Assembly: GCA_964019415.1 (NCBI GenBank)
Contig: OZ025868.1
Coordinates: 9,671,143 to 9,735,142, forward strand
DNA length: 64,000 nt
Source of the DNA: Ianthella basta
Taxonomy: Eukaryota; Porifera; Demospongiae; Verongiida; Ianthellidae
Reading direction: 5' to 3'
Every line of letters begins with the position of its first letter. The first letter of the stretch is position 1. Position numbers and translations under genes: made by a program. Below the pieces are notes generated by a model. The model did no database searches. It saw nothing but the letters and a program-made list of their open reading frames with translations, and was not told the DNA's origin. Positions 1 to 64,000 of this stretch are shown here, piece after piece.

Positions 1-196
1 TAGCTGGTGTTTGGAGACAGACCAGTGGCTGTTAGTGACATGCAGTCAGTGCAGTTGATTAGGTTAGAGCACAATGGGGAATCTTCTGGACACACTCGTG
101 TACTGTACTGCAACCCAGGAGATGGTCTTGTCCATGTGTAGGTAATGCTGCTACAAGTCTTTGTCTGGACCTGCACAGCTGACACACATTGAGGGA
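1..196 (-). CDS. Receptor gene D, FN3-like exon (partial)
   Basis: Read on the minus strand, a TTGCAG acceptor at 197-202 is followed by an open exon running off the left edge of the window. It encodes an FN3-like module with the cysteine signature NCTDC and the strand motif SSITYTWTRPSPGLQYS. It matches the FN3 exon of gene B at 21648-21935 almost residue for residue, with the same acceptor phase, so this is a paralogue in the same family. No matching Ig or signal exon is visible upstream on the minus strand (197 to about 7700); that stretch is filled with retroelements and a pogo relic. The gene may continue outside the window or have lost its 5' exons. Product by homology: ectodomain of a single-pass cell-surface receptor. 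Confidence 0.75.
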
Positions 197-510
197 CTGC
201 AAGGGGAGAATAAGTATAACAGATAGCATAGTGCCAAATTTGTGATGAAGCAAGTTTGATAGGACGGCTTCCCATCATGCAGTATTCACCTCACCAAACC
301 AGTAGAAGAGAGCCAGAACATGCACCATATTGTCGACATACATATCATGCATGTCTGAAAGAGTCTTAGATGTTGCCAGATTAAAATGAATACAATTATC
401 ATATTTACCTTTACTCAACTTTACTTATGTTTTGTCCAAAGTATGCCAACTGTGCCACACATCTTTTAGATTGATGAAGATATTCCACTGCCTTTCACTA
501 TAGGTATGTA

Positions 511-2511
511 TACACTAAGTGGCCACCTCAATAAAACAATCACCCTAGCAATACAACTGTTTTGGTTAAGTCCCAAATACTTGCCTATTGAACATATAGT
601 AATTAGTTCAGGAAATGCGACCACTGGTTTCCCACTGGTTTGGTTCTTACATCACAGCCATGTGTCAAAATGGTTAGCAAAAGAAAGAGAGTCGATTTGA
701 ATTTAGAACAGAAAATTGCAGTCATTAATGCAAATAAGGAGGCCAAATCATGCCATAGGAAGCTAGCTAACACAGTTCTAAGTAATTTCAGCCAAGAAAC
801 AAGAGTTGCTGGATGCTATTAAGGCAAGTTTTAACTTACAAAGGAAGCAATTGTGTTACAGCAGGAGACGTGAAGAGATGGATGGCCATACTTGGCGATG
901 GTTTCAGCATGCTAATAGCCTGAACTTTCCAATCAGTAGACCCATGATACGTGAGCAAGCATGGGAGTGTGCTCTAAAACTCAACAATGATTTCAAAGCT
1001 TCAACAAGTATTTTGAGTTAAAAACTCTTTGATAAGATATGCAGTCCAAAAGGTCAAGCTTTATACCATTAACCATTGCTTTGAAAATGCTGTAGTATTG
1101 CCAGGGGAAAGCAGTGTCGATGGACCTGAGGATCAGATGCCCCTTGACGAACTGCTGCAAGATGCCGTTGACCAGCTGTAGCTCTAGCACCCACTGACTC
1201 TCAAAGACTATACAATTGTGGATTGCGATATCTCATCTATAGAGACACTTAAGGATGGGTGGGAGAATCAGCTGCTGCAGGGCTTTGTTGCTGAAAAGAC
1301 TCAGGCAACCAACCCAGCATCCAATGATTCTGTTATGGAGGATGCAGACACCATCGAAACTCAACAAGAACAATCGTTGATAACCAGTTATGCTGAGTCT
1401 GTAAAACCTGCAGCAGAGCTTAGTTTAATTACTATGGAGAAAGGGCCAGACTCTGTTCTACCAAATATCATGTCTGCAGAATCTGGCCTCCAAGAGTATT
1501 TTCTGAAGTTTAATAGTACCATGTGCCAAAGTACCTTGGATTGTTTTTTTTCGGTGATTTCTTCGTCTGTCTATTTTGCATGTTCACGGCTTATGCATAT
1601 TTTTTGACTTGTGGTGGCATTTTGTCATTCAAATAAATGCAAATGCAACAGGTCAAGGTCACGTGCGTTTGAAAAATGGCCGACTCGGCTGCTCTTTACT
1701 GTGTATTTTACCTATACTAGCTAAGAGCAGATATATTTCAGAAACATATTGCATCGCTTGTTTCTTTGCTTCTGAGCACACAGTTGGACAAGGACTTTCA
1801 GAAAATGGTCCATTCCCCAACATCTAGGTAGGTTTTGCAAGCATTTTACAACACTGGTGTACGAGTGTTCGCTGATGCTAGCTACAAGTCAGACCGAGCC
1901 TAATCTGGAGTACTAAGCAAGTGCTGCTGTGGAAGTGACTCCTTAGAAGCTGGTAACGAGTCCTCATTGATTACTTCAGGACTGCAAGACTGATAGTTCG
2001 ACTGCTTCTGCAATTGGAGTGCAATCGGCAGCCATGTCCGTGCAATCATCTTGCATGGTTCTGTACACATCTTGTCACATTCGACAGCAGGGATGCTAGA
2101 AGTGGCTTAAGCGTGCTGGCAAGCCTCAAGAAACGTTGCGATAACTTGCAACAACTCAATCATGAAAGCGTTCTGACAATTAAGCCCAATCCACTGTATG
2201 GCTCCTTGGCTACGTACGTACGGGTCATACCAGGGGCCTGAATGCAGTACAAGGCCCTGCCATAGCTCAGGGTAGGCACACTCGGCCTTGGAGCACAGCG
2301 AGCTAATATATGGAGATGCGATTAGAATGTCAGGAATGCAATTATTAAGGTCCTGGTATTGTGCAATCCCAGGACCTTGTCTGACCCCCCCTGCAAATGC
2401 AATGTACACATAGTTATAAGTATTTGATTGCATGTTCTATGAATTAAGACTGCCTCGAAAATAAGACCACTTTGAATGGCCCAGATGGTGGTCATATTTG
2501 AGGTTCCACTG
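511..2511 (+). mobile_element. Degenerate pogo/Tigger-type DNA transposon
   Basis: From about 670 the plus strand encodes the start of a CENP-B/Tigger-like protein (SKRKRVDLNLEQKIAVINAN, a psq-type helix-turn-helix). After frame breaks this is followed by a second DNA-binding helix-turn-helix region (about 806-1190: HTWRWFQ, SLNFPIS, MIREQAWECALKLNNDF). A C-terminal stretch at 1218-1560 ends in QSTLDCFF, a motif seen near the end of Tigger proteins. The DDE catalytic core that should lie between is missing. The right end reads GAGGTTCCACTG at 2500-2511 followed by TA, typical of pogo-family ends that start CAGTGGAACCTC inside a TA duplication. A diverged left end may start near 511 (AGTGGCCACCTCA). 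The element is inactive. The stretch 1610-2440 inside it shows nothing I recognise. Confidence 0.65.
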
Positions 2512-2788
2512 TAACTATATGTCGCAAAGCTTCTTCACATCTTTTCTTAGCATCTATCGTATTAAGAAAGATAATTATTGGCACATTGCATACAGTTTAC
2601 AGCAGAAAAAAGGCAGCACCTCGCGAAAATCCCAAACAGTCTCTCAGTAGCCACAAGTAAACAACACAAACCGAAAGTTAATGGCAATCATACATCAGGC
2701 ACACGTGTGCAGTGCCTGTGAAGAATAAGAATGATTTAAAGTACAGGTAATGATAAAACAAGTATATAGACCTCAGAGCAGCACATTA

Positions 2789-5512
2789 TTATTTGTTATA
2801 CTGAATTTTGTATAATATTTTTACACAACTTAAACATACAATATAGCACGACCTATTATCAAATAATAACTGAGTCAAAGTAATTAATAGGCAGTGCACA
2901 GCACCACCTATGCAATGTCTGAATAGAAAGTAATTGTCAATTAAATTACATTGCTCAATGGTGCCCAGCACCGAGGCAGCGTTGCCTCTTTGTAGAGCAA
3001 CTGAGATCTGCTGAATCATGTGGCATCGGGACATCAAATCCCCCGTGACTCGGATCAACTGCCTACCCAGTTCAGTGAAGAATTTACGAGCCCCTCAGCC
3101 AAACACACCTGATGTCTCGACCGCCAGTGGGGCCACATCGTGAGTCCTAGCCAGCTCAGCATACTTCTCGGTCTTCTTCGCCTCGGCTGCAGCCGCCACC
3201 GCTCCTGCCTCTCTCGTTGTCAACACCATATGGGAGACTGCGTAGGTGTCGGGGCAGGTCACATCCCAAACAAGGGTGCGACCTGCTTGCCATGGAGTGA
3301 TGGTAACCCCATCTGAGTGTTTGCCGTCTGACCGGCTGAGGCCTGAGGGCTCCAGCGTAGATGGGAACTGCGCTCTGGCTAGGGATGTCTTGACAATAGT
3401 GTTGATTGCCATGTGCTGCGGAGGACACCCTGCACTGAACTTGCAGCTGAGGCCATGTATGCCCAGCTCATCCACATGGCCTCCACACTGACTGCACACG
3501 TGGGACGGCAAGGGGAACACAGAGACAAAGACCAGCAGCAGTGTGCACCACTTCATCATCAAGGCGGAGCCCCAGGGATGGAACTGGCAGTGCATTCAGC
3601 CATGCACCAGACTCCTTAGCCTGAACTGCCAAAAGTCTAGCTCTCATCCTGGGGTCTGCAGCAGAGTCCGGCACCAGCACACACCACCTCCCACCCCAGT
3701 GAAGCAGCCGCAGAAAGAGTGGGACAAGCCCCACATTGAGGCGACTCAGCAAGGGCTGGCATCCTGCCTGTGGAAGTGGGGCAACCTGGAACCCATGGTC
3801 TTTAGGGCCTTCAGCCGACTAGAAATTGCTGAATTGATAGACTTCAGCTGACCAATGGGGGCCCCAAGGAGGGTGGCATTCTCAGGCTTCACCTGACACA
3901 AGATCACCAGCTGGTTCTTCACAAATGAGCTCTGTCTTTGCATGGTTCAGAAATAGACCTAAGTGGGCAGCCTGGCATTCAATGTACTGTGCGTCTCGTA
4001 ACACCTCTTCCTCGGCACCTCCAATTCTGCCATCATCCAGATAGAAAACCCTGAATTCTGATTTCAGGGGTGCGATGAGAGGGTGGATGGTCAGGCAAAA
4101 GAGGAGGGGTCCCAGAGGGTCTCCTTGCTGAACTCCCCCAGCAGATTGCAGGGTTGTCCCGTGCAGGAAAAGGGTAGATGGTGTGGAGTAACAGGAGAAG
4201 ACATAGTGGAAAAGCTCTGGAATGCTTTCCCTTGCCACTTCCAATATCTTGTCCCTTCTAATGCTATTAAATGCATTCCTAAAGTCGAGCTTCAGGAGGA
4301 CATGGTCCGGGAGGAGGTGGTGGAGATAGAACCTTGCGGAGTGGACTGCTGCTTCTGCTCCCAAGGATGTTCCGAATCCTAGCTGGAGTGGTGCCAGTAG
4401 CGATCCCATGCGCTCCAGGACAGCTCTGCTTGCCACTTTTGCCACCATATGTTGAAGGGTGCAACCAACTGCAATGGGGCGCAATCCACCATCCTTCTTG
4501 TTCAGAGCTGTTAAGGTTGCTTCGAAAAAGAGAGGCCGTACCTGCACAGGTGTGATCCCAGACAGCACAAGGTTGGCGAAAGCCATGAGTGCTGCCAACA
4601 GCTTCTTGCCTCCCGCCCTGGCAGAATTGCTGATGAGATCCTTGAGGTGTTGAGGCAGGAGTCCGTCAGGGCCTCCTGCAGAACCCCTAGGGAATAAAGG
4701 ACAGCGCGGGCCACATCCTGCTCTGTCACTGCTATGGGAGGCTGTGGTTCATTCTCCCGGGGAGGCACTGGGAAATTGGTATCAGGATGCGGGGCTGGGT
4801 GCTTGGCCCGCAAGGCTGCTACGGAGGCGTCATTGTGTTCTGCGACAGCATCCTCTGAGCAAGCCAAGCATACCGCGCCTCTGAAATCCCCCTCCTCCAG
4901 CTTAGTTGACACTCTAGTGGCCAGAGAATGAAGTGGATCAGAGTGTGACTTGCTGGCATGACGATAAGGATGGGCAACACTTGGGTCCGGTGTTACCAGT
5001 GTAGGATCATTCTCTTCAGCTACCTGCTGATTAACCAGTCTAGCAAGGTTCCACCGTCGTCCTCCTCTTCCAAGAACCCGAAAGCACCATTGAGGGAAAT
5101 TCAACAGCCTTGTCCAAGCACTCACGTTGTTGCTCCGGTTCACCTCCTCTAGAACAGTTGACAACTTGCTCGCTGTGAGGTCGCGAGACGCTAGTGGTTG
5201 CCTTCTCAGCAATCTTACTTGCAGCAACAAAGAGACACTTGGCGAGGCTGACGGCGTGATTGGCGTTTGGCTACACAGGGGAGACTGGGGCATCGTGGGG
5301 GCAGGAGACGCGGCAGGATGTGTGCCTTTCGGTTGCTTACCAGATCCAGGGCAATGGCTTACAACTGGCCCATGCACACGGACTGCCCCATCCTTCCTCA
5401 GGGGCATAGAGCGCAGGCACACCGCACACAAACCGTTCGAGGGGGATCTCTCATCTTGCGTGTCCAACGGAAGTGCCAGTCTACAGGAGACTAGAACTAT
5501 ACTATATGGCAA
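2789..5512 (-). mobile_element. Decayed reverse transcriptase element with nuclease-like C-terminus
   Basis: On the minus strand a single protein can be followed through about six frame pieces. The N-terminal part (5512 to about 4600) has a CxxC...H...C zinc-knuckle-like motif (CAVCLRS...HGPVVSHC). The reverse transcriptase core (4598-3882) shows LKLDFRNAFNSIRRD (motif A), QQGDPLGPLLF (motif B) and FYLDDG (YxDD catalytic box). The C-terminal part (3595-3095) has CSQCGGH...HGLSC followed by SDGVTITPW...LVWDVTCPDT...KKTEKYAEL, which looks like the restriction-like endonuclease that follows the RT in R2-type elements. The tail reads ISVALQRGNAASVLGT near 2950. Catalytic boxes are intact but the frame is broken repeatedly, so the copy is dead. 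Membership of a restriction-like-endonuclease non-LTR clade is inference. Confidence 0.75.
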
Positions 5513-5648
5513 CCAGAGAAGTACACTTCAAGAAATCGGGAGTGAGAGGAAGGAAGAGGCTCAAAGAACAATCATCAATGAACATCGGTCAGTCCTTGGT
5601 CAGCCATCTTTTCCCCTTTTTTATACTTATACATTAAAAATAAGCCAA

Positions 5649-7300
5649 TCAGTGGATGGCGCCATCTCTCGGCTCCAATGGGAAGTCCACCGGATACATT
5701 GGTGGTGCAGGGGTGCAGCTTCGGGAGTCCTGCATGGCTCTTATGGGTGATCTCAGGAGCGAAAAAGTTATTGGGCATCTCAGCCATGTCATGACCAGAG
5801 GTAAACTGACCCCACACTTGTCAGCCAGACAGGCAGCCAGCCGCTTGTAGAAGACGGTGCTCTCTCTCGCCAGTCCGCCTGATATGGACATCACCAGTGG
5901 AGTGAAAGCTACCATCTCCACCTCACAAACTCTTGCACCATACTCTCGCTTTTTGGCATTCTCATGCAATCTGTACACAGCTGACAGCTCCCTCTTGTGG
6001 TATGAGGGGACGTCAGAAGGAGCTGTCCAGTAACCCTCTGCTTTGATGTCCACTTGTGCACTGTCTTCAGTCTTGGCTGTGCATAGATCAAATGATTCCC
6101 CACTGAGTGGCTACAAACTTGGTTCTATGTTAACGCCAGCCCAACCATTCTTGCAGAAAGTGCCAGGAAGGAGTGTTCCATACTGGAAACTGGAGGGCGT
6201 CCGTTAATGGCTGGAATGAACTTCTCCTGGATGATCTGCTCAAGGGGCTCCAAGAGGTGGCCAATTCCAGGAATAGTTCTGGAAATGAATGACTATTTGC
6301 TTGCCTGCCCATGGACGTAAGCTGCATAAGCTGCATGGGGATGGCTCTGGGCTACTTGTGACAACAGCTCCAACTCCTCACCATTCCAGACACAAACTTG
6401 TCCCTGAAAACCACAGATTCAACAGTTGCATCATGGTGCCTCTTACCATGTGTGGTTATGTTGACACTGGTACCTGCAAAGGCTGACTCAGCCTCCTCAG
6501 CATATTCCTTCTTCACCACCAGAAAGGTTTTGGAGGCTTTGGGGTAGTAGCCAAAAGAGGGTCCATGTACTAACAGATCATCCCACCATGTGCGGAGCTG
6601 TTGACAGGTGCTAGCTGCAGTTGCATCGTCAGCAACCATGCCGTTCTCATGCAGCTCTAGAAGTTTGCTGATCAAGGGAATGACTGCCAAGGCATACATT
6701 GCCATTCCTACTGGGTCGTCTTGAGTAGTGCCTTCACTCGACAAAACCTCACCCCCTCCAGACACAAACATCCTGGTTGGAGACTGATAGGTCTGCGGGA
6801 CAAATGTAGTTATAATTAATGTTGTTGAGGACAGCTTTCCCATTCAGGTTGTTGAAGGCATTTGCTGCATTCATGAGAAGGATCCTTTCAGTGTCATCTG
6901 TGTTGAAAATGCTGCGTATTGCATGAACCGCTACCTCACATCCCCCACCAAGGCCAGCACATACTTGCATGGATCCAGCAGCAGTCAGCATGTCCTCTTT
7001 GACAATCCTCATCACAGCCTTCCTGATATTGCGTCGAAGCACCTCTCCCACACCAATGGGCCTCACCTCTGGGCATTTGTCAAGAGGAATTATGCAGCAA
7101 GCTACCAGGGTCAAAATACCCTCAGGGTCTACACTCTTGGTACAGATGTGGTGGGGAACCCCAGCTATGGCCGAACATAGGTCCCAAGATGCGTGCTTGA
7201 ATGAAGTGCACATGCATCTCCAGGCATGGGCGTCCAGTCCAGTCAGGCCAGCTGTACCATTACACTGACGTGCCACCAGTTGGATTAGTGCACTATCCAA
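5649..7300 (-). mobile_element. Second, unrelated decayed reverse transcriptase element
   Basis: It lies directly 5' of the previous element on the minus strand and is a different RT family. Recognisable parts in order: CAGLGGGCEVAVHAIRSIF and LLMNAANAFNNLNGKAVL (motif A, with the expected Asp changed to Asn), EGTTQDDPVGMAMYALAV (motif B, QGDP changed to QDDP), GMVADDATAA (ADD catalytic box), then FGYYPKASKTFLVVK and GTSVNITTHGKRH. After a frame break, GRPPVSSMEHSFLALSARM near 6200 is followed by the C-terminal block at 6053-5649 (FTPLVMSISGG, FYKRLAACLADK). The order matches an RNase-H-less RT family common in cnidarian and sponge genomes. Several frameshifts and two changed catalytic motifs make it a pseudogene. 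Confidence 0.65.
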
Positions 7301-7534
7301 GGCTTATAAAAGAATGGGGTCAGTGGGAAGTCAGTGGGAATGTAGCCACAAGTAAACATACAAGGAAAGAGCGGCAGCCAGCTGCTCACGTTTCAGTGCA
7401 ATGTCAACAGTCCAACACAGAAAGGAGAGTCGGTATGAATGCACCTTGATCATTATACGGATAATGTTTTGGTGTGTCAGATTCCATTCCCTGCTTTTCC
7501 AAAAAAAGTTGCACAATCGCAACAGTGTATATAT

Positions 7535-7665
7535 CACACAGCACGATAGTGCTGTCTGACATATACACTGGTGGCTTGCCATGCCCTTCAGAGATACACT
7601 GCAGCATTCCTACATTTGCCCTTGTTTTTGGAGGATACATTTTTACACACCTTCTGTATATACAC
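7535..7665. repeat. Fragment of foldback family (hairpin end plus R1 body)
   Basis: A hairpin GCAC-GATA-GTGC with extended arms at 7536-7557 is followed by GGTGGCTTGCCATGCCCTTC and CCTACATTTGCCCTTG. These match the hairpin of repeat family R2 and the body of family R1 found many times between 43 and 61 kb. The copy is short and decayed. It sits where the signal exon of gene D would be expected by analogy with gene B. Confidence 0.55.
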
Positions 7666-7717
7666 CAGGCCGTCCTTCCCACCCATGCTAATTATCGTGG
7701 ATGGCCTGGTGACAAGG

Positions 7718-9170
7718 CTATATATACATGGCAGAGAAGGGGCAGTGTTACTATAGGCACATGCATGGATTGACTGACAGCCAAATGCTAGGATACCAAC
7801 ACGATTAGAAAAAAGTAGCTATATACAAGTCTACGTTTTACGGGAACGTCTTTCATTTAAATGTGTGGTTTCTTATCAATAGCTAAGAAAATCACATATA
7901 AAATCACCTATCCAGTGTTCAAATCTGTTTAAATTCAGTGATACTTACATAAGCTACTGATTTTCATTGCATGTTTCTTGAAAGTGTGATAACTATACTG
8001 TACATACTGTCGTGTCATAGCATAGTGATTGTCTGGCAGGAGTATAGTAGCTATATGATACTTACTGGAGACACATCTGACAGCTAGCATTCGGCAACCC
8101 ACAATTAGCTAGTTGAGACACAGTACATGACAGAGTGACCACTGCACATCATCTATGCATTGCAAAGGTATCATAATTCTCTGATGGTTTAGTTTAGTGT
8201 TCAATTTGATCACACCTTCCAATCTTTACAACACAGATTCAATGACAAAAAGAAATTTAAGTAGCTGGATAGGACTATTATACCTCAGCTTGGTTTGCTG
8301 TTTCTAACAGACCCCCTTAGGAGTGTGGCTTGCACAGTTGGCTTCATGACATGTCATTTTCAACAAGTACCATAAGGATGACCATATATGGGACCAGCCA
8401 TGTAAGTAGCTACCTGAGAACCGTAAAATGGCGCACTGTGTGGTTTTCACCATAGATACACATGTGAAGTCATAGGGCATCATAGCATGCACCATGCAGC
8501 TGTGCAGTGTATGCATTCACTGTTATGACAGTGATACTAGTGATAGGAGTACATCTACTTCTGCTACCATGAGTATGAATTGACACTGCCATAGCTAGTA
8601 AACAATATGCCTCATGGCTCAATGACAGTAAAGGTATCTGTTCGCTCTATGTAGCTATTACATTACCTCGACAGAATTTGTTCGCGGTTACGAAGGAAAA
8701 ATAGAAAGAAAAATGTACACTGTGGCGGATAATGACTTACCTTTTTAGCTAGTTGTCACAGCCACGCTAGCTACTCTTCCATTTGGTGTGTTTCAAATAA
8801 TTGATTACTAAAGGTAGAACAGTAAGTACGCACAATTTCAGCACTAGAACACGCCCCTGGCTTCAGGCACATAGAGTCCACATCTCCAACTGCCATTTAA
8901 TTCCAGGCTGCCATTTTGTGGGCGGGCCTGGATTAAGAGCAGTTTCGTGTTTCATCCGATTCAGTAAGGTTAGTGTATTTCTGTTTTTGCTCTTTAATTG
9001 TTAATCTTCTAAGAGATGAAATGTTTTCACTGGTTAGTTCCCTCAAAGTGATTATCGACGCCTGTTCAGTGGGTGGTTGCGTAGGATGAAGTTGGGAAAG
9101 GGAAAGGTAGGGCGTTAGCTAAACGCAGAGCAATGGAAGTAGCTAGCTACGATTTGAAGAACAGAACCTG
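7718..9170 (+). promoter_or_regulatory. Duplicated upstream region of gene A
   Basis: This stretch is colinear with 36131-38780 upstream of gene C, apart from two transposon insertions in the C copy. Shared blocks include GGCAGTGTTACT near 7740, TCGCGGTTACGAAGGAAA near 8690, GCCATTTTGTGGGCGG near 8910 and CAAAGTGATTATCGACGCC near 9045. The last blocks are the best conserved and lie where a 5' non-coding exon is expected, because the signal exons of A, B and C all start just after a splice acceptor. A related G-rich block at about 9830-9910 matches 39062-39160. The region probably holds the promoter and 5' exon of gene A. The exact start site cannot be read from sequence alone. Confidence 0.6.
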
Positions 9171-10276
9171 TGTCCCGATAGTTTACTTATGGCAATTAGT
9201 GTGCGTGGGCTAGTATATGTAGACATTTGGGCAATGTGTGGTTCATTCTAGCTAGCTATATCTGATAGTCAGACCTGGTTACAAAATAGAAAGCAACAAC
9301 AGGGCACATATATACACGATGGGATGCGATATTGTACTGTGGAGCATTAATTATGTACCCTACCTGCAAAGGTGTAGTAAATAGTTTTGCATGTTGCAGG
9401 ACTGTATGGTGTAACCTCCTGGTATGTGGGGCCCATAGCTGATGCTCCAGCCATTGCAAGGAATCCTATATAGCACGCTATAGCAACTATCAACATATGG
9501 GTAAGGTATGAGCTTCCGTAACCAAAATTTGTACTCCGTGGTATTAGGAATTCAGAGAATGCACTTCTTGTTTCCTCACATGAGGGAGCATGAATGCATC
9601 AGCTCAGCAATTTGTCATCAGGCTAGATCAACATCTGATTAGTACAGATATGTGATGGCATCACATAGTAGTTTGCGACAATCAAAGAAACCACAATGTT
9701 TTTACACATAAGGTCAATGGCATGTACTACTCACTGCATTAGCAATACTTTATATTAACATGCGGTACACAAAAAGAACCAAATATACTCACTAATGAGC
9801 ACTCAAACAGCATAAGGAATGAACAATCAGGGGTGCATTTATCGGGGTGGGGGGCAGTGGGTGGGGCATTTGTTCCCTCCCCTTGCTATAATCTCATTCC
9901 CTTCGAAAATGAAATTGTCTGTTCATTGAGAACAGATGACACCTTGAATGAACATGTCAGTCAATGCTAATAGCATTTCAGAAAGAAGGTAACCTGTTTG
10001 GCTGCTATTCCAAGTTTGGGAGACACTATTGCCAATTAGATTAGTGCCATGACACTATTGGCACATTTATTCAGCCTCTTGGTTCTATGAAAGTGCAGCA
10101 CAAAATGGTGAAATGATCAACATGAGGGACTAGATAATGTATGAAGATTGTCAATGAAACTAGATGAAAGGGATAATTATGTGAAAATGAAATGTGATTG
10201 CCTGAGATAATGCAGTGTTACACCTGCACTATCTGCTTGATAAATATAATGTTGCATTTGTGCTTCACAGGTGAAC

Positions 10277-13200
10277 ATGGGTGGGTTTATATCAGCAGAA
10301 GTTGTCTTTACTTCAGCCATGCCACTGATCTTACTGTGTTTGGCTCAGTCTCCAGAAGCACAGATTAGTAAGTTCTTCCCCTTGCGTCATTGGTTTTAAA
10401 TTAGTGACCTAATGATACCTCCTGCTAGCAATGCCTCACAGTTTTCTTCCTCTTAAGGTTTTATATTCAAAGATAGGTTAGACTGAGATTCGTGCTAGAA
10501 AACCAACTGTTGTATTCTCTATCCATCTTTGTGTATGTCAATGTACATTAGCCTCTTCATTTTAATTCCTTTGTTTGGTGTCAGTTTACTTGCTACTTTA
10601 TTTTCATGCAGTCCCAAGTGATGGCCTTGCTGCAGTTGTGTGTACATGTGCACATCCACATGCAATGTACTGTACATGTCACAAGTTGCTTACTGTGTAC
10701 TGCAGAATAATTGACCACGTACATAGGTATTCCATGGATTTCCTCACGATTGAATAATGTATGTATGGAAGGTCTAAGGATCTTCCACAGAGCCACCATT
10801 ACTGGGTAACTACAGAACTCTCATAGGGTGCCTGTGGAATGTTCCATGGCTAATGTACTCACAAACATTGTCCCGGTCCATACAAAGTTCATCCCACTAT
10901 TTTCTAGATTCTGGACCCTATGCACAGCAACCATTCGTATTGACACACCAGACATACACTTGGCAAGCATGCATGTACATGTGTAGAGCACACATGTGAA
11001 TTCAAGTATTTGCAGCAGAATACACACAAAGCATGTGTACTGTACTCAAGGCACGCTTGTATACACGGTAGCTGGTGCATAGATTTATTGTAGTTTCTTA
11101 ATTAAGCCTGTGCAATTTTCATATTTGTCACAATGTACACTAGAAACAATAAACCATTTCTGCAAAAATAATAAGAATGTAGGGATGGCATAATTAGAAC
11201 AGAAACAAGTAAAGGCTGTTACACGGTGGAGCATTAACCATGGTCCCTACATGCAAGAATGTCGCACCCTATAGTCCTACATCCTTGAATGTAGGAACAA
11301 TAGTTAATACTCCACCGTGTATTTAACAGCCTTTACTCATTTTGTAGTTTTTATGCTATCCCTACATTCTTACTATTTTGTAGATATTTTTATTATTTCT
11401 ATAGTGATATACAAAACAATCTTTCAATTTAATAAAGTGCTGAAATTTACAAATGATTAAGTGCAATTCTTGTTTCAGAGCATATATTTTGCAATACCAA
11501 GCACTTGGACTACAGTGTGCTCTGGATACACACATACATATGACATCGACTGTATATTTCAATTTCATATATTTCTGTAGTGTTCAACAGTGCATTCCCC
11601 CAGGATGTACCATATTGTGAAGGTCAGCAAGTCCCTGCAATGTTCAATGTCACATGTCAATACAATGGCAGCAGTGGCTTTCTTCCAAACTGGTTGGTGA
11701 CTGGACTTAGTACAATGGCAGATCAGATTATCTCCCCCAGTGTGAGTACTGGCCCCTTCATTCCCCAAGGTGGGATTGCCGAGTCCACCCTCACTGTGAA
11801 CAGTCAGGAGGTCATGGAGGGAACATGCTTTCAGTGTCTATTCACAACTGGCTCTGGAACAGTCTCAAGTAGACAAGGCTGTGTGACTGCTGTTGGTGAG
11901 TAAAATGATTGTACAAATTCCTCTCTTGGTCTTAGTCTAAGAGAATATAGTATGAGAAAGCTGTTTATTTGACCAACATTCTATATGCTCTTGGTAAATT
12001 TAAGGCATTTTGGTATCATGCACATGTGTGCCCTTTGTAGGGTAAGTGAAATTAGTTATACAATTGCTTGGTTTCAATTTGCTTTCTAAATTGATGCATT
12101 GGCATTATACATTGCCCATGCAGTTTTGCTTCTACAGTACCCACATTTTGTTATTGCATAGTAAGGCTGATAACATAAAGTAATATGAATTGGTATTAGC
12201 TCAAGTTTTATCTACATGATCACTGATTTAGGAGGGATGATGCAGTAAGTGCCTGAGTGGAAGAAGAACACATGTTCTACCTACACCTCCAAAACCTGCA
12301 ACCTTGCAAGAGCTATCCCAATGTAGTCTCACATCTAGCTCCTATACTAACTGTAAGCAGCTCACAGTTAGTAATCGTAGGAGTTGAATGTGAGACTAAT
12401 CCCATGTTAGCACCACACACACACACAACACACACACAACACACACACACAGCACACACACACACACACTGCACACATCATGTCACACACTACTACTTAA
12501 CCACCACCATAAGATTATCATATGCATGCATACACAATTCACATTCAAAGCAGCCTATTTTGTGTTGTGCACACTGGCAGGAAACTTACAGCTGCACATG
12601 TAGTGCCATTTAATTTAATGTCAACAGTTTATATAGTACCTAAACATCAACAATATTGTAAACATTTTCCCGCACGCTAGACATGTATGTCAAAGTGGTC
12701 TGTACTCATTGTCATGTACATTCTCTCTGTGTCTCTGTAGGTCCTCCACTGGCTCCTAATAATGTTATCATCAATGGTTCTACAATTTCCTGGTCTTCAT
12801 TAGCTCCAGGCTTGAGTCACAGGATAAGTGTCTGCTTTGACGGTGCAGCAGAGTGTCCCTTTCTGGCCAACTGCACCGACTGTAATGCCTATGTCATTAC
12901 TAGAATTTCTGAGAGTTGCCACTACAGAATTACAGTATGCAGTTCTAATGTGGTGAATGGAGTTCCCTGTACAAGTGAAGCATGTAGCTCTATCACAACA
13001 AGTATGTGACATTGTACGGCAGCATTGTACAAACTAATGAATTAATTAGATAAAAAATAACCAATTGATTTACGACCGAGTGATATTCAAATTCATCAGG
13101 CCTTGGCTAAGGAATGTTTTCTAAAGAAATGTTTGCTATACACATAGCTACAGTTTGTGTATCTCTATTAGGGAGCTTTACCAAGCATGCAAGACATCCT

Positions 13201-15783
13201 TTACTCTTTCCACTTGCAAGCACTTCTGAATGTCCACATCCTTTCTCCTGTGTGGCTAGCTTAACCTCATGCCACAATGATGTGCACTGCCATCATCATG
13301 CTTCTGTCATCTGTATATTTCACTGGAATTAGATAGTGTGTTTGAGTAATTAAAGCGAAAGACTTTATACATATCATTTTAGTCCTGACTATAGCTATTC
13401 TGCTACTTGATAATACTGCCATGAGTGCGTCTAAAGCTTATAGCCTGAAACACAAAGTTACAATAGATGTACATACATCACCTCTTAGTATCATATCCCA
13501 CATAGTAACTAGTGAATTTAATGATAATGAAAGTGATCAATTTTGTGCAATGCTCATATGTGTATTTGCACAGTTATTTCTTCAGTATCAATCTTGTTTC
13601 AGATACTAAAAGATGCTGAAGTCTGCATGCTGTGATCTATATAATATTATGCCTTATTACATTCTATTATTTTCTGTATGCAGAGCTGAATACAACCCTC
13701 CCCACTTCACCTGCTTCAAGTAAGTTCTGTTGATCACTTTCAAACTCAACACTTGTAGTAACATATATAGAGTCTTGCATAGAGATGGTACTGTTGGGCA
13801 ACTACTTCAATACTGTTGATACTTGTGCTATAAGGTAGCTGATGTCAGTTAATATGGATCTAGTGTTGTAGCAAGTCTGAATGAAGCCAGTGTTGTTTGC
13901 AGCCCCCAATGGTATTAGACAGCAATTGTATTGACTGGTGTATATGCTGCCATTTTGTTATGCTGGTATCAATGCCTTTTCTGCCAGCCATTCCTAAATT
14001 CCTTCAAATTCTAAAGCAATTTTTATACACTAGTTCTTATTATTCTTCCCATAGAATTCTTGCGCACTCTTAGTGCACGACACAGGGCACCTATTGACCC
14101 CATTTTCTAAGACTACTTACAAGCATTCACGAAGGACTAGGATCCGAGCGCTGGTGGCAATCTGAAAAGTACAGTGCTGGAGCGGGTAGGAAAATTGTCT
14201 TCCTCGTGTATTAAGATACCCCAATGCTACCATTTTGTTGCGCTGGTATACCGTTACCGTAACATGGCAGCCCGTACATCTACAGTGGCACAACTGTGCT
14301 TGATGTTCTGCAAAATCTTTATCTACTTTAAGGAAAGGGTATTAGTCAACACAAGTACTAATCTGATGTAGCCATAGTCCTTCGGATATGCAAAAACTGT
14401 ACAAACTAGTGTATAAAAATTCCTTTAGAATTAGAAGGGATTTAGGAATGGCCAGCATAAAAAGCATAGAAACAAGCAACAGTACTCAACACCATGATAA
14501 ACTACATTTCCGTGAAGTTCGCTCTGCATTCCTAATTTCCTTGTGGATGCATAGACCTAAATGTCAAGCTAGTTAGTCCCATGTATAGAAAATTAATATG
14601 CCATACTGAGTCTTTGTGCATAGTGGGTTGGTATACTTACAGTAAGCTTTGTAACTTCAATGGAGCTTCTTAAAATTCCTCTGTAATCATTTGGTAAGTA
14701 AAGCAGGACTACATAGTAAAAAAGGTTAGAAGGAGCCGGTGTCATAGGACCACAATATACCGTGACTATTAACTGATTCTTGAGCCAGACATGACTGTTG
14801 ATGACACAGCAAGTGCATGTAGTTTTGAACTGGAGGTCTTTGTCAGCTGCCTACATAAGCAGTTGACAAAGACCTCTTGGGTTAAAACCATTCGGATTAT
14901 CCTGCATTTGATCTATCAATAACACTTGTGTCCTGCTCAAGAATCTGTTACTAGTGGGTATATCAATGCAACTATGAGGCTCTACAACGTTGTTTGACCA
15001 CAATAAAGCTGTGTGGCACCATCAAGCCTCTAAGAATATTAATTTTTTATCTCCTCCTGTATACATTGTAGCTTTGTTCATGAATTCTGGATACACTCTA
15101 ATCAGCAGAAGTACATAACTAGAGTATTACAATACAACTGAAGGCTTTATTGATGTTATTGATTGGCCATGTTACTTACTCTGTGCATTACCACAGTTGT
15201 GTTATGTGTAGTCATCTGTATGTACCCTCTACAGTATATCTTCCATTGCAGTTAATGTAGGTATATTTGTTGGAACTACAAGTGCCTTGGCACTGCTGCT
15301 AGAGCTATCCATCATATGTACTGATGTCATCACCTCCTCTTTTCCACTGCAGCACTACCTTCTCCAGGAGTGGCTTCAGATACAGGTATATGTTTGCATT
15401 ATAGTGAATGAGCAGATATACCGCAATACTACTGAAGCCTTTGATTGATTATTTAATAGCTACGTATGTTACGTATTTTCTGAAAGGCACATTACCACTA
15501 TTGTGTTATGTGGACAACATCTGTATGTACTCTTTACAGTATATCTTTCATTGCAGTTGATGTAGGTATATTTGCTGGAACTACAAGTGCCTTGGCACTG
15601 CTGCTAGTGCTCTCCGTCATCACTACTGGTGTCATCACCTTCCTCTGCACCAGGAGGTGCTACAGCAAGAAGAGCACTCCTCCACCTCCTAAAGAGAAGA
15701 GTGTGTACTATGAAACTGTTCAGTCAGACAGTGTACAGATGCAGCCCAGCCCAGCATACCAGTCTGTGGAGCAGGTGAAGTGA
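10277..15783 (+). CDS. Receptor gene A: Ig-like/FN3-like single-pass receptor with ITIM-like tail
   Basis: Six coding exons, all joined by phase-1 GT-AG introns: 10277-10367 (signal peptide), 11581-11895 (Ig-like), 12741-13001 (FN3-like), 13684-13719 and 15353-15385 (linkers), 15557-15783 (membrane helix, tail, TGA). The sum is 963 nt, 320 residues, fully in frame. The Ig-like exon has a paired-cysteine pattern ending TCFQC...GCV. The FN3 exon has the extra cysteine motif NCTDC. The helix is about residues 250-276, followed by TRRC. The tail has STPPPPKEK (possible SH3 ligand), VYYETV with Tyr297 (matches V-x-Y-x-x-V, the ITIM consensus) and AYQSV with Tyr313; the two YxxV boxes are 12 residues apart. 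The ATG lies 6 nt after a splice acceptor, so a 5' non-coding exon is expected. Likely role: cell-surface recognition or adhesion receptor signalling through tyrosine phosphorylation. The exon structure is well supported; the function is inference. Confidence 0.8.
11143..11399. repeat. Palindromic MITE, family R3, in intron 2 of gene A
   Basis: The element is an inverted repeat along its whole length: the left arm contains ATGTAGGGATGGCATAA and GCATTAACCATGG, and the right arm carries their complements, ending TTTTTATTATTTC. Both ends abut TA, which fits a TA target duplication. Related copies lie at 51628-52372, 52460-52715 and, partial, at 61370-61500. It is non-coding and non-autonomous. 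Confidence 0.75.
12416..12480. repeat. CA-rich microsatellite in intron 3 region of gene A
   Basis: Imperfect (CA)n tract with interruptions, just upstream of the FN3 exon. No other feature is seen between the Ig exon and the FN3 exon. Confidence 0.9.
14833..14876. repeat. Short hairpin in intron 4 of gene A
   Basis: GAGGTCTTTGTCA is separated by about 18 nt from TGACAAAGACCTC, giving a 13-bp perfect stem. It may be the end of a small mobile element. The rest of this intron (13720-15240) shows nothing else recognisable. Confidence 0.6.
15252..15340 (+). pseudogene. Relic duplicate of the membrane-helix exon in gene A
   Basis: After a TTCCATTGCAG acceptor the sequence repeats the start of the true membrane exon at 15557 (VNVGIFVGTTSALALLLEL versus VDVGIFAGTTSALALLLVL), then decays and runs into the acceptor of the linker exon at 15353. 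The intron just upstream is also copied (CTGTATGTACCCTCTACAG). It is a partial tandem exon duplication. It is not needed for the gene A frame and is probably skipped. Confidence 0.7.
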
Positions 15784-16075
15784 CAGTTGACAGTAATTGG
15801 CAGCAGGGTTACTAAGCATAACAAAGTTCTAGAACTGAGATTTACTTTTGTCAATAATTTGTAAGCTTGACAGTTTGGACGATGTGAGCAATGCTTACAG
15901 TTTCACCAATTATTCTAGTACGCATATATGTCTATAGCAGGATTGAGGCAAAACCTTTCCCAGTTTCATTGTTATTGCACACTCACCTTTTGCATGTTTG
16001 CTGTCTGATAGTGTATGCAATCGCATAGCAATCGTACTGCTGTCTGTACCTGTTTTGACGAGCGAACTATGGTTT
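15500..16075 (+). repeat. Inverted duplicate: last exon and 3' end of gene A
   Basis: The last intron end, membrane/tail exon and about 300 nt past the stop codon match the complement of 18240-18815 (gene B) at very high identity in the exon and with small indels afterwards. The copies face each other across about 2.2 kb. They reflect duplication followed by either recent origin or gene conversion. Confidence 0.75.
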
Positions 16076-16616
16076 CACTGGTGCATGATAATTTTCAGCT
16101 GCTAATGTAAAGGAATGACTGTGGTTACAGTTATTGTTTCCAGGCAATATAAAGAACACTATTCTAGGGCTAGTGCTATGATTTCAGGTATTACCCATTT
16201 GCCCTCATAAAACAGTTAACAGGACTTTTGTTCCAGAGGCATTTTCGTGAGAGTATTTTTTTTAGAAATTTTGCTGATGATACGATTCATGTAAATATTC
16301 TCTGAACATTTTGCATCAACCCTAATATGTTCGTTGGCGAACTAAAACAAGATGATGTCTTATATGTAGCCTCACTGGTTGGCAGCTACAATACGAAAGT
16401 AGATGTGTGTACTCACAAAGCACAGTGCCTCACATTTGGGCTGCTGCGAATGAATAGCTACAAGAAGGTCTGTGATTGAGCATGCTACATTGAGAGAGCT
16501 GACCATGATTTGTGCTACCTAAGACAGATAGCTCACTTTGACAATGGCAAGTGATCCACTATCACAGATGCCAATGAAACAGTGATTCAGAAGATATGTC
16601 TACAGTGATAATGGGA

Positions 16617-16838
16617 AGAGATAGATAGATAGATAGATAGCTATATTATTTTACAACAGGAATGCTGCATCGACTACGGTGGGTTTTCATGCAGGCCCTG
16701 AGAACAAGGTACAGACAGACACACAATACAACACGAGATCACAGTAATAATAAATTGAGTAAATCAGTACAATTGTATTTCTTAATAGTGAATTATAAGC
16801 TCATTAGTCTATCTATATCTATCTATCTATCTATCTAG
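16617..16838. repeat. Paired (TAGA)n and (TATC)n microsatellites
   Basis: A TAGA tract at about 16617-16640 and a complementary TATC tract at about 16806-16838 flank about 165 nt. The second tract abuts the end of the kinase relic. The tracts could pair to form a long hairpin. Confidence 0.85.
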
Positions 16839-17395
16839 CGTTTCCGTACGTTGAAATCTGTAGGCATCAGTGGCGTCATTGTCGTCTCTCCCTAGCTTAG
16901 TCGCAGTGCCGAATTTGCCCAGTTTGGCCTTTGGACAGAGAGTGAGGTAGACGAAAGAGGCATTCAGGTCCCTGAAAATGGTAGCCGGTTTCCGCGAATG
17001 AAGGTAGCGAACGGCCAAAACCACGTCTCGCAGAATACATGCCTTTGTGGTCAAGGGCAATGCAGGTTTAGGGGTGGTCTTGAGGTACTGATCAAGGTTG
17101 TGCTGTAGCAGTTCCGTCACAATGACGGGATATCCGCCCTTGATGGGGAAGTGGAGGCCATAGAACTGCAGCACGTTCGGATGCTTGAGCTCGCTCCAGA
17201 GAGTGCACTCGTAGAGGAAGCGATCGGAAAGGTATTCCGTGACGTCTTGCGTTCGTAGCCTCTTAATGGCGCAGGGCGCATCCGCCCACGTCCCTTATCA
17301 CAGTGCCGAACAGCCCCACGCTAATGTGCCTCTCGGTGATCTCAACACCTTCAATCGCCAAGTGCTGCAGGGCGTCGCCGTGGCCATGGGTGCAG
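16827..17395 (-). pseudogene. Protein kinase domain relic
   Basis: Read on the minus strand, a kinase fold can be followed: ITERHISVGLFGTVIRDVGG (glycine loop), a frameshift, then CAIKRLRTQ (the VAIK lysine), YECTLWSELKHPNVLQFYGL (alpha-C and beta-4 region), VIVTELLQHNLDQYL (hinge), RDVVLAVRYLHSR, then IFRDLNASFVYL where HRDLxxxN is expected, and KAKLGKFG where DFG is expected. The catalytic His (FRD for HRD), the metal-binding Asn (changed to Phe) and the DFG Asp (changed to Lys) are lost, and the reading frame breaks between glycine loop and lysine. The relic ends at a microsatellite. It resembles tyrosine-kinase or TKL members but is inactive. It sits between the converging 3' ends of genes A and B. 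Confidence 0.75.
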
Positions 17396-18239
17396 TGTTG
17401 CACAGCCACTGTAGTCCGCAGCACCGAGGGCACTTTGCACCGTCGGAAATTGCCTGCTTTGAAGCCTTAATGTACAATGTCATATATGCACGTATACTCG
17501 CACTTTTATCAGGTTCTTCAGTGTTTGGGTTTCAGGTTTACTGGTCAGGTGACTCGTGCGTTTGTGGTTGCTGCGCCCAAGAAGCCATTGGTAATCAAGA
17601 GTCATAAGACTTCACATGAACGGCATAATCTGTCAGTGAACGTACGTAATCACTGCAGCTCTCCACGCGATAATTATACATCTGGCCATGTAGTTAGATG
17701 GAGAGAATCAGTCTATAATCATAATAACTTGTAGACTAGGATGTATGAACATCACGTGACTGATAGCTAATCATGGATGACTGAAGAAGAGGGCCACCAT
17801 CAATCACATTCTACTGGCACTGGGAAAACTGCACCCCCAGCGCATGCAACATATATATTTTTTAGCTATACTGTTCAACAAAAGTGTGCATGCAGGAAAA
17901 TATTAGGAGAGGGCGCAAATGCACTGTGGATGACATGAACTGGTAAGTCACACGACAAAGGAACCCGTGTGCCCAGTGCCATACTTATAGCTCTTTGTAG
18001 GAAGAGTGTGACATCACTGCAGTAGGCACAAGGATCGAAGTTGGAATCCCAACTTTCACATGTCCTGTGTTGGTCTGTCTTGTCTTATAATGCTGCGTAC
18101 TCAACTCAGCAAAGTGGGAAGCTATTGTTATGTTGGTAAGTTATAAAGTAGCTAGTGCCCACCATACTGGAGCTCTGCAAGGAATGGCACGTGCACATGT
18201 ACGTGCAGTCACTTCTCGTGTACACACATAACATGCCAT

Positions 18240-18815
18240 CTTAAACCATAGCTTACTTGCCAAAACAGGTACACTAACCGATAGCAGTAGCATTATTGCT
18301 ATGCATTGCATACAGACAGAAAGCATGCATAAAGGAGTGCATGCAATAACAATGAAACTAGGAAATATTTTGCCTCAATCCTGCTATAGATCTGCACATA
18401 CTAGAATAATTGGTGAAACTGTAAGTATTGCTCACATCGTGCACCAAACTGTCAAGCTTACAAATTATTTACAAAAGTAAACCAGAGTTCTAGAACTCTG
18501 CTCCGGTAAGTAACCCTAGTGGCCAATTACTGTCAACTGTCACTTAGCCTGCTCCACAGACTGGTATGCTGGGCTGGGCTGCATCTGTACACTGTCTGAC
18601 TGAACAGTTTCATAGTACACACTCTTCTCATTAGGAGGTGGAGGAGTGCTCTGCTTGTTGTAGCACCTCCTGGTGCAGAGGAAGGTGATGACACCAGTGG
18701 CAATGACAGAGAGCACTAGCAGCAGTGCCAAGGCACTTGTAGTTCCAGCAAATATACCTACATCAACTGCAATGAAAGATATACTGTAGAGGGTACATAC
18801 AGATGACTACACATC
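18240..18815 (-). repeat. Inverted duplicate: last exon and 3' end of gene B
   Basis: Complement of 15500-16075, see there. The coding part differs from gene A by only a few residues (for example YNKQSTPPPPNEK versus YSKKSTPPPPKEK). Confidence 0.75.
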
Positions 18816-21800
18816 TATACATATAATTCAGTTTGTTTGTTAGTTTGTTTGTTCGCTTTTGGCACAAATACTACAGAACAGAACGCCACCAAGCTCTCAG
18901 GGATTATAAAGTGGAGCTCCAGATGTGTCTTTCACGGGTTGAAATTGCCCGTCTTGCAGTTCCTGAAGAGATATCCTTCACTTTCCGGTTTTTCATTCGC
19001 CGCTGACAGCCACTGTATTAATAATTGCTTATTGACTTCTGGCTATCGGGCGGTTTGATTCACTGTCTTCCAACGATTAAATTTAAACTCAGCCGTCGTT
19101 ATAGCAGCTACCCTCTGTTGCTAACTAGCTGTCTTGCGACTTGCCGAAGCAGAAGCCCACCGAAGGCGGGCGCCCTGCTAGTGCATTATAACACAGTAGA
19201 GATATTGTGTCTTGGTGCATGTAACGTGGCCAATAAACAACGTTGATCAAAAACTAAAGCTGTACGTATTGTAATTATGTCAAGCTGTATTTATTTGTGC
19301 TCATTCACTATATATAATGAGACATACCAGTGTCTGAAGTCACTCCTGGGGATGGTAGTGCTGCAGTAGAAATGGGTGTAAATAGGTAAAGCTGTATGCG
19401 CATGTACGCATTTGAGATTGAGCAGACGTGTAGTTGAAACGAGGTTGAAAGCACACAGTGTCATATAAATTCCTTTATGCTACTATCATTAGGTACAGAT
19501 ACAAACAAAGTTAGCAAATTTAGCAAACATCGCAATAATCACCAACGTTTGTAGGCATAACTATACTTATACACAGAACTGCAAACACATTATACAGTCT
19601 TTATTGCAGTTGAAGTAACATTTTAATGCATGGAGCAGTTTTCACGAGTTAAAGCACAAATGTTCCTGATATAGAATCCAACTGTAACTACTGTATGGAA
19701 CAGCCCAACCCATTCATACCTCAAAGATGCTAATGAGATAGCAGCCAGGGAGAGAGCAGTCTGGCATTACCAGATCCCGCCCCTTACTTCATTTCATTGC
19801 ATAACCCCTACTGGGGTATGTTTTAGAGAAATAGAGGAGAGAAAGTGATCTGGATTATGCAAGAGTATATTGGAGATCTGAAGGTGGTTGCCATACATGC
19901 ATTGATCATTGCTGCAAGGAATGCTCTGTACACTGGCCCTTCCAGTGTTGGTTGTGCTTGTGAGCAGACAAATCCAAATAGCTACTGCAAGGAAGCATTG
20001 ACTGAAGATGGCAATATATGGTTTCCACAATTATGTGCAGAGTCTAAAGGAGGTGTTCTGTGAAAATATTGAAGGAGCGCCCACAATAACTAGACAGTTG
20101 GTCAAGTATTGGAAGTTCTCCAGTTGCAAAAAAAGACTTTCTCTATCACTGACTATTCTCTATCAGTAACTACTCTGAATCGAGTTAGATTGAGTTTGAG
20201 TTAGTTGAAGAAGAAATTGGACATTTCCAGTCTAACACTTCTTATACCAATTACAAGTAGAAAAGCACATGACAGCACACCTGAAAATGTTCTGCTGCAA
20301 GTTAGCACACAAAGTAGTTAGTAACGGTGGCTCAAGATTGACTGTTACATATATCACCACTGCCATGTACCACACAGTGCAATTGAAACACCTGCCATTC
20401 CTTCACATCAGTAAAATAACTGAAAGGTACCACTAGTCCAAGTTGTAGAGGGTGAGGCCCACATATGGACGCAGGTGCAGTTATATGCACTAATTGATGG
20501 TAGAAAGTACCACTAACATAAGATTGGATTGCTTATTTAAGCAGGGGAAGTCTTTAGCCGATGGCTACTATTCTAGGCACCCAGTAACAGACATAATACA
20601 ACATGCGGAAACAAGGACATGATGAGTCACAGTTTAATTGAATATGTAGTCATGCAACAAAACGAATGTCTATAAATTGAAAAAGAGAGAGACAGAAAAG
20701 AATGATCATGACTAACATGCAGATAATTATGTGAAATTCATGCAGACTTAGTCAGGGTGTGAAAAGGTTATGCACTGCTCTTGAGAAGTTAATTATTGTG
20801 GTGGAGTCTCTGATTACTGATGGGAGTGAACACCAGATTGATGCTCAAACGTAAGAGAAGGCGGGTTGGCCAAATGATGAGCGGACTGATGGTAGATTGG
20901 TGAGGGTCCTGGTACGTGTATTATGATCATGGGTGGGGCAATGAAACACTGATGATAAGTAAGAAGGAGCTGATGAATTGTGGCACTTCAAGGTGAGCTG
21001 TGCTGCATGGATCTTCCTGCGGACTTCAAGGGAGGTGAGGCCAAGGTCTGACCAGAGTTCAGTGGAGGATGACAGTTGGGGACAGTGAAGGGCTAGTCTG
21101 CATGCAAAATTAAATAGAAATTGGAGACGTGATGAATCTTTATGGGTACAGCTATACCAGACAACGTCGCAGTAGTCAAGATGTAGAAGGATGCAGGACT
21201 TTAAAAAAGTGAGCTGGGAAGGAACCAGGAGAGACGTCGATCTGAGAAGATTCACATTCCTTAACACCTTCTTAATGACATGGTTGATGTGGTCGGTTCA
21301 AGTTAGGGTGTCGTTGATGACTACTCCTAGCAGCTTGAAGCATCAAACTTGTTCAATGCCACAGTCATTCAATGACAGCTGGAGGGAAGGTGGAACAACA
21401 CTGGCTCTTGGCGAACGTATCAGCATGCACTTGGTCTTGTTGGTGTTCATTTTCAGCCCATTGTTTATCCAAGATATGAAGTATTCCATCCAAGATGTAA
21501 AGGATTAAGATCATCATGAGAACAAGTTGGAGTACACATGAGGTGCACTTGAAGGAACTACAATATTATAAGTACAGTATACATGGGCTATAACCTGGCT
21601 ATTACAAATTATATAATAATGTACATTGGAGCATAATTAAAACTCACTGATTGACTGAGTTGAAGCTGTAGCTACATTGTCCAAACATCCCTGACTGACA
21701 CATCCTCCACCAGATGAACTGACTACTGTGATGGTGTAGTTGGTGTTTGGGGACAGACCAGTGGCTGTTAGTGACATGCAGTCAGTGCAGTTGATTAGGT

Positions 21801-24800
21801 TAGAGCACAAAGGGGAATCTTCTGGACACACTCGTGTACTGTACTGCAACCCAGGAGATGGTCTTGTCCATGTGTAGGTAATGCTGCTACAAGTCCTTGC
21901 TTGGACCAATACAGCGGACACACATCGAGGGAGGCCTACAAAGGGGAGAACGTGCACACATGTACAACATAGCATAGTGGAGGATCAACTATTCGAGATT
22001 CATAGAATTTTAGCAACAATTTGCTTGTCCAAGACTGAACTGCATGAGTAGTCCCAGGCGATAGTGATAATACTACTATCATGACAACAAAAAGTAACTA
22101 CTTGCAATAGTGAATAGTAATACAATAGTATCAAGAAATAGTGTATAATACTGTACATGCAGTACATACCATCATGCAACACCGCATACAACCACACACA
22201 GTGAAAGCAAAAGCACTGGTGCCAGTAATTGTGCTAGTTCATGGTAGAAGAAGCCCCTCAATACAATTATAGTTATCTGTTCAGTAGGCAGTGTTTGTTC
22301 CTAAGTGGTATTGCCACTGAAAACATTGGTATCCTTGGCAGTGCCTGGTCTCGAGTTTGGACATGCCATATCAGTTGAGTTTGCACCTGATGTCTCAAGC
22401 ACCAGGCCACCAGTCTCCAATGTGCCATATAAACTGTTTTATTGAGATAGGCTAACCGATGGCTGAATAGTAGTCGCCCACTATTGTATTTGAATAGTGA
22501 GCCTACTATCACAATAGTGATAGTATTGCAACTATTGCCCAGGCCTAGAACTGAGTCACAAAAAATGTCACATCATCAGCCATACATACGCATACTCTGA
22601 CAAAATGTTCAAAGACTTGTGGGGAGTGTGAATTCATTATCAAAAACTCCTCGCATGATGACCACAAAGCTGTGCTCTATAAAATTTTGGCATTGCATTG
22701 CAGTCACCCAAATGTACCATGATCACTAGTATGGGGAAGAGTATGCATTGTCCTGGTCGATAAACATCAATAAGCAATAACATTAACACATGCAGTCAAG
22801 GTGCATTGAAAATAGTTAGGCTATGGTAGATCCACTGTGAAACAATGTCAGTTGATCGAAAGGTGTGAGTCTTGCTTTCACTCACGTGTGACATTCACAC
22901 AGGTTCGCAGCACTCATTTGAAGCCCACTGTTACTGTTTGGCACAAACAAAAGGTTGCAGATATGTGGGCGTTTAGGTAACCACAAGACTAAAACGTCAG
23001 CGAGCAAACTAAGCATTGTGGTAGGCAAGCAAATCACAATAATTTACAAACAATATAGAAGCAAAACATGATAAAAAGTCAGATGGTCACAGTTGCAAGT
23101 CAAATTTATATCCAGTAGCCTTTCCTTCACTTCGAAGGACTTCTGGAATCACCTTCCTCAGATGTCCGATGTATTTTCTGCATTTCTCCACAGAGACTGA
23201 TTTGATTGATTGATTGATTAATTATCATTTGTCAACAGCTTCATGGCACCTGTTCAACGCTGTTGGAAAGTGTCTAACTACAGGAGGAGTGCCACGCAGT
23301 GGAGCAGTAGTTGAGGTAGGGGAGAACTAATGATAGGTACAGCATTTTCCTTGTCTTCACTGGAAGGTAGCTGCTGGCTTTGCAGATGCTGGCCAGTGCA
23401 GCAAAGGCCTTTCTGTGGATGCTGGCCACATGTAGCTTCCAGTTTAGGTCTTGGTAACCCCAAGGTAATTGACCAAGCAAGACTTGGGAATTGCTGTACC
23501 ATTCAATGACACATTGGTGCCGCTGCTCTTCCGCTGCCCTTCATTCCATCAATCAGTTCTTGCTTGCTTGATTTCAATGCCACTCTGCATGGATACGTCA
23601 CCATCCCTACATCTGGCAATATCGTAGTCAGGCGTCGTGTGACCCCTCCTCACGGAAGGGTCAGGTTAAGTCTAATACATTGACTTGTCCACGCGGAATG
23701 CAATTATGTGCTGTGGAATGTAATTATTGCGCAACATTATGCCTCGCTTGTGGCTGCAAGTATGTGCGACGCGACGTCGACGGCTCGCGACACTTACCTG
23801 ATCTTTCATAATAGCTGTCAAAGGAGTGACAGCAAAGACTATCGATGTCCCTTTGACCGGCAACACCAGGCCGAACACTGTCGGCGGGCACGCGTAGCAC
23901 AGGCTCTTGCTGAAGCCGGTTGGCAAAACAGTGAAAACATCCCTCACAGAAACGATGCCAGACACGACCTGAAGTTGCTCTGGCTTCATGGTAGAATAAC
24001 CAAGGCGTTGGATGGCTTCCGTCGCAGTGTATAACACTCTCTGGTCCATGCTCTGGTCTGCTGCCATTGGCGAACACGGAAGCGATAAATATTTCACACC
24101 TTTCTTGCAATCTGATTGGGCACGCAACCATTGTGGCGTGCTGCACAAGTCAATGTATTAGACTTAACCTGACCCTTCCACGAGGAGGGGTCACGCAATG
24201 CCTGACTAGCAACATTGGTGGTTGGCCTGTCACAGGCTGCAACTAGATTATCCGCATGCCCCTACATGAAACTGCTACCTAGGCCCTGTACATGCATGGC
24301 AAAAGTGCTTCTCCCAATTTTGTAATCGCTCATTCCACGTCTCCAAAAGTTGTATCATAGGCAGTAATAAGTCCAAAGTGATGGATAAGTATAATATGGT
24401 ACTGAAAGATACTGGCTGTGGCTGAGATGTAATTCATGATACACAGTGCATAGGTGTATGTATAGTGTTATGGAAGGCTGAAAGAAATACACAGTAGTGT
24501 AACAATGGAGCAGTCAGGCTGAATAACATCATGAGGTTTAGCTGTTGTATGATTCGAAGCTGGAAAGGTAGGTCATCTCTTGTCAGCACTGACAGTTATC
24601 AATAGTCTTATAGAGCTGCAAGCCGTTTGCCAAATAGCATAACTGCTGACTGAGGTGAATAGCCACTTGTGATGGCGAACCTTCCATTTGGAGATAATAC
24701 AGAGTCTCTTGTACTTGTGCAGGGATGCCGATAATTGATGATTCATTGAAACTGGCTAAGTGTGTCTAATGATCCTTTGAACAGAAGTGGACTAGCTTTG

Positions 24801-27800
24801 GTTTGCAATGGGAGTTTAGCTTGTCCTTCAGCATTACTATTGATGGTATAGTTGTTATTGAATTGGATGCTGCAGTAGGCCAATAGAGGATGGGTCCCTG
24901 GCAGCGTTGGAGACCTGTAATGACATGGATGAATAGTAGGCTTGCATAAAGAGGATAACACAGCTGGCGAAACAGCCAATTGCAAGAAATTACCTGGTGG
25001 TGGTGGGCACTGAAGAGTAGTAGTAGGGTTTCAGTAGTAGGTGCATCAAAATGTTGCCAGATGTAAGGATGGTGATGCATCCATGCAGAGTGGCATTGAA
25101 ATCTGACGCCACAGAATGTTCACCTGGATTGTTGAACACTGGATGGTACCCCTCCTTTGAATGGTACCATGGGTTAGGCATGGGATGGTTCCCCTCCTTG
25201 TTCCTGCAGTTTTTCTACCAGCCAGTTTTTCCATGCAGGGATGTGGTCTTCAGAGGCGCTTGGCACCATCCCTACATCTCTCCTTGTTTTTGTGGAAAAC
25301 CTTTTTACTTCCCTTGTTTCTTCGCTTTTTTATGGAGTGCAAGCTGCACTGTAGCAAATTGAGTCCGAAGGCTTGGCCATCTGGCTAATGCAAAACAAGC
25401 CAGTGTTGCAAGGAAGCCTTGCACTGAAAGCAAGGGCCCACAGAGGCAGCAGGTTCCAGCCACCCTCCTCCCCCTTCTAGTGCTTCTGATAGCATAAAGA
25501 ATTAAGTTAAATGGGTTCGGCTAAAAATATTAGATCATAGGAAACGTACAAAGTCAGAAATACCTAATCAATCACTGATGTAAAACACAAATGTACCGAC
25601 AATGTGCAAGCATGCAGATCTACACCATAGTATCACATGCCTGAGTGAGCCAAGCATCTCAGCCTCTGGTTCAGGGCAGTTACATGCAGTGTGCTTCCTC
25701 CTGCTACTCCACAGGAAAGTGGCTAATTTACTACAGATGACACTACCTCAAAGTGGCTTGGATGGTGCATTATGTACAGTGACTTGGCAGAGCAATCAAG
25801 CTGCAAAGTTGGTTCCAATTGGTTTGGGGCAAACAACAACCAGCAATCTGAACTGGTGTCAAATGAATAGATGTTAGTCTGCAGCAAGTGTGCCAAAGAA
25901 AGGATTTCAATTTCTGACCCCCATGCACCATCCATTGCATTGGTGTGTCATGAAAGTAACTGTCAATGCTGATCTGAGTGACATGTTTACCAAGCAGTAA
26001 GTGGCCAATGGCTTGCATGTGCTTCAGAATAGCAACCCGGACAGCCAAATGATGATCCTGGGACCAAGTAATGATCATTGCAAAGGATCGGAATAGGCAG
26101 TTACCATCACCCATAATACGCTGCACTGTCTGAAAGTTTGACCGTGTCAAACCAGTATTAGGACCACCACAAGCAAAAGGATTTGGTTCCTGGTATTCAA
26201 GCCCTAACTTGTGACATGTCTGACGTTGCCACTCAGCATCAACTGGATTGAAACGAAAGTCATTTTGTGCAAATGGTTGTACATGTCTTCTTCTCCACTG
26301 TACAACAGTATGTGGCACACTTTGGGACACTGGGGCTGAGGTGCTATTGCTTGTTGATGGCAACAGACCAGTCTGACTATATTTTTGATTGCCCTTGCAT
26401 TGCTTTGCGGGGTTAGGGCTTGTACACACACCAGTGAGCATGCGCTTTCGCTTTGAATGCATGCTTTGTTGACTGGGTACAGCATAGGGTGGCAAATCAG
26501 GTCTATACAACTTGCGTAGACGATTGATCTCCTGCAGTGATTGTGTTGACACCATAATAGACTTTGGATCAAAGGCAGTTAGATGCAGTCCTTCAAGTGT
26601 TCTCACTCGGGATAGAGCAACATAAGCCATACCAGGGCTGAAGATCTCATCTGAGAGGTCGACCATTGCACAATTCAATGAAATTCCCTGACATTTGTGA
26701 ATGGTGATGGCATGTGCAAGAATGAGGGGGAACTGCTCCCTAGACACATAGAGACGCTTCATCACGAGGAACCTGCTCTTAACTTTCTTCACACTGACTG
26801 CATCTTTCATGTGATCAAACTTAACTTCGATGGTATGGGCCTTGATTTCAACGACCGTACCAATTGCTCCATTGACTAGCCCACTAGCAGTGTCAATGTT
26901 CCTCCTCAACATGACACGTGCTCTAACAGCAATACAGAGAATAGCTTCCAAGCCAGCTGTTAAGTTGCAGTCCTTGTTTAATCTGTCTAGTGCACTGGCA
27001 GCTTTTTTTGTCCATTTGTACTTGCCGACAGTTTCATCAACTACATCTGTGCAGGGAAGTTCAGAGGGCTCGGTTGGCAATTTGCTCAGCATGTCATTGT
27101 TGAAATCAGCACATGCTTGTTTAGTTGGAAACAGACACACAGGAGACTGTGCAGCTTCTTGCAGCTCTTGGTACTTGGCAGACACTGTTGTACTGATGAC
27201 TCTGCTTGTCAAAGTGTCTATTGTTCAGCACAGCTTGCCTGCATTTCCTGCACATCATTCATTGCTGCTTTGGCCTCTCCTACAACATTTGGTTCATCTA
27301 AAATGTTCTCTGTCTGCACTGTTAGCTTGCCTAGCTTCATTGATTTCTTGTACCTTTGTCTGTGCTTGCAGCATCTGTTGCAATCTTTCATGGTGCTTGA
27401 GCATGCTTGAACCATTTTTGTAATGCCGTGCAAAAGATTGCTCAGCAGTTTCATTTGGTTTCAGCAAATCACTTTCATTTCTGAGGAGCAGGGGATTGTA
27501 GTCACTAACACGAGTCTCTTCACTGGTGCGTGCCAGGCAGTAAATCTTGGCCTTTGACTTCAGGCAGTCTTCAACATTGTTCAAAACAGCTGTGTCAGTA
27601 GCTTCACGGGGAAAGCCAAACGTGCACTTTGTTATGAATATGCTGCCATACTTTTTGGTTCTCTTGCAGTACCTGCTGCACTTGTGCATCATGGTACTGT
27701 GTGACCAATCTATGCAACTCAGGCTTTGATTTCTCTTCTGGAATGTGACAGCAAATTCTTTCATTTAGCATTTTTGAACCACCCCTTCTGGGCTTTCACC

Positions 27801-30800
27801 AATGACTGGTGCGCCTTCTATTCAAACAACTGCATGGTAATGTGGTGCTCCACGACCTTGGTACTCTTTCTTGAAGAAATAATGAGTAACATGACCCAGA
27901 ACATTTCCTTTCAAAATGACAGTCTTAAAGAAGGCATGAAACTTCGAGAAAACTTCCTTGAAACTGAAATGGGATCTTCACAGCACAATTTGCCAATGGG
28001 ATAGCTGTCTGGAACATCATTCACTTTTCATAGATAACTGTCAATATCTGCTGATTCATATTCTGCACAAATGAATGTCAGGAATAGTGTGGGTGGGCCA
28101 AACTCGCGAACCATGCAACGCAGTTCACTGGACCTCAGAAACGCCAGCCTTTGCATCAAGAATAGTCCCTATTTCATTGTTGCCAGGCAGTTTACACTCT
28201 TCAGTGCACCTCCACTTCTTTAGTTGCATGCTCTTATTGTTACGGTCACCAATTTCTGCAGCTATACAGCACCATCCATTTGCATCCACTGGTACAGGTC
28301 CAGTGGACATGCATGTGGTGTATGCTGTGTCATAAAAGTATGGTTCAGAAGAAGCAGTGTGATAGCTTTCTCCCAGATTAGTCACTGACAGGTCCAAGGT
28401 GTTCACAGCTCAGATACACCTTAACAATAGTCCTGCTGTCACTCTTCTGTTTTTCCAAATGCATTCAAGAAGTCGTTGCACTGCAATTCTGCAAACAGAC
28501 ATATTCAGCTTGGCTTGGGACATGCTTTTTGCAAAGCTTTCACGAGCCTGTTTACAGCTAAGTCGCAATCGAGGCAGAGCAAATAGCATTTGTTGCAGAT
28601 TCTTTGCAACTTGTGCTAGGTGTGCCTTTGGTTCTTTCAGATTATACTTTCCTCTACGATAGTGGTTTATGGATCCCCTTCACTGTTCATAGTATGCTTT
28701 CACTGCAGCTCTAACTACATCTGGCTGACTTTGAAACCTCGTCCATGAAGCAGCCTTTTTGAGTTCTGGATTGGCTGCATAGTTAGCCTGAGATGCAGCT
28801 CTTTTTGGCTGTGGATTGGCTGCCTAGTTAGCCTGAGATGCAGCTCTTTTCGGCTGCGGATTGGCTGCATAGTTAGCCTGAGATGCAGCTCTTTTTGGCT
28901 GCGGATTGGCTGCATAGTTAGCCTGAGATGCAGCTCTTTTCGGCTGCGGATTGGCTGCATAGTTAGCCTGTGATGCAGCTCTCTTCGGCTGCGGATTGGC
29001 TGCATAGTTAGCCTGAGATGCAGCTCTTTTTGGCTGCGGATTGGCTGCATAATTAGCCTGAGATGCAGCTCTTTTTGGCTGCGGATTGGCTGCATAGTTA
29101 GCCTGAGATGCAGCTCTTTTCAGCTGTGGATTGGCTGCATACTTTGCCTGAGAGGCAGCTCTTTTTGGTTTGGGATTTGTTGTGTACATTATCCGTGATG
29201 CAGCCTTTTGCGGCTCAGGATTTCTGCGTACTTTGCATTCATTGCAGCCCGTTTAGGCTCTGGATGAGCAGCATAGTTTGCGTGTGTAGCAGCTCTCTTA
29301 CGCTGTGGCGAGGCCGCATAGTCAGCTCTAGAAGCGTCTTTCTTGTGTTGCGGTTCTTCAGCATATTGCAGTCTCTTCTTAGGTAAGATCTCATCCTTGA
29401 TACTGCTGTTTCTAAGCCTGCTGTAGGCTGCCTGCTCTTCCTCTGCTTAGTTGGCCCAAGGTTATATTCAACATCTCCTCAAAGCATCAGCAATAGACTT
29501 AGAGCTCTGGCCAAAGCAAGTTCATGATTACAACTGCGCCGTCTTTGTAGTAACAGCTGTAAGTACAAAGAAACCAATGCCGTCTCTGGCGAACATATGC
29601 ACGGCCATAACATCTGCCTGTAAATGCCATTGGAATGATGGCATGCTTTAGCCATGATGCACAGTGCAGCCAAGAAATGTCTGTGTCATGACAAGGTGAT
29701 GACCCAATTGCAGAGGTAACTCTATTGCCTGCGAAAGAGTCACAGAGGCCAATCCCCCAATCACAGAGTGAGCTGCTATTGTACCATTGATACAGCAAAC
29801 TTGTATTGCCCCAATCACATTGGAAGCCACTAGTTGCATGTCTACCAGCACAGGGCAAGCTATGCTGCACATTGGCACTGCTATCTGAGAATGAAGTGCC
29901 CCACCTACCCAGTGGCTCATCCCAACAGGGCAAACAATACATGTCCTTGTGCATTGCATTCTTGCCACAGGGTGAAATGTGGCACCCACAAAGCAAGTCA
30001 CACAATGTACTTTCTTTGCCAAAGGGCAGTGCATGCCCCCAGCCATAGCCACTCCAGCCACAGAGTGTGTCAACCCAGCCACAGGGCAAGCCACTCCAGC
30101 CACAGAGTGTGTCACCCCAGCCACAGGGCACGCCACTCCAGCCACAGAGTGTGTCACCCCAGCCACAGGACAAGCCACTCCAGCCACAGAGTGAGTCACC
30201 CCAGCCACAGGGTGATGTGCCCCAGCCACAGGGCAAGCCACTCCAGCCACAGAGTGTGTCACCCCAGCCACAGGGTGATGTGCCCCAGCCACAGGGCAAG
30301 CCACTCCAGCCACAGAGTGAGTCAACCCAGCCACAGGGTGATGTGCCCCAGCCACAGGGCAAGCCTCTCCAGCTACAGAGGGCCTCACCCCAGCCACAGG
30401 GTGGATAGTGAATAAATAAAGTGAGAACAAAAAGCAGTGCAACATCGAAACGGCGCCAAGCAAAATGTGGACTGTCCATATCAGCAGTACAACTCCACCG
30501 GGTGTCCAAGAGGACAAAAGCAAATGCCCAATGACTAGGAGTGATGATACTAGACACAGCTGAAATGAAGAATGCTTGAATAAAAGGGAAAATGGCAAAT
30601 GCAAAAATGAAACAGGGTTCGCAGGCGACTGAGCGCAAAAGCACACTTACCTCCACTGCAACAGCTGCCCTGTAAAAGCAACTGCTTTCGTGCCAACACA
30701 AAAGCGAAGGGTTCCACTCTTATGAGGGGAAGAGTTCCACTCTTTCGACACAGAACGTACAGAAGAGTTCCACTCTTTAAGCGCAATCCAAGGTGAATAG

Positions 30801-33800
30801 TTCCACCGTTTAAGTGCAGAATTCCAGGAGACGCAGGCCGAAATGGTGAGAAACAATGGCTGCCTTTGTTGCCATGGTGTGCCTGTTTAGACCGGTTCCA
30901 ACCGGTTGCCAATTACATCATGGGAAAATGGCTGACGGTACGTAGCTCTGGACACCGTAAACAGGAGAATCGCCACATGGCATATTACACCGTAGCACTC
31001 CCTAACATACAAAAGGCACCATCCAGGTAGAGGGTCAGAAGAACTGCAGTTGAATTGTTGTCTTACTCCTTGTCGTTCGTGAGTTACAGCTGACATAGAA
31101 GAAGAAAAAGAAGAAGAAGATGAAACACGGAAAATGACAACGACCCTTTCTTCGCGACAGCGCGCTTGCGCTTGGAAGTAAGGTTACCTCTGTATACTGT
31201 ACACCCTCCCTTCCTTGGAGGCGGTTTCTTGTGTTGGTTCTCACAATTATTCAGGATTAGCGTGACTTTCCGTTTGTATTACAGCATACAAACAACCCCC
31301 ACCATTCCTACATGGACAGCACTAATGTGCTGTCTGATTAGGATGAGGACAGGCAGGCAGACACCCAGATATCAGTGGTACACTAGACCCAAATTCTCAT
31401 TATCATGCTGGGCAAAGAGAAGCTAGGTATAGCAACTAATGTCAATATCACACTTTAGCTCGACCAATCAAATAACTGGCAACCAAAATCAAACCACCAA
31501 TTATCTCAACTTGCTGCTCTGTGGGCAGTCGAGGTTCTCCTGTACTTCTGAGCCTTTGCTGCAGTCCAAGGAGGTTCCATAACCTGCGCAGGGCGCCTCT
31601 ACTTTGGGTGAAAGGTGTGGATAGCCACTAAATTCCTGTTGTTAACACATTCCAGAACAAAAGTCTTATGATGTGTCCTTACCAGTGACATCACTAATGC
31701 ACACAGACGGGCCAACTCCCAATCCTCAGGGCTGATGTGCTAGGTAAGGGGTGAGATCCAGAGATGTGGCACAGTATATCCTAGGTAAGAGGTGTGGTTC
31801 AGGTCACATAGAAGCATTTGTTACAGCAAAATCCTATCAGGTACAGGTGGTCTGGAGCTAACCCTAACCCTAAGGCAAGAAGCCAGACCCAAAGAGTATG
31901 AGACACCCCAAATCCAGGACAGTACATGACATCAAGCTTTCTCAATACTATGCACACAAGCGTCACAAGTGCCATCGCATGGGCAGGGTCTGGGTATGAA
32001 ACCACATTCAAATATTAGAGAGGTTTAGCATAGCGTAAATGTTACAATTTACATTGCACAATCACAGAATACGTTAAAAGGCTTCCATATATTAAGATAG
32101 AACCAAACTTTATCGTTGCTCTTATGACATAAGCTTCACCATCTTTTCAGTGTCTGTGAGCCTCCTAGGCACTTTTACAGTGTCTGTGCACATGCCCCTA
32201 CTCAGCCAGCGATCAGTACACAGTATAGTTCCGCATGCTTTGCCAATAAGCAAGTATCCAGTTCTGTCAGTGCAAGTGTGCCTTCAACCATGCCTCCTGC
32301 TTCTTCTCCAGAGGTTTCTCTAGCTTATACTGCTGGCGCTCTTCTTACAAGAATACATGCAGCTTCACCTATATGTTTTAGCATTGCTGACGACATCCTC
32401 CTGCTTCGCGAGTTAGCCGGACATGAACAGAACTGGCTGCATAGTGTCACCTACTGTAGAAGTTGCTATCGATCTAGCAGCTTCTTGTACTCGATTGCGA
32501 AGGGACAACGTCTCATTCTTGCTCAATATCTTCCTGCTTTGGCAAGTAATCGGTCATTATGTTAGCCCTGTTGCCGCCATCTTATTACTACTACAGCTAT
32601 TACCAAATTGCCCTATGCCAAATGCGCTGAAGACATCGAAATAACGGTACAGTATCTACTGTATCCATAGGATACCGCAATGTTATTACACTATGCTAAA
32701 ACTCTCCATCAGTCACCATATCACTAGTTATTAAAGCTGCGACAAATGCTGAGTTAACTATTCACCCAGCGACTTCCATCTTCGGGCACTGCATCACGGC
32801 TGTCCCAACACCTGACTTATTCTTGTAGGCGAATAGTTGGTGGGCAATATGTAGCAGATTATTCAACAACTGAATGCAGGGCGTTTTGGCCTGAAGGCCT
32901 TCGTCAGCTGCGTACAAAACTGAGAATGTATGGTGTGCGACTGGTTTATATAGCTATGGGTAACTGTGTGTGACCAATCAAATTCTAGGATTATGTGTAC
33001 ATGTGTTTAGCCAATCAGAAACATAGTTATGTGTACAGGGGTGTGGCCAATGAAACAGAAAATAGTGGGGCTAGAGGGGGGGGGGGGGGGGCTAAATTCC
33101 TTGCAAATGTTGCTGACTTTGGCCCACTGGTTGGACTGGGGCAGGTCTTCCTCCTGCTGCATGGTACACTGTGACAGCATCACCTGACTCTTATCATATC
33201 ATATCATAAGGTAATACACAAACTTGCTAACATAACCCTGAGCATTCTTTCAAGGTAATGGGTTTTGCTTAACTCACGTGTGACATTCACACAGGCTGTA
33301 GTAGAGATGGGATTGTTGCCACTGAGATCAGCACACTGAAAAAAGTTTCGTTCATAACCTCTGCATTAGTGGGGTCATTCACAATGAGTGCTGCCTCAGT
33401 GTTACTGGAAGATGAGTAGGTATAAATGTCCTGATTACTTATTGAAGTGACGGTACGTCTGTCGACATCACGTATTCCTGACACCTCAAAGATCAGAGTA
33501 GCTGGAGTCATACTTGCTGTACACATGACAGTGAAGGCAGTTGGGAGGCTCTCTGTCTCACATACTGTGATATCACGAGACACCTCAATGGCTGTGTAGA
33601 GATATGAGAGAACATAAATTGCACAATTACAGTCTGAGGCAAAATTCTTGACAGAGATTCCTGTAATGCACACAATGTTTGTCAATGGAGGAAGAAACAT
33701 TATTGGTTCTATATTATAAAATGTTCATCATTCATAGCTCAGGCTAGCATAAGACTTGGCTAAATCAGATTACAGCACATAGTTAAAAGCTGACCAAGAG

Positions 33801-35992
33801 GTGTCCCTGAGAAGTAGATCACGAGGCTCGAGGACAAGAAGCGCCTGACTACTGAGTGGTCTAAATCTTCAGAGATACCGAATGGCCATGCAGCAATTCA
33901 AGTAGTAGGGATGCTATTATTCCTAACTAGAGGGCAATGTTTGAATGGCCATAGCTACATACCATTAAACCTACAACTTTATATCATTCAAGGTAGATAG
34001 ACCGACCTATTCCATACAATTTAGTATGATGACCTAATTATGATAATTAGTGCAGGTAATTGCTGTGTGCAGTTGATGATGATGAAGAATTATGAGCATA
34101 ATCACAGCGGGGGAGGAGTGCAATGGCCGGGACTCCTCACTGGTCCATAGACCTATGATAGTAATTGTGTCCAATCACAGACACAATTGATGCCGAAACT
34201 GTAGACTTGTGAAACAGCATGGGAAGAAAGAAAGTGGTGCCCAGTATTGAACCCAGGGGCCTCTAGATTTAGCTGCCAGCGCTCTGCCGTTGAGCTATGA
34301 CACCCATCAACAACCATCTCTCTTTCTTCCCCTTGCTCTAAGTGTCTCTTTCCTCCCCTTATATTACTTGCTCTAAGTGTCTCCTTCCTTCCCTTATATC
34401 ACGTAGAGCAAGAAAACATAAGGGGAGAAGGAAAGGGGCCCTGGGTTTGATTCCCAGCGGCACCACTTTCTTCCCCATGCTGTTTCACAAGTCTACTGAC
34501 AGAAACGGCATCGATTGTGTCTGCGATTGGACACAATTACTATCATAGGTCTACGGACAAGTGAGGAGTCCTGGCCATTGGCGGTAGAAACAAGCAAGCA
34601 CGACTGAGCACACAGAATGTCTGAGGCAACTGAAGAAGACTTAGGCATGCTTTTGCGTGAAGCAGACTAACCAGAATTGCTGGTTGAGCCTGAAGGCATA
34701 CTGATACTTTTTGCTGTCCTTGACAACAATAACTCGCTCTCGTACCATAAGAAATGATAACTTTTAACGTACTTCTGCTTCTGTAAACCCGTAATGAAAA
34801 TTTGTATCATTATACGCTATGCGATACCTCTCTATTCACACCTTCCTTATACCAACATTGTGAGTGTAATGCAATAATTACCACAATTCTTTCCTGTATA
34901 ACTAAAAAAGCATCCAATGTTTTCAGATGATAATCGCACCATTAAACAGATGTCTGACAGCTGTATGCTCAGCCAAGCAATAGAACCAAACAAAACAGTT
35001 CACTTTAGCCCCTCCTACCACAGTGAGCATTATAGATCCAAATGATTGGGCAGGTGCTGGCAGAGTCAGGTTGGCTGCCCTACCTTGCGTCGTCATGCAT
35101 CAAGGAAATAAGCGACTCATGGCAATGGTCGTGAAAAGATCGTGTGTTTACAGTTCTCAGCATGGCTTGGTCATCCCTCATGAGATGTTTTCTCCAGCGC
35201 AGCAGCGGATACGGCATGTCAGGTACTCACTGGTAGCTATGTTGGTCGTAGCATTTCATTGGTGGCATCGTAATGGAAGCTTGTTTGCCACATGAGTAGT
35301 TGATAGCAGTAGTCATGCACTGCTGAGGCAAGAATGATAAAAGGGTAATTTCTAGATATTACACCTAGTACCAGACTGCTACGCCACCATCCTGCACAGT
35401 TGGCCATCAAAATGAAAGAGCTGTTTTGCAAGAAATGATAGGCATAATGTCCAGTGATAGCAATCTTGCTTCTGCAGTGGTTTACTGCAAGCAACAACTC
35501 CTCTCAACATTATTTCATGTTGGCTGTAGCCTCCCTTATCTGCTTCTTTTGAAACCACAAGTGCTTAACTTGGGGTAGATGTAGAGGCAACCAGTCATCT
35601 CACACAACCATTAGTAAGCCACATTCACAAACCCTAACAGTTTGAAACAGGTGTCTGTGGCTCTTCCATCTTTGTGCATGCCCAAGGAGTCAAACATGGT
35701 GCCATCATAGAACTCTGTTTTCCAGCCTGCTGAGACACCAATACTGGTGTAGCAGGATAGTAGCTAGCCATAAATTCCAGTGATTAACTTTCTATTAAGT
35801 GTTCCCCTTTCAAGTGTATGATACACCAATTTGAAACAGATGCAAGACATTACTGATGTCAATCTGAGTGACCAAAGAGTTTGTTAGACAATAAGGATCC
35901 AATAGTTTAAATAATGAAGACTTACCCAGTTGAGAATTCACTGTATAGGGCAACACTGCCAGCCACAAAGGAATAAAGAAAGTTGTAAACAT
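18540..35992 (-). CDS. Receptor gene B: Ig-like/FN3-like receptor, frameshifted
   Basis: Five minus-strand coding exons with phase-1 borders: 35992-35926 (signal peptide, MFTTFFIPLWLAVLPYTVNS), 33591-33278 (Ig-like), 21935-21648 (FN3-like), 19360-19328 (linker TLPSPGVTSDT), 18766-18540 (membrane helix and tail, stop TGA). The tail carries the same VYYETV and AYQSV motifs as gene A. The Ig exon is 314 nt, while the homologous exons of A and C are both 315. One base is missing in a run of T (A on the plus strand, about 33339-33344), which breaks the CFQC cysteine motif and shifts the frame. So this is either a recent pseudogene or a homopolymer sequencing error; every other exon would join in frame. 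A GTG a few codons upstream is not a start; the ATG at 35992 is chosen because it follows the acceptor and heads the signal peptide. Intron 2 (11 kb) is full of transposons. Confidence 0.7.
18830..19320. other. Intron 4 of gene B: unassigned insert
   Basis: Starts with a (TTTG)n-like tract and continues about 400 nt of sequence richer in CG than its flanks. No protein or repeat family was recognised. The region 19361-20790 in intron 3 likewise shows no gene I can support. Confidence 0.35.
20800..21510 (-). mobile_element. 3' fragment of a CR1/L2-like LINE
   Basis: The minus strand encodes WINNGLKMNTNKTKCMLI, then CFKLLGVVINDTL, then LKSCILLHLDYCDVVWYSC and LPSVRSSFGQPAFSYV, with stop codons between pieces. 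These are the thumb and C-terminal parts of a LINE reverse transcriptase. It belongs to the same family as the LINE at 56247-59648 (compare LKSYILPHFDYCDVVWFGC). It is 5' truncated, as is usual for LINE copies, and lies in intron 3 of gene B. Confidence 0.75.
22884..22960 (-). pseudogene. Relic 3' end of an Ig-like receptor exon
   Basis: The minus strand reads CTGTGTGAATGTCACAC followed by GTGAGTG, identical to the 3' end and donor of the gene B Ig exon (33278-33300). Upstream only about 60 nt resemble the exon and the frame is broken. It indicates that a second Ig exon once lay in this intron. Confidence 0.5.
23270..23520 (-). mobile_element. Short LINE reverse transcriptase fragment
   Basis: Minus-strand HVASIHRKAFAALASI...LPVKTRKMLYLSLVLPYLNYCSTAW is the conserved region just before the C-terminus of CR1/jockey-type LINE proteins. 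It is a different family from the fragment at 20800-21510. Only about 80 codons remain. Confidence 0.65.
23625..24208. mobile_element. Mutator-like TIR element 1 carrying a RecQ exon
   Basis: The ends are inverted repeats of about 65 bp that start TAGTCAGGC and include TGACCCCTCCTC...AAGGGTCA, a hairpin inside each end. The flanks GCAATATCG (left) and GCAACATTG (right) match at 7 of 9 positions, consistent with an aged 9-bp target duplication inside a copy of repeat family R1. Nine-bp duplications and long TIRs are typical of Mutator-like elements. There is no transposase; the interior is a helicase gene fragment (next entry), so it is non-autonomous. Confidence 0.7.
23785..24090 (-). pseudogene. 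Captured RecQ-like helicase exon inside TIR element 1
   Basis: Minus strand: LGYSTMKPEQLQVVSGIVS (RecQ Q-motif and motif 0), VFTVLPTGFSKSLCYACPP (motif I, Walker A with GYGKS changed to GFSKS), then VFAVTPLTAIMKDQ (motif Ia). Immediately after KDQ the DNA reads GTAAGT, an intact splice donor, so genomic DNA with an exon-intron border was captured rather than a cDNA. It encodes only the first part of the helicase core and cannot be active. Confidence 0.75.
25045..25365 (+). repeat. Diverged copy of repeat family R1
   Basis: Contains GTTGCCAGATGTAAGGATGG, CTCCTTGTTCCTGCAG and CACCATCCCTACATCTCTCC followed by TTGTTTTTGTGG, in the same order as R1 copies at 47.6 and 54.8 kb. It lies just downstream of the Helitron remnant in intron 2 of gene B. 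Confidence 0.6.
25723..29400 (-). mobile_element. Decayed Helitron: Rep, Pif1-like helicase and OTU protease
   Basis: Minus strand, in order. (1) A 15-residue tandem repeat (entry below). (2) Rep-type HUH motif GRGAPHYHAVV near 27845, followed by a stop codon in place of Trp, then IEGAPVIGESPEGVV. (3) CTFGFPREATDT and RVSDYNPLLL (about 27600-27480), after which the usual two-tyrosine segment is missing. (4) The C-terminal half of a Pif1-like helicase (27212 to about 26560) with LAHAITIHKCQGISL and GMAYVALSRVRTLEGLHL, motifs V/VI. (5) An OTU cysteine protease domain with GDGNCLFRSF (Asp/Cys box) near 26110 and, after a frameshift near 25930, WGSEIEILSLAHLLQ...HPSHFEVV (catalytic His). The Rep-Pif1 layout with OTU fits OTU-bearing animal Helitrons. 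The helicase Walker A region is gone and there are several frame breaks, so the copy is inactive. Element ends were not located. Confidence 0.8.
28755..29365 (-). repeat. 45-bp tandem repeat coding YAANPQPKRAASQAN
   Basis: About nine near-identical 45-bp units plus three or four older units (29220-29365: YAEEPQHKKDASRAD, YAASPQRKRAATHAN, YAAHPEPKRAAMNAK). Each codes a basic 15-residue unit in the minus frame that leads into the Helitron Rep region. One unit near 28824 has TAG in place of the usual codon. Similar Lys/Arg-rich repeats occur at the N-terminus of Helitron proteins in corals and sponges. They may bind DNA. Confidence 0.8.
30045..30410 (+). repeat. 21/42-bp GC-rich minisatellite
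   Basis: Tandem units alternate CAGCCACAGGGCAAGCCAC and CAGCCACAGAGTGTGTCAC. Older units extend left to about 29750. The plus frame reads PQPQGKPLQPQSVS repeats and the minus frames read CGWGDSLCGWSGLP or GVTHSVAGVACPVA; all are open because the unit length is a multiple of three and holds no stop. No promoter or conserved domain was seen, so I treat it as a minisatellite, not a gene. Confidence 0.75.
31015..31345 (+). repeat. Half copy of foldback family R2
   Basis: Shows the R2 order: a GAAGAAG tract, GAAACACGGAAAATG, a CGCG-rich block, GGAAGTAAGGTTA, TTGTATTACAGCATACAAAC, CACCATTCCTACATGGACAG, and the terminal hairpin at 31314-31335 (GGACAGCAC-TAAT-GTGCTGTCT). Confidence 0.75.
32281..32645 (+). 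pseudogene. Possible Myb/SANT-like protein fragment
   Basis: The plus strand encodes ICFSIADDILLLRELAGHE and, in the next frame, VEVAIDLAASCTRLRRDNVS. The first resembles the start of Myb/SANT-like domains found in proteins of Harbinger-type elements and their relatives. The frame is broken after about 50 codons. The call is weak; it may be chance. Flanking 31346-32280 and 32646-33060 show nothing else I recognise. Confidence 0.3.
34125..34580. mobile_element. Inverted pair of tRNA-derived SINEs
   Basis: 34133-34255 is the complement of about 34440-34575 (TAATTGTGTCCAATC, CACAAGTCTAC, GCTGTTTCACAAG shared). Each arm has a tRNA-like head next to the sequence TGGTGCC or GGCACCA. The left arm (minus strand) has the complete head; the right arm (plus strand) keeps only the tRNA 3' half with a perfect T-arm, CTGGG-TTTGATT-CCCAG. 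It could be two head-to-head insertions or one foldback element, in intron 1 of gene B. Confidence 0.65.
34235..34305 (-). tRNA. tRNA-like head of SINE (pseudo-tRNA)
   Basis: Minus strand reads GGGTGTCATAGCTCAACGGC, a good D-arm and A box (TAGCTCAACGGCAGAGCGC), then a poor anticodon arm, a GGTTCAATAC B box and an end GGGCACCA. The acceptor stem pairs 6 of 7, but the anticodon and T stems have mismatches. It is the promoter part of a SINE rather than a working tRNA. Confidence 0.5.
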
Positions 35993-37054
35993 TCTTTCCA
36001 CTTTGAACTAAAGAAAGTAAACAAGCACACTATGACAGCAGTGCATACTAGCATGCCTCAGTTACTCCTTAGGTGCACTTGATAATACATGCCATGACAT
36101 AATCGTTCAACATACAGAGGTGTCCCATATACATGTACATGGTGGAGAAGGGGCAGTGTTACTGCAGGCACATGCATGAATTGACTGACGCAGCCAAATG
36201 CTAGGATATGAACATGATTAGGATAATAGTACAAAGCTACGTTTATGGGAACATCTTTTATTTAAAATGTGTGGTTTCTTGTCAATAGCAAAGTATATCC
36301 TATTTTCAATCAACTCTCCAGTGTTCAAATCTGTTTGTGCTGCAGTGATCCTCACATAAGCTACTGACTTACATTGCAATTCCCTTGAAAGTGTGATAAC
36401 TATACATGCTGTCGTGTCATAGCATAGTAGGCAGTAGTATAGTAGCTAGATACTTTTGAGACACATCCCTCGGCCAGCACTTTTCAACCCACAATCAGCT
36501 AGTTGTGATGCAGTGATATAGTGATCACTGTGCATTGCAAAAGCATCAAAATTTTCTAATGTTTCGGTTAAGCATTCAATTTGATCACACCTTCCCTTTG
36601 CAAAACTTACTCTACTACCAATTTTACAGCTGCACAGATTCAATGGCACAAAGAAAATATGCAGATCAGACTATATACCTCAGCTCAGTTTGTTGTTTCT
36701 CACTGACCCCATTAGGAGTGTGGTTTTCACAGTTGGCTTCATGATATCTGTGTCATTTTCAACAAGTGCCATAGTGTGACCATATATGGGATCGGCCATG
36801 TATGTAGCTACCTGAGAACACTAAAACAGCACACTGTACGTGTAGCTCTTACCATAGCTGCACATGTGAAGCCATAGGGCATTGCGGCATACACCATGCA
36901 GTTGTGCAGTGTATGCATGTATTATTATGACAGTGATACTAGTGATATGAGTACATTTACTGCTCTACCATTACCATGAATTGGTAGCTGGTGAATAATT
37001 ATAGTATTGATACTGGTGCGTAGTATATATCTATGGTCATAGTTAGCTAATAAG

Positions 37055-37577
37055 TAGCCTCGTTCCCAGGCCGTCCAAGTCAATTAGCGTAGGGGCGGAA
37101 AGGACGGCCTGGGAACCACTGTTTGCGCATGTGCAGAGATTTTCTAGCAAACAACTAGCTCGTAAGAGCTTCAGCTCTAGTTATTTGCCTGCCTTGCCTT
37201 AGAGAAGACGTACGGCAAGGCTGTCGCGAAGAGCGCGGCTTCTCGAAGCTTCCTCGCTGTGGATATCCCTTTGCACTCACATACGTAGCAGCTAGCAGGA
37301 CTAGCTAAGCCTACAATAGCAGAGAAATGCTATTTTGGAACGAAACGGAGAGTCAGACAGGCTCACATGTATGCAATGGATGGCGCACAACCTTACCGCG
37401 AGCCGTATTAGATCCAGACAGCGTTAGCGATACTGCTTTGCTCCCGTCAGTCCCGTGCGCAGTGTTTGAAAATCACTGGCACTGCATATCGAAGCATCTC
37501 GGCAAACTGACTAACGTCGGTAATTTTCTACCCAAACTGGACCGTGCCATCTGCCGCCATCTGCCGGAACGAGGCTA
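37055..37577. mobile_element. Mutator-like TIR element 4
   Basis: Ends TAGCCTCGTTCC and GGAACGAGGCTA are inverted repeats, flanked by a perfect 9-bp duplication GCTAATAAG (37046-37054 and 37578-37586). The left end carries an inner hairpin, CCCAGGCCGTCC...GGACGGCCTGGG. The gene A upstream region lacks the insert at the matching place. An open frame 37327-37578 (83 codons, MLFWNETESQTGSHVCNGWR...) has no recognised domain and may be captured host sequence. Confidence 0.8.
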
Positions 37578-37891
37578 GCTAATAAGATGCATCACAGCTC
37601 TATGACGGCAAAAGTATCTTGTCGCTCTATGTAGCTATCACATTATCTCAACAGAATTTGTTCGCGGTTACGAAGGAAAGGAGAAAGAAAGGTTGTAACG
37701 AATAATGACTTACCTTTATAATTGTCGCAGCTAACTACTTCTTCCACTTCGTTGGTCTCCAATAGCTGTAGCTGGTTATGATTAAAGAAGGTAGAACGGA
37801 GCTTACGCACAAAGCACTAGAATACGCCCCTGCTTCAGGCACATTTAGCTACAAACTGTCTGTCACTGATGATTCCAGGTTGCCATTTTGT

Positions 37892-38565
37892 TAGTCTCGC
37901 GTATATAGCCCAGACCCTTTCCTCCATTTTCGCTGTTGCGTAATAGGGAGGAAAGGGTCTGGGAGTTTTCCTAAGCACAAGCTGTTCCACCCACGCAGAG
38001 CCACTGTTTATATACTTAACACCATTGTGGGACGATAATTCAGAGGTGTTGATTAGGTGTTACACCGGAGATGCGCGTGCACGTCTGTATAATTATATAG
38101 CGTCGAAGACTGATATGGCGAACTGCTACTTCTGTAAGCTACTGCAAACGGCGGCAGATGTATTTTGGGGTCTCGCTCGATGACAAGGGCAGCAATCCGT
38201 AAATAAGAGATTTACCGTAGCCAGTAGGAAGCGACACGAAAATATCACGACCGTCGATGAATTCTAAGATGGCTTGCATCTGTTCTGGCTTTAGATCTTG
38301 GAACCCTGCTTCGGCTGCTGCCACACCTACTATCGCGGTGATACGATCTCGTTTCAGTTCGTCTTCGCTCGCACAAACACTTGCCGCCACTTTCGCTGAC
38401 TCGCTTATGACGACTTGTGGTACCACATCAAAGAGGTGTTAGATTTACACCTTGTCCGGGTTCCCACGGACATTGAACAGTTACACTTGAGAAAACTCCC
38501 AGACCCTTTCCACCCGGTTATTGCGCAATAACCGGAAAGGAAAGGGTCTGGGCTACGCGAGACTA
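37892..38565. mobile_element. Mutator-like TIR element 2 carrying a RecQ exon
   Basis: Ends TAGTCTCGCGTA and TACGCGAGACTA are flanked by a perfect 9-bp duplication CCATTTTGT (37883-37891 and 38566-38574). Gene A's upstream copy has the uninterrupted site GCCATTTTGTGGGCGG. Each end holds a hairpin, CCCAGACCCTTTCC...GGAAAGGGTCTGGG. The interior is a RecQ helicase fragment (next entry) and no transposase is present. Confidence 0.85.
38139..38426 (-). pseudogene. Captured RecQ-like helicase fragment inside TIR element 2
   Basis: Minus strand: AAAEAGFQDLKPEQMQAILE (RecQ Q-motif region) and IFVSLPTGYGKSLIYGLLPL (motif I with intact Walker A, GYGKS), preceded by about 50 residues beginning MVPQVVISESAKVAASVC. 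After GLLPL the frame shifts and the DEAH box and later motifs are absent. The sequence differs throughout from the RecQ fragment in element 1, so the two captures come from different RecQ paralogues or different events. Confidence 0.75.
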
Positions 38566-39078
38566 CCATTTTGTGGGCGGACCTGGTTGAGAGCATTTTC
38601 GTATTTCAAGGTTGGTGTATCCTGTTTTCTGCTCTTTTGTGTTCTCTTGTGTTCTCTTAAGGGCTGAAAAGTTTTCTCTGGTTGGTTCCCTCAAAGTGAT
38701 TATCGACGCCTGTTCGAATTCATTTGGGTGGCTGCGTAGGATAAAATTGGGAAAACGGAAGTAGCTAGCTACGAGTGAAGAACAGTACATCTTAACACTG
38801 AAGACCTGACATCTCCTTTGGACTACACATTTTAAGTGAATGATGTTCACTTAAAACAGTATAGCCTTGCACTATTTTGTTTAATAAGCATGGCTAGTAC
38901 GTATCTTTACATTTGGCTGTGTCAATCTATCATCTGTTGTAACATGCCCCCCCCCCCCCAATGCATGCACAAGCCTCATTTACAGTGTCAGCAAGTTAGT
39001 CACAACAAACTAAGCTAACTAACTGGTCAAACCGTGCCCCGCTTCCATGTTTCATATACTATAATATCAGGTGTGCAT

Positions 39079-39244
39079 GGGGGGGGGGGGGGGGGGGGGG
39101 GGCACAGGAGGGCATTTGCCCACCCTTGCTATATTCCCTCCCCCCCTTGGAAAACTTATCCAGCCATATGCCACTAATGATAGCCAACCTAGATCACTTA
39201 GAAGATTTTGCATCCAGCTAGGCTTCCCCCCCCCCCCCCCCCCC
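39079..39244. repeat. Poly-G (24) and poly-C (19) runs
   Basis: G24 at 39079-39102 and C19 at 39226-39244 flank about 120 nt just upstream of the gene C signal exon. They can pair with each other or form G-quadruplexes. The homologous block upstream of gene A (9840-9880) is G-rich but much shorter. Other runs occur at 33076-33091 and 46331-46343. Confidence 0.85.
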
Positions 39245-39436
39245 TTATTTCTTGAAACCTTAACCTTGCTCCCCCCCTTGAAGATTTTTCTAAATACAGC
39301 AGTGAATATATAGAACACCACTGATTGCATAGGGAATGACATGACTGTATTGTTCACCTAGAAAAAACTGAGGCATGATGTAATGTACTACTGTCATGAT
39401 GTACTTGTTTACTTTCTTCAGTTAAATGTGAAAAGA

Positions 39437-42400
39437 ATGATCACAACTCTCTATATTCCTTTGTGGCTGGCAGTGTTGCCCTACATAGTGAATGCTCAAC
39501 TGGGTAAGTGATAATAGTTTGTTTTCATCTCACCAGTCTCCATAGCTTAATGTATTCATTTTTGGATGACTGATGTTTTACAAGCTGTCTGGTGCAGCAT
39601 AGCTACACTTGAAAGTTGAAAGGTACCACTTAGTCATAACACAGTGACTTTATGCAATATTGCAATGGCTGGTGCAGAAATGTGGTTTCGTCACATTAGA
39701 TGCCGGATGTTGACGTGACCCTATGTGAAGTGCACTAAAATGAATGCACTTGTGAATCCGATTAGTCTGGCGGGCCAGGCCCTCCATCTTGCAGAAGGAG
39801 GGTCTGGCTTCACTTGTATAACGTTTTTGTGCAGGATCTGACTTTCGTGATCCAGCAGATGGACCAATCAGATTGCAGAACGCGCGTAAACATAATGTAT
39901 ACGCATAAACGCATTCGCCGTGACTTTTCTTGATGTTTTTGTACCGAGCAGCCTTCTCTCCTTTGCAGCGACCAATTTGTGAAGTACTGAAGTCTTTACC
40001 ATCCATCTATCTTAGCCATCAGTTGTATGCTCCATCAGAATGGTATAATTTGAATGCAAAGTCACAGCGTAACGCATTTATGCGTATGTGCTAAGTTTAC
40101 AGTTTACACACGTTCTGCAATCTGATTTGTTCAACCGGTGGATTGCAAAAGTCAGATCCTGCGCAAAAACGTTATACAAGTGAAGCCAGACCCTCCTTCT
40201 GCGAGATGGAGGGGCTGGCCCACCAGACTAGAGTCCGACTAGAGTTCTTGATTAATTTCTGTGTAAGTAACTGAATGCGTCGGTAGGAAGTGTACCGCAG
40301 ATCAACTCCTTGAATGGGTCCAGGGTGCAGACAATTGGTTCAATGTTATCTTGCCTCTTATTTGCCACGCCACAAGTGTAGCTACGTACCCTGAGCATTG
40401 TACCTTTCACACTCAAGAAAATTGCATTTTACCATGTTCGACCAGTTTGTTACCATGGATATGCCAAAAATTTGCATGGTTGCTAACTTGTGGTATGGCA
40501 TTTTCTTTTGAGTAAAAGAGATGTTCTGCTTACTTGGAGGATCTGAAGTGGTGAATTGTTTGGCAGAGATTAGCTTTGGACTTGGACTGCAAGACAATTG
40601 CATCGAATCTTTGAGTAGAGACTCAGTTGACGCTGGATAGTTCAAGCAGTTTGTGCAGGGCGTATTTGCCTCAACTGATGTCTTTCAATGGAACTAAACC
40701 AAATAGCATTGTGATTCTTGACAATTGTGCTATCCACCATGTGGAAGGAATTGTGGAGTTATTCCAGGAGTATGGAGTTTGGTACACTTCCTACCACTGT
40801 ATTCACCAGACTATGATCCCATTTAAGAAGCTTTTTCTAAAGTTAAATGTACTCTTAAGAGTATGGAGAGCACTGCACTATGAAATTCTGGACCTGCAAG
40901 CATGCATGGCAGCAGCCCTTGGAGACATCTCCAGTGACAACTGCCAAGCATGGCTGAGTCATTGTGGGATATATATCACTTTATAGACCAATAGTACCTA
41001 CACTAAACTTATACAGACTTGCCTATAAAACTTACTAGGTATGCAGTGCATGCACTGCACATTCATCAATTTTGATGTCATATATGTAATTATTACCACC
41101 ACCACCACACAGTGCAAGTTGCAATCTGCGCATGCAGTGTATGCACCAGTGCTTCTATGAACAAGGCCACCAGTGCAAGTTGCTGCGAGTAACCACCCCA
41201 GGTGCAAGTACAGTGTTTGTGCTAGTTGATGGAAGGAAAAGCACCACCAGCGCAAGTTGCAGAAGGTCAGGGGGACCGGGCACCAGCAACTAGCGCACAC
41301 ACTGTACTTGCACTCGGGGTGGTTACTCTCGGCAACTTGCACTGGTGGCCTTGTTCATAGAAGCACTGGCGTATATACTGCATGCGCAGATTGCAGCTTG
41401 CACTGTGTGGTGGTGGTGGTGGTGCTGGTGATGGTGGTGCTGGTGGTGTATATATAGCACAAACACTCTACCTGCACTCGGAGTAGTTACCCTTGTCAAC
41501 TTGCACTGGTGGTCTTGTTCCTAGTAGCACTTGCACATATACTGCATGCGCAGATTGCAACTAGCACTGTGATGGTGGTGCATGATTGTGGTAGTGGTGT
41601 CATGGAAGTGGTGCCATGCATAATAAATTTGGGCATGTGACATTATAGGTGTATGGTGATGTTGCCTGTACATGTATTTGTATGTGGCAGCCAGTGCTGG
41701 CAGTTGTGCACTGATGCGCTAGCTTGCCTTTGGCAGGATTCTGTACAAATACCCTATCACCATTTGTCTCACCATATGTGAATGTGGAAGTCAGTGGTGG
41801 TGATGGAGCACTTGTAAGAAAGCTTGCCTTCAGTGGTGAGTGTGCCAGTGGGTAAGTGAAGAAATGCAAGGTGCACACACACTGGAAGTGTGTGGTGTCA
41901 ATGCATATGGCTATTTTTATGCATTTGAAATGACACCATAGCTAAAGTCTATGGTGCAATACACACTACGGAAAGCTGTAGTGTACAGGCACATACACAA
42001 TGAGCCGCATGGGAGTTTATTTCTTTCACTGAATCAGGCAAGTACAGCATAGCCTTAACCCAGAGGAGCCTTCATCCAGTCGAGTGCATTGACTCGCGGC
42101 AGGCCAACTTGTGACGAGCGCTCTCCTGCTTACCGTATACGAGTCCGGAAACTTCCCACGTTTGACTAATGGTTGAAGAGTACACCGCTGGCACTACGGC
42201 AGCGTTTCTCGGAACACTTCCTCAAGGCTCTGCCTCCACAAAGGCCGTGTGTCTCCCCAGTACCCATTGATATGCTGTCTTCACGCAGTAGGCACTCAGA
42301 ATCGTCTGGAAACTCTCTCACGCTCACGTAACCCCAAAATTCCTTGGCGCTTGCACACAGTTCCTGGCAATGGGTGCCAAAGAGAAGCGCGCGCGGCGGC

Positions 42401-45400
42401 CTTTTCTTCCTGCCAGCCACTTCAAGGGGGTCTTTGAGGTGCGAAAAGTGACGTCACGAAGCAAATGCTATATTTTGGAGTGACTAGGGTGTGATGTTTG
42501 CGTGACGTCACAATAAAACGTCACCGTTCCATGACGTCACACTAAATTGTCTTTAATTACTAATCCCTGCTGAGTGCACAGCTTCATCAACCACTTGCAC
42601 TTGCCTACAAAGTTTCGTGAGCATTTGCCGGATTTTCATATTAAATTAATAAAACACCCACTATCAGTATAAATGTGCTATAGCAATGATATGGGGCTAT
42701 GCCATTTTATATTCACAATTTTGGCGCCACCTTGCACGTAAACAAAGGCTTAATTAAAAATTCTGTCATATTTAAAATCATTAAATTCCCTTAAGTTTGC
42801 CATCTTACCAATGGTTTGTGCCACAGGGTGCTCAAAGTCCCCAAACATTATATTATATTGTATTATATTATATTACTTGCACTGTATACATTATTTTATG
42901 GCTTCAATATCCTTGTATTTTGCAACTTGCACTGTATTCATGCATGCATGGATGTAAATTAATAGTGTCCTTCTTCAGCTTCATTGAGGAACATTTTCAG
43001 TGATGATAAAGAAAGAATAAGGAATACAACACAATCGTTACACATGCAGTAACCATACAACTAATTACATTATATTTAGAAATGATGACAGCTAGAGTGG
43101 TTTAAGAAAAGTATCTTACTATAATGCACCAGATCTCAGTTTGTGTGTTTGTTTGTCCTGTGATAAAATCGGCTCAATACGTTCCAAGACAGATGAGGGA
43201 ATGGGTGGGCATGTTCTTAAAGGGGCTCCATTCACCTAGTTGCCTTGCGGTCGTAGAGAAGATTCCTTTGTCTGTCCTCTGCGGGCCAACACAATTTTTA
43301 AAATTATCAACCTTTCCACTACCAGTCATTAGAGGACTTGATACCCGCCATGCCAGTTAAGGGAGTGGGGGGACATGAGCTTAGAGGGGTGCCATTCACC
43401 TAGCTGTCCTGCAGCCAAAGAGCGCGCAGTCTGGTGTGCACCATGGCGCATGTACAGCTGCACTCTGTATGTTGCATAAGCCACTCGCAACCTGGATAGA
43501 GGGAGTTTTAGTTTCACAAATGTTGACAGTGAAGTGTACAATGTTTGTGCTGGTCTACAGTGTGAAACAGTGTTGGGTTCAAACCACCATTGGTGGTTTC
43601 TCAGGGACTAAAGGTCACAATTAAAATGGTTGTTTGAAGCCACTGCTTGTCCCTGAGAACCACCACTGGTGGCCCGAAACCACCACTGTTTTTACAGTGT
43701 AGAGCCAAGCAGAGAGGGCCTGAAAGTTGGTGCACCGGTTTGCAGGCAGCAATGTAGTGAAGAGCAATGGTAAGCAATAACATGTACTAGTAGCTGAGCT
43801 GGGTGGTTTTCCAGGGTCTCAAGGTGGAGCAAGATGCATAGCTACATAAGTGATGAATCCGAAGAATATGGGTCCTGCAACTAGCTGATGCGTGGAAACT
43901 CATAGTGGATTGCATTGAAGAGTAGGAGGGCCTAGATTCTAGAGCACAGTGAAGTAGATTGAGTAGCAAGCAATTTACAAGGATAAACCTAATACCTAGT
44001 TGTACAGAACACATGCAACAAAGCAGAAAGATGGGAAATTGTAAGGCTGTACCTGTTGGTGTAAAGAGGAAGCTGCAGAGCTGGAATAGGCATGCAGTAG
44101 TAGGAGGCGCTGCAAAATGTTGGCAGATGTAGGGATAGTGAAAACATATTCAAAGTCAGTGCATGATAATGACCTGGGTTTTGCATGAACCAGCCCTTCT
44201 CCTTGTTGTATGGACTGGCTGGCCCACCTCTTTGCATGGACCCGCCCTCCTCCTTGCTCCAAAGGTTATTCTGCCAGGTGGTTTGCCATACCTTGCAGGT
44301 ACGCAATGCACCATTCCTACATCTGCCCTTGTTTTTGAAGGAAACACTTTGCACACCCTTGTTTCTCTACTTTTTATAGAATGCAAATTACACGTGGGCT
44401 GGTCAACGTTTAAAGCTTCCAAACAACAGTAACAACAAAAGGACATTCTTTGAATGCATGGCAGGGTGTCTGGGTGGGCAGCCTAGGGAAGGCTGTGGTA
44501 GGTGGATCAAAGATATATTACAATTACCTATGTTTGGATATGGTGAGAGTTAGTTGTGATGTGGGCTAGGGCAGCAGAACAGGGGGGGTGAGGGGCTGTA
44601 GACCCCCCAAATACTTGATCCAGGAAATCTTGGCCATAGGTCCAGCCTGACTTGTCACCTAGCAGCTCCTATAAACCCAATCTTCTTTCACTGTCAGGAG
44701 GGATATGCTAGCTTTATGTAGCTATGCAGCTACCCACACCACAGGTGGCCTAGATGTATGGCTCCTACATTCAAGAGAGTTGCACCATATATACCTTCAC
44801 CCCTGATGTAGATTGTGGAGTGGAACCAGAAGTGGCAGCTAGTTAAAGCACCGGCCAGAAGCAACCGCACAGTAATTACAAATGGCACGACCACTGATAA
44901 CCTTCGATAACGGCATGCAGGCAAACGCCACCCGAAGCTTGTCTTGTATTCACCTTGGAACAGTCATCTGACCGCGCTGTGACAGTATTGAATCGAAACT
45001 GAAGGAGGATTAGGCGAATAGAGGTGGCCAAAACGTGTGGTGATGTTAGCATAAAATGACGTCTTTCTCCCAGGAATGCCTCCGTAAATCCTGGAAACCT
45101 CCATTTGTGATCTTGCTCACGGAATTATCTAACTGACAAAAGGCACTTACCCGTTGAATGCACTGTAGAACTGTGGGTAAATTATTCTCTTGCTCTCATT
45201 TATTTGTGCGCTACAGTTGACGGAGAAGAATAGGAAGATGAAACACGAAAAAGGGCGCTGACACTTTCTTCACAACAGCGCGGCACATGTGGAAGTAAGC
45301 TTAGCTCTGTATATTGTACAACCTTCCTTCTTTGTAAGCGGTCTCTTGTGGCGGTTCTTACTACTGTTTAGGAGCAGCGCTACTTTCCATTTGTTATTGT

Positions 45401-48400
45401 TATTGTTATTGTTATTGTTATCAGACAGCACAGTAGTGCTGTCTATGTAGGGATGGTAGTGGTTGTTTGTATGTTGTAATACAAACGGGAAGTAGTGCTA
45501 CTCCTGAACAGTAGTGAGAACCGACACAAGAAGCCGCCTACAAGGGAGGCTGTACAGTACGCAGAGCTAACCTTACTTCCACGCGCACACACACCGTTGT
45601 GCAGAAAGCGTCAACACCATTTGCCGAGTTTTGTCTTCTTATTATTATTCTTCTTTGTCTTCTTCTTCTTCGTCAGCTGTAACTAACGAACGATAATGAG
45701 TAAGGGACTAATTTATCCACAATTCTACAGATCTTTTGATGGGTAAGTGCCTTTTGTAGGTTTGCTGACTCCGTGAGCAAGTCCACAAATGGAGGTTACT
45801 AGACCTCAGGGAGTCATTGCTGGAAGAAAGACGCCATTTTGCGCTGATTTAACTACACGTTGGGAGACTCTTGATCGCCTAATCCTCTTTCAGTTGCGAT
45901 TCAATAGATCCACAATGCAGTGAGATGACTGTTCTAGGGCGCATACAGGAGATGCTTTGACCGACTTTCACCCGTGCACCGTTTCGGAGGTTATCCACGG
46001 CCGTGCCATTTGGCAGCCATTCCCCCTTACTGCGCGGTTGCTTCCAGCCGACATTTCCGCTTTCGCTTGGCGATGAGAGCTAGTTGTCACTTCCAGTTCT
46101 TCTCCACAATCATCCTGCATTCAAGGGTGTAGGTATAGTGCAGCTCTTTTGTGTGCATGTAGGGGCCCTACCTCTAGATTGCCTGTGGTGTGGGTAGATA
46201 TGTAGCTATAGCCAATATCCCTCCGGACAGTGAGTCAGAGTGGCAGCGAAATAGGATTGGGATTGTGGGAGTTACTCCGTGACCAAGTCAGTCTTGCCTA
46301 CCACCACGACTTCCTGCATGGATAAGTAATTTGGGGGGGGGGGGGCTACAGCCCCCTAGCTCTCCTGTTCTGCCATCCTAGCCTATAGCACAGCTAACTC
46401 CGCAAAATGATAGGCTAGCCAAACAGAAGTAATACATCTTGCACCAACCCACCACAGCCTACCCTAGGTTGCCCACCCAGCCACATCCCACAATGTGCTA
46501 CGCACCCTGCCATGCATTTGGAGCACATTCATTTGTTGCCATTGTTGTTTGGAAGCTATTCAAGTAGATGAGCCATTGCCCATGTGCAATTTGCATTCGA
46601 TAAAAGGTCGAGAAACAAGGGTGTGTAAAAATGTTTCCTCCAAAACAAGGAGGGCCGGTCCATGCAAATAGGGTGACCAGCCTAGCCACGCAAAACCCAT
46701 GCAGGTCATTATCATTCGCTGACTTTGAATACATTTGCACCATCCCTACGTCTGGCAACATTTTGCTGCACTTGCGGTCTTGCTACCATCCTCTATTTCT
46801 CCACCTGCATATTGTTATGCAATTGTGAGTGTGGAATAACAAGCTAATTATAAAGGGCTGCTACATGCAGGTGATTAAGATTGCATGCCTATTCCAGCTA
46901 TGCATCTTCCCATGTACACATCACCAAGCTGTATGCTTACACCCATGTACATGACTAAAGCGCTGATGAGGACAGGCTGTACAGCTATATAGCAATTGCA
47001 GAGTCTGGTACACAGTGGTGCATGCATATGTACAGGTGTGTTCTGATATACTGTAAGAAACTAGCTACCTGGATATATGTATATGAAGATTGAACTTCAC
47101 AAATGCTGGCAGTGAAGTGTACGATGTTTGTGCTGGCCTGAAGCTAAACAGTTTGGACATGAAAGCGGGTGTGCGGTTTGCAGGCAGCGATGTAGTGAAC
47201 ACCTACGTATGCATAATGGTAAGCATTGACACTGCAGTTGAGCTTGGTGGTTTGCCTGGTAGAGTGCGCTGGCTACGTAAGAGATAAACCCAAAGAATAT
47301 GGAGCCTGCAACTGATACATGGAAACACATAATGCATTGGAGAAGTAGCTATATGAGATTCTTGAGCACAACAAAGTAGATTGAGTAGCAAGCAATTTGC
47401 AGGGAAACACTTGGTGGAAAGGGAAGATCAAGCACAGCAAAGCAGAGAGATGGGCACATTGTAAGGCTGTACCTGTAGGCGTAAAGGGGAAGCTGAATAG
47501 CTAGAATGGCTGTGCAGTAGTTGGAGGTATGGCATATCAATCTTAATTGCATGTAGCAGCCCTTTAGCTTGTTATTGCACACTCACAATTGCATAACAAT
47601 ATGCAGGTAGAGAAATGGGGGATGGTAGCAAGACCACAAGCGCAGCAAAATGTTGCCAGATATAGGGATGGTGCAAGTGTATTCAAAGTCAGCGAATGGT
47701 AATGACCTGCATGGGTTTTACATGGCCAGGCTGGTCACCCTCTTTGCATGGACCGGCCCTCCTCCTTGTTCCTACGGTTTTCCCGCTAGGTGGTTTGCCA
47801 TGCCCTTCAGAGACACACTGCACAATCCCTACATCTGCCCTTGTTTTTGGAGGAAACATTTTTATTAATTAAAGGTGACCCCTTCAGACATGGGTTGGTA
47901 TTAATGGGGGACCCAACAGTTTAAGCACCATCATATTAACGAAATGACAGAAAGGCAAAACTGAGAAAAGATAGTCTAAAAACAAGCAGGTGATGAACTT
48001 ATGATTGACATGCATAAATATGCAAGCAACAGATTTGTGAAATGAAGGTAATTAATAATGAACATGCACAATTTTATACGCAATTAAATTAATTAAAGCT
48101 GATCTGTAAACTTGAAAGAATGAAATTGGCAAATCAGGCAACAGAGGTCTGTTTGTAAATTGCAAAAATAATTAATGAACAAATAGATAAATTGGGTTAA
48201 TTTCAGACAAATAAAAATTAATGCTAAATTAGTCCATGTAGTTTTGTTTAATCATGCCCTTGAAGGCATTAGTGCTTGCAGTTCTGATTGGCATAGGCAG
48301 TGAATTCCAGTCAGTGTCTGCCTTGTAATGAAATGAGTTAGCCATCCAGTTTGATCTAATGCTGGGCAAGTATATCATTTTCCCTTCTAGCACTACGCAG

Positions 48401-51400
48401 ACCCAAGTCCTTATGCATTCTGAACAACTTAGCCTTGGACAGTCACCCGATAAATATCTCTTTGTGTCGCTCGCATCATTTTCCTTCTGTTGCCTGCTCT
48501 CATCCACACTAGTTGGGGTCTCATTGAGGCAGAGGGACAGTCCAAGCTTTCACTGAGAATCATCTTCATGCCTTTCTTCTGTATCCTGTCTAGCTTGATG
48601 GCATCCTGCTTACTACACTTTGCCCACACGGCTGCACAGTAATCAAGATGTGGCTGGACTAATGCCTGATACAGGTGCTTTCTCTATTCTGCTGGTAGTA
48701 CTTGTTTGACTTTACAGACAAGACCCAGTGCGGGAAAGGCATTTCCTCTTCACTCTGTCCACGTGTTTACTCCAATTCAGTTGCCTGTCTACGATCACTC
48801 CTAGATACTTCGCGTCATCACACTTCTCCAATGCTTCCTTTTCCACCAGTACTCGCAGGCCATTGGCCTCCTTTTCTTGACACTTCCTAGACAGACTCAT
48901 GAATTGAGTTTTGTGCACATTCATTGTCAGGCCATTCAAACCAAGCCATGTAGTAAGTCTTGTAAGGTCATCTGTGAGCACCTATTCCACCACTTTGGCA
49001 CTTTTGTCAGAGAAACATACAGTAGTGTCATCAGCATACAACATTACTGTGCTTTTCAGCAGCGCTGCTGGCAGGTCATTCATAAATATGCTGAAATGTA
49101 ATTGTCCTAAATTAGACCCTTGTGGGACAGCCACATGTATATTTGCCCACTCAGAGATTGCATCTCCATGAACCACACACTGCCTCCTGTCACTAAGATA
49201 GTTTCTGAACAACTCCAAAGTTTCACCTCGAAAACCGTACAGAGCAAGTTTCTGCAGCAGTAAGTTGTGATTGACAGAGTCAAATGCCTTGCTAAGATCA
49301 ATGAAGGAAGATCCAACTATTTCATTCTTTTCCTGGCAATCTCTCCAGTCTTCCACAGTTTTCAAAAGGACATCCTGTGTACAGTGGTTTGGCCTAAAGC
49401 CAGATTGAGCTTCATGGAGGATGTCATGCTTGTCAAGGTACCTGGAGACTTGCATGTGTATCAACGATTCAAAAACCTTTGCGACAACTGGGAGGATGGA
49501 AATGGGGCGATAGTCCTCTATAATTCTCATTTAGCTGTCTTGGGAATAGGAATGATGTTGGCTGCTTTCCATTCAGAAGGGAGATCATCTGAGATACCCT
49601 CACACTAGAGTTGAAGAGGTTACACAAACTATCACAAATGTAGGGAGCAGTGGTCTTTAGCATCCCTGCACTGATACTGTCCAGGCCAGTTGCCTTCTTT
49701 GTGTCGAGTCTAGCTGATGCTTTGGCAACATCCTCTCTAGTGAAAGGTTCCAAAATGAAGGATGTAGAGTGACCTGGAAAGGCAGGGTATCGCAGCGTTT
49801 TTTGGGAGGTACCATTTAGTCTAGAAAAGTAGTCACTGAATATCCCAGCCACCCTCGTGTACAATGTCATGATCAGCTGTACTTGGTGTAGCCCAAGAGT
49901 CTATTCAACTGCTTCCAAGTTTTCCTTGCTGACCTTGAAGGCTTGTTGGTCAGTGACACAAAGAAGGCACGCTTGGCTTGCCTTAATGCCGCAGTGACTT
50001 TATTCCTGAAATTTCTGTAGCTGTTCCATAACTCATCACTACCAATTCTGCTAGCTCAGCTACGTATCTGATTTCTCTTTCTCATGAGCTTTCTAATGTC
50101 AGTGTTAATCCATGGCAGGGACTCGCTACGCACTTTGCATCTAACAAGTATGCAAGCGTGTCAAGTATGTTGAACAATACACTTTTCCAATGATTCCACT
50201 TGCCATCAATATCTCTGCTACTTGTCTCCCACAAGGCACTATGTAGATCTTCCAAAAGAGGGTCTACGTCACAATTCTTAAAAGCCCTTGTCAATTTGAT
50301 CTTAGTCCTTGAGGTGACCTGCCCAATTTGATTGCATACACCATGTGATGGTCACTTACTCCTACATTTAGACACCCAGTTTCAATAAACCCCCCATGGT
50401 CGGAGGTCAAGATATGATCAATCAACGTCTTGGAAGTCTGAGTCACCCTGGTTGGCACCGTAATCATCTGGGTCAAGCTAGCTTCATCACACATAGATCG
50501 CATTTGCCTTGTAATAGAGCAGTCAGATAGGTAGTTAATGTTTATATCACCCAACACCAAGATCTCCTTGCATTCATTGCCAGCACTTTCGATCATTCTA
50601 GAGAAATCATCAAAAAATTGCAACTGGAATCTGGAGGTCGGTATATGGTACATACCAATAATGACCTTTTCCTGGTGCCAATCTCAACCCAGACAGCCTC
50701 TAAGTTGTTGCTCTCCAGATCATCTTGCCTTCTGCATCGAGCACCATCAGGGCAATAGATGGCCACTCCCCCTCCTCGACCACATCTGTCTCTATGACTT
50801 TGTATCCTGGGATAGAGATCACCCCATCCGGACACTCTGGGTCCAGCCATGTTTCACTGATAGATAGGAACAGCTCACCATTTCTTATGGAAGTAACGAG
50901 GTCATAAATCTTGTTGAAGCATCGGTGCAGACTTCACATATTGAGGTGACAGAAAAACTGACTACCCTTGTGCTTCTTTATTACCTCACTTTGATGCCAC
51001 TAAGATATCAGCATCATCATCCTCACTAGGCCCAGGACAGAGGTAAGCACCATAATGAGAGGAGGAAGCAGGCTCAAAAAAGCTATCTGATAGCGGGGGT
51101 AAATAGCACTGGGCACAATACCAACTATCATCATAGCTGGCCAAGGCAAAGTAGTCCCCTGTTGGTAAGTGTTCACAAACAGAGTGAAACCACCGATCGC
51201 ATGCATCGCACTGCAATCCCTTCTGATTAGATTTTACAGGTTTATCACACCTCGCGCAGGGGAACTTACAATTGGGTTCAGGGTTTATCTCTATGTCACC
51301 ACACAACACCAGAAGGAGAATATTGACAGAGGAGCCGCATGCAAGTGTTTTGGTTAGATGGAGGCACTTCCTGCGCTCTCTGAAGGCACAAATATCCACG

Positions 51401-54400
51401 CGGTGCAGCAGAGGCAGCATTGTGGGATGTAAGAAGAGGCCTATCGACAAGGACACCTCATGTTCTGGGACAAACAGGATATTATGTGAGAGATGAGGGA
51501 TTTCTTCGATGCAAGGAGCAGAAGGCGACACGGGCCACCAGGACCAACAACCCGACAACAACAACGATTCTCAATGATACCGCCATTTTTTCACACGTGA
51601 TCACATCGTTTGTATTACAGCAAACTAGAAATAATAGTTTTCTACACAAAAGTAAGGATGTAGGGATGGCGTAAAAAGTACAGAAACAAGTAAAGGCTGT
51701 TACACAGTGGAGCATTAACCATGGTCCCTACATGCAAGAATGTCGCACCCATAGCTGCCAAGGTGAAGAATTCTTTAGGCTTGAGATTAGGTAGTATCCC
51801 CACTGTACTATAGGTAACATCTGCTCTAGAGCCAAGGTGAAGAACTTCCCAGGAGTGATTGTAAAAAAAAACCTAGTTAGCTATAATATTATAGCTGTTT
51901 CAGAGTAAGAATAATTATAATTATATGCAAACGTCATAGCAAAATGGCCGCCACGAAGTGTATCAAGTGTTTGGCATTCCAGTCAAGTGCTCAGTACAAC
52001 AATTCAATAAATGATACTACAAATGTGACAAATGGAACTTCAAGTCTGTATGAGAGTCAGATTCCTACATTAGCAGAGCTAAGTTCTTTAATAGTAGGCA
52101 ACAGTTGGAACTTGAACTCTCTTCTTGTCTGTTCACTGTCCCTGAGGCTTGAGAATTGCCAATCCAGGCGTGAGAGCTTGAGGAATCAGTGGGAGGCGTG
52201 AGACTCAAGCCCAGGACGTGAGACTTGGTAGCTCTGCACACCGTATAGTCCTACACCCTTGAATGTAGGTACGATGGTTAATGCTCCACTGTGTAACAGC
52301 CTTTACTTGTTTCTGTACTTTTTATGCCATCCCTACATCCTTACTATCTTTGTAGAATTTTTTTATTATTTCTAGTTCTGTACTTTATATAGAGCATGAG
52401 CTAGAAGGCACTATAATATTATAGCTATTTAACTTCCTTGTAGAGCTCCTAATACAATAGAAATAATAAAAATTTTCTACAAAAATAGCAAGGATGTAGG
52501 GATGGCACAAAAAGTACAGAAACAAGTAAAGGCTGTTTCACAGTGGAACATCAACCATGGTCCCTACATGCAAGAATGTCGCACCTTATAGTCCTACACC
52601 CTTGAATGTAGGGACGATGGTTGATGCTCCACTGTGAAACAGCCTATAGTTGTTTCTGTACTTTTTGTGCCATCCCTACATCCTTGCTATTTTTGTAGAA
52701 AGTTTTTATTATTTCTAGTTTCTGTACTTTTTATGGTGTGCAAGCTGCACATGCTAAGTGCCACTAGAGGACATCCATGCAGGTTACAGTGTAGGACCTT
52801 ATATCTTTAATTCTGGAGCTCGAGGTGTCAGCTATCTCTTAGCCTCCGCGCCAGCCCACCTAAGAGCTTAGAAGCAGTGACCGGAAGTTAGCCGAGTACT
52901 AATTAAAAATGGCGGGTCCGGATGACCTTTTGAAACGACACGCAAGCTAACTTTGGCCTAAGCCCTTATCTCGTATACACCTCAAACGGCCTCCTGACGG
53001 TGTTGGCTAGCTTTTGGACAGAAACTGAAGGAACAGTAGGCAGAAAACTGCCGTTCTTCAACGTCATCATAAAATGGCGTCTTGCGCGTAGCAACGTCTC
53101 CCGAAAGACTCGGTAACCCCAAAGTCTGAACAATACGCTTTCGGAGCCTATACTTCGAAAGAATACAGCTCGGTTAATTTTCAGTAGTTTTGTGTTTGAA
53201 TTAGTTCGATAGCTAATTCTGTTTGTCAGTTACAGCTGGCGAAGAAGAATATGAAGAAGAAGAAGAAGAAGAAGAAGAAGAATATGAAGACGAAAATGGA
53301 TGTTTTCGAGTGTCATTTTCTCGCCGACAGACCGCGTTCGCTTGCCTTCCAGGTCAGTTTAGTGTATGAATATTTCGTATTTAGCCCTACGAAGCCTCGT
53401 TTTGGCAGTTTTCGACGCTTTTCGCGATTTTGTCCCTATACCAATGTATTGTGAATTCAAAACACCCTGTACCATCCCTACATAGAGAGTACTATCGTAC
53501 TCTCTGATTAGCTGCAATTCGCATTTGAGGAATTGTACTGACATTGTAAATAATTCATTCCACAAGCCAAATGCCACACTAAGTTGTAGAGCAAGGCGAA
53601 GAATTCCACAGTGGTGCAAAACAACAGAAGAAGGAGCCTCCAGAAGCTGTACGCAGCTGCTCACAATGGCACCAGTCATGCCGGTTTCATCCGGTTGAAT
53701 TACGTAATTTTGAAAATGGCGTCCACCCCGCTTGGCCAAAGGACACGGCAGGAGTCGTGGCAAGCGCCGCCTTCTAACCTACAAAGGAATGCAGCCAGCC
53801 AAAATTAATGCAGTATGGTGCAAGACGTATCCTCCTGGTCCCTCTGGTTTGTGCGCTACGGCCCTCAAAGAAGAATAAGATTAAGAAGACGAAACGTGGG
53901 TAATGTCGAGGGCGCTCTCTACATGTAGGCGCACCTTTGCTCGGAAGTAAGGTTATTTATGTGCACTGTTCAGTCCCCGCTTCGTCATGGTAAGCTTCGT
54001 TTGCCGGTTTTCGGCCCTATTTAGGAGTAGCGCGACTTTTCATTTGTATTACAACATACAAACAACCACCACCATCCCTACGTAGACAGCACGGTAGTAT
54101 AGTGAGAGCATTCTTCTTTACATTTTGAAGTTCATACCACCCCACTTGCATTTCCTGGAAACATACATGGGGGTGCGTAAATATGTTTCCTTCAAAAACA
54201 AGGGCAGATGTAGGGATGGTGCAGTGTGTTTCTGAAGGGCATGGCAAACCACCTGGCGGGAAAACCAAAGGAACAAAGAGGAGGTCAATCCATGCAAAGA
54301 GGGGGACCAGCCTGTCCAAGCAAACCCTTGCAGGTCATTAACATTCACTGACTTTGAATACATTTGCACCATCCCTATATCTGGCAACAACAGTGTGGGC

Positions 54401-57400
54401 ATGAAAGTGGGTGTGGTGGTTTGCCGGCAGTGGTAAATATAGTGAACAGCTATGGTAAGCATTGACACTGCAGTTGAGCTTAGTGGTTTGCCAGGGTCTC
54501 ATGGCAGAGCGAGATGGCTACATAAGAGATGAACCCAAAGAATATGGAGCCTGCAAGTGATACATGGAAACACGTAATGAATTGGAAGAGTAGGAGTTTC
54601 TATAGATTCTAGAGCACAGCAAAGTAGATTGAGTAGCAAGCAATTTGCAGGGATACACCTGGTGGAAAGGGAAGATAGAGCACAGCAAAGCAGAGAGATC
54701 GGCACATTGTAAGGCTGTACCTGTAAGTGTAAAGGGGAAGCTGAATAGCCGAATGGTTGTGCAGTAGCTAGTAGGAGGCACGGCAAAATGTTGCCAGATG
54801 TAGGGATAGTGCAAATGTATTCAAAGTCAGCGAATGTTTATGACCTGGGTTTTGCGTGGACAGGCTGGCCCCCTCTTTGCATAGACCGGCCCTCCTCCTT
54901 GTTCCTGTACTTTTTCTGCCAGGTGGTTTTGCCATACCTTGCAGGTACACAATGCACCATCCATACATCTGTCCTAGTTTTTTGGAGGAAACATTTTTAC
55001 ACACCTTTGTTTCTCTACTTTTTTGTAATGCAAATTACCAATGGGCTCCTCAACATTTAAGGCATCCAAACAACAGTGGCAACAAACGGACGTTCTCTGA
55101 ATGCATGGCAGGGTGTGTAGCACAATGTGGGTTGTGTTTGAGTGGGCAGCCTGGGGTAGGCTGTGGCAGGTGGGTCAAAGATATATTACAATTACCTATG
55201 CTTGGATAGGCTGAGAGTTAGTTGTGATGCAGGCTAGGGCGGCAGAACATGAATACTTGATCCAGGAAATCATGTCCATAGGTCCAGCCTGGCTTCATCA
55301 GCTAGCAGCTCCTACAAACCCAATCTTCTTTCAGTGTCAGGAGTGATATGCTGGCTTTATGTAGCTATACATCTACTCACACCACAGGTGGTCTAGATGT
55401 ATGGCCCCTACATACAAGAGAGATGCACCATATATACCTACACCCCTGATGTAGGTTGTGTAGTGGAACCGGAAGTGGCAGCTAGCTTAAGCGCCAGCCA
55501 GAAGCAACCACGCAGTGATTGCAAATGGCTGTCAAGTGGCACAACCGCGGATAGCCATTGGTAACGGCGCGCAGGCGAACGCTAGTCGAAGTTTGTCTTC
55601 TTATCACCTTGGAACAGTCATCTGACCGCGTTGTGGAAGTATTGAATGGAAACTGAAGGAGGATCAGGAAAATAATGGTGGCGAAACGCGTGGTGACGTC
55701 AGTATAAAATGGCATCTTTCTCCCAGGAACGCCTCCCTAAGTTCTGGAAACCTCCATTTGTGAACTTTCTCACAGAGTCATCTAACCTACAAAAGGCACT
55801 TACCCGTCGAAAGCACTGTAGAACTGTGGGTAAAGTATTCTTTTACTCCCTATCGTTTGAGCCGGAGAAGAAGAAGGAGAAGAAGAAGAAGACGAAACAC
55901 GGAAAAAGGCGTTGGCGCCTTCTTCACAACAGCGCGCGCACGTGGAAGTAAGGATAGTTCTGTATGCTGTACAGCCTCCCTTCCTTGTAAGCAGTATCTT
56001 GTGGCGGTTCTCACTACTGTTGAGGAGTAACCGCTACTTTACATTTTTGTATTACAGCATACAAAAAACACCACCATCCCTCCATAGACAGCACTATCAT
56101 GCTGTCTGATATAAGAAGACGAAACACGGCAAAAGGTGTCATCACATTCTATACAACTGCATGCGCACGCGTGGAAGTAAGGTTAGCTCTGCATACTGTA
56201 CAGCCTCCTTTCCTTGTAGGCTGTTTCTTGTGTCAGTTCTCACTACAAACTCTACTCAGAAATAGGAAGAAAAAATGGTGGCTCGCAGCTATCCGGTGTC
56301 AAAGTTGTTCCTAGGATTAGATGTTATCGTGATGTGTTTGAGCAGCAATGCTCTCAGCGTTGTTGTCCTACACCTCTGGATCGCTTAACAAGCTTCTCCC
56401 CATCCTTCCTGCCTCGCTACACTGAAAGAAGCATTTCTTCACACCTGCGTGAGTGGGAAAAGCAAAGCCGCTGGCAGCTCTTCATCTTTAGAAGCCTTGT
56501 TTATGGCCGTACAACCCTGCTACTGCGATGTGGTGATGTTGAGAGGAACCCTGGACCAGCTGCTACCGCTGTGAAGAAGCCCAAGACCGATTTTCTGACT
56601 GTGATTCACATGAACACTCTCAGCCTTCTCAGACACTTCGATGATGTTTCTGCGTTTGTTGTCGCTGAACGCCCTCACATTCTAGCCCTGTCTGAAACTT
56701 GGTCAGTTGATTCAGTCTCTGATGCGCAGGTTCATCTCGCCGGCTACAGACTGCTTAGGTCTGACCGTAATCAATGCAGTGGAGGTGTTACTGTTTTCTG
56801 TGTTGAAAACTTGCATTGTTCCTTACTCAGTTGTGGTGTTACATCTTCTGGTGCTGAGGTTTTGTGGATTTCTGTTGCTTGTGGCCGCTTTTAACCATCT
56901 CTTGCTGTTGGCTGTTTCTACCATCCCCCTGCATGGTGCTCCATCACAGTCTGTCAATGATGTTTGTGATTCAATTGAAGCTATGATGTTGAATAGGAAG
57001 CACTTGATAGCCTGTGGTGACTTCAACATCAATCTGCTTGACCTAAACACTACCCATTCCAAGACTTTCCAGAACCTCATCACATCACATTCACTTATCC
57101 AACCAATCTCTGCTCCAACTCATTACTCATGTTCATCAGCGTCAATCCTTGATCTCTTTCTCACTACTCCAGACATTTCCAACTCGTTACTCATGTTCAT
57201 CAGCATCAATCCTTGATCTCTTTCTCACTACTCCAGACATTTCCATCTCCAGCACTTCGGTCCTTGACACTGCCTTCTCTGACCATCTACCCATCCTCCT
57301 ACGCATTGACTCATCTGTTCCCCGTCCTTCTCCCACCCTCATCAGTTACCGCTCATTTAAACACTTTTCTAAGGCCAGTTTTGAGGAAGACCTATCTGCT

Positions 57401-60400
57401 GTTCCCTGGTGTGGGATGGATGCCTTTGATGACCCAGATGACAAACTTTAAACATTCAACCTTCTATTCTCAGACGTTTTGGATCAGCATGCCCCGGTTA
57501 AGACAGTTAGAGTACAGAAGAAGCCATCTCCGTGGATCACCAAGTCAGTACATAAGGAGATGGACAGAAGAAACAGGCTCTTTCAGTTCTACTGATGCAA
57601 CTCCACTACCACTGCCTGGGAGATATACAAGGCACAGCGGAACCGTGTGGTTCAGCTCCAGTGCAATGCTAAGTCTACGTATTTCCATCGTCTGTTGCTC
57701 AAGAAGTCTCATCCATTGGCTCTGTGGAATACACTCAAGTTGGTTACCTGCACTTTAGTACACACAAATAACTCATTTTCCACTGGCTCAGATCCTACCT
57801 CCGTTGCTGAGAACCTTAACATCCACTTTGCTTCAGTCAGTTGCAACACCATTGCTCCTGCCTCTCTTCTGTTTCCTCCCCAATCACTCCCACTTCTACT
57901 TCCATGCCTGTCCTCTCTCTGACTCCAACTACTCCTGAATGGTGTGAGCAAGCTCTCTCCAAGCTGAAACCCAGATGTGCCACAGGCCTTGATCAACTAC
58001 CTCCATCTGCACTTATTGCTGGTCGTTTCATCATCTGCTTTCCGCTCTCATCCATCATAAATTCATCCATCTCTTCTTCCAGCTTTCCCTGTCAATAGAA
58101 ATGTGCCTCAATCCGTCCACTCCACAAGGGGGGTGACCGCGAGAAGACAACAAACTGCAGACCCATCTCCATTCTTCCAGCTACTAGCAAACTAATGGAA
58201 AAACACGTCCAACTTCAGCTGTCTTCACACCTTAACTCCAACAGCCTTCTCTTTCCTCTTCAGTCTGGCTTTCGCCCTTCCCACTCCACACAAACTCTAC
58301 TTCTTCACTGCTTAGACAGGTGGTACAAGACTCTTGATCAGAAGAAATTAGTTGGAGTCGTCTTTCTTGACATCTCCAAGGCCTTTGACACTGTCAGCCA
58401 CAAACGTCTGTTATCTAAGCTTTCTAACCTTGGCCTCTCTGTTTCTGCTGTTTCCCAGTTTTGTTCTTATCTATCCAATCGTTGCCATGTCGCCGACTCT
58501 TACTCTTCCCCTAGCTTCCCTTCCTCTGGTGTTCCTCAATACTCGGTACTTGGTCCTACTCTTTTCTCTGTTTTTATCAATGATCTTCCTTCTGTGCTTC
58601 CTCCTGACTCCACAGTACTGTTCACAGATGACACCACCATCTACATTGTCATTGACAATCTTTTATCCATTCAATCCTCATTGCAGCTTTGCCTGGACCT
58701 TGCCAACCTATGGCTACAGAGAAATGATTTGAAGATCAATGTGTCGTCGTTGATTCATTCCAGCAGAAAGATTGTGGATGGCAACTTAACACTGAAGATT
58801 GAGGAAAGTAGTGTGGAGCAGGTTCGGGTCTCTCGTAGTCTAAATTTGCTTTGTCGTCTCTCTTGGTTTCTTCCCCAGCCTCTCCTGCTTCTTTTTCTCA
58901 AGTCCTACATACTCCCCCACTTTGACTACTGTGATGTTGTGTGGTTTGGCTGTACCAAATCTGAGTCCCATCGCCTTGAGTCTTTGTTGAACTTTACTTG
59001 CCGTACTGTTCTTCGTAGATGTAAACACTCTTCTGCTTCTGCTGCTCGCCACAATCTTGGTCTGTCAACACTGTCCTCCAGAAGGAAGCTTCATCTTTCT
59101 CAGTCTGTCTTCAAGTGCCTCTCTTCCCATTGGCCGTCCTACCTATCTCAGCTCTTCTCTGGTCCAAACTCCTCTCATCACACTCAGTCGTACTCTTCTT
59201 GTCAACTCAACCTCCTGCTCACAAGGTCATCTTTTGGTCAAAGGTCATTCAGTTTTATTGGCGCCTCTATGTGGAGATCACTCCCTGCGAACATCCGCGA
59301 GACAAAAGATTTCCGGGCTTTCTCTACCAAGTGCGAAGAATTCCTCCTGGACTGACATTTATGTGCATGCACTTGATCTATTTTCTCTTGTCTCCCTTTC
59401 ACCTATATACAGCATGCTTGCATGTATGATCAAAATTCTTCACCATTTTTAATATTTTTCTGACTGCTTGAATGAACTCAACAATGTAATTCCTCCATGC
59501 ATGTCTTTACTTTTACATCATTTTGTCTCTCTGTTTTGTTTTGTACTGTGTTCTCTTTTCTATTTCCCTTTTCTTTACTGGGTGCCTGGGAGAATAGCCT
59601 ATGGCTAAAAGATCCCCAGTCTAAATAATGATCCCTGATCCCTGATCCCACTACTGTTTAGGAGTAGCGCGACTTTCCGTTTGTATTACAGCATACAAAC
59701 AACCACCACCATCCCTACATTGACAGCACAGTAGTGCTGTCTGATAGATGTGTCTGTTTGCCCATGACTTAGCTACTCTTGCACATATGAAATGCAAATA
59801 TAAGGGTGCATAAAAATGTTTACTCCAAAAACAAGGGCAGATGTAGGGTTAGTGCAGTATGTCTCTGAAGGGCATGGCATACCACCTGAAAAACTGTAGG
59901 AACAAGGAGGAGGGCCAGTTCATGCAAAAAGGAGGGGCAGCCTGTCCACGCAAAACCCATGCAGGTGATTAACATTCGCTGACTTTGAATACATTTGCAC
60001 CATCCCTACATCTGGCAACATTTTGCTGCACTTGCGGTCTTACTACCATCCCCTATTTCTCCACCTGCATATTGTAATGCAATTGTGAGTGTGCAATAAC
60101 AAGTTAAAGGGCTGCTATATGCCTTTGACTGGATGAATCACTCAACTGATGTGCTAGCAGGTTCAATAGGATCAACTACTTAGTTCTGATCTTCACTTAT
60201 AAAGAACAATACTAGGGTTAATGTTTCCATAACACTGTGACCTAGTCTACTATTACAGTAAATCTCTCCTGTTGACCAGTGCAATAGGCTAGCTTGGTCT
60301 TAGCTTTATGCTTGCCTAAGCCATGAAGTGATTCATTTGTACATGCATTTAATGTGTAGAACCAACAATTGATTTTCCCTCCAATTACATAATTTACAGC

Positions 60401-61936
60401 ATTAAGGCACACTCTGTCCAGAATTACACCTCAGACTGTATCTGTGCAATCTGTGCTCCTGTTTCCTCTCCACTCTACACAGAGGTTACAGTGTCTCCAG
60501 AAATCACAAATGCCGACGAGTATGCCATTTTAACACTATAAAACATCTTTAGCCAAGCTTTCACCGTTGCGCTGATTGACATTTCTGATAAAGCTAAGAT
60601 TATACTTCCTTATCCTGCCATTCTTTTTTTGTAAAGTCATTCAGAGAGCGAAAGTATAATGTTTAAAAAAGGTGCAATGTGGTTTCCAGGTAAAACTACC
60701 CTGTGTCCACAAATGTTTTCTCATTCCACACGCTGTCTTACTCCAAACGTACTCAGTACTAACTCCATAATTTCTGTAGATAAATACTGGAATACAGAGA
60801 ATATCTTCATTAGGCAAAGACTGCTATGTGAGCACTTTAGCCAAGTGCTTATCTGTTGTGTAAGCACTGGTCTGTTGTGTAAGTACTCTAGTGGAGTGCT
60901 GGTCTGTTGTGCAAGCACTCTAGCTGAGTGCTGTTCTATTGTATAAGCACTCTAGTGGAGTGCTGGTCTGTTGTGCAAGCAATCTAGCTGAATGCTGGTC
61001 TGTTGTGTAAGCTCCGAAAGTGTTAATGAAAGGAATTTAGCAATTATCCTCACCTTTCACTGAAAGTATAGATTTCCTGGTATAACTACCCTGTGTATGC
61101 TGTAATACAAACAAAAAGTAGCGCTACTCCTGAACAGGAGCAAGAAGCGACATAAGAAACCACCAGTGAGGAAGGGAGGCTGTACAGTTTACAAAGCTAA
61201 CCTTACTTCCAAGTGCCAGGGTGCTGTAATGTAGAAAGCGTTGTCGCCTTTTCCGTGTTTTGTCGTCTTCTCCATCAGATGTAGCTCCCTAATGATAGGG
61301 AGTAGGAGGATAATTTATCCACGGTTCTTCGATGCTTTTGCCAGATAAGAGTGTAGTACTATTTGGTGCATCACTCTTCAATGTAGGGACAATGGTGAAT
61401 GCCCCACTGTGTAGTAGCCTTTCCTTGTATTAACTTTCTATACCAACCCTACATCTGTAGTAGTTTTTGCAGAATATTTTATTCTGTCTTTACACTAATA
61501 AACCGGCAGCTCTACCAAGAAGTGTGCTGTTTCAACTTTTCCCACTACCTTAATTAGAAATCTGACTAGAACTCTATCACTGACTACATGTCTCATCTGT
61601 ATACCTCTTATCTCTACACAGAGATCTCAGTGTCTCCAAAAATCACAGTATGTGAGACAGAGAGCCTCCCAACTGCCTTCACTGTCATGTGTACAGCAAG
61701 TATGGCTCCAGCTACTCTGATCTTTGAGGTGTCAGGAATACGTGATGTCGGCACACGTACCGTCACTTCAATAAGTGGTCCGGACTATTATACCTACTCA
61801 TCTTCCAGTAATACTGAGGCAGCACTCATTGTGAATGACCCCACTAATGCAGAGGTTGTGAACGAAACTTGTTTTCAGTGTACAGATCTCTCTGGCAACA
61901 ATCCCATCTCTACTACAACCTGTGTAAATGTCATGC
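39437..61936 (+). CDS. Receptor gene C: signal and Ig-like exons (partial)
   Basis: Signal exon 39437-39503 (MITTLYIPLWLAVLPYIVNA, donor GGTAAGTG) is a close paralogue of the gene B signal exon (67 nt in both). The Ig-like exon is 61622-61936 (315 nt, phase 1 at both ends), reading EISVSPKITVCETESLPTAF...TCFQC...TTTCVNV with all cysteines in place. Acceptor ACACAG and donor GTGAGTG are intact. FN3, linker and tail exons are expected beyond the right edge. The two exons are 22 kb apart, and the intron holds at least ten mobile elements. Joining them is an inference from matching phase, orientation and family; another Ig exon may have been lost between them (relic at 60483). The predicted product is secreted or membrane-bound, like gene A. 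Confidence 0.55.
39763..40230. mobile_element. Mutator-like TIR element 3 in intron 1 of gene C
   Basis: Ends TAGTCTGGCGGGCCAG and CTGGCCCACCAGACTA belong to inverted repeats of roughly 90-110 bp that include CTTCACTTGTATAACG and GATCTGACTTT. Flanks GAATCCGAT (39754-39762) and GAGTCCGAC (40231-40239) match at 7 of 9. Each end holds an inner hairpin (CCAGGCCCTCC...GGAGGGTCTGG). The interior is non-coding. Confidence 0.75.
40590..40985 (+). mobile_element. Relic of a DDE transposase (Tc1/mariner/IS630-like)
   Basis: Plus strand: FKQFVQG, LPQLMSFNGTKPNSIVILDN (the second catalytic Asp is in LDN), CAIHHVEGIVELFQEYGV, then a degraded segment YHCIHQTMIPFKKLFLKLN where PPYSPDLNPIEE..F is expected, and CQAWLSHCGIYI at the end. 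The first catalytic Asp is not preserved upstream and the third catalytic position is lost. It is an old inactive copy. Confidence 0.65.
41100..41592. repeat. Foldback repeat with CA/TG-rich unit, three arms
   Basis: 41100-41245 is the complement of about 41272-41415 (shared CAACTTGCACTGGTGG, TGCATGCGCAGATTGCA). A third arm in the second orientation lies at 41455-41592. Between arms two and three is a GGT/GCT trinucleotide tract. It is non-coding. The following stretch 41593-42100 shows no gene I recognise. Confidence 0.7.
42166..42420 (-). CDS. Hypothetical 84-residue reading frame below a cluster of CRE sites
   Basis: Minus-strand frame beginning MAGRKKRPPRALLFGTHCQE and ending GVLFNH. It is Cys- and Arg-rich with no domain I recognise, and richer in CG than its surroundings. 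Three perfect TGACGTCA sites lie 29-120 nt upstream of the ATG in the direction of transcription, so a promoter here is possible. No intron donor is needed to reach its stop codon. It could equally be a captured or chance frame. Confidence 0.3.
   Translation of the reverse strand: MAGRKKRPPRALLFGTHCQELCASAKEFWGYVSVREFPDDSECLLREDSISMGTGETHGLCGGRALRKCSEKRCRSASGVLFNH
42449..42539. promoter_or_regulatory. Three CRE-like TGACGTCA palindromes
   Basis: Perfect TGACGTCA at 42449-42456, 42503-42510 and 42532-42539, plus a half site ACGTCA at about 42519. TGACGTCA is the consensus bound by CREB/ATF-type bZIP factors. Three in 91 nt is far more than expected in this AT-rich sequence. No gene downstream on the plus strand was found; the minus-strand frame at 42166-42420 is the nearest. 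42560-43780 otherwise shows no gene. Confidence 0.5.
43780..46940. repeat. Large foldback element: R1-linker-R2 arms around a hairpin
   Basis: Left arm about 43780-45422: R1 (GCAAAATGTTGGCAGATG, CACCATTCCTACATCTGCCC), linker, R2 (CACACCACAGGTGGCCTAGA, ACTGAAGGAGGATTAG, CTCCATTTGTG, ACAAAAGGCACTTACCCG). Right arm about 45445-46940 is its complement in the same distances, ending near CTATTCCAGCTATGCATCTT. The centre is the hairpin AGACAGCAC-AGTA-GTGCTGTCT at 45423-45444. A (TTATTG)n tract at 45395-45420 replaces part of the left arm. Arms are roughly 80 percent alike by eye. There is no coding potential; it is a non-autonomous foldback-type transposon or a head-to-head fusion of two copies. Confidence 0.7.
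47090..47864 (+). repeat. R1 repeat copy, cut by a LINE
   Basis: Carries the extended R1 order: GCAGTGAAGTGTACGATG, GTAAGCATTGACACTGCAG, CAAGCAATTTGCAGGGA, ATGTTGCCAGATATAGGGAT, ATTCAAAGTCAGCGAATG, TGGTTTGCCATGCCCTTCAG. It stops inside TTTGGAGGAAACATTTTTA, where the 3' end of the LINE at 47865 begins. Confidence 0.7.
47865..51600 (-). mobile_element. CR1-like LINE with 2A-like motif and PHD finger, decayed
   Basis: Minus strand from 5' to 3'. A 2A-like sequence LLLVLCGDIEINPEPN (about 51270-51310; consensus NPGP changed to NPEP) is followed by a PHD-type zinc finger (CARCDKPVKSNQKGLQCDAC...WFHSVC). The endonuclease domain follows (GGGVAIYCPDGARC, CTIYRPP, LVLGDININYLSD, GVSDHHMVYAI; 50850-50291). 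The reverse transcriptase comes next (YRPISILPVVAKVFE, FIDLSKAFDSVNH, VPQGSNLGQLHFSIF, LYADDTTVCFSD; 49870-48982). The thumb and C-terminus follow (KYLGVIVDRQLNWSKHV; DTDWNSLPMPIRTAS) with the stop at 48229. Length about 3.7 kb is near full. Several frameshifts and stops make it inactive. It is inserted in an R1 repeat in intron 1 of gene C. Confidence 0.85.
51628..52372. repeat. R3 palindromic MITE with a 0.5-kb insert
   Basis: Left half 51628-51750 and right half about 52243-52372 are the two arms of an R3 element (compare 52460-52715), flanked by TA. Between the arms about 490 nt of other sequence is inserted. It includes an open frame 51944-52201 (85 codons, MAATKCIKCLAFQSSAQYNN...) with a good start context AAAATGGCC but no recognised domain. 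Confidence 0.7.
52460..52715. repeat. R3 palindromic MITE, complete copy
   Basis: Starts GAAATAATAAAAATTTTC and ends with the complement, both next to TA. Inner arms contain AAGGATGTAGGGATGGCAC / GTGCCATCCCTACATCCTT and a centre GGTCCCTACATGCAAG...TTGAATGTAGGGACGATGG. It is almost a perfect 256-bp palindrome. Confidence 0.8.
52860..53505 (+). repeat. R2-related half element with variant hairpin
   Basis: Order as in R2: GAACAGTAGGCAGAAAAC, AAAATGGCGTCTTG, GTCAGTTACAGCTG, a (GAA)n tract at 53249-53290, GACGAAAATGGATG, then ACCATCCCTACATAG and the terminal hairpin AGAGAGTAC-TATC-GTACTCTCT at 53484-53505. The body is well diverged from the 44-46 kb copy. Confidence 0.6.
53530..54105 (+). repeat. 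R2 half element
   Basis: Contains AAATTACGTAA-like and GAAAATGGCG blocks shared with 30780-31345, AAGAAGACGAAACGTGG, GGAAGTAAGGTTATTTATG, TTGTATTACAACATACAAAC, CACCATCCCTACGTAGACAG and a decayed hairpin at about 54083-54105. Confidence 0.6.
54115..55060. repeat. Head-to-head R1 pair
   Basis: 54115-54395 is R1 in reverse (GGGCAGATGTAGGGATGGTG, GAAGGGCATGGCAAACCACC). 54400-55060 is R1 forward (GTAAGCATTGACACTGCAG, CAAGCAATTTGCAGGGA, ATGTTGCCAGATGTAGGGAT, CATACCTTGCAGGTACAC). The forward copy continues through a linker (55060-55360, the same as 44420-44697) into R2. Confidence 0.65.
55360..56246 (+). repeat. R2 element, interrupted by a LINE
   Basis: Same order as 44697-45420: CACACCACAGGTGGTCTAGA, GGAAGTGGCAGCTAG, CACCTTGGAACAGTCATCTG, AAGGCACTTACCCG, a GAAGAAG tract and the hairpin AGACAGCAC-TATC-ATGCTGTCT at 56086-56107. 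Another R2 segment follows to 56246 and resumes after the LINE at 59649-59745 with the hairpin GACAGCAC-AGTA-GTGCTGTC at 59722-59741. Confidence 0.7.
56247..59648 (+). mobile_element. L2/CR1-like LINE with intact 2A peptide, near full length, inactive
   Basis: The plus strand starts with an N-terminal region leading to a 2A ribosome-skipping peptide LLRCGDVERNPGP (56520-56558, matches DxExNPGP). Then an endonuclease of the AP type follows (HMNTLSLLRHFDDV, LALSETWSV, IACGDFNINLLD, AFSDHLPILL), the RT (QSGFRPSHSTQTLL, VFLDISKAFDTVSH, SSGVPQYSVLGPTLF, LFTDDTTIYI; 58195-58700) and the C-terminus (ILPHFDYCDVVWFGC, FSFIGASMWRSLPANIRE) with stop at 59353. The RT has PQY for PQG and TDD for ADD. A 64-bp tandem duplication (57120-57247) and frameshifts disrupt the protein. 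The tail is TGATCCC repeats. CACTAC occurs on both sides (56241-56246, 59649-59654), giving a 6-bp target duplication inside R2. Confidence 0.9.
59780..60125 (-). repeat. R1 repeat, reverse orientation
   Basis: GGGCAGATGTAGGGTTAGTG, GAAGGGCATGGCATACCACC, GCTGACTTTGAATACATTTG, CACCATCCCTACATCTGGC, ATGCAATTGTGAGTGTGCAA. Together with the forward R1 at 54400 and the R2 between them it forms an inverted-repeat element of about 2.3 kb without the LINE. Confidence 0.65.
60483..60521 (+). pseudogene. Relic 5' end of an Ig-like receptor exon
   Basis: CTCTACACAG acceptor followed by AGGTTACAGTGTCTCCAGAA (EVTVSPEIT) matches the start of the gene C Ig exon at 61622 (EISVSPKIT), then decays within about 40 nt. 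It lies 1.1 kb upstream of the intact exon in the same orientation. Confidence 0.55.
61085..61340 (-). repeat. R2 fragment, reverse orientation
   Basis: TGTAATACAAACAAAAAGTA, GCGCTACTCCTGAACAG, GGAAGGGAGGCTGTACAG, CTAACCTTACTTCCAAG and TTTTCCGTGTTTTGTCGTC are the complement of R2 segments elsewhere. The hairpin end is absent. Confidence 0.65.
61370..61500. repeat. R3 MITE, right half only
   Basis: TTCAATGTAGGGACAATGG, CCCCACTGTGTAGTAGCC and CCAACCCTACATCTGTAG match the right arm of R3, about 120 nt before the gene C Ig exon. Confidence 0.6.
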
Positions 61937-62096
61937 GTGAGTGAAACAGACCCCATTACCTTTAATACAATTGCTTCATAAGAAGCTCAGGGTTATGTTA
62001 GCAAGTTTGTGTATGACCTTGTGATATGGAGTACTGACATTATGGCACATCAAGGTAAACATGCCATTCTCGTGATGCGTTGTCGTCCCCCATTTG

Positions 62097-62130
<34 letters not shown>

Positions 62131-64000
62131 TGTATATCCGTCCCAGTCAACCTGAGACACCTAGATTGCACAATAGCCCGGTGTTCTCCGCAAGCGCTCA
62201 CGACACGCTCTACTTGGCCACCGTTAGCCACAGAACTGCTCAACACTCCACTTCATCGCTGCACGCTGCGTTCAAATTGCTGTTAACGTCGCCTATTGCT
62301 CCAGCGAGGGCTACACGCCTGTTGGCAAGTCCGCCATATTGGCTGACGTCATTTGTCCTGCGTGGCCGGGAACACTTTCATTGTTCCCTCGGGTGAAGCG
62401 CAAAATGCACACTGTGGTTAGCACAGCACGGACGGGCTTCCTTGCGCAGCTCCAAATATGTAGGTGTTGATTGCCCAGCTGCCGTCCAGTGCTTCGTATG
62501 GCTTGCTATCCCTTCTTTCTGCCAGCCAGTGAAAGCAGATAGCAGTTCTATTATTGCCCAAAATGTACTTGCCCTGGTCGAGTTACACTCATGCACTGTA
62601 CTTTACTGTAATAGCTAGCTATATGCATTCAAGCGAGGCTGGTTGCATTTTAATGTATGCCCTAGTAAGTACTCTGTGGCTGCCGAGGAGAGTGTGGCAA
62701 AGAACCATAAGCCAACTGTCTGCTATCTTGGATCTACGGAGGAAGTAATGGTTGTCTGGATCCTTGCCAGATATGCTAAGATAGAGAGTGTGCGGTACAT
62801 CTTATTTCCCATGGTCCACTATTGCCATGATGTAATGCCATTTACCTTTTGGCCAACCGTTCTGATATAAGCTGTAGCACTCTCTATGTAGGGATAGTCT
62901 AGTATGCTAACCCCACTCCGCCTCTAGGACACATGTCCCAGAAAGGCGAAGAGGGTCTAGGAAAGTTAAGTAATGAATTTCATTAATTGTAGGGTGAGTA
63001 AAAGGCTTGCCCACTGCTATGGTGTTCAATGCGCTGCAATTTAGATACAAACACATGTGTCTATGTATAATGAAAGAATGTATTTTTTCAGCTTGCTGTG
63101 TATGCAAAATACCACAAAATATCAACAAGGGTGGCAATAATTATTGTGTACAGGGCTACAATGGTCACTGAAGAGCTCCAACAAATGAATAGATGCTAAG
63201 TAATGTGTGCATACAGGGAAATTTGGGCTATTAGGCTACTGGCATACATGCGCAAAGTCAGTCACTTAGTAAGAAGTGAAATCATCTTTTAAGACTTGCA
63301 AACTGTTCAAAACCAGGTCCTCTGTGGATGTAACTAGCCTGTCATGTGTAGCGTGAAATCCTGTCTACACACCTGGGAATCTATTTAATGATCTGCGATC
63401 CCTGTGTGGGAAGTGACCTTTGTCAGCCTTTTTTCAATGTTTAGTCAGTGTTTAGTCAGTGCACAAATGCTTGAGCGATGGAAACCATAGCTTGCTAGCT
63501 TACTAATGAACGTCTTGAGTGACTGTGACTGTGCTTTAGAAACCCCTATTTGATGACTGCCAGGATCACTTCCTTTAAATGTCCAATGTGCTTTCAGCAC
63601 TTTGCAACCTCAAGGCTGTTCTTGCACTGACTATGATGCCATCTTTCGCAAAGAATCTAATTCTGAAGCTCCACTCTTGTGGATTCATTGTCATTTGTTA
63701 TTTGCTCGTTGATAGTATGCTTTGCTTTCACAGATATTTTCGAGGCTTGTCCACTCCTTGGTCTGCCCTGGATAGTGTATGAGAAACTTGTAGACTCCTA
63801 TTTTGCTAGCTTTTGTCCTTTCTTGAAGAGATAGTGGGAGATATCTGGACAACCTTTCCCCAACCCACAATGAAAGAGGATTCTCTGTTTTACGTAGTTG
63901 AACATACCATTGAAGTTGTCTAGACTGAACTGGTAAATGGCAGACTGTAACCTCAAGGACAAACACTTTCAGACATGATGGGGTTTGTCATTGATGGCTC
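61937..64000. other. Right end: intron of gene C and unassigned sequence
   Basis: An (ATGT)n microsatellite lies at 62096-62135 and a single CRE-like TGACGTCA near 62343, in a CG-richer stretch (62140-62600). No exon of the receptor family, no RNA gene and no convincing transposon protein was found. A minus-strand frame at 63691-63966 (LSLWVGERLSRYLPLS) is only faintly like a piggyBac transposase. Confidence 0.4.

Follow-up and report, generated by a model that had tools for sequence, protein, structure and literature searches.

The locus at positions 10277-15783 (+) of the 64-kb stretch of DNA analyzed here (the window, C1:9671143-9735142 of the host genome) raises the question of whether a sponge possesses a clustered family of immune-type receptors with ITIM-like tails. 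A splice model resolved gene A at this locus into six exons, which join to 963 nt encoding 320 amino acids and a stop codon; all exon borders were GT-AG and every intron was in phase 1. On the forward strand, exon 1 (10277-10367) contains the start codon and a hydrophobic leader, judged by eye to be a signal peptide. It is followed by a divergent Ig-like exon with TCFQC (exon 2, 11581-11895), an FN3 exon with NCTDC (exon 3, 12741-13001), two short stalk exons (exon 4, 13684-13719, and exon 5, 15353-15385) and exon 6 (15557-15783, stop included), which encodes a single membrane span, a PPPP stretch and a cytoplasmic tail with two tyrosine motifs. Across the 64-kb window, no Rfam matches or tRNAs were found at the thresholds used. 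A 15-residue match to viral contigs was taken as chance.

A duplicate of the gene, A2, was found 22 kb away at about C1:9659081-9665595. All six exons and their splice sites were present, the leader exon was kept, and exons 4 and 5 were identical to those of gene A. Because A2 keeps every exon and splice site, the gene A model is not a product of chance, and the complete six-exon, 320-residue protein proposed by the sequence-only reading was borne out. The two copies are mosaics whose identity differs by feature: 85.7% in the Ig exon, 86.9% in intron 2, 92.7% in the FN3 exon, and 93.6-100% from intron 3 to past the stop codon. The dN/dS between them was 0.37 for the Ig exon, indicating that this exon is under coding constraint, and 0.84 for the FN3 exon, and the tail exons differed by three replacement and zero silent changes. 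The uniformity of the 3' half is more suggestive of recent exchange or conversion than of protein-level selection alone. The stretch 3' of gene A is also part of the duplication. In the interval separating gene A from gene B, it includes a kinase fragment (16827-17294, -) that is closest by sequence to WNK-type kinases (E 6e-10) and has FRDLN and KFG at its catalytic sites.

The nature of the ectodomain was addressed by profile and structure searches of the product. The FN3 domain is firm, as both the fold and the sequence profile identified it. In the case of the Ig exon, no Pfam match was obtained with the exon alone, nor with the whole 320-residue product up to E 5, and a profile of nine close members found no Ig chain. 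A profile of 14 members, canonical relatives included, found CD200 (E 2.4e-4) and also TCR alpha, and cysteines C25 and C82, corresponding to the B-F cysteine pair of Ig domains, were invariant in 14/14 family members. Structure prediction of the Ig exon returned a poor model (pLDDT 49). The earlier description as an Ig-like/FN3-like single-pass protein therefore stands for the single span and for FN3, the latter by both routes, and is likely for Ig by family profile and cysteines.

The reading that we prefer, to which we give slightly less than even confidence, is that gene A represents a clustered family of sponge single-pass receptors that combine a variable ectodomain with a near-constant inhibitory-type recognition tail. 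The Ig exons of the family were 23-80% identical to that of gene A. Amino-acid differences between A and A2 were concentrated at Ig-exon residues 28-66 (15/39 compared to 6/65 elsewhere in the exon), where silent differences were high too. Diversifying selection was not seen: when each of three subregions was compared with three copies, the dN/dS of the Ig exon was 0.05-0.59, below 1 in each comparison made. This finding counts against the preferred reading. It is what might be expected of ordinary adhesion receptors, that is, a lineage-specific family signaling for junctions or growth through SHP-2 or adaptors recruited to the tail, with no self/non-self recognition, an alternative that we consider rather unlikely. 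It is opposed by the many clustered copies, in which a uniform tail accompanies Ig exons that have diverged strongly, as this arrangement is commoner in recognition receptors.

The cytoplasmic tail of gene A contains VYYETV (residues 295-300, Y297; 15703-15720, +) and SPAYQSV (residues 310-316, Y313; 15748-15768, +), so that YETV is followed after 12 residues by YQSV. In the genome, 30 tail loci were collected, and one decayed copy (L035) was dropped before motifs were counted in the remaining 29. The strict ITIM consensus [SIVL]xYxx[IVL] was found in 21/29 tails and was absent from 8/29, and [N/S]P[A/G]Y was kept in 29/29. The ITIM consensus arose in 9.7% of 20,000 shuffled tails, and the motif alone is thus weak proof; it is the conservation of both motifs that places the tail above chance. 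In the tails on C1, dN/dS was 0.50 in the cytoplasmic part compared to 0.90 in the membrane span, counted over 18 of the 19 tails (L027, which has a stop, was left out) with pooled pairs that are not independent. Judged on its motif and its conservation, the gene A tail is ITIM-like. The earlier reading of VYYETV as fitting the ITIM consensus thus held; the second tyrosine lies in SPAY and is not a strict ITIM.

Two alternatives arise from these motifs. An activating, ITAM-like role, in which both YxxV sites together would bind a Syk-type tandem SH2 kinase, agrees with the presence of two Yxx[VIL] motifs, which in gene A are separated by 12 residues, a distance at the upper limit for ITAMs. 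The classical ITAM, however, is Yxx[LI] x6-8 Yxx[LI], to which gene A does not conform: the spacing exceeds that of classical ITAMs, and V, rather than L or I, predominates at the +3 position. We regard this role as very improbable. The second alternative is that these are uptake receptors, in which the N/S-P-A-Y core would recruit PTB/clathrin adaptors, allowing a filter-feeding animal to take up or sort apoptotic cells or microbes. The [N/S]P[A/G]Y site is more constant than the ITIM, and it reads NPAY in 7/29 tails. Since the second tyrosine of gene A lies in SPAY and NPAY occurs in those seven tails, a PTB-type or uptake role is equally likely at that site. However, the site was SPAY in all but one of the C1 tails examined, SPAY departs from the NPxY consensus, and gene A itself does not match N-P-x-Y. 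As an account of the family as a whole, uptake seems to us quite unlikely.

The preferred reading is one of a family. At least three paralogues had been claimed for the 64 kb, which was correct for exons, gene A being the only gene complete inside the window. Upstream of exon 6, near 15257-15334 (+), is a decayed copy of its membrane-span part (profile match E 5.7e-6). Gene B has a tail exon at 18543-18767 (-), 93% identical to that of gene A as protein, and an FN3 exon at 21661-21936 (-). A frame-disrupted Ig exon at 33282-33631 (-) lies more than 11 kb from the gene B FN3 exon, and its membership in gene B is uncertain; it closely resembles the intact Ig exon of a further copy at 61606-61944 (+), the remainder of which, if any, is past the right window edge. 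The FN3 exon of copy B2, at positions 3-200 (-), is cut by the window edge, and its tail is at C1:9668344.

Searching the host genome (209 Mb in 96 contigs) for further copies revealed a clustered multigene family. The tail exon had at least 51 genome matches at E <= 1. On C1, there were at least 19 tail exons between 9.47 and 11.37 Mb, a span of 1.9 Mb, with 61-100% identity to that of gene A (91-96% for the nearby tails), and besides these 19 there were two decayed membrane-span copies. For 11/19 C1 tails, the 12 kb upstream (a limit of our choosing) contained Ig and FN3 exons in the same orientation as the tail; doubt attaches to two of these, the copy at C1:9498744, which has in-frame stops, and that at C1:11259464, which has the Ig/FN3 order reversed and stops in the FN3 match. 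A possible tail-less partner was looked for at the FN3 exon at C1:9808701, and by eye the next 6 kb downstream showed no membrane-span exon. The group at 10.6-11.4 Mb on C1 has a more canonical Ig type, with 19 near-full matches (46-100% identity, C1 10.64-11.38 Mb, one with stops) as well as shorter fragments. Large arrays of distant Ig exons, approximately 29-37% identical to the canonical members, were observed at C1:13.8-14.3 and 15.3-15.4 Mb. The cluster had been attributed to a sponge or a cnidarian; the cluster was confirmed, and the genome contained 6 nuclear-receptor and 32 homeodomain exon matches, counts which we take to fit a sponge better than a cnidarian.

The nearby tails of this family are more alike than its Ig exons. 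When the ten tails of the 10.6-11.4 Mb group were compared with gene A, the cytoplasmic 138 nt were 84.6-97.1% identical and the membrane span 65.2-75.6%, as raw percentages without a random control for the flanks, and the resemblance stopped abruptly past the stop codon. Four-fold silent sites were then counted between the C1 groups (8 x 10 loci), with the cytoplasmic part beginning at GVITF: 5.4% differed in the cytoplasmic part (77/1432) compared to 34.2% in the membrane span (188/550), in pooled comparisons that are not independent. Fisher tests on single pairs were weak (three of about 0.06 and one of 0.56), and pairs with other chromosomes showed no difference. An RNA structure behind the conserved silent sites was not supported (z +0.43 for the gene A 138 nt). 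As silent sites in the tail have hardly changed and those in the membrane spans have, the tail behaves as a homogenized cassette, most simply explained by gene conversion or by repeated copying of that segment. We consider this homogenized tail, common to different genes, the more interesting finding.

The same tail was also found behind several kinds of ectodomain, which lay beyond the 64-kb view of the sequence-only reading. For the tail at C1:11193982, the nearest upstream exons on the same strand were two cadherin-like exons, one of them seen as two overlapping pieces (Pfam Cadherin E 2e-4; 5.8e-5 and 0.0034, all under the curated cut-off). This cadherin-like gene lends some weight to the adhesion alternative. 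C15 carries eight distant tails, of which two contain a stop; three others lie on C4 and a single one on C16. The two C4 tails and the C15 tail examined in this respect were preceded by IgGFc_binding domains (E 1.7e-57, 6.3e-14 and 3.6e-40), and the second site was NPAY in all five C4, C15 and C16 tails examined. These tails linked to IgGFc-binding domains are older relatives, and ectodomains of this kind are a point in favor of uptake. Two C19 tails follow FN3 exons. Position and strand suggest that the cadherin-like, IgGFc_binding and C19 FN3 exons splice to their adjoining tails. A broader form of the preferred reading, which we advance tentatively as plausible rather than probable, is that sponge recognition is modular: one phosphotyrosine cassette (ITIM-like plus S/NPxY) would be carried on Ig-FN3, cadherin and older-form IgGFc-binding ectodomains, be kept uniform over approximately 1.9 Mb by gene conversion, and deliver one SHP-type output. 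Elsewhere, C1 aside, a long tail with repeated HYDRV/NYDRL/HYDSL-type tyrosine motifs was observed at C8:7201000-7202400, where FN3 matches are abundant, and may represent another family of receptors, one whose tails carry multiple tyrosines.

A possible partner for the tail is encoded in the same genome. The exon order SH2-SH2-PTP occurred twice at C16:693.8-713.4 kb. One SH2 exon was closest to SHP-2 (E 3.8e-32, compared to 2.6e-23 for SHP-1), and the PTP exon matched receptor phosphatases best (3.8e-33, compared to 1.1e-23 for SHP-2), for which reason these exons are termed SHP-2-like. SHP-2 also serves growth-factor and adhesion receptors, and a partner of this type would suit the adhesion alternative too. 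Two SH2-kinase genes related to Src/HCK and other tyrosine kinases were seen at the cluster edge (C1:9634300-9635900 and C1:9613900-9615500). They read HRE for HRD and SGF for DFG and are thus predicted pseudokinases, and no significance is claimed for their location because there were 70 SH2 exon matches genome-wide.

Under the preferred reading of a recognition family, the ectodomain would vary through a divergent or more canonical Ig domain joined to FN3. The Ig domain would bind a ligand on a neighboring cell or microbe and the receptors would cluster, upon which a Src-type kinase would phosphorylate Y297 in VYYETV. The SH2 domains of the SHP-2-like phosphatase could then dock at Y297 and damp the response of the cell, and the second site, S/N-P-A-Y, could take a second SH2 or else an adaptor of the PTB or endocytic kind. 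Similarity among the tails would be maintained through gene conversion or repeated copying, so that many specificities would feed one signal. Besides the dN/dS values, this reading has against it the poor Ig model, the lack of Ig matches for the gene A exon alone and for the nine close members, the ITIM frequency in shuffled tails, the eight tails that have no ITIM, a second site that is not an ITIM, and a PTP exon closer to receptor phosphatases than to SHP-2. An immune role of the family is put forward here as a hypothesis.

This arrangement resembles that of several known receptors. KIR, LILR, Siglec and PD-1 have an Ig ectodomain, a single span, an ITIM plus a second tyrosine site and SHP partners, and occur as clustered paralogues; gene A shares the likely Ig domain, the one span, the ITIM with a second tyrosine, the clustering and, in the form of the SHP-2-like exons, a possible SHP-type partner. 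Unlike these vertebrate inhibitory proteins, gene A has a membrane-proximal FN3 domain, an NPxY-like second site and a divergent Ig cysteine pattern, and no close sequence relation was seen beyond the Ig fold profile.

Among invertebrates, excerpts of recent papers describe the Hydractinia Alr family, with 41 members reported and ITIM-type tail motifs (PMC11999971, PMC12065747). Compared by description only, each family is a cluster of IgSF receptors with ITIM-type tail motifs, from a lineage that branched early among animals; the present one differs in phylum, and in having a near-identical tail across groups and behind non-Ig ectodomains. The Botryllus fester co-receptors FcoR, as excerpted, are likewise clustered type I proteins that combine Ig domains with a tail of the ITIM or hemITAM type (PMC12065747), with a variable Ig, a sushi and two C2-type Ig domains in 520-610 amino acids (PMC12065747), whereas gene A has one Ig and one FN3 domain in 320. 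Earlier sponge candidates named in such excerpts are a Geodia Ig-bearing receptor tyrosine kinase, adhesion molecules and aggregation factors (PMC12018476, PMC11999971). They too are sponge surface proteins tied to recognition or adhesion, but by description the short tail of gene A, which has no kinase domain, is unlike the Geodia kinase.

The excerpted text of a 2025 review describes allorecognition receptors as convergent in ITIM/ITAM from cnidarians through to mammals, notes a lack of conservation among the allorecognition candidates of sponges, cnidarians and ascidians, and places ITIM-type allorecognition receptors in cnidarians and tunicates, sponges not being credited there (PMC12065747). 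In open-access literature searches, no paper describing this sponge receptor family appeared in the titles and abstract beginnings among the matches listed, and within that text the family does look undescribed, as had been suggested. Varied outer domains on a near-identical inhibitory-type tail suggest that such receptor wiring may reach back to sponges. If the modular reading is true, ITIM-SHP control either predates the split between sponges and other animals or arose independently in sponges. An ITIM-tailed IgSF cluster together with SHP-2-like exons would extend ITIM logic towards the animal base, and a homogenized tail behind different ectodomains would exemplify the swapping of recognition parts on a fixed signal. 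The cluster would also give work on sponge histocompatibility a candidate locus that can be mapped.

The window contains other elements as well. Frames resembling reverse transcriptases, and one resembling a helicase with an OTU-like end (Helitron-like), were recognized by eye among the open reading frames at 3882-5527 (-), 48982-49900 (-), 58099-59355 (+) and 25770-27224 (-). Open frames of short tandem amino-acid repeats were present at 28715-29252 (-) and 29499-30719 (-).
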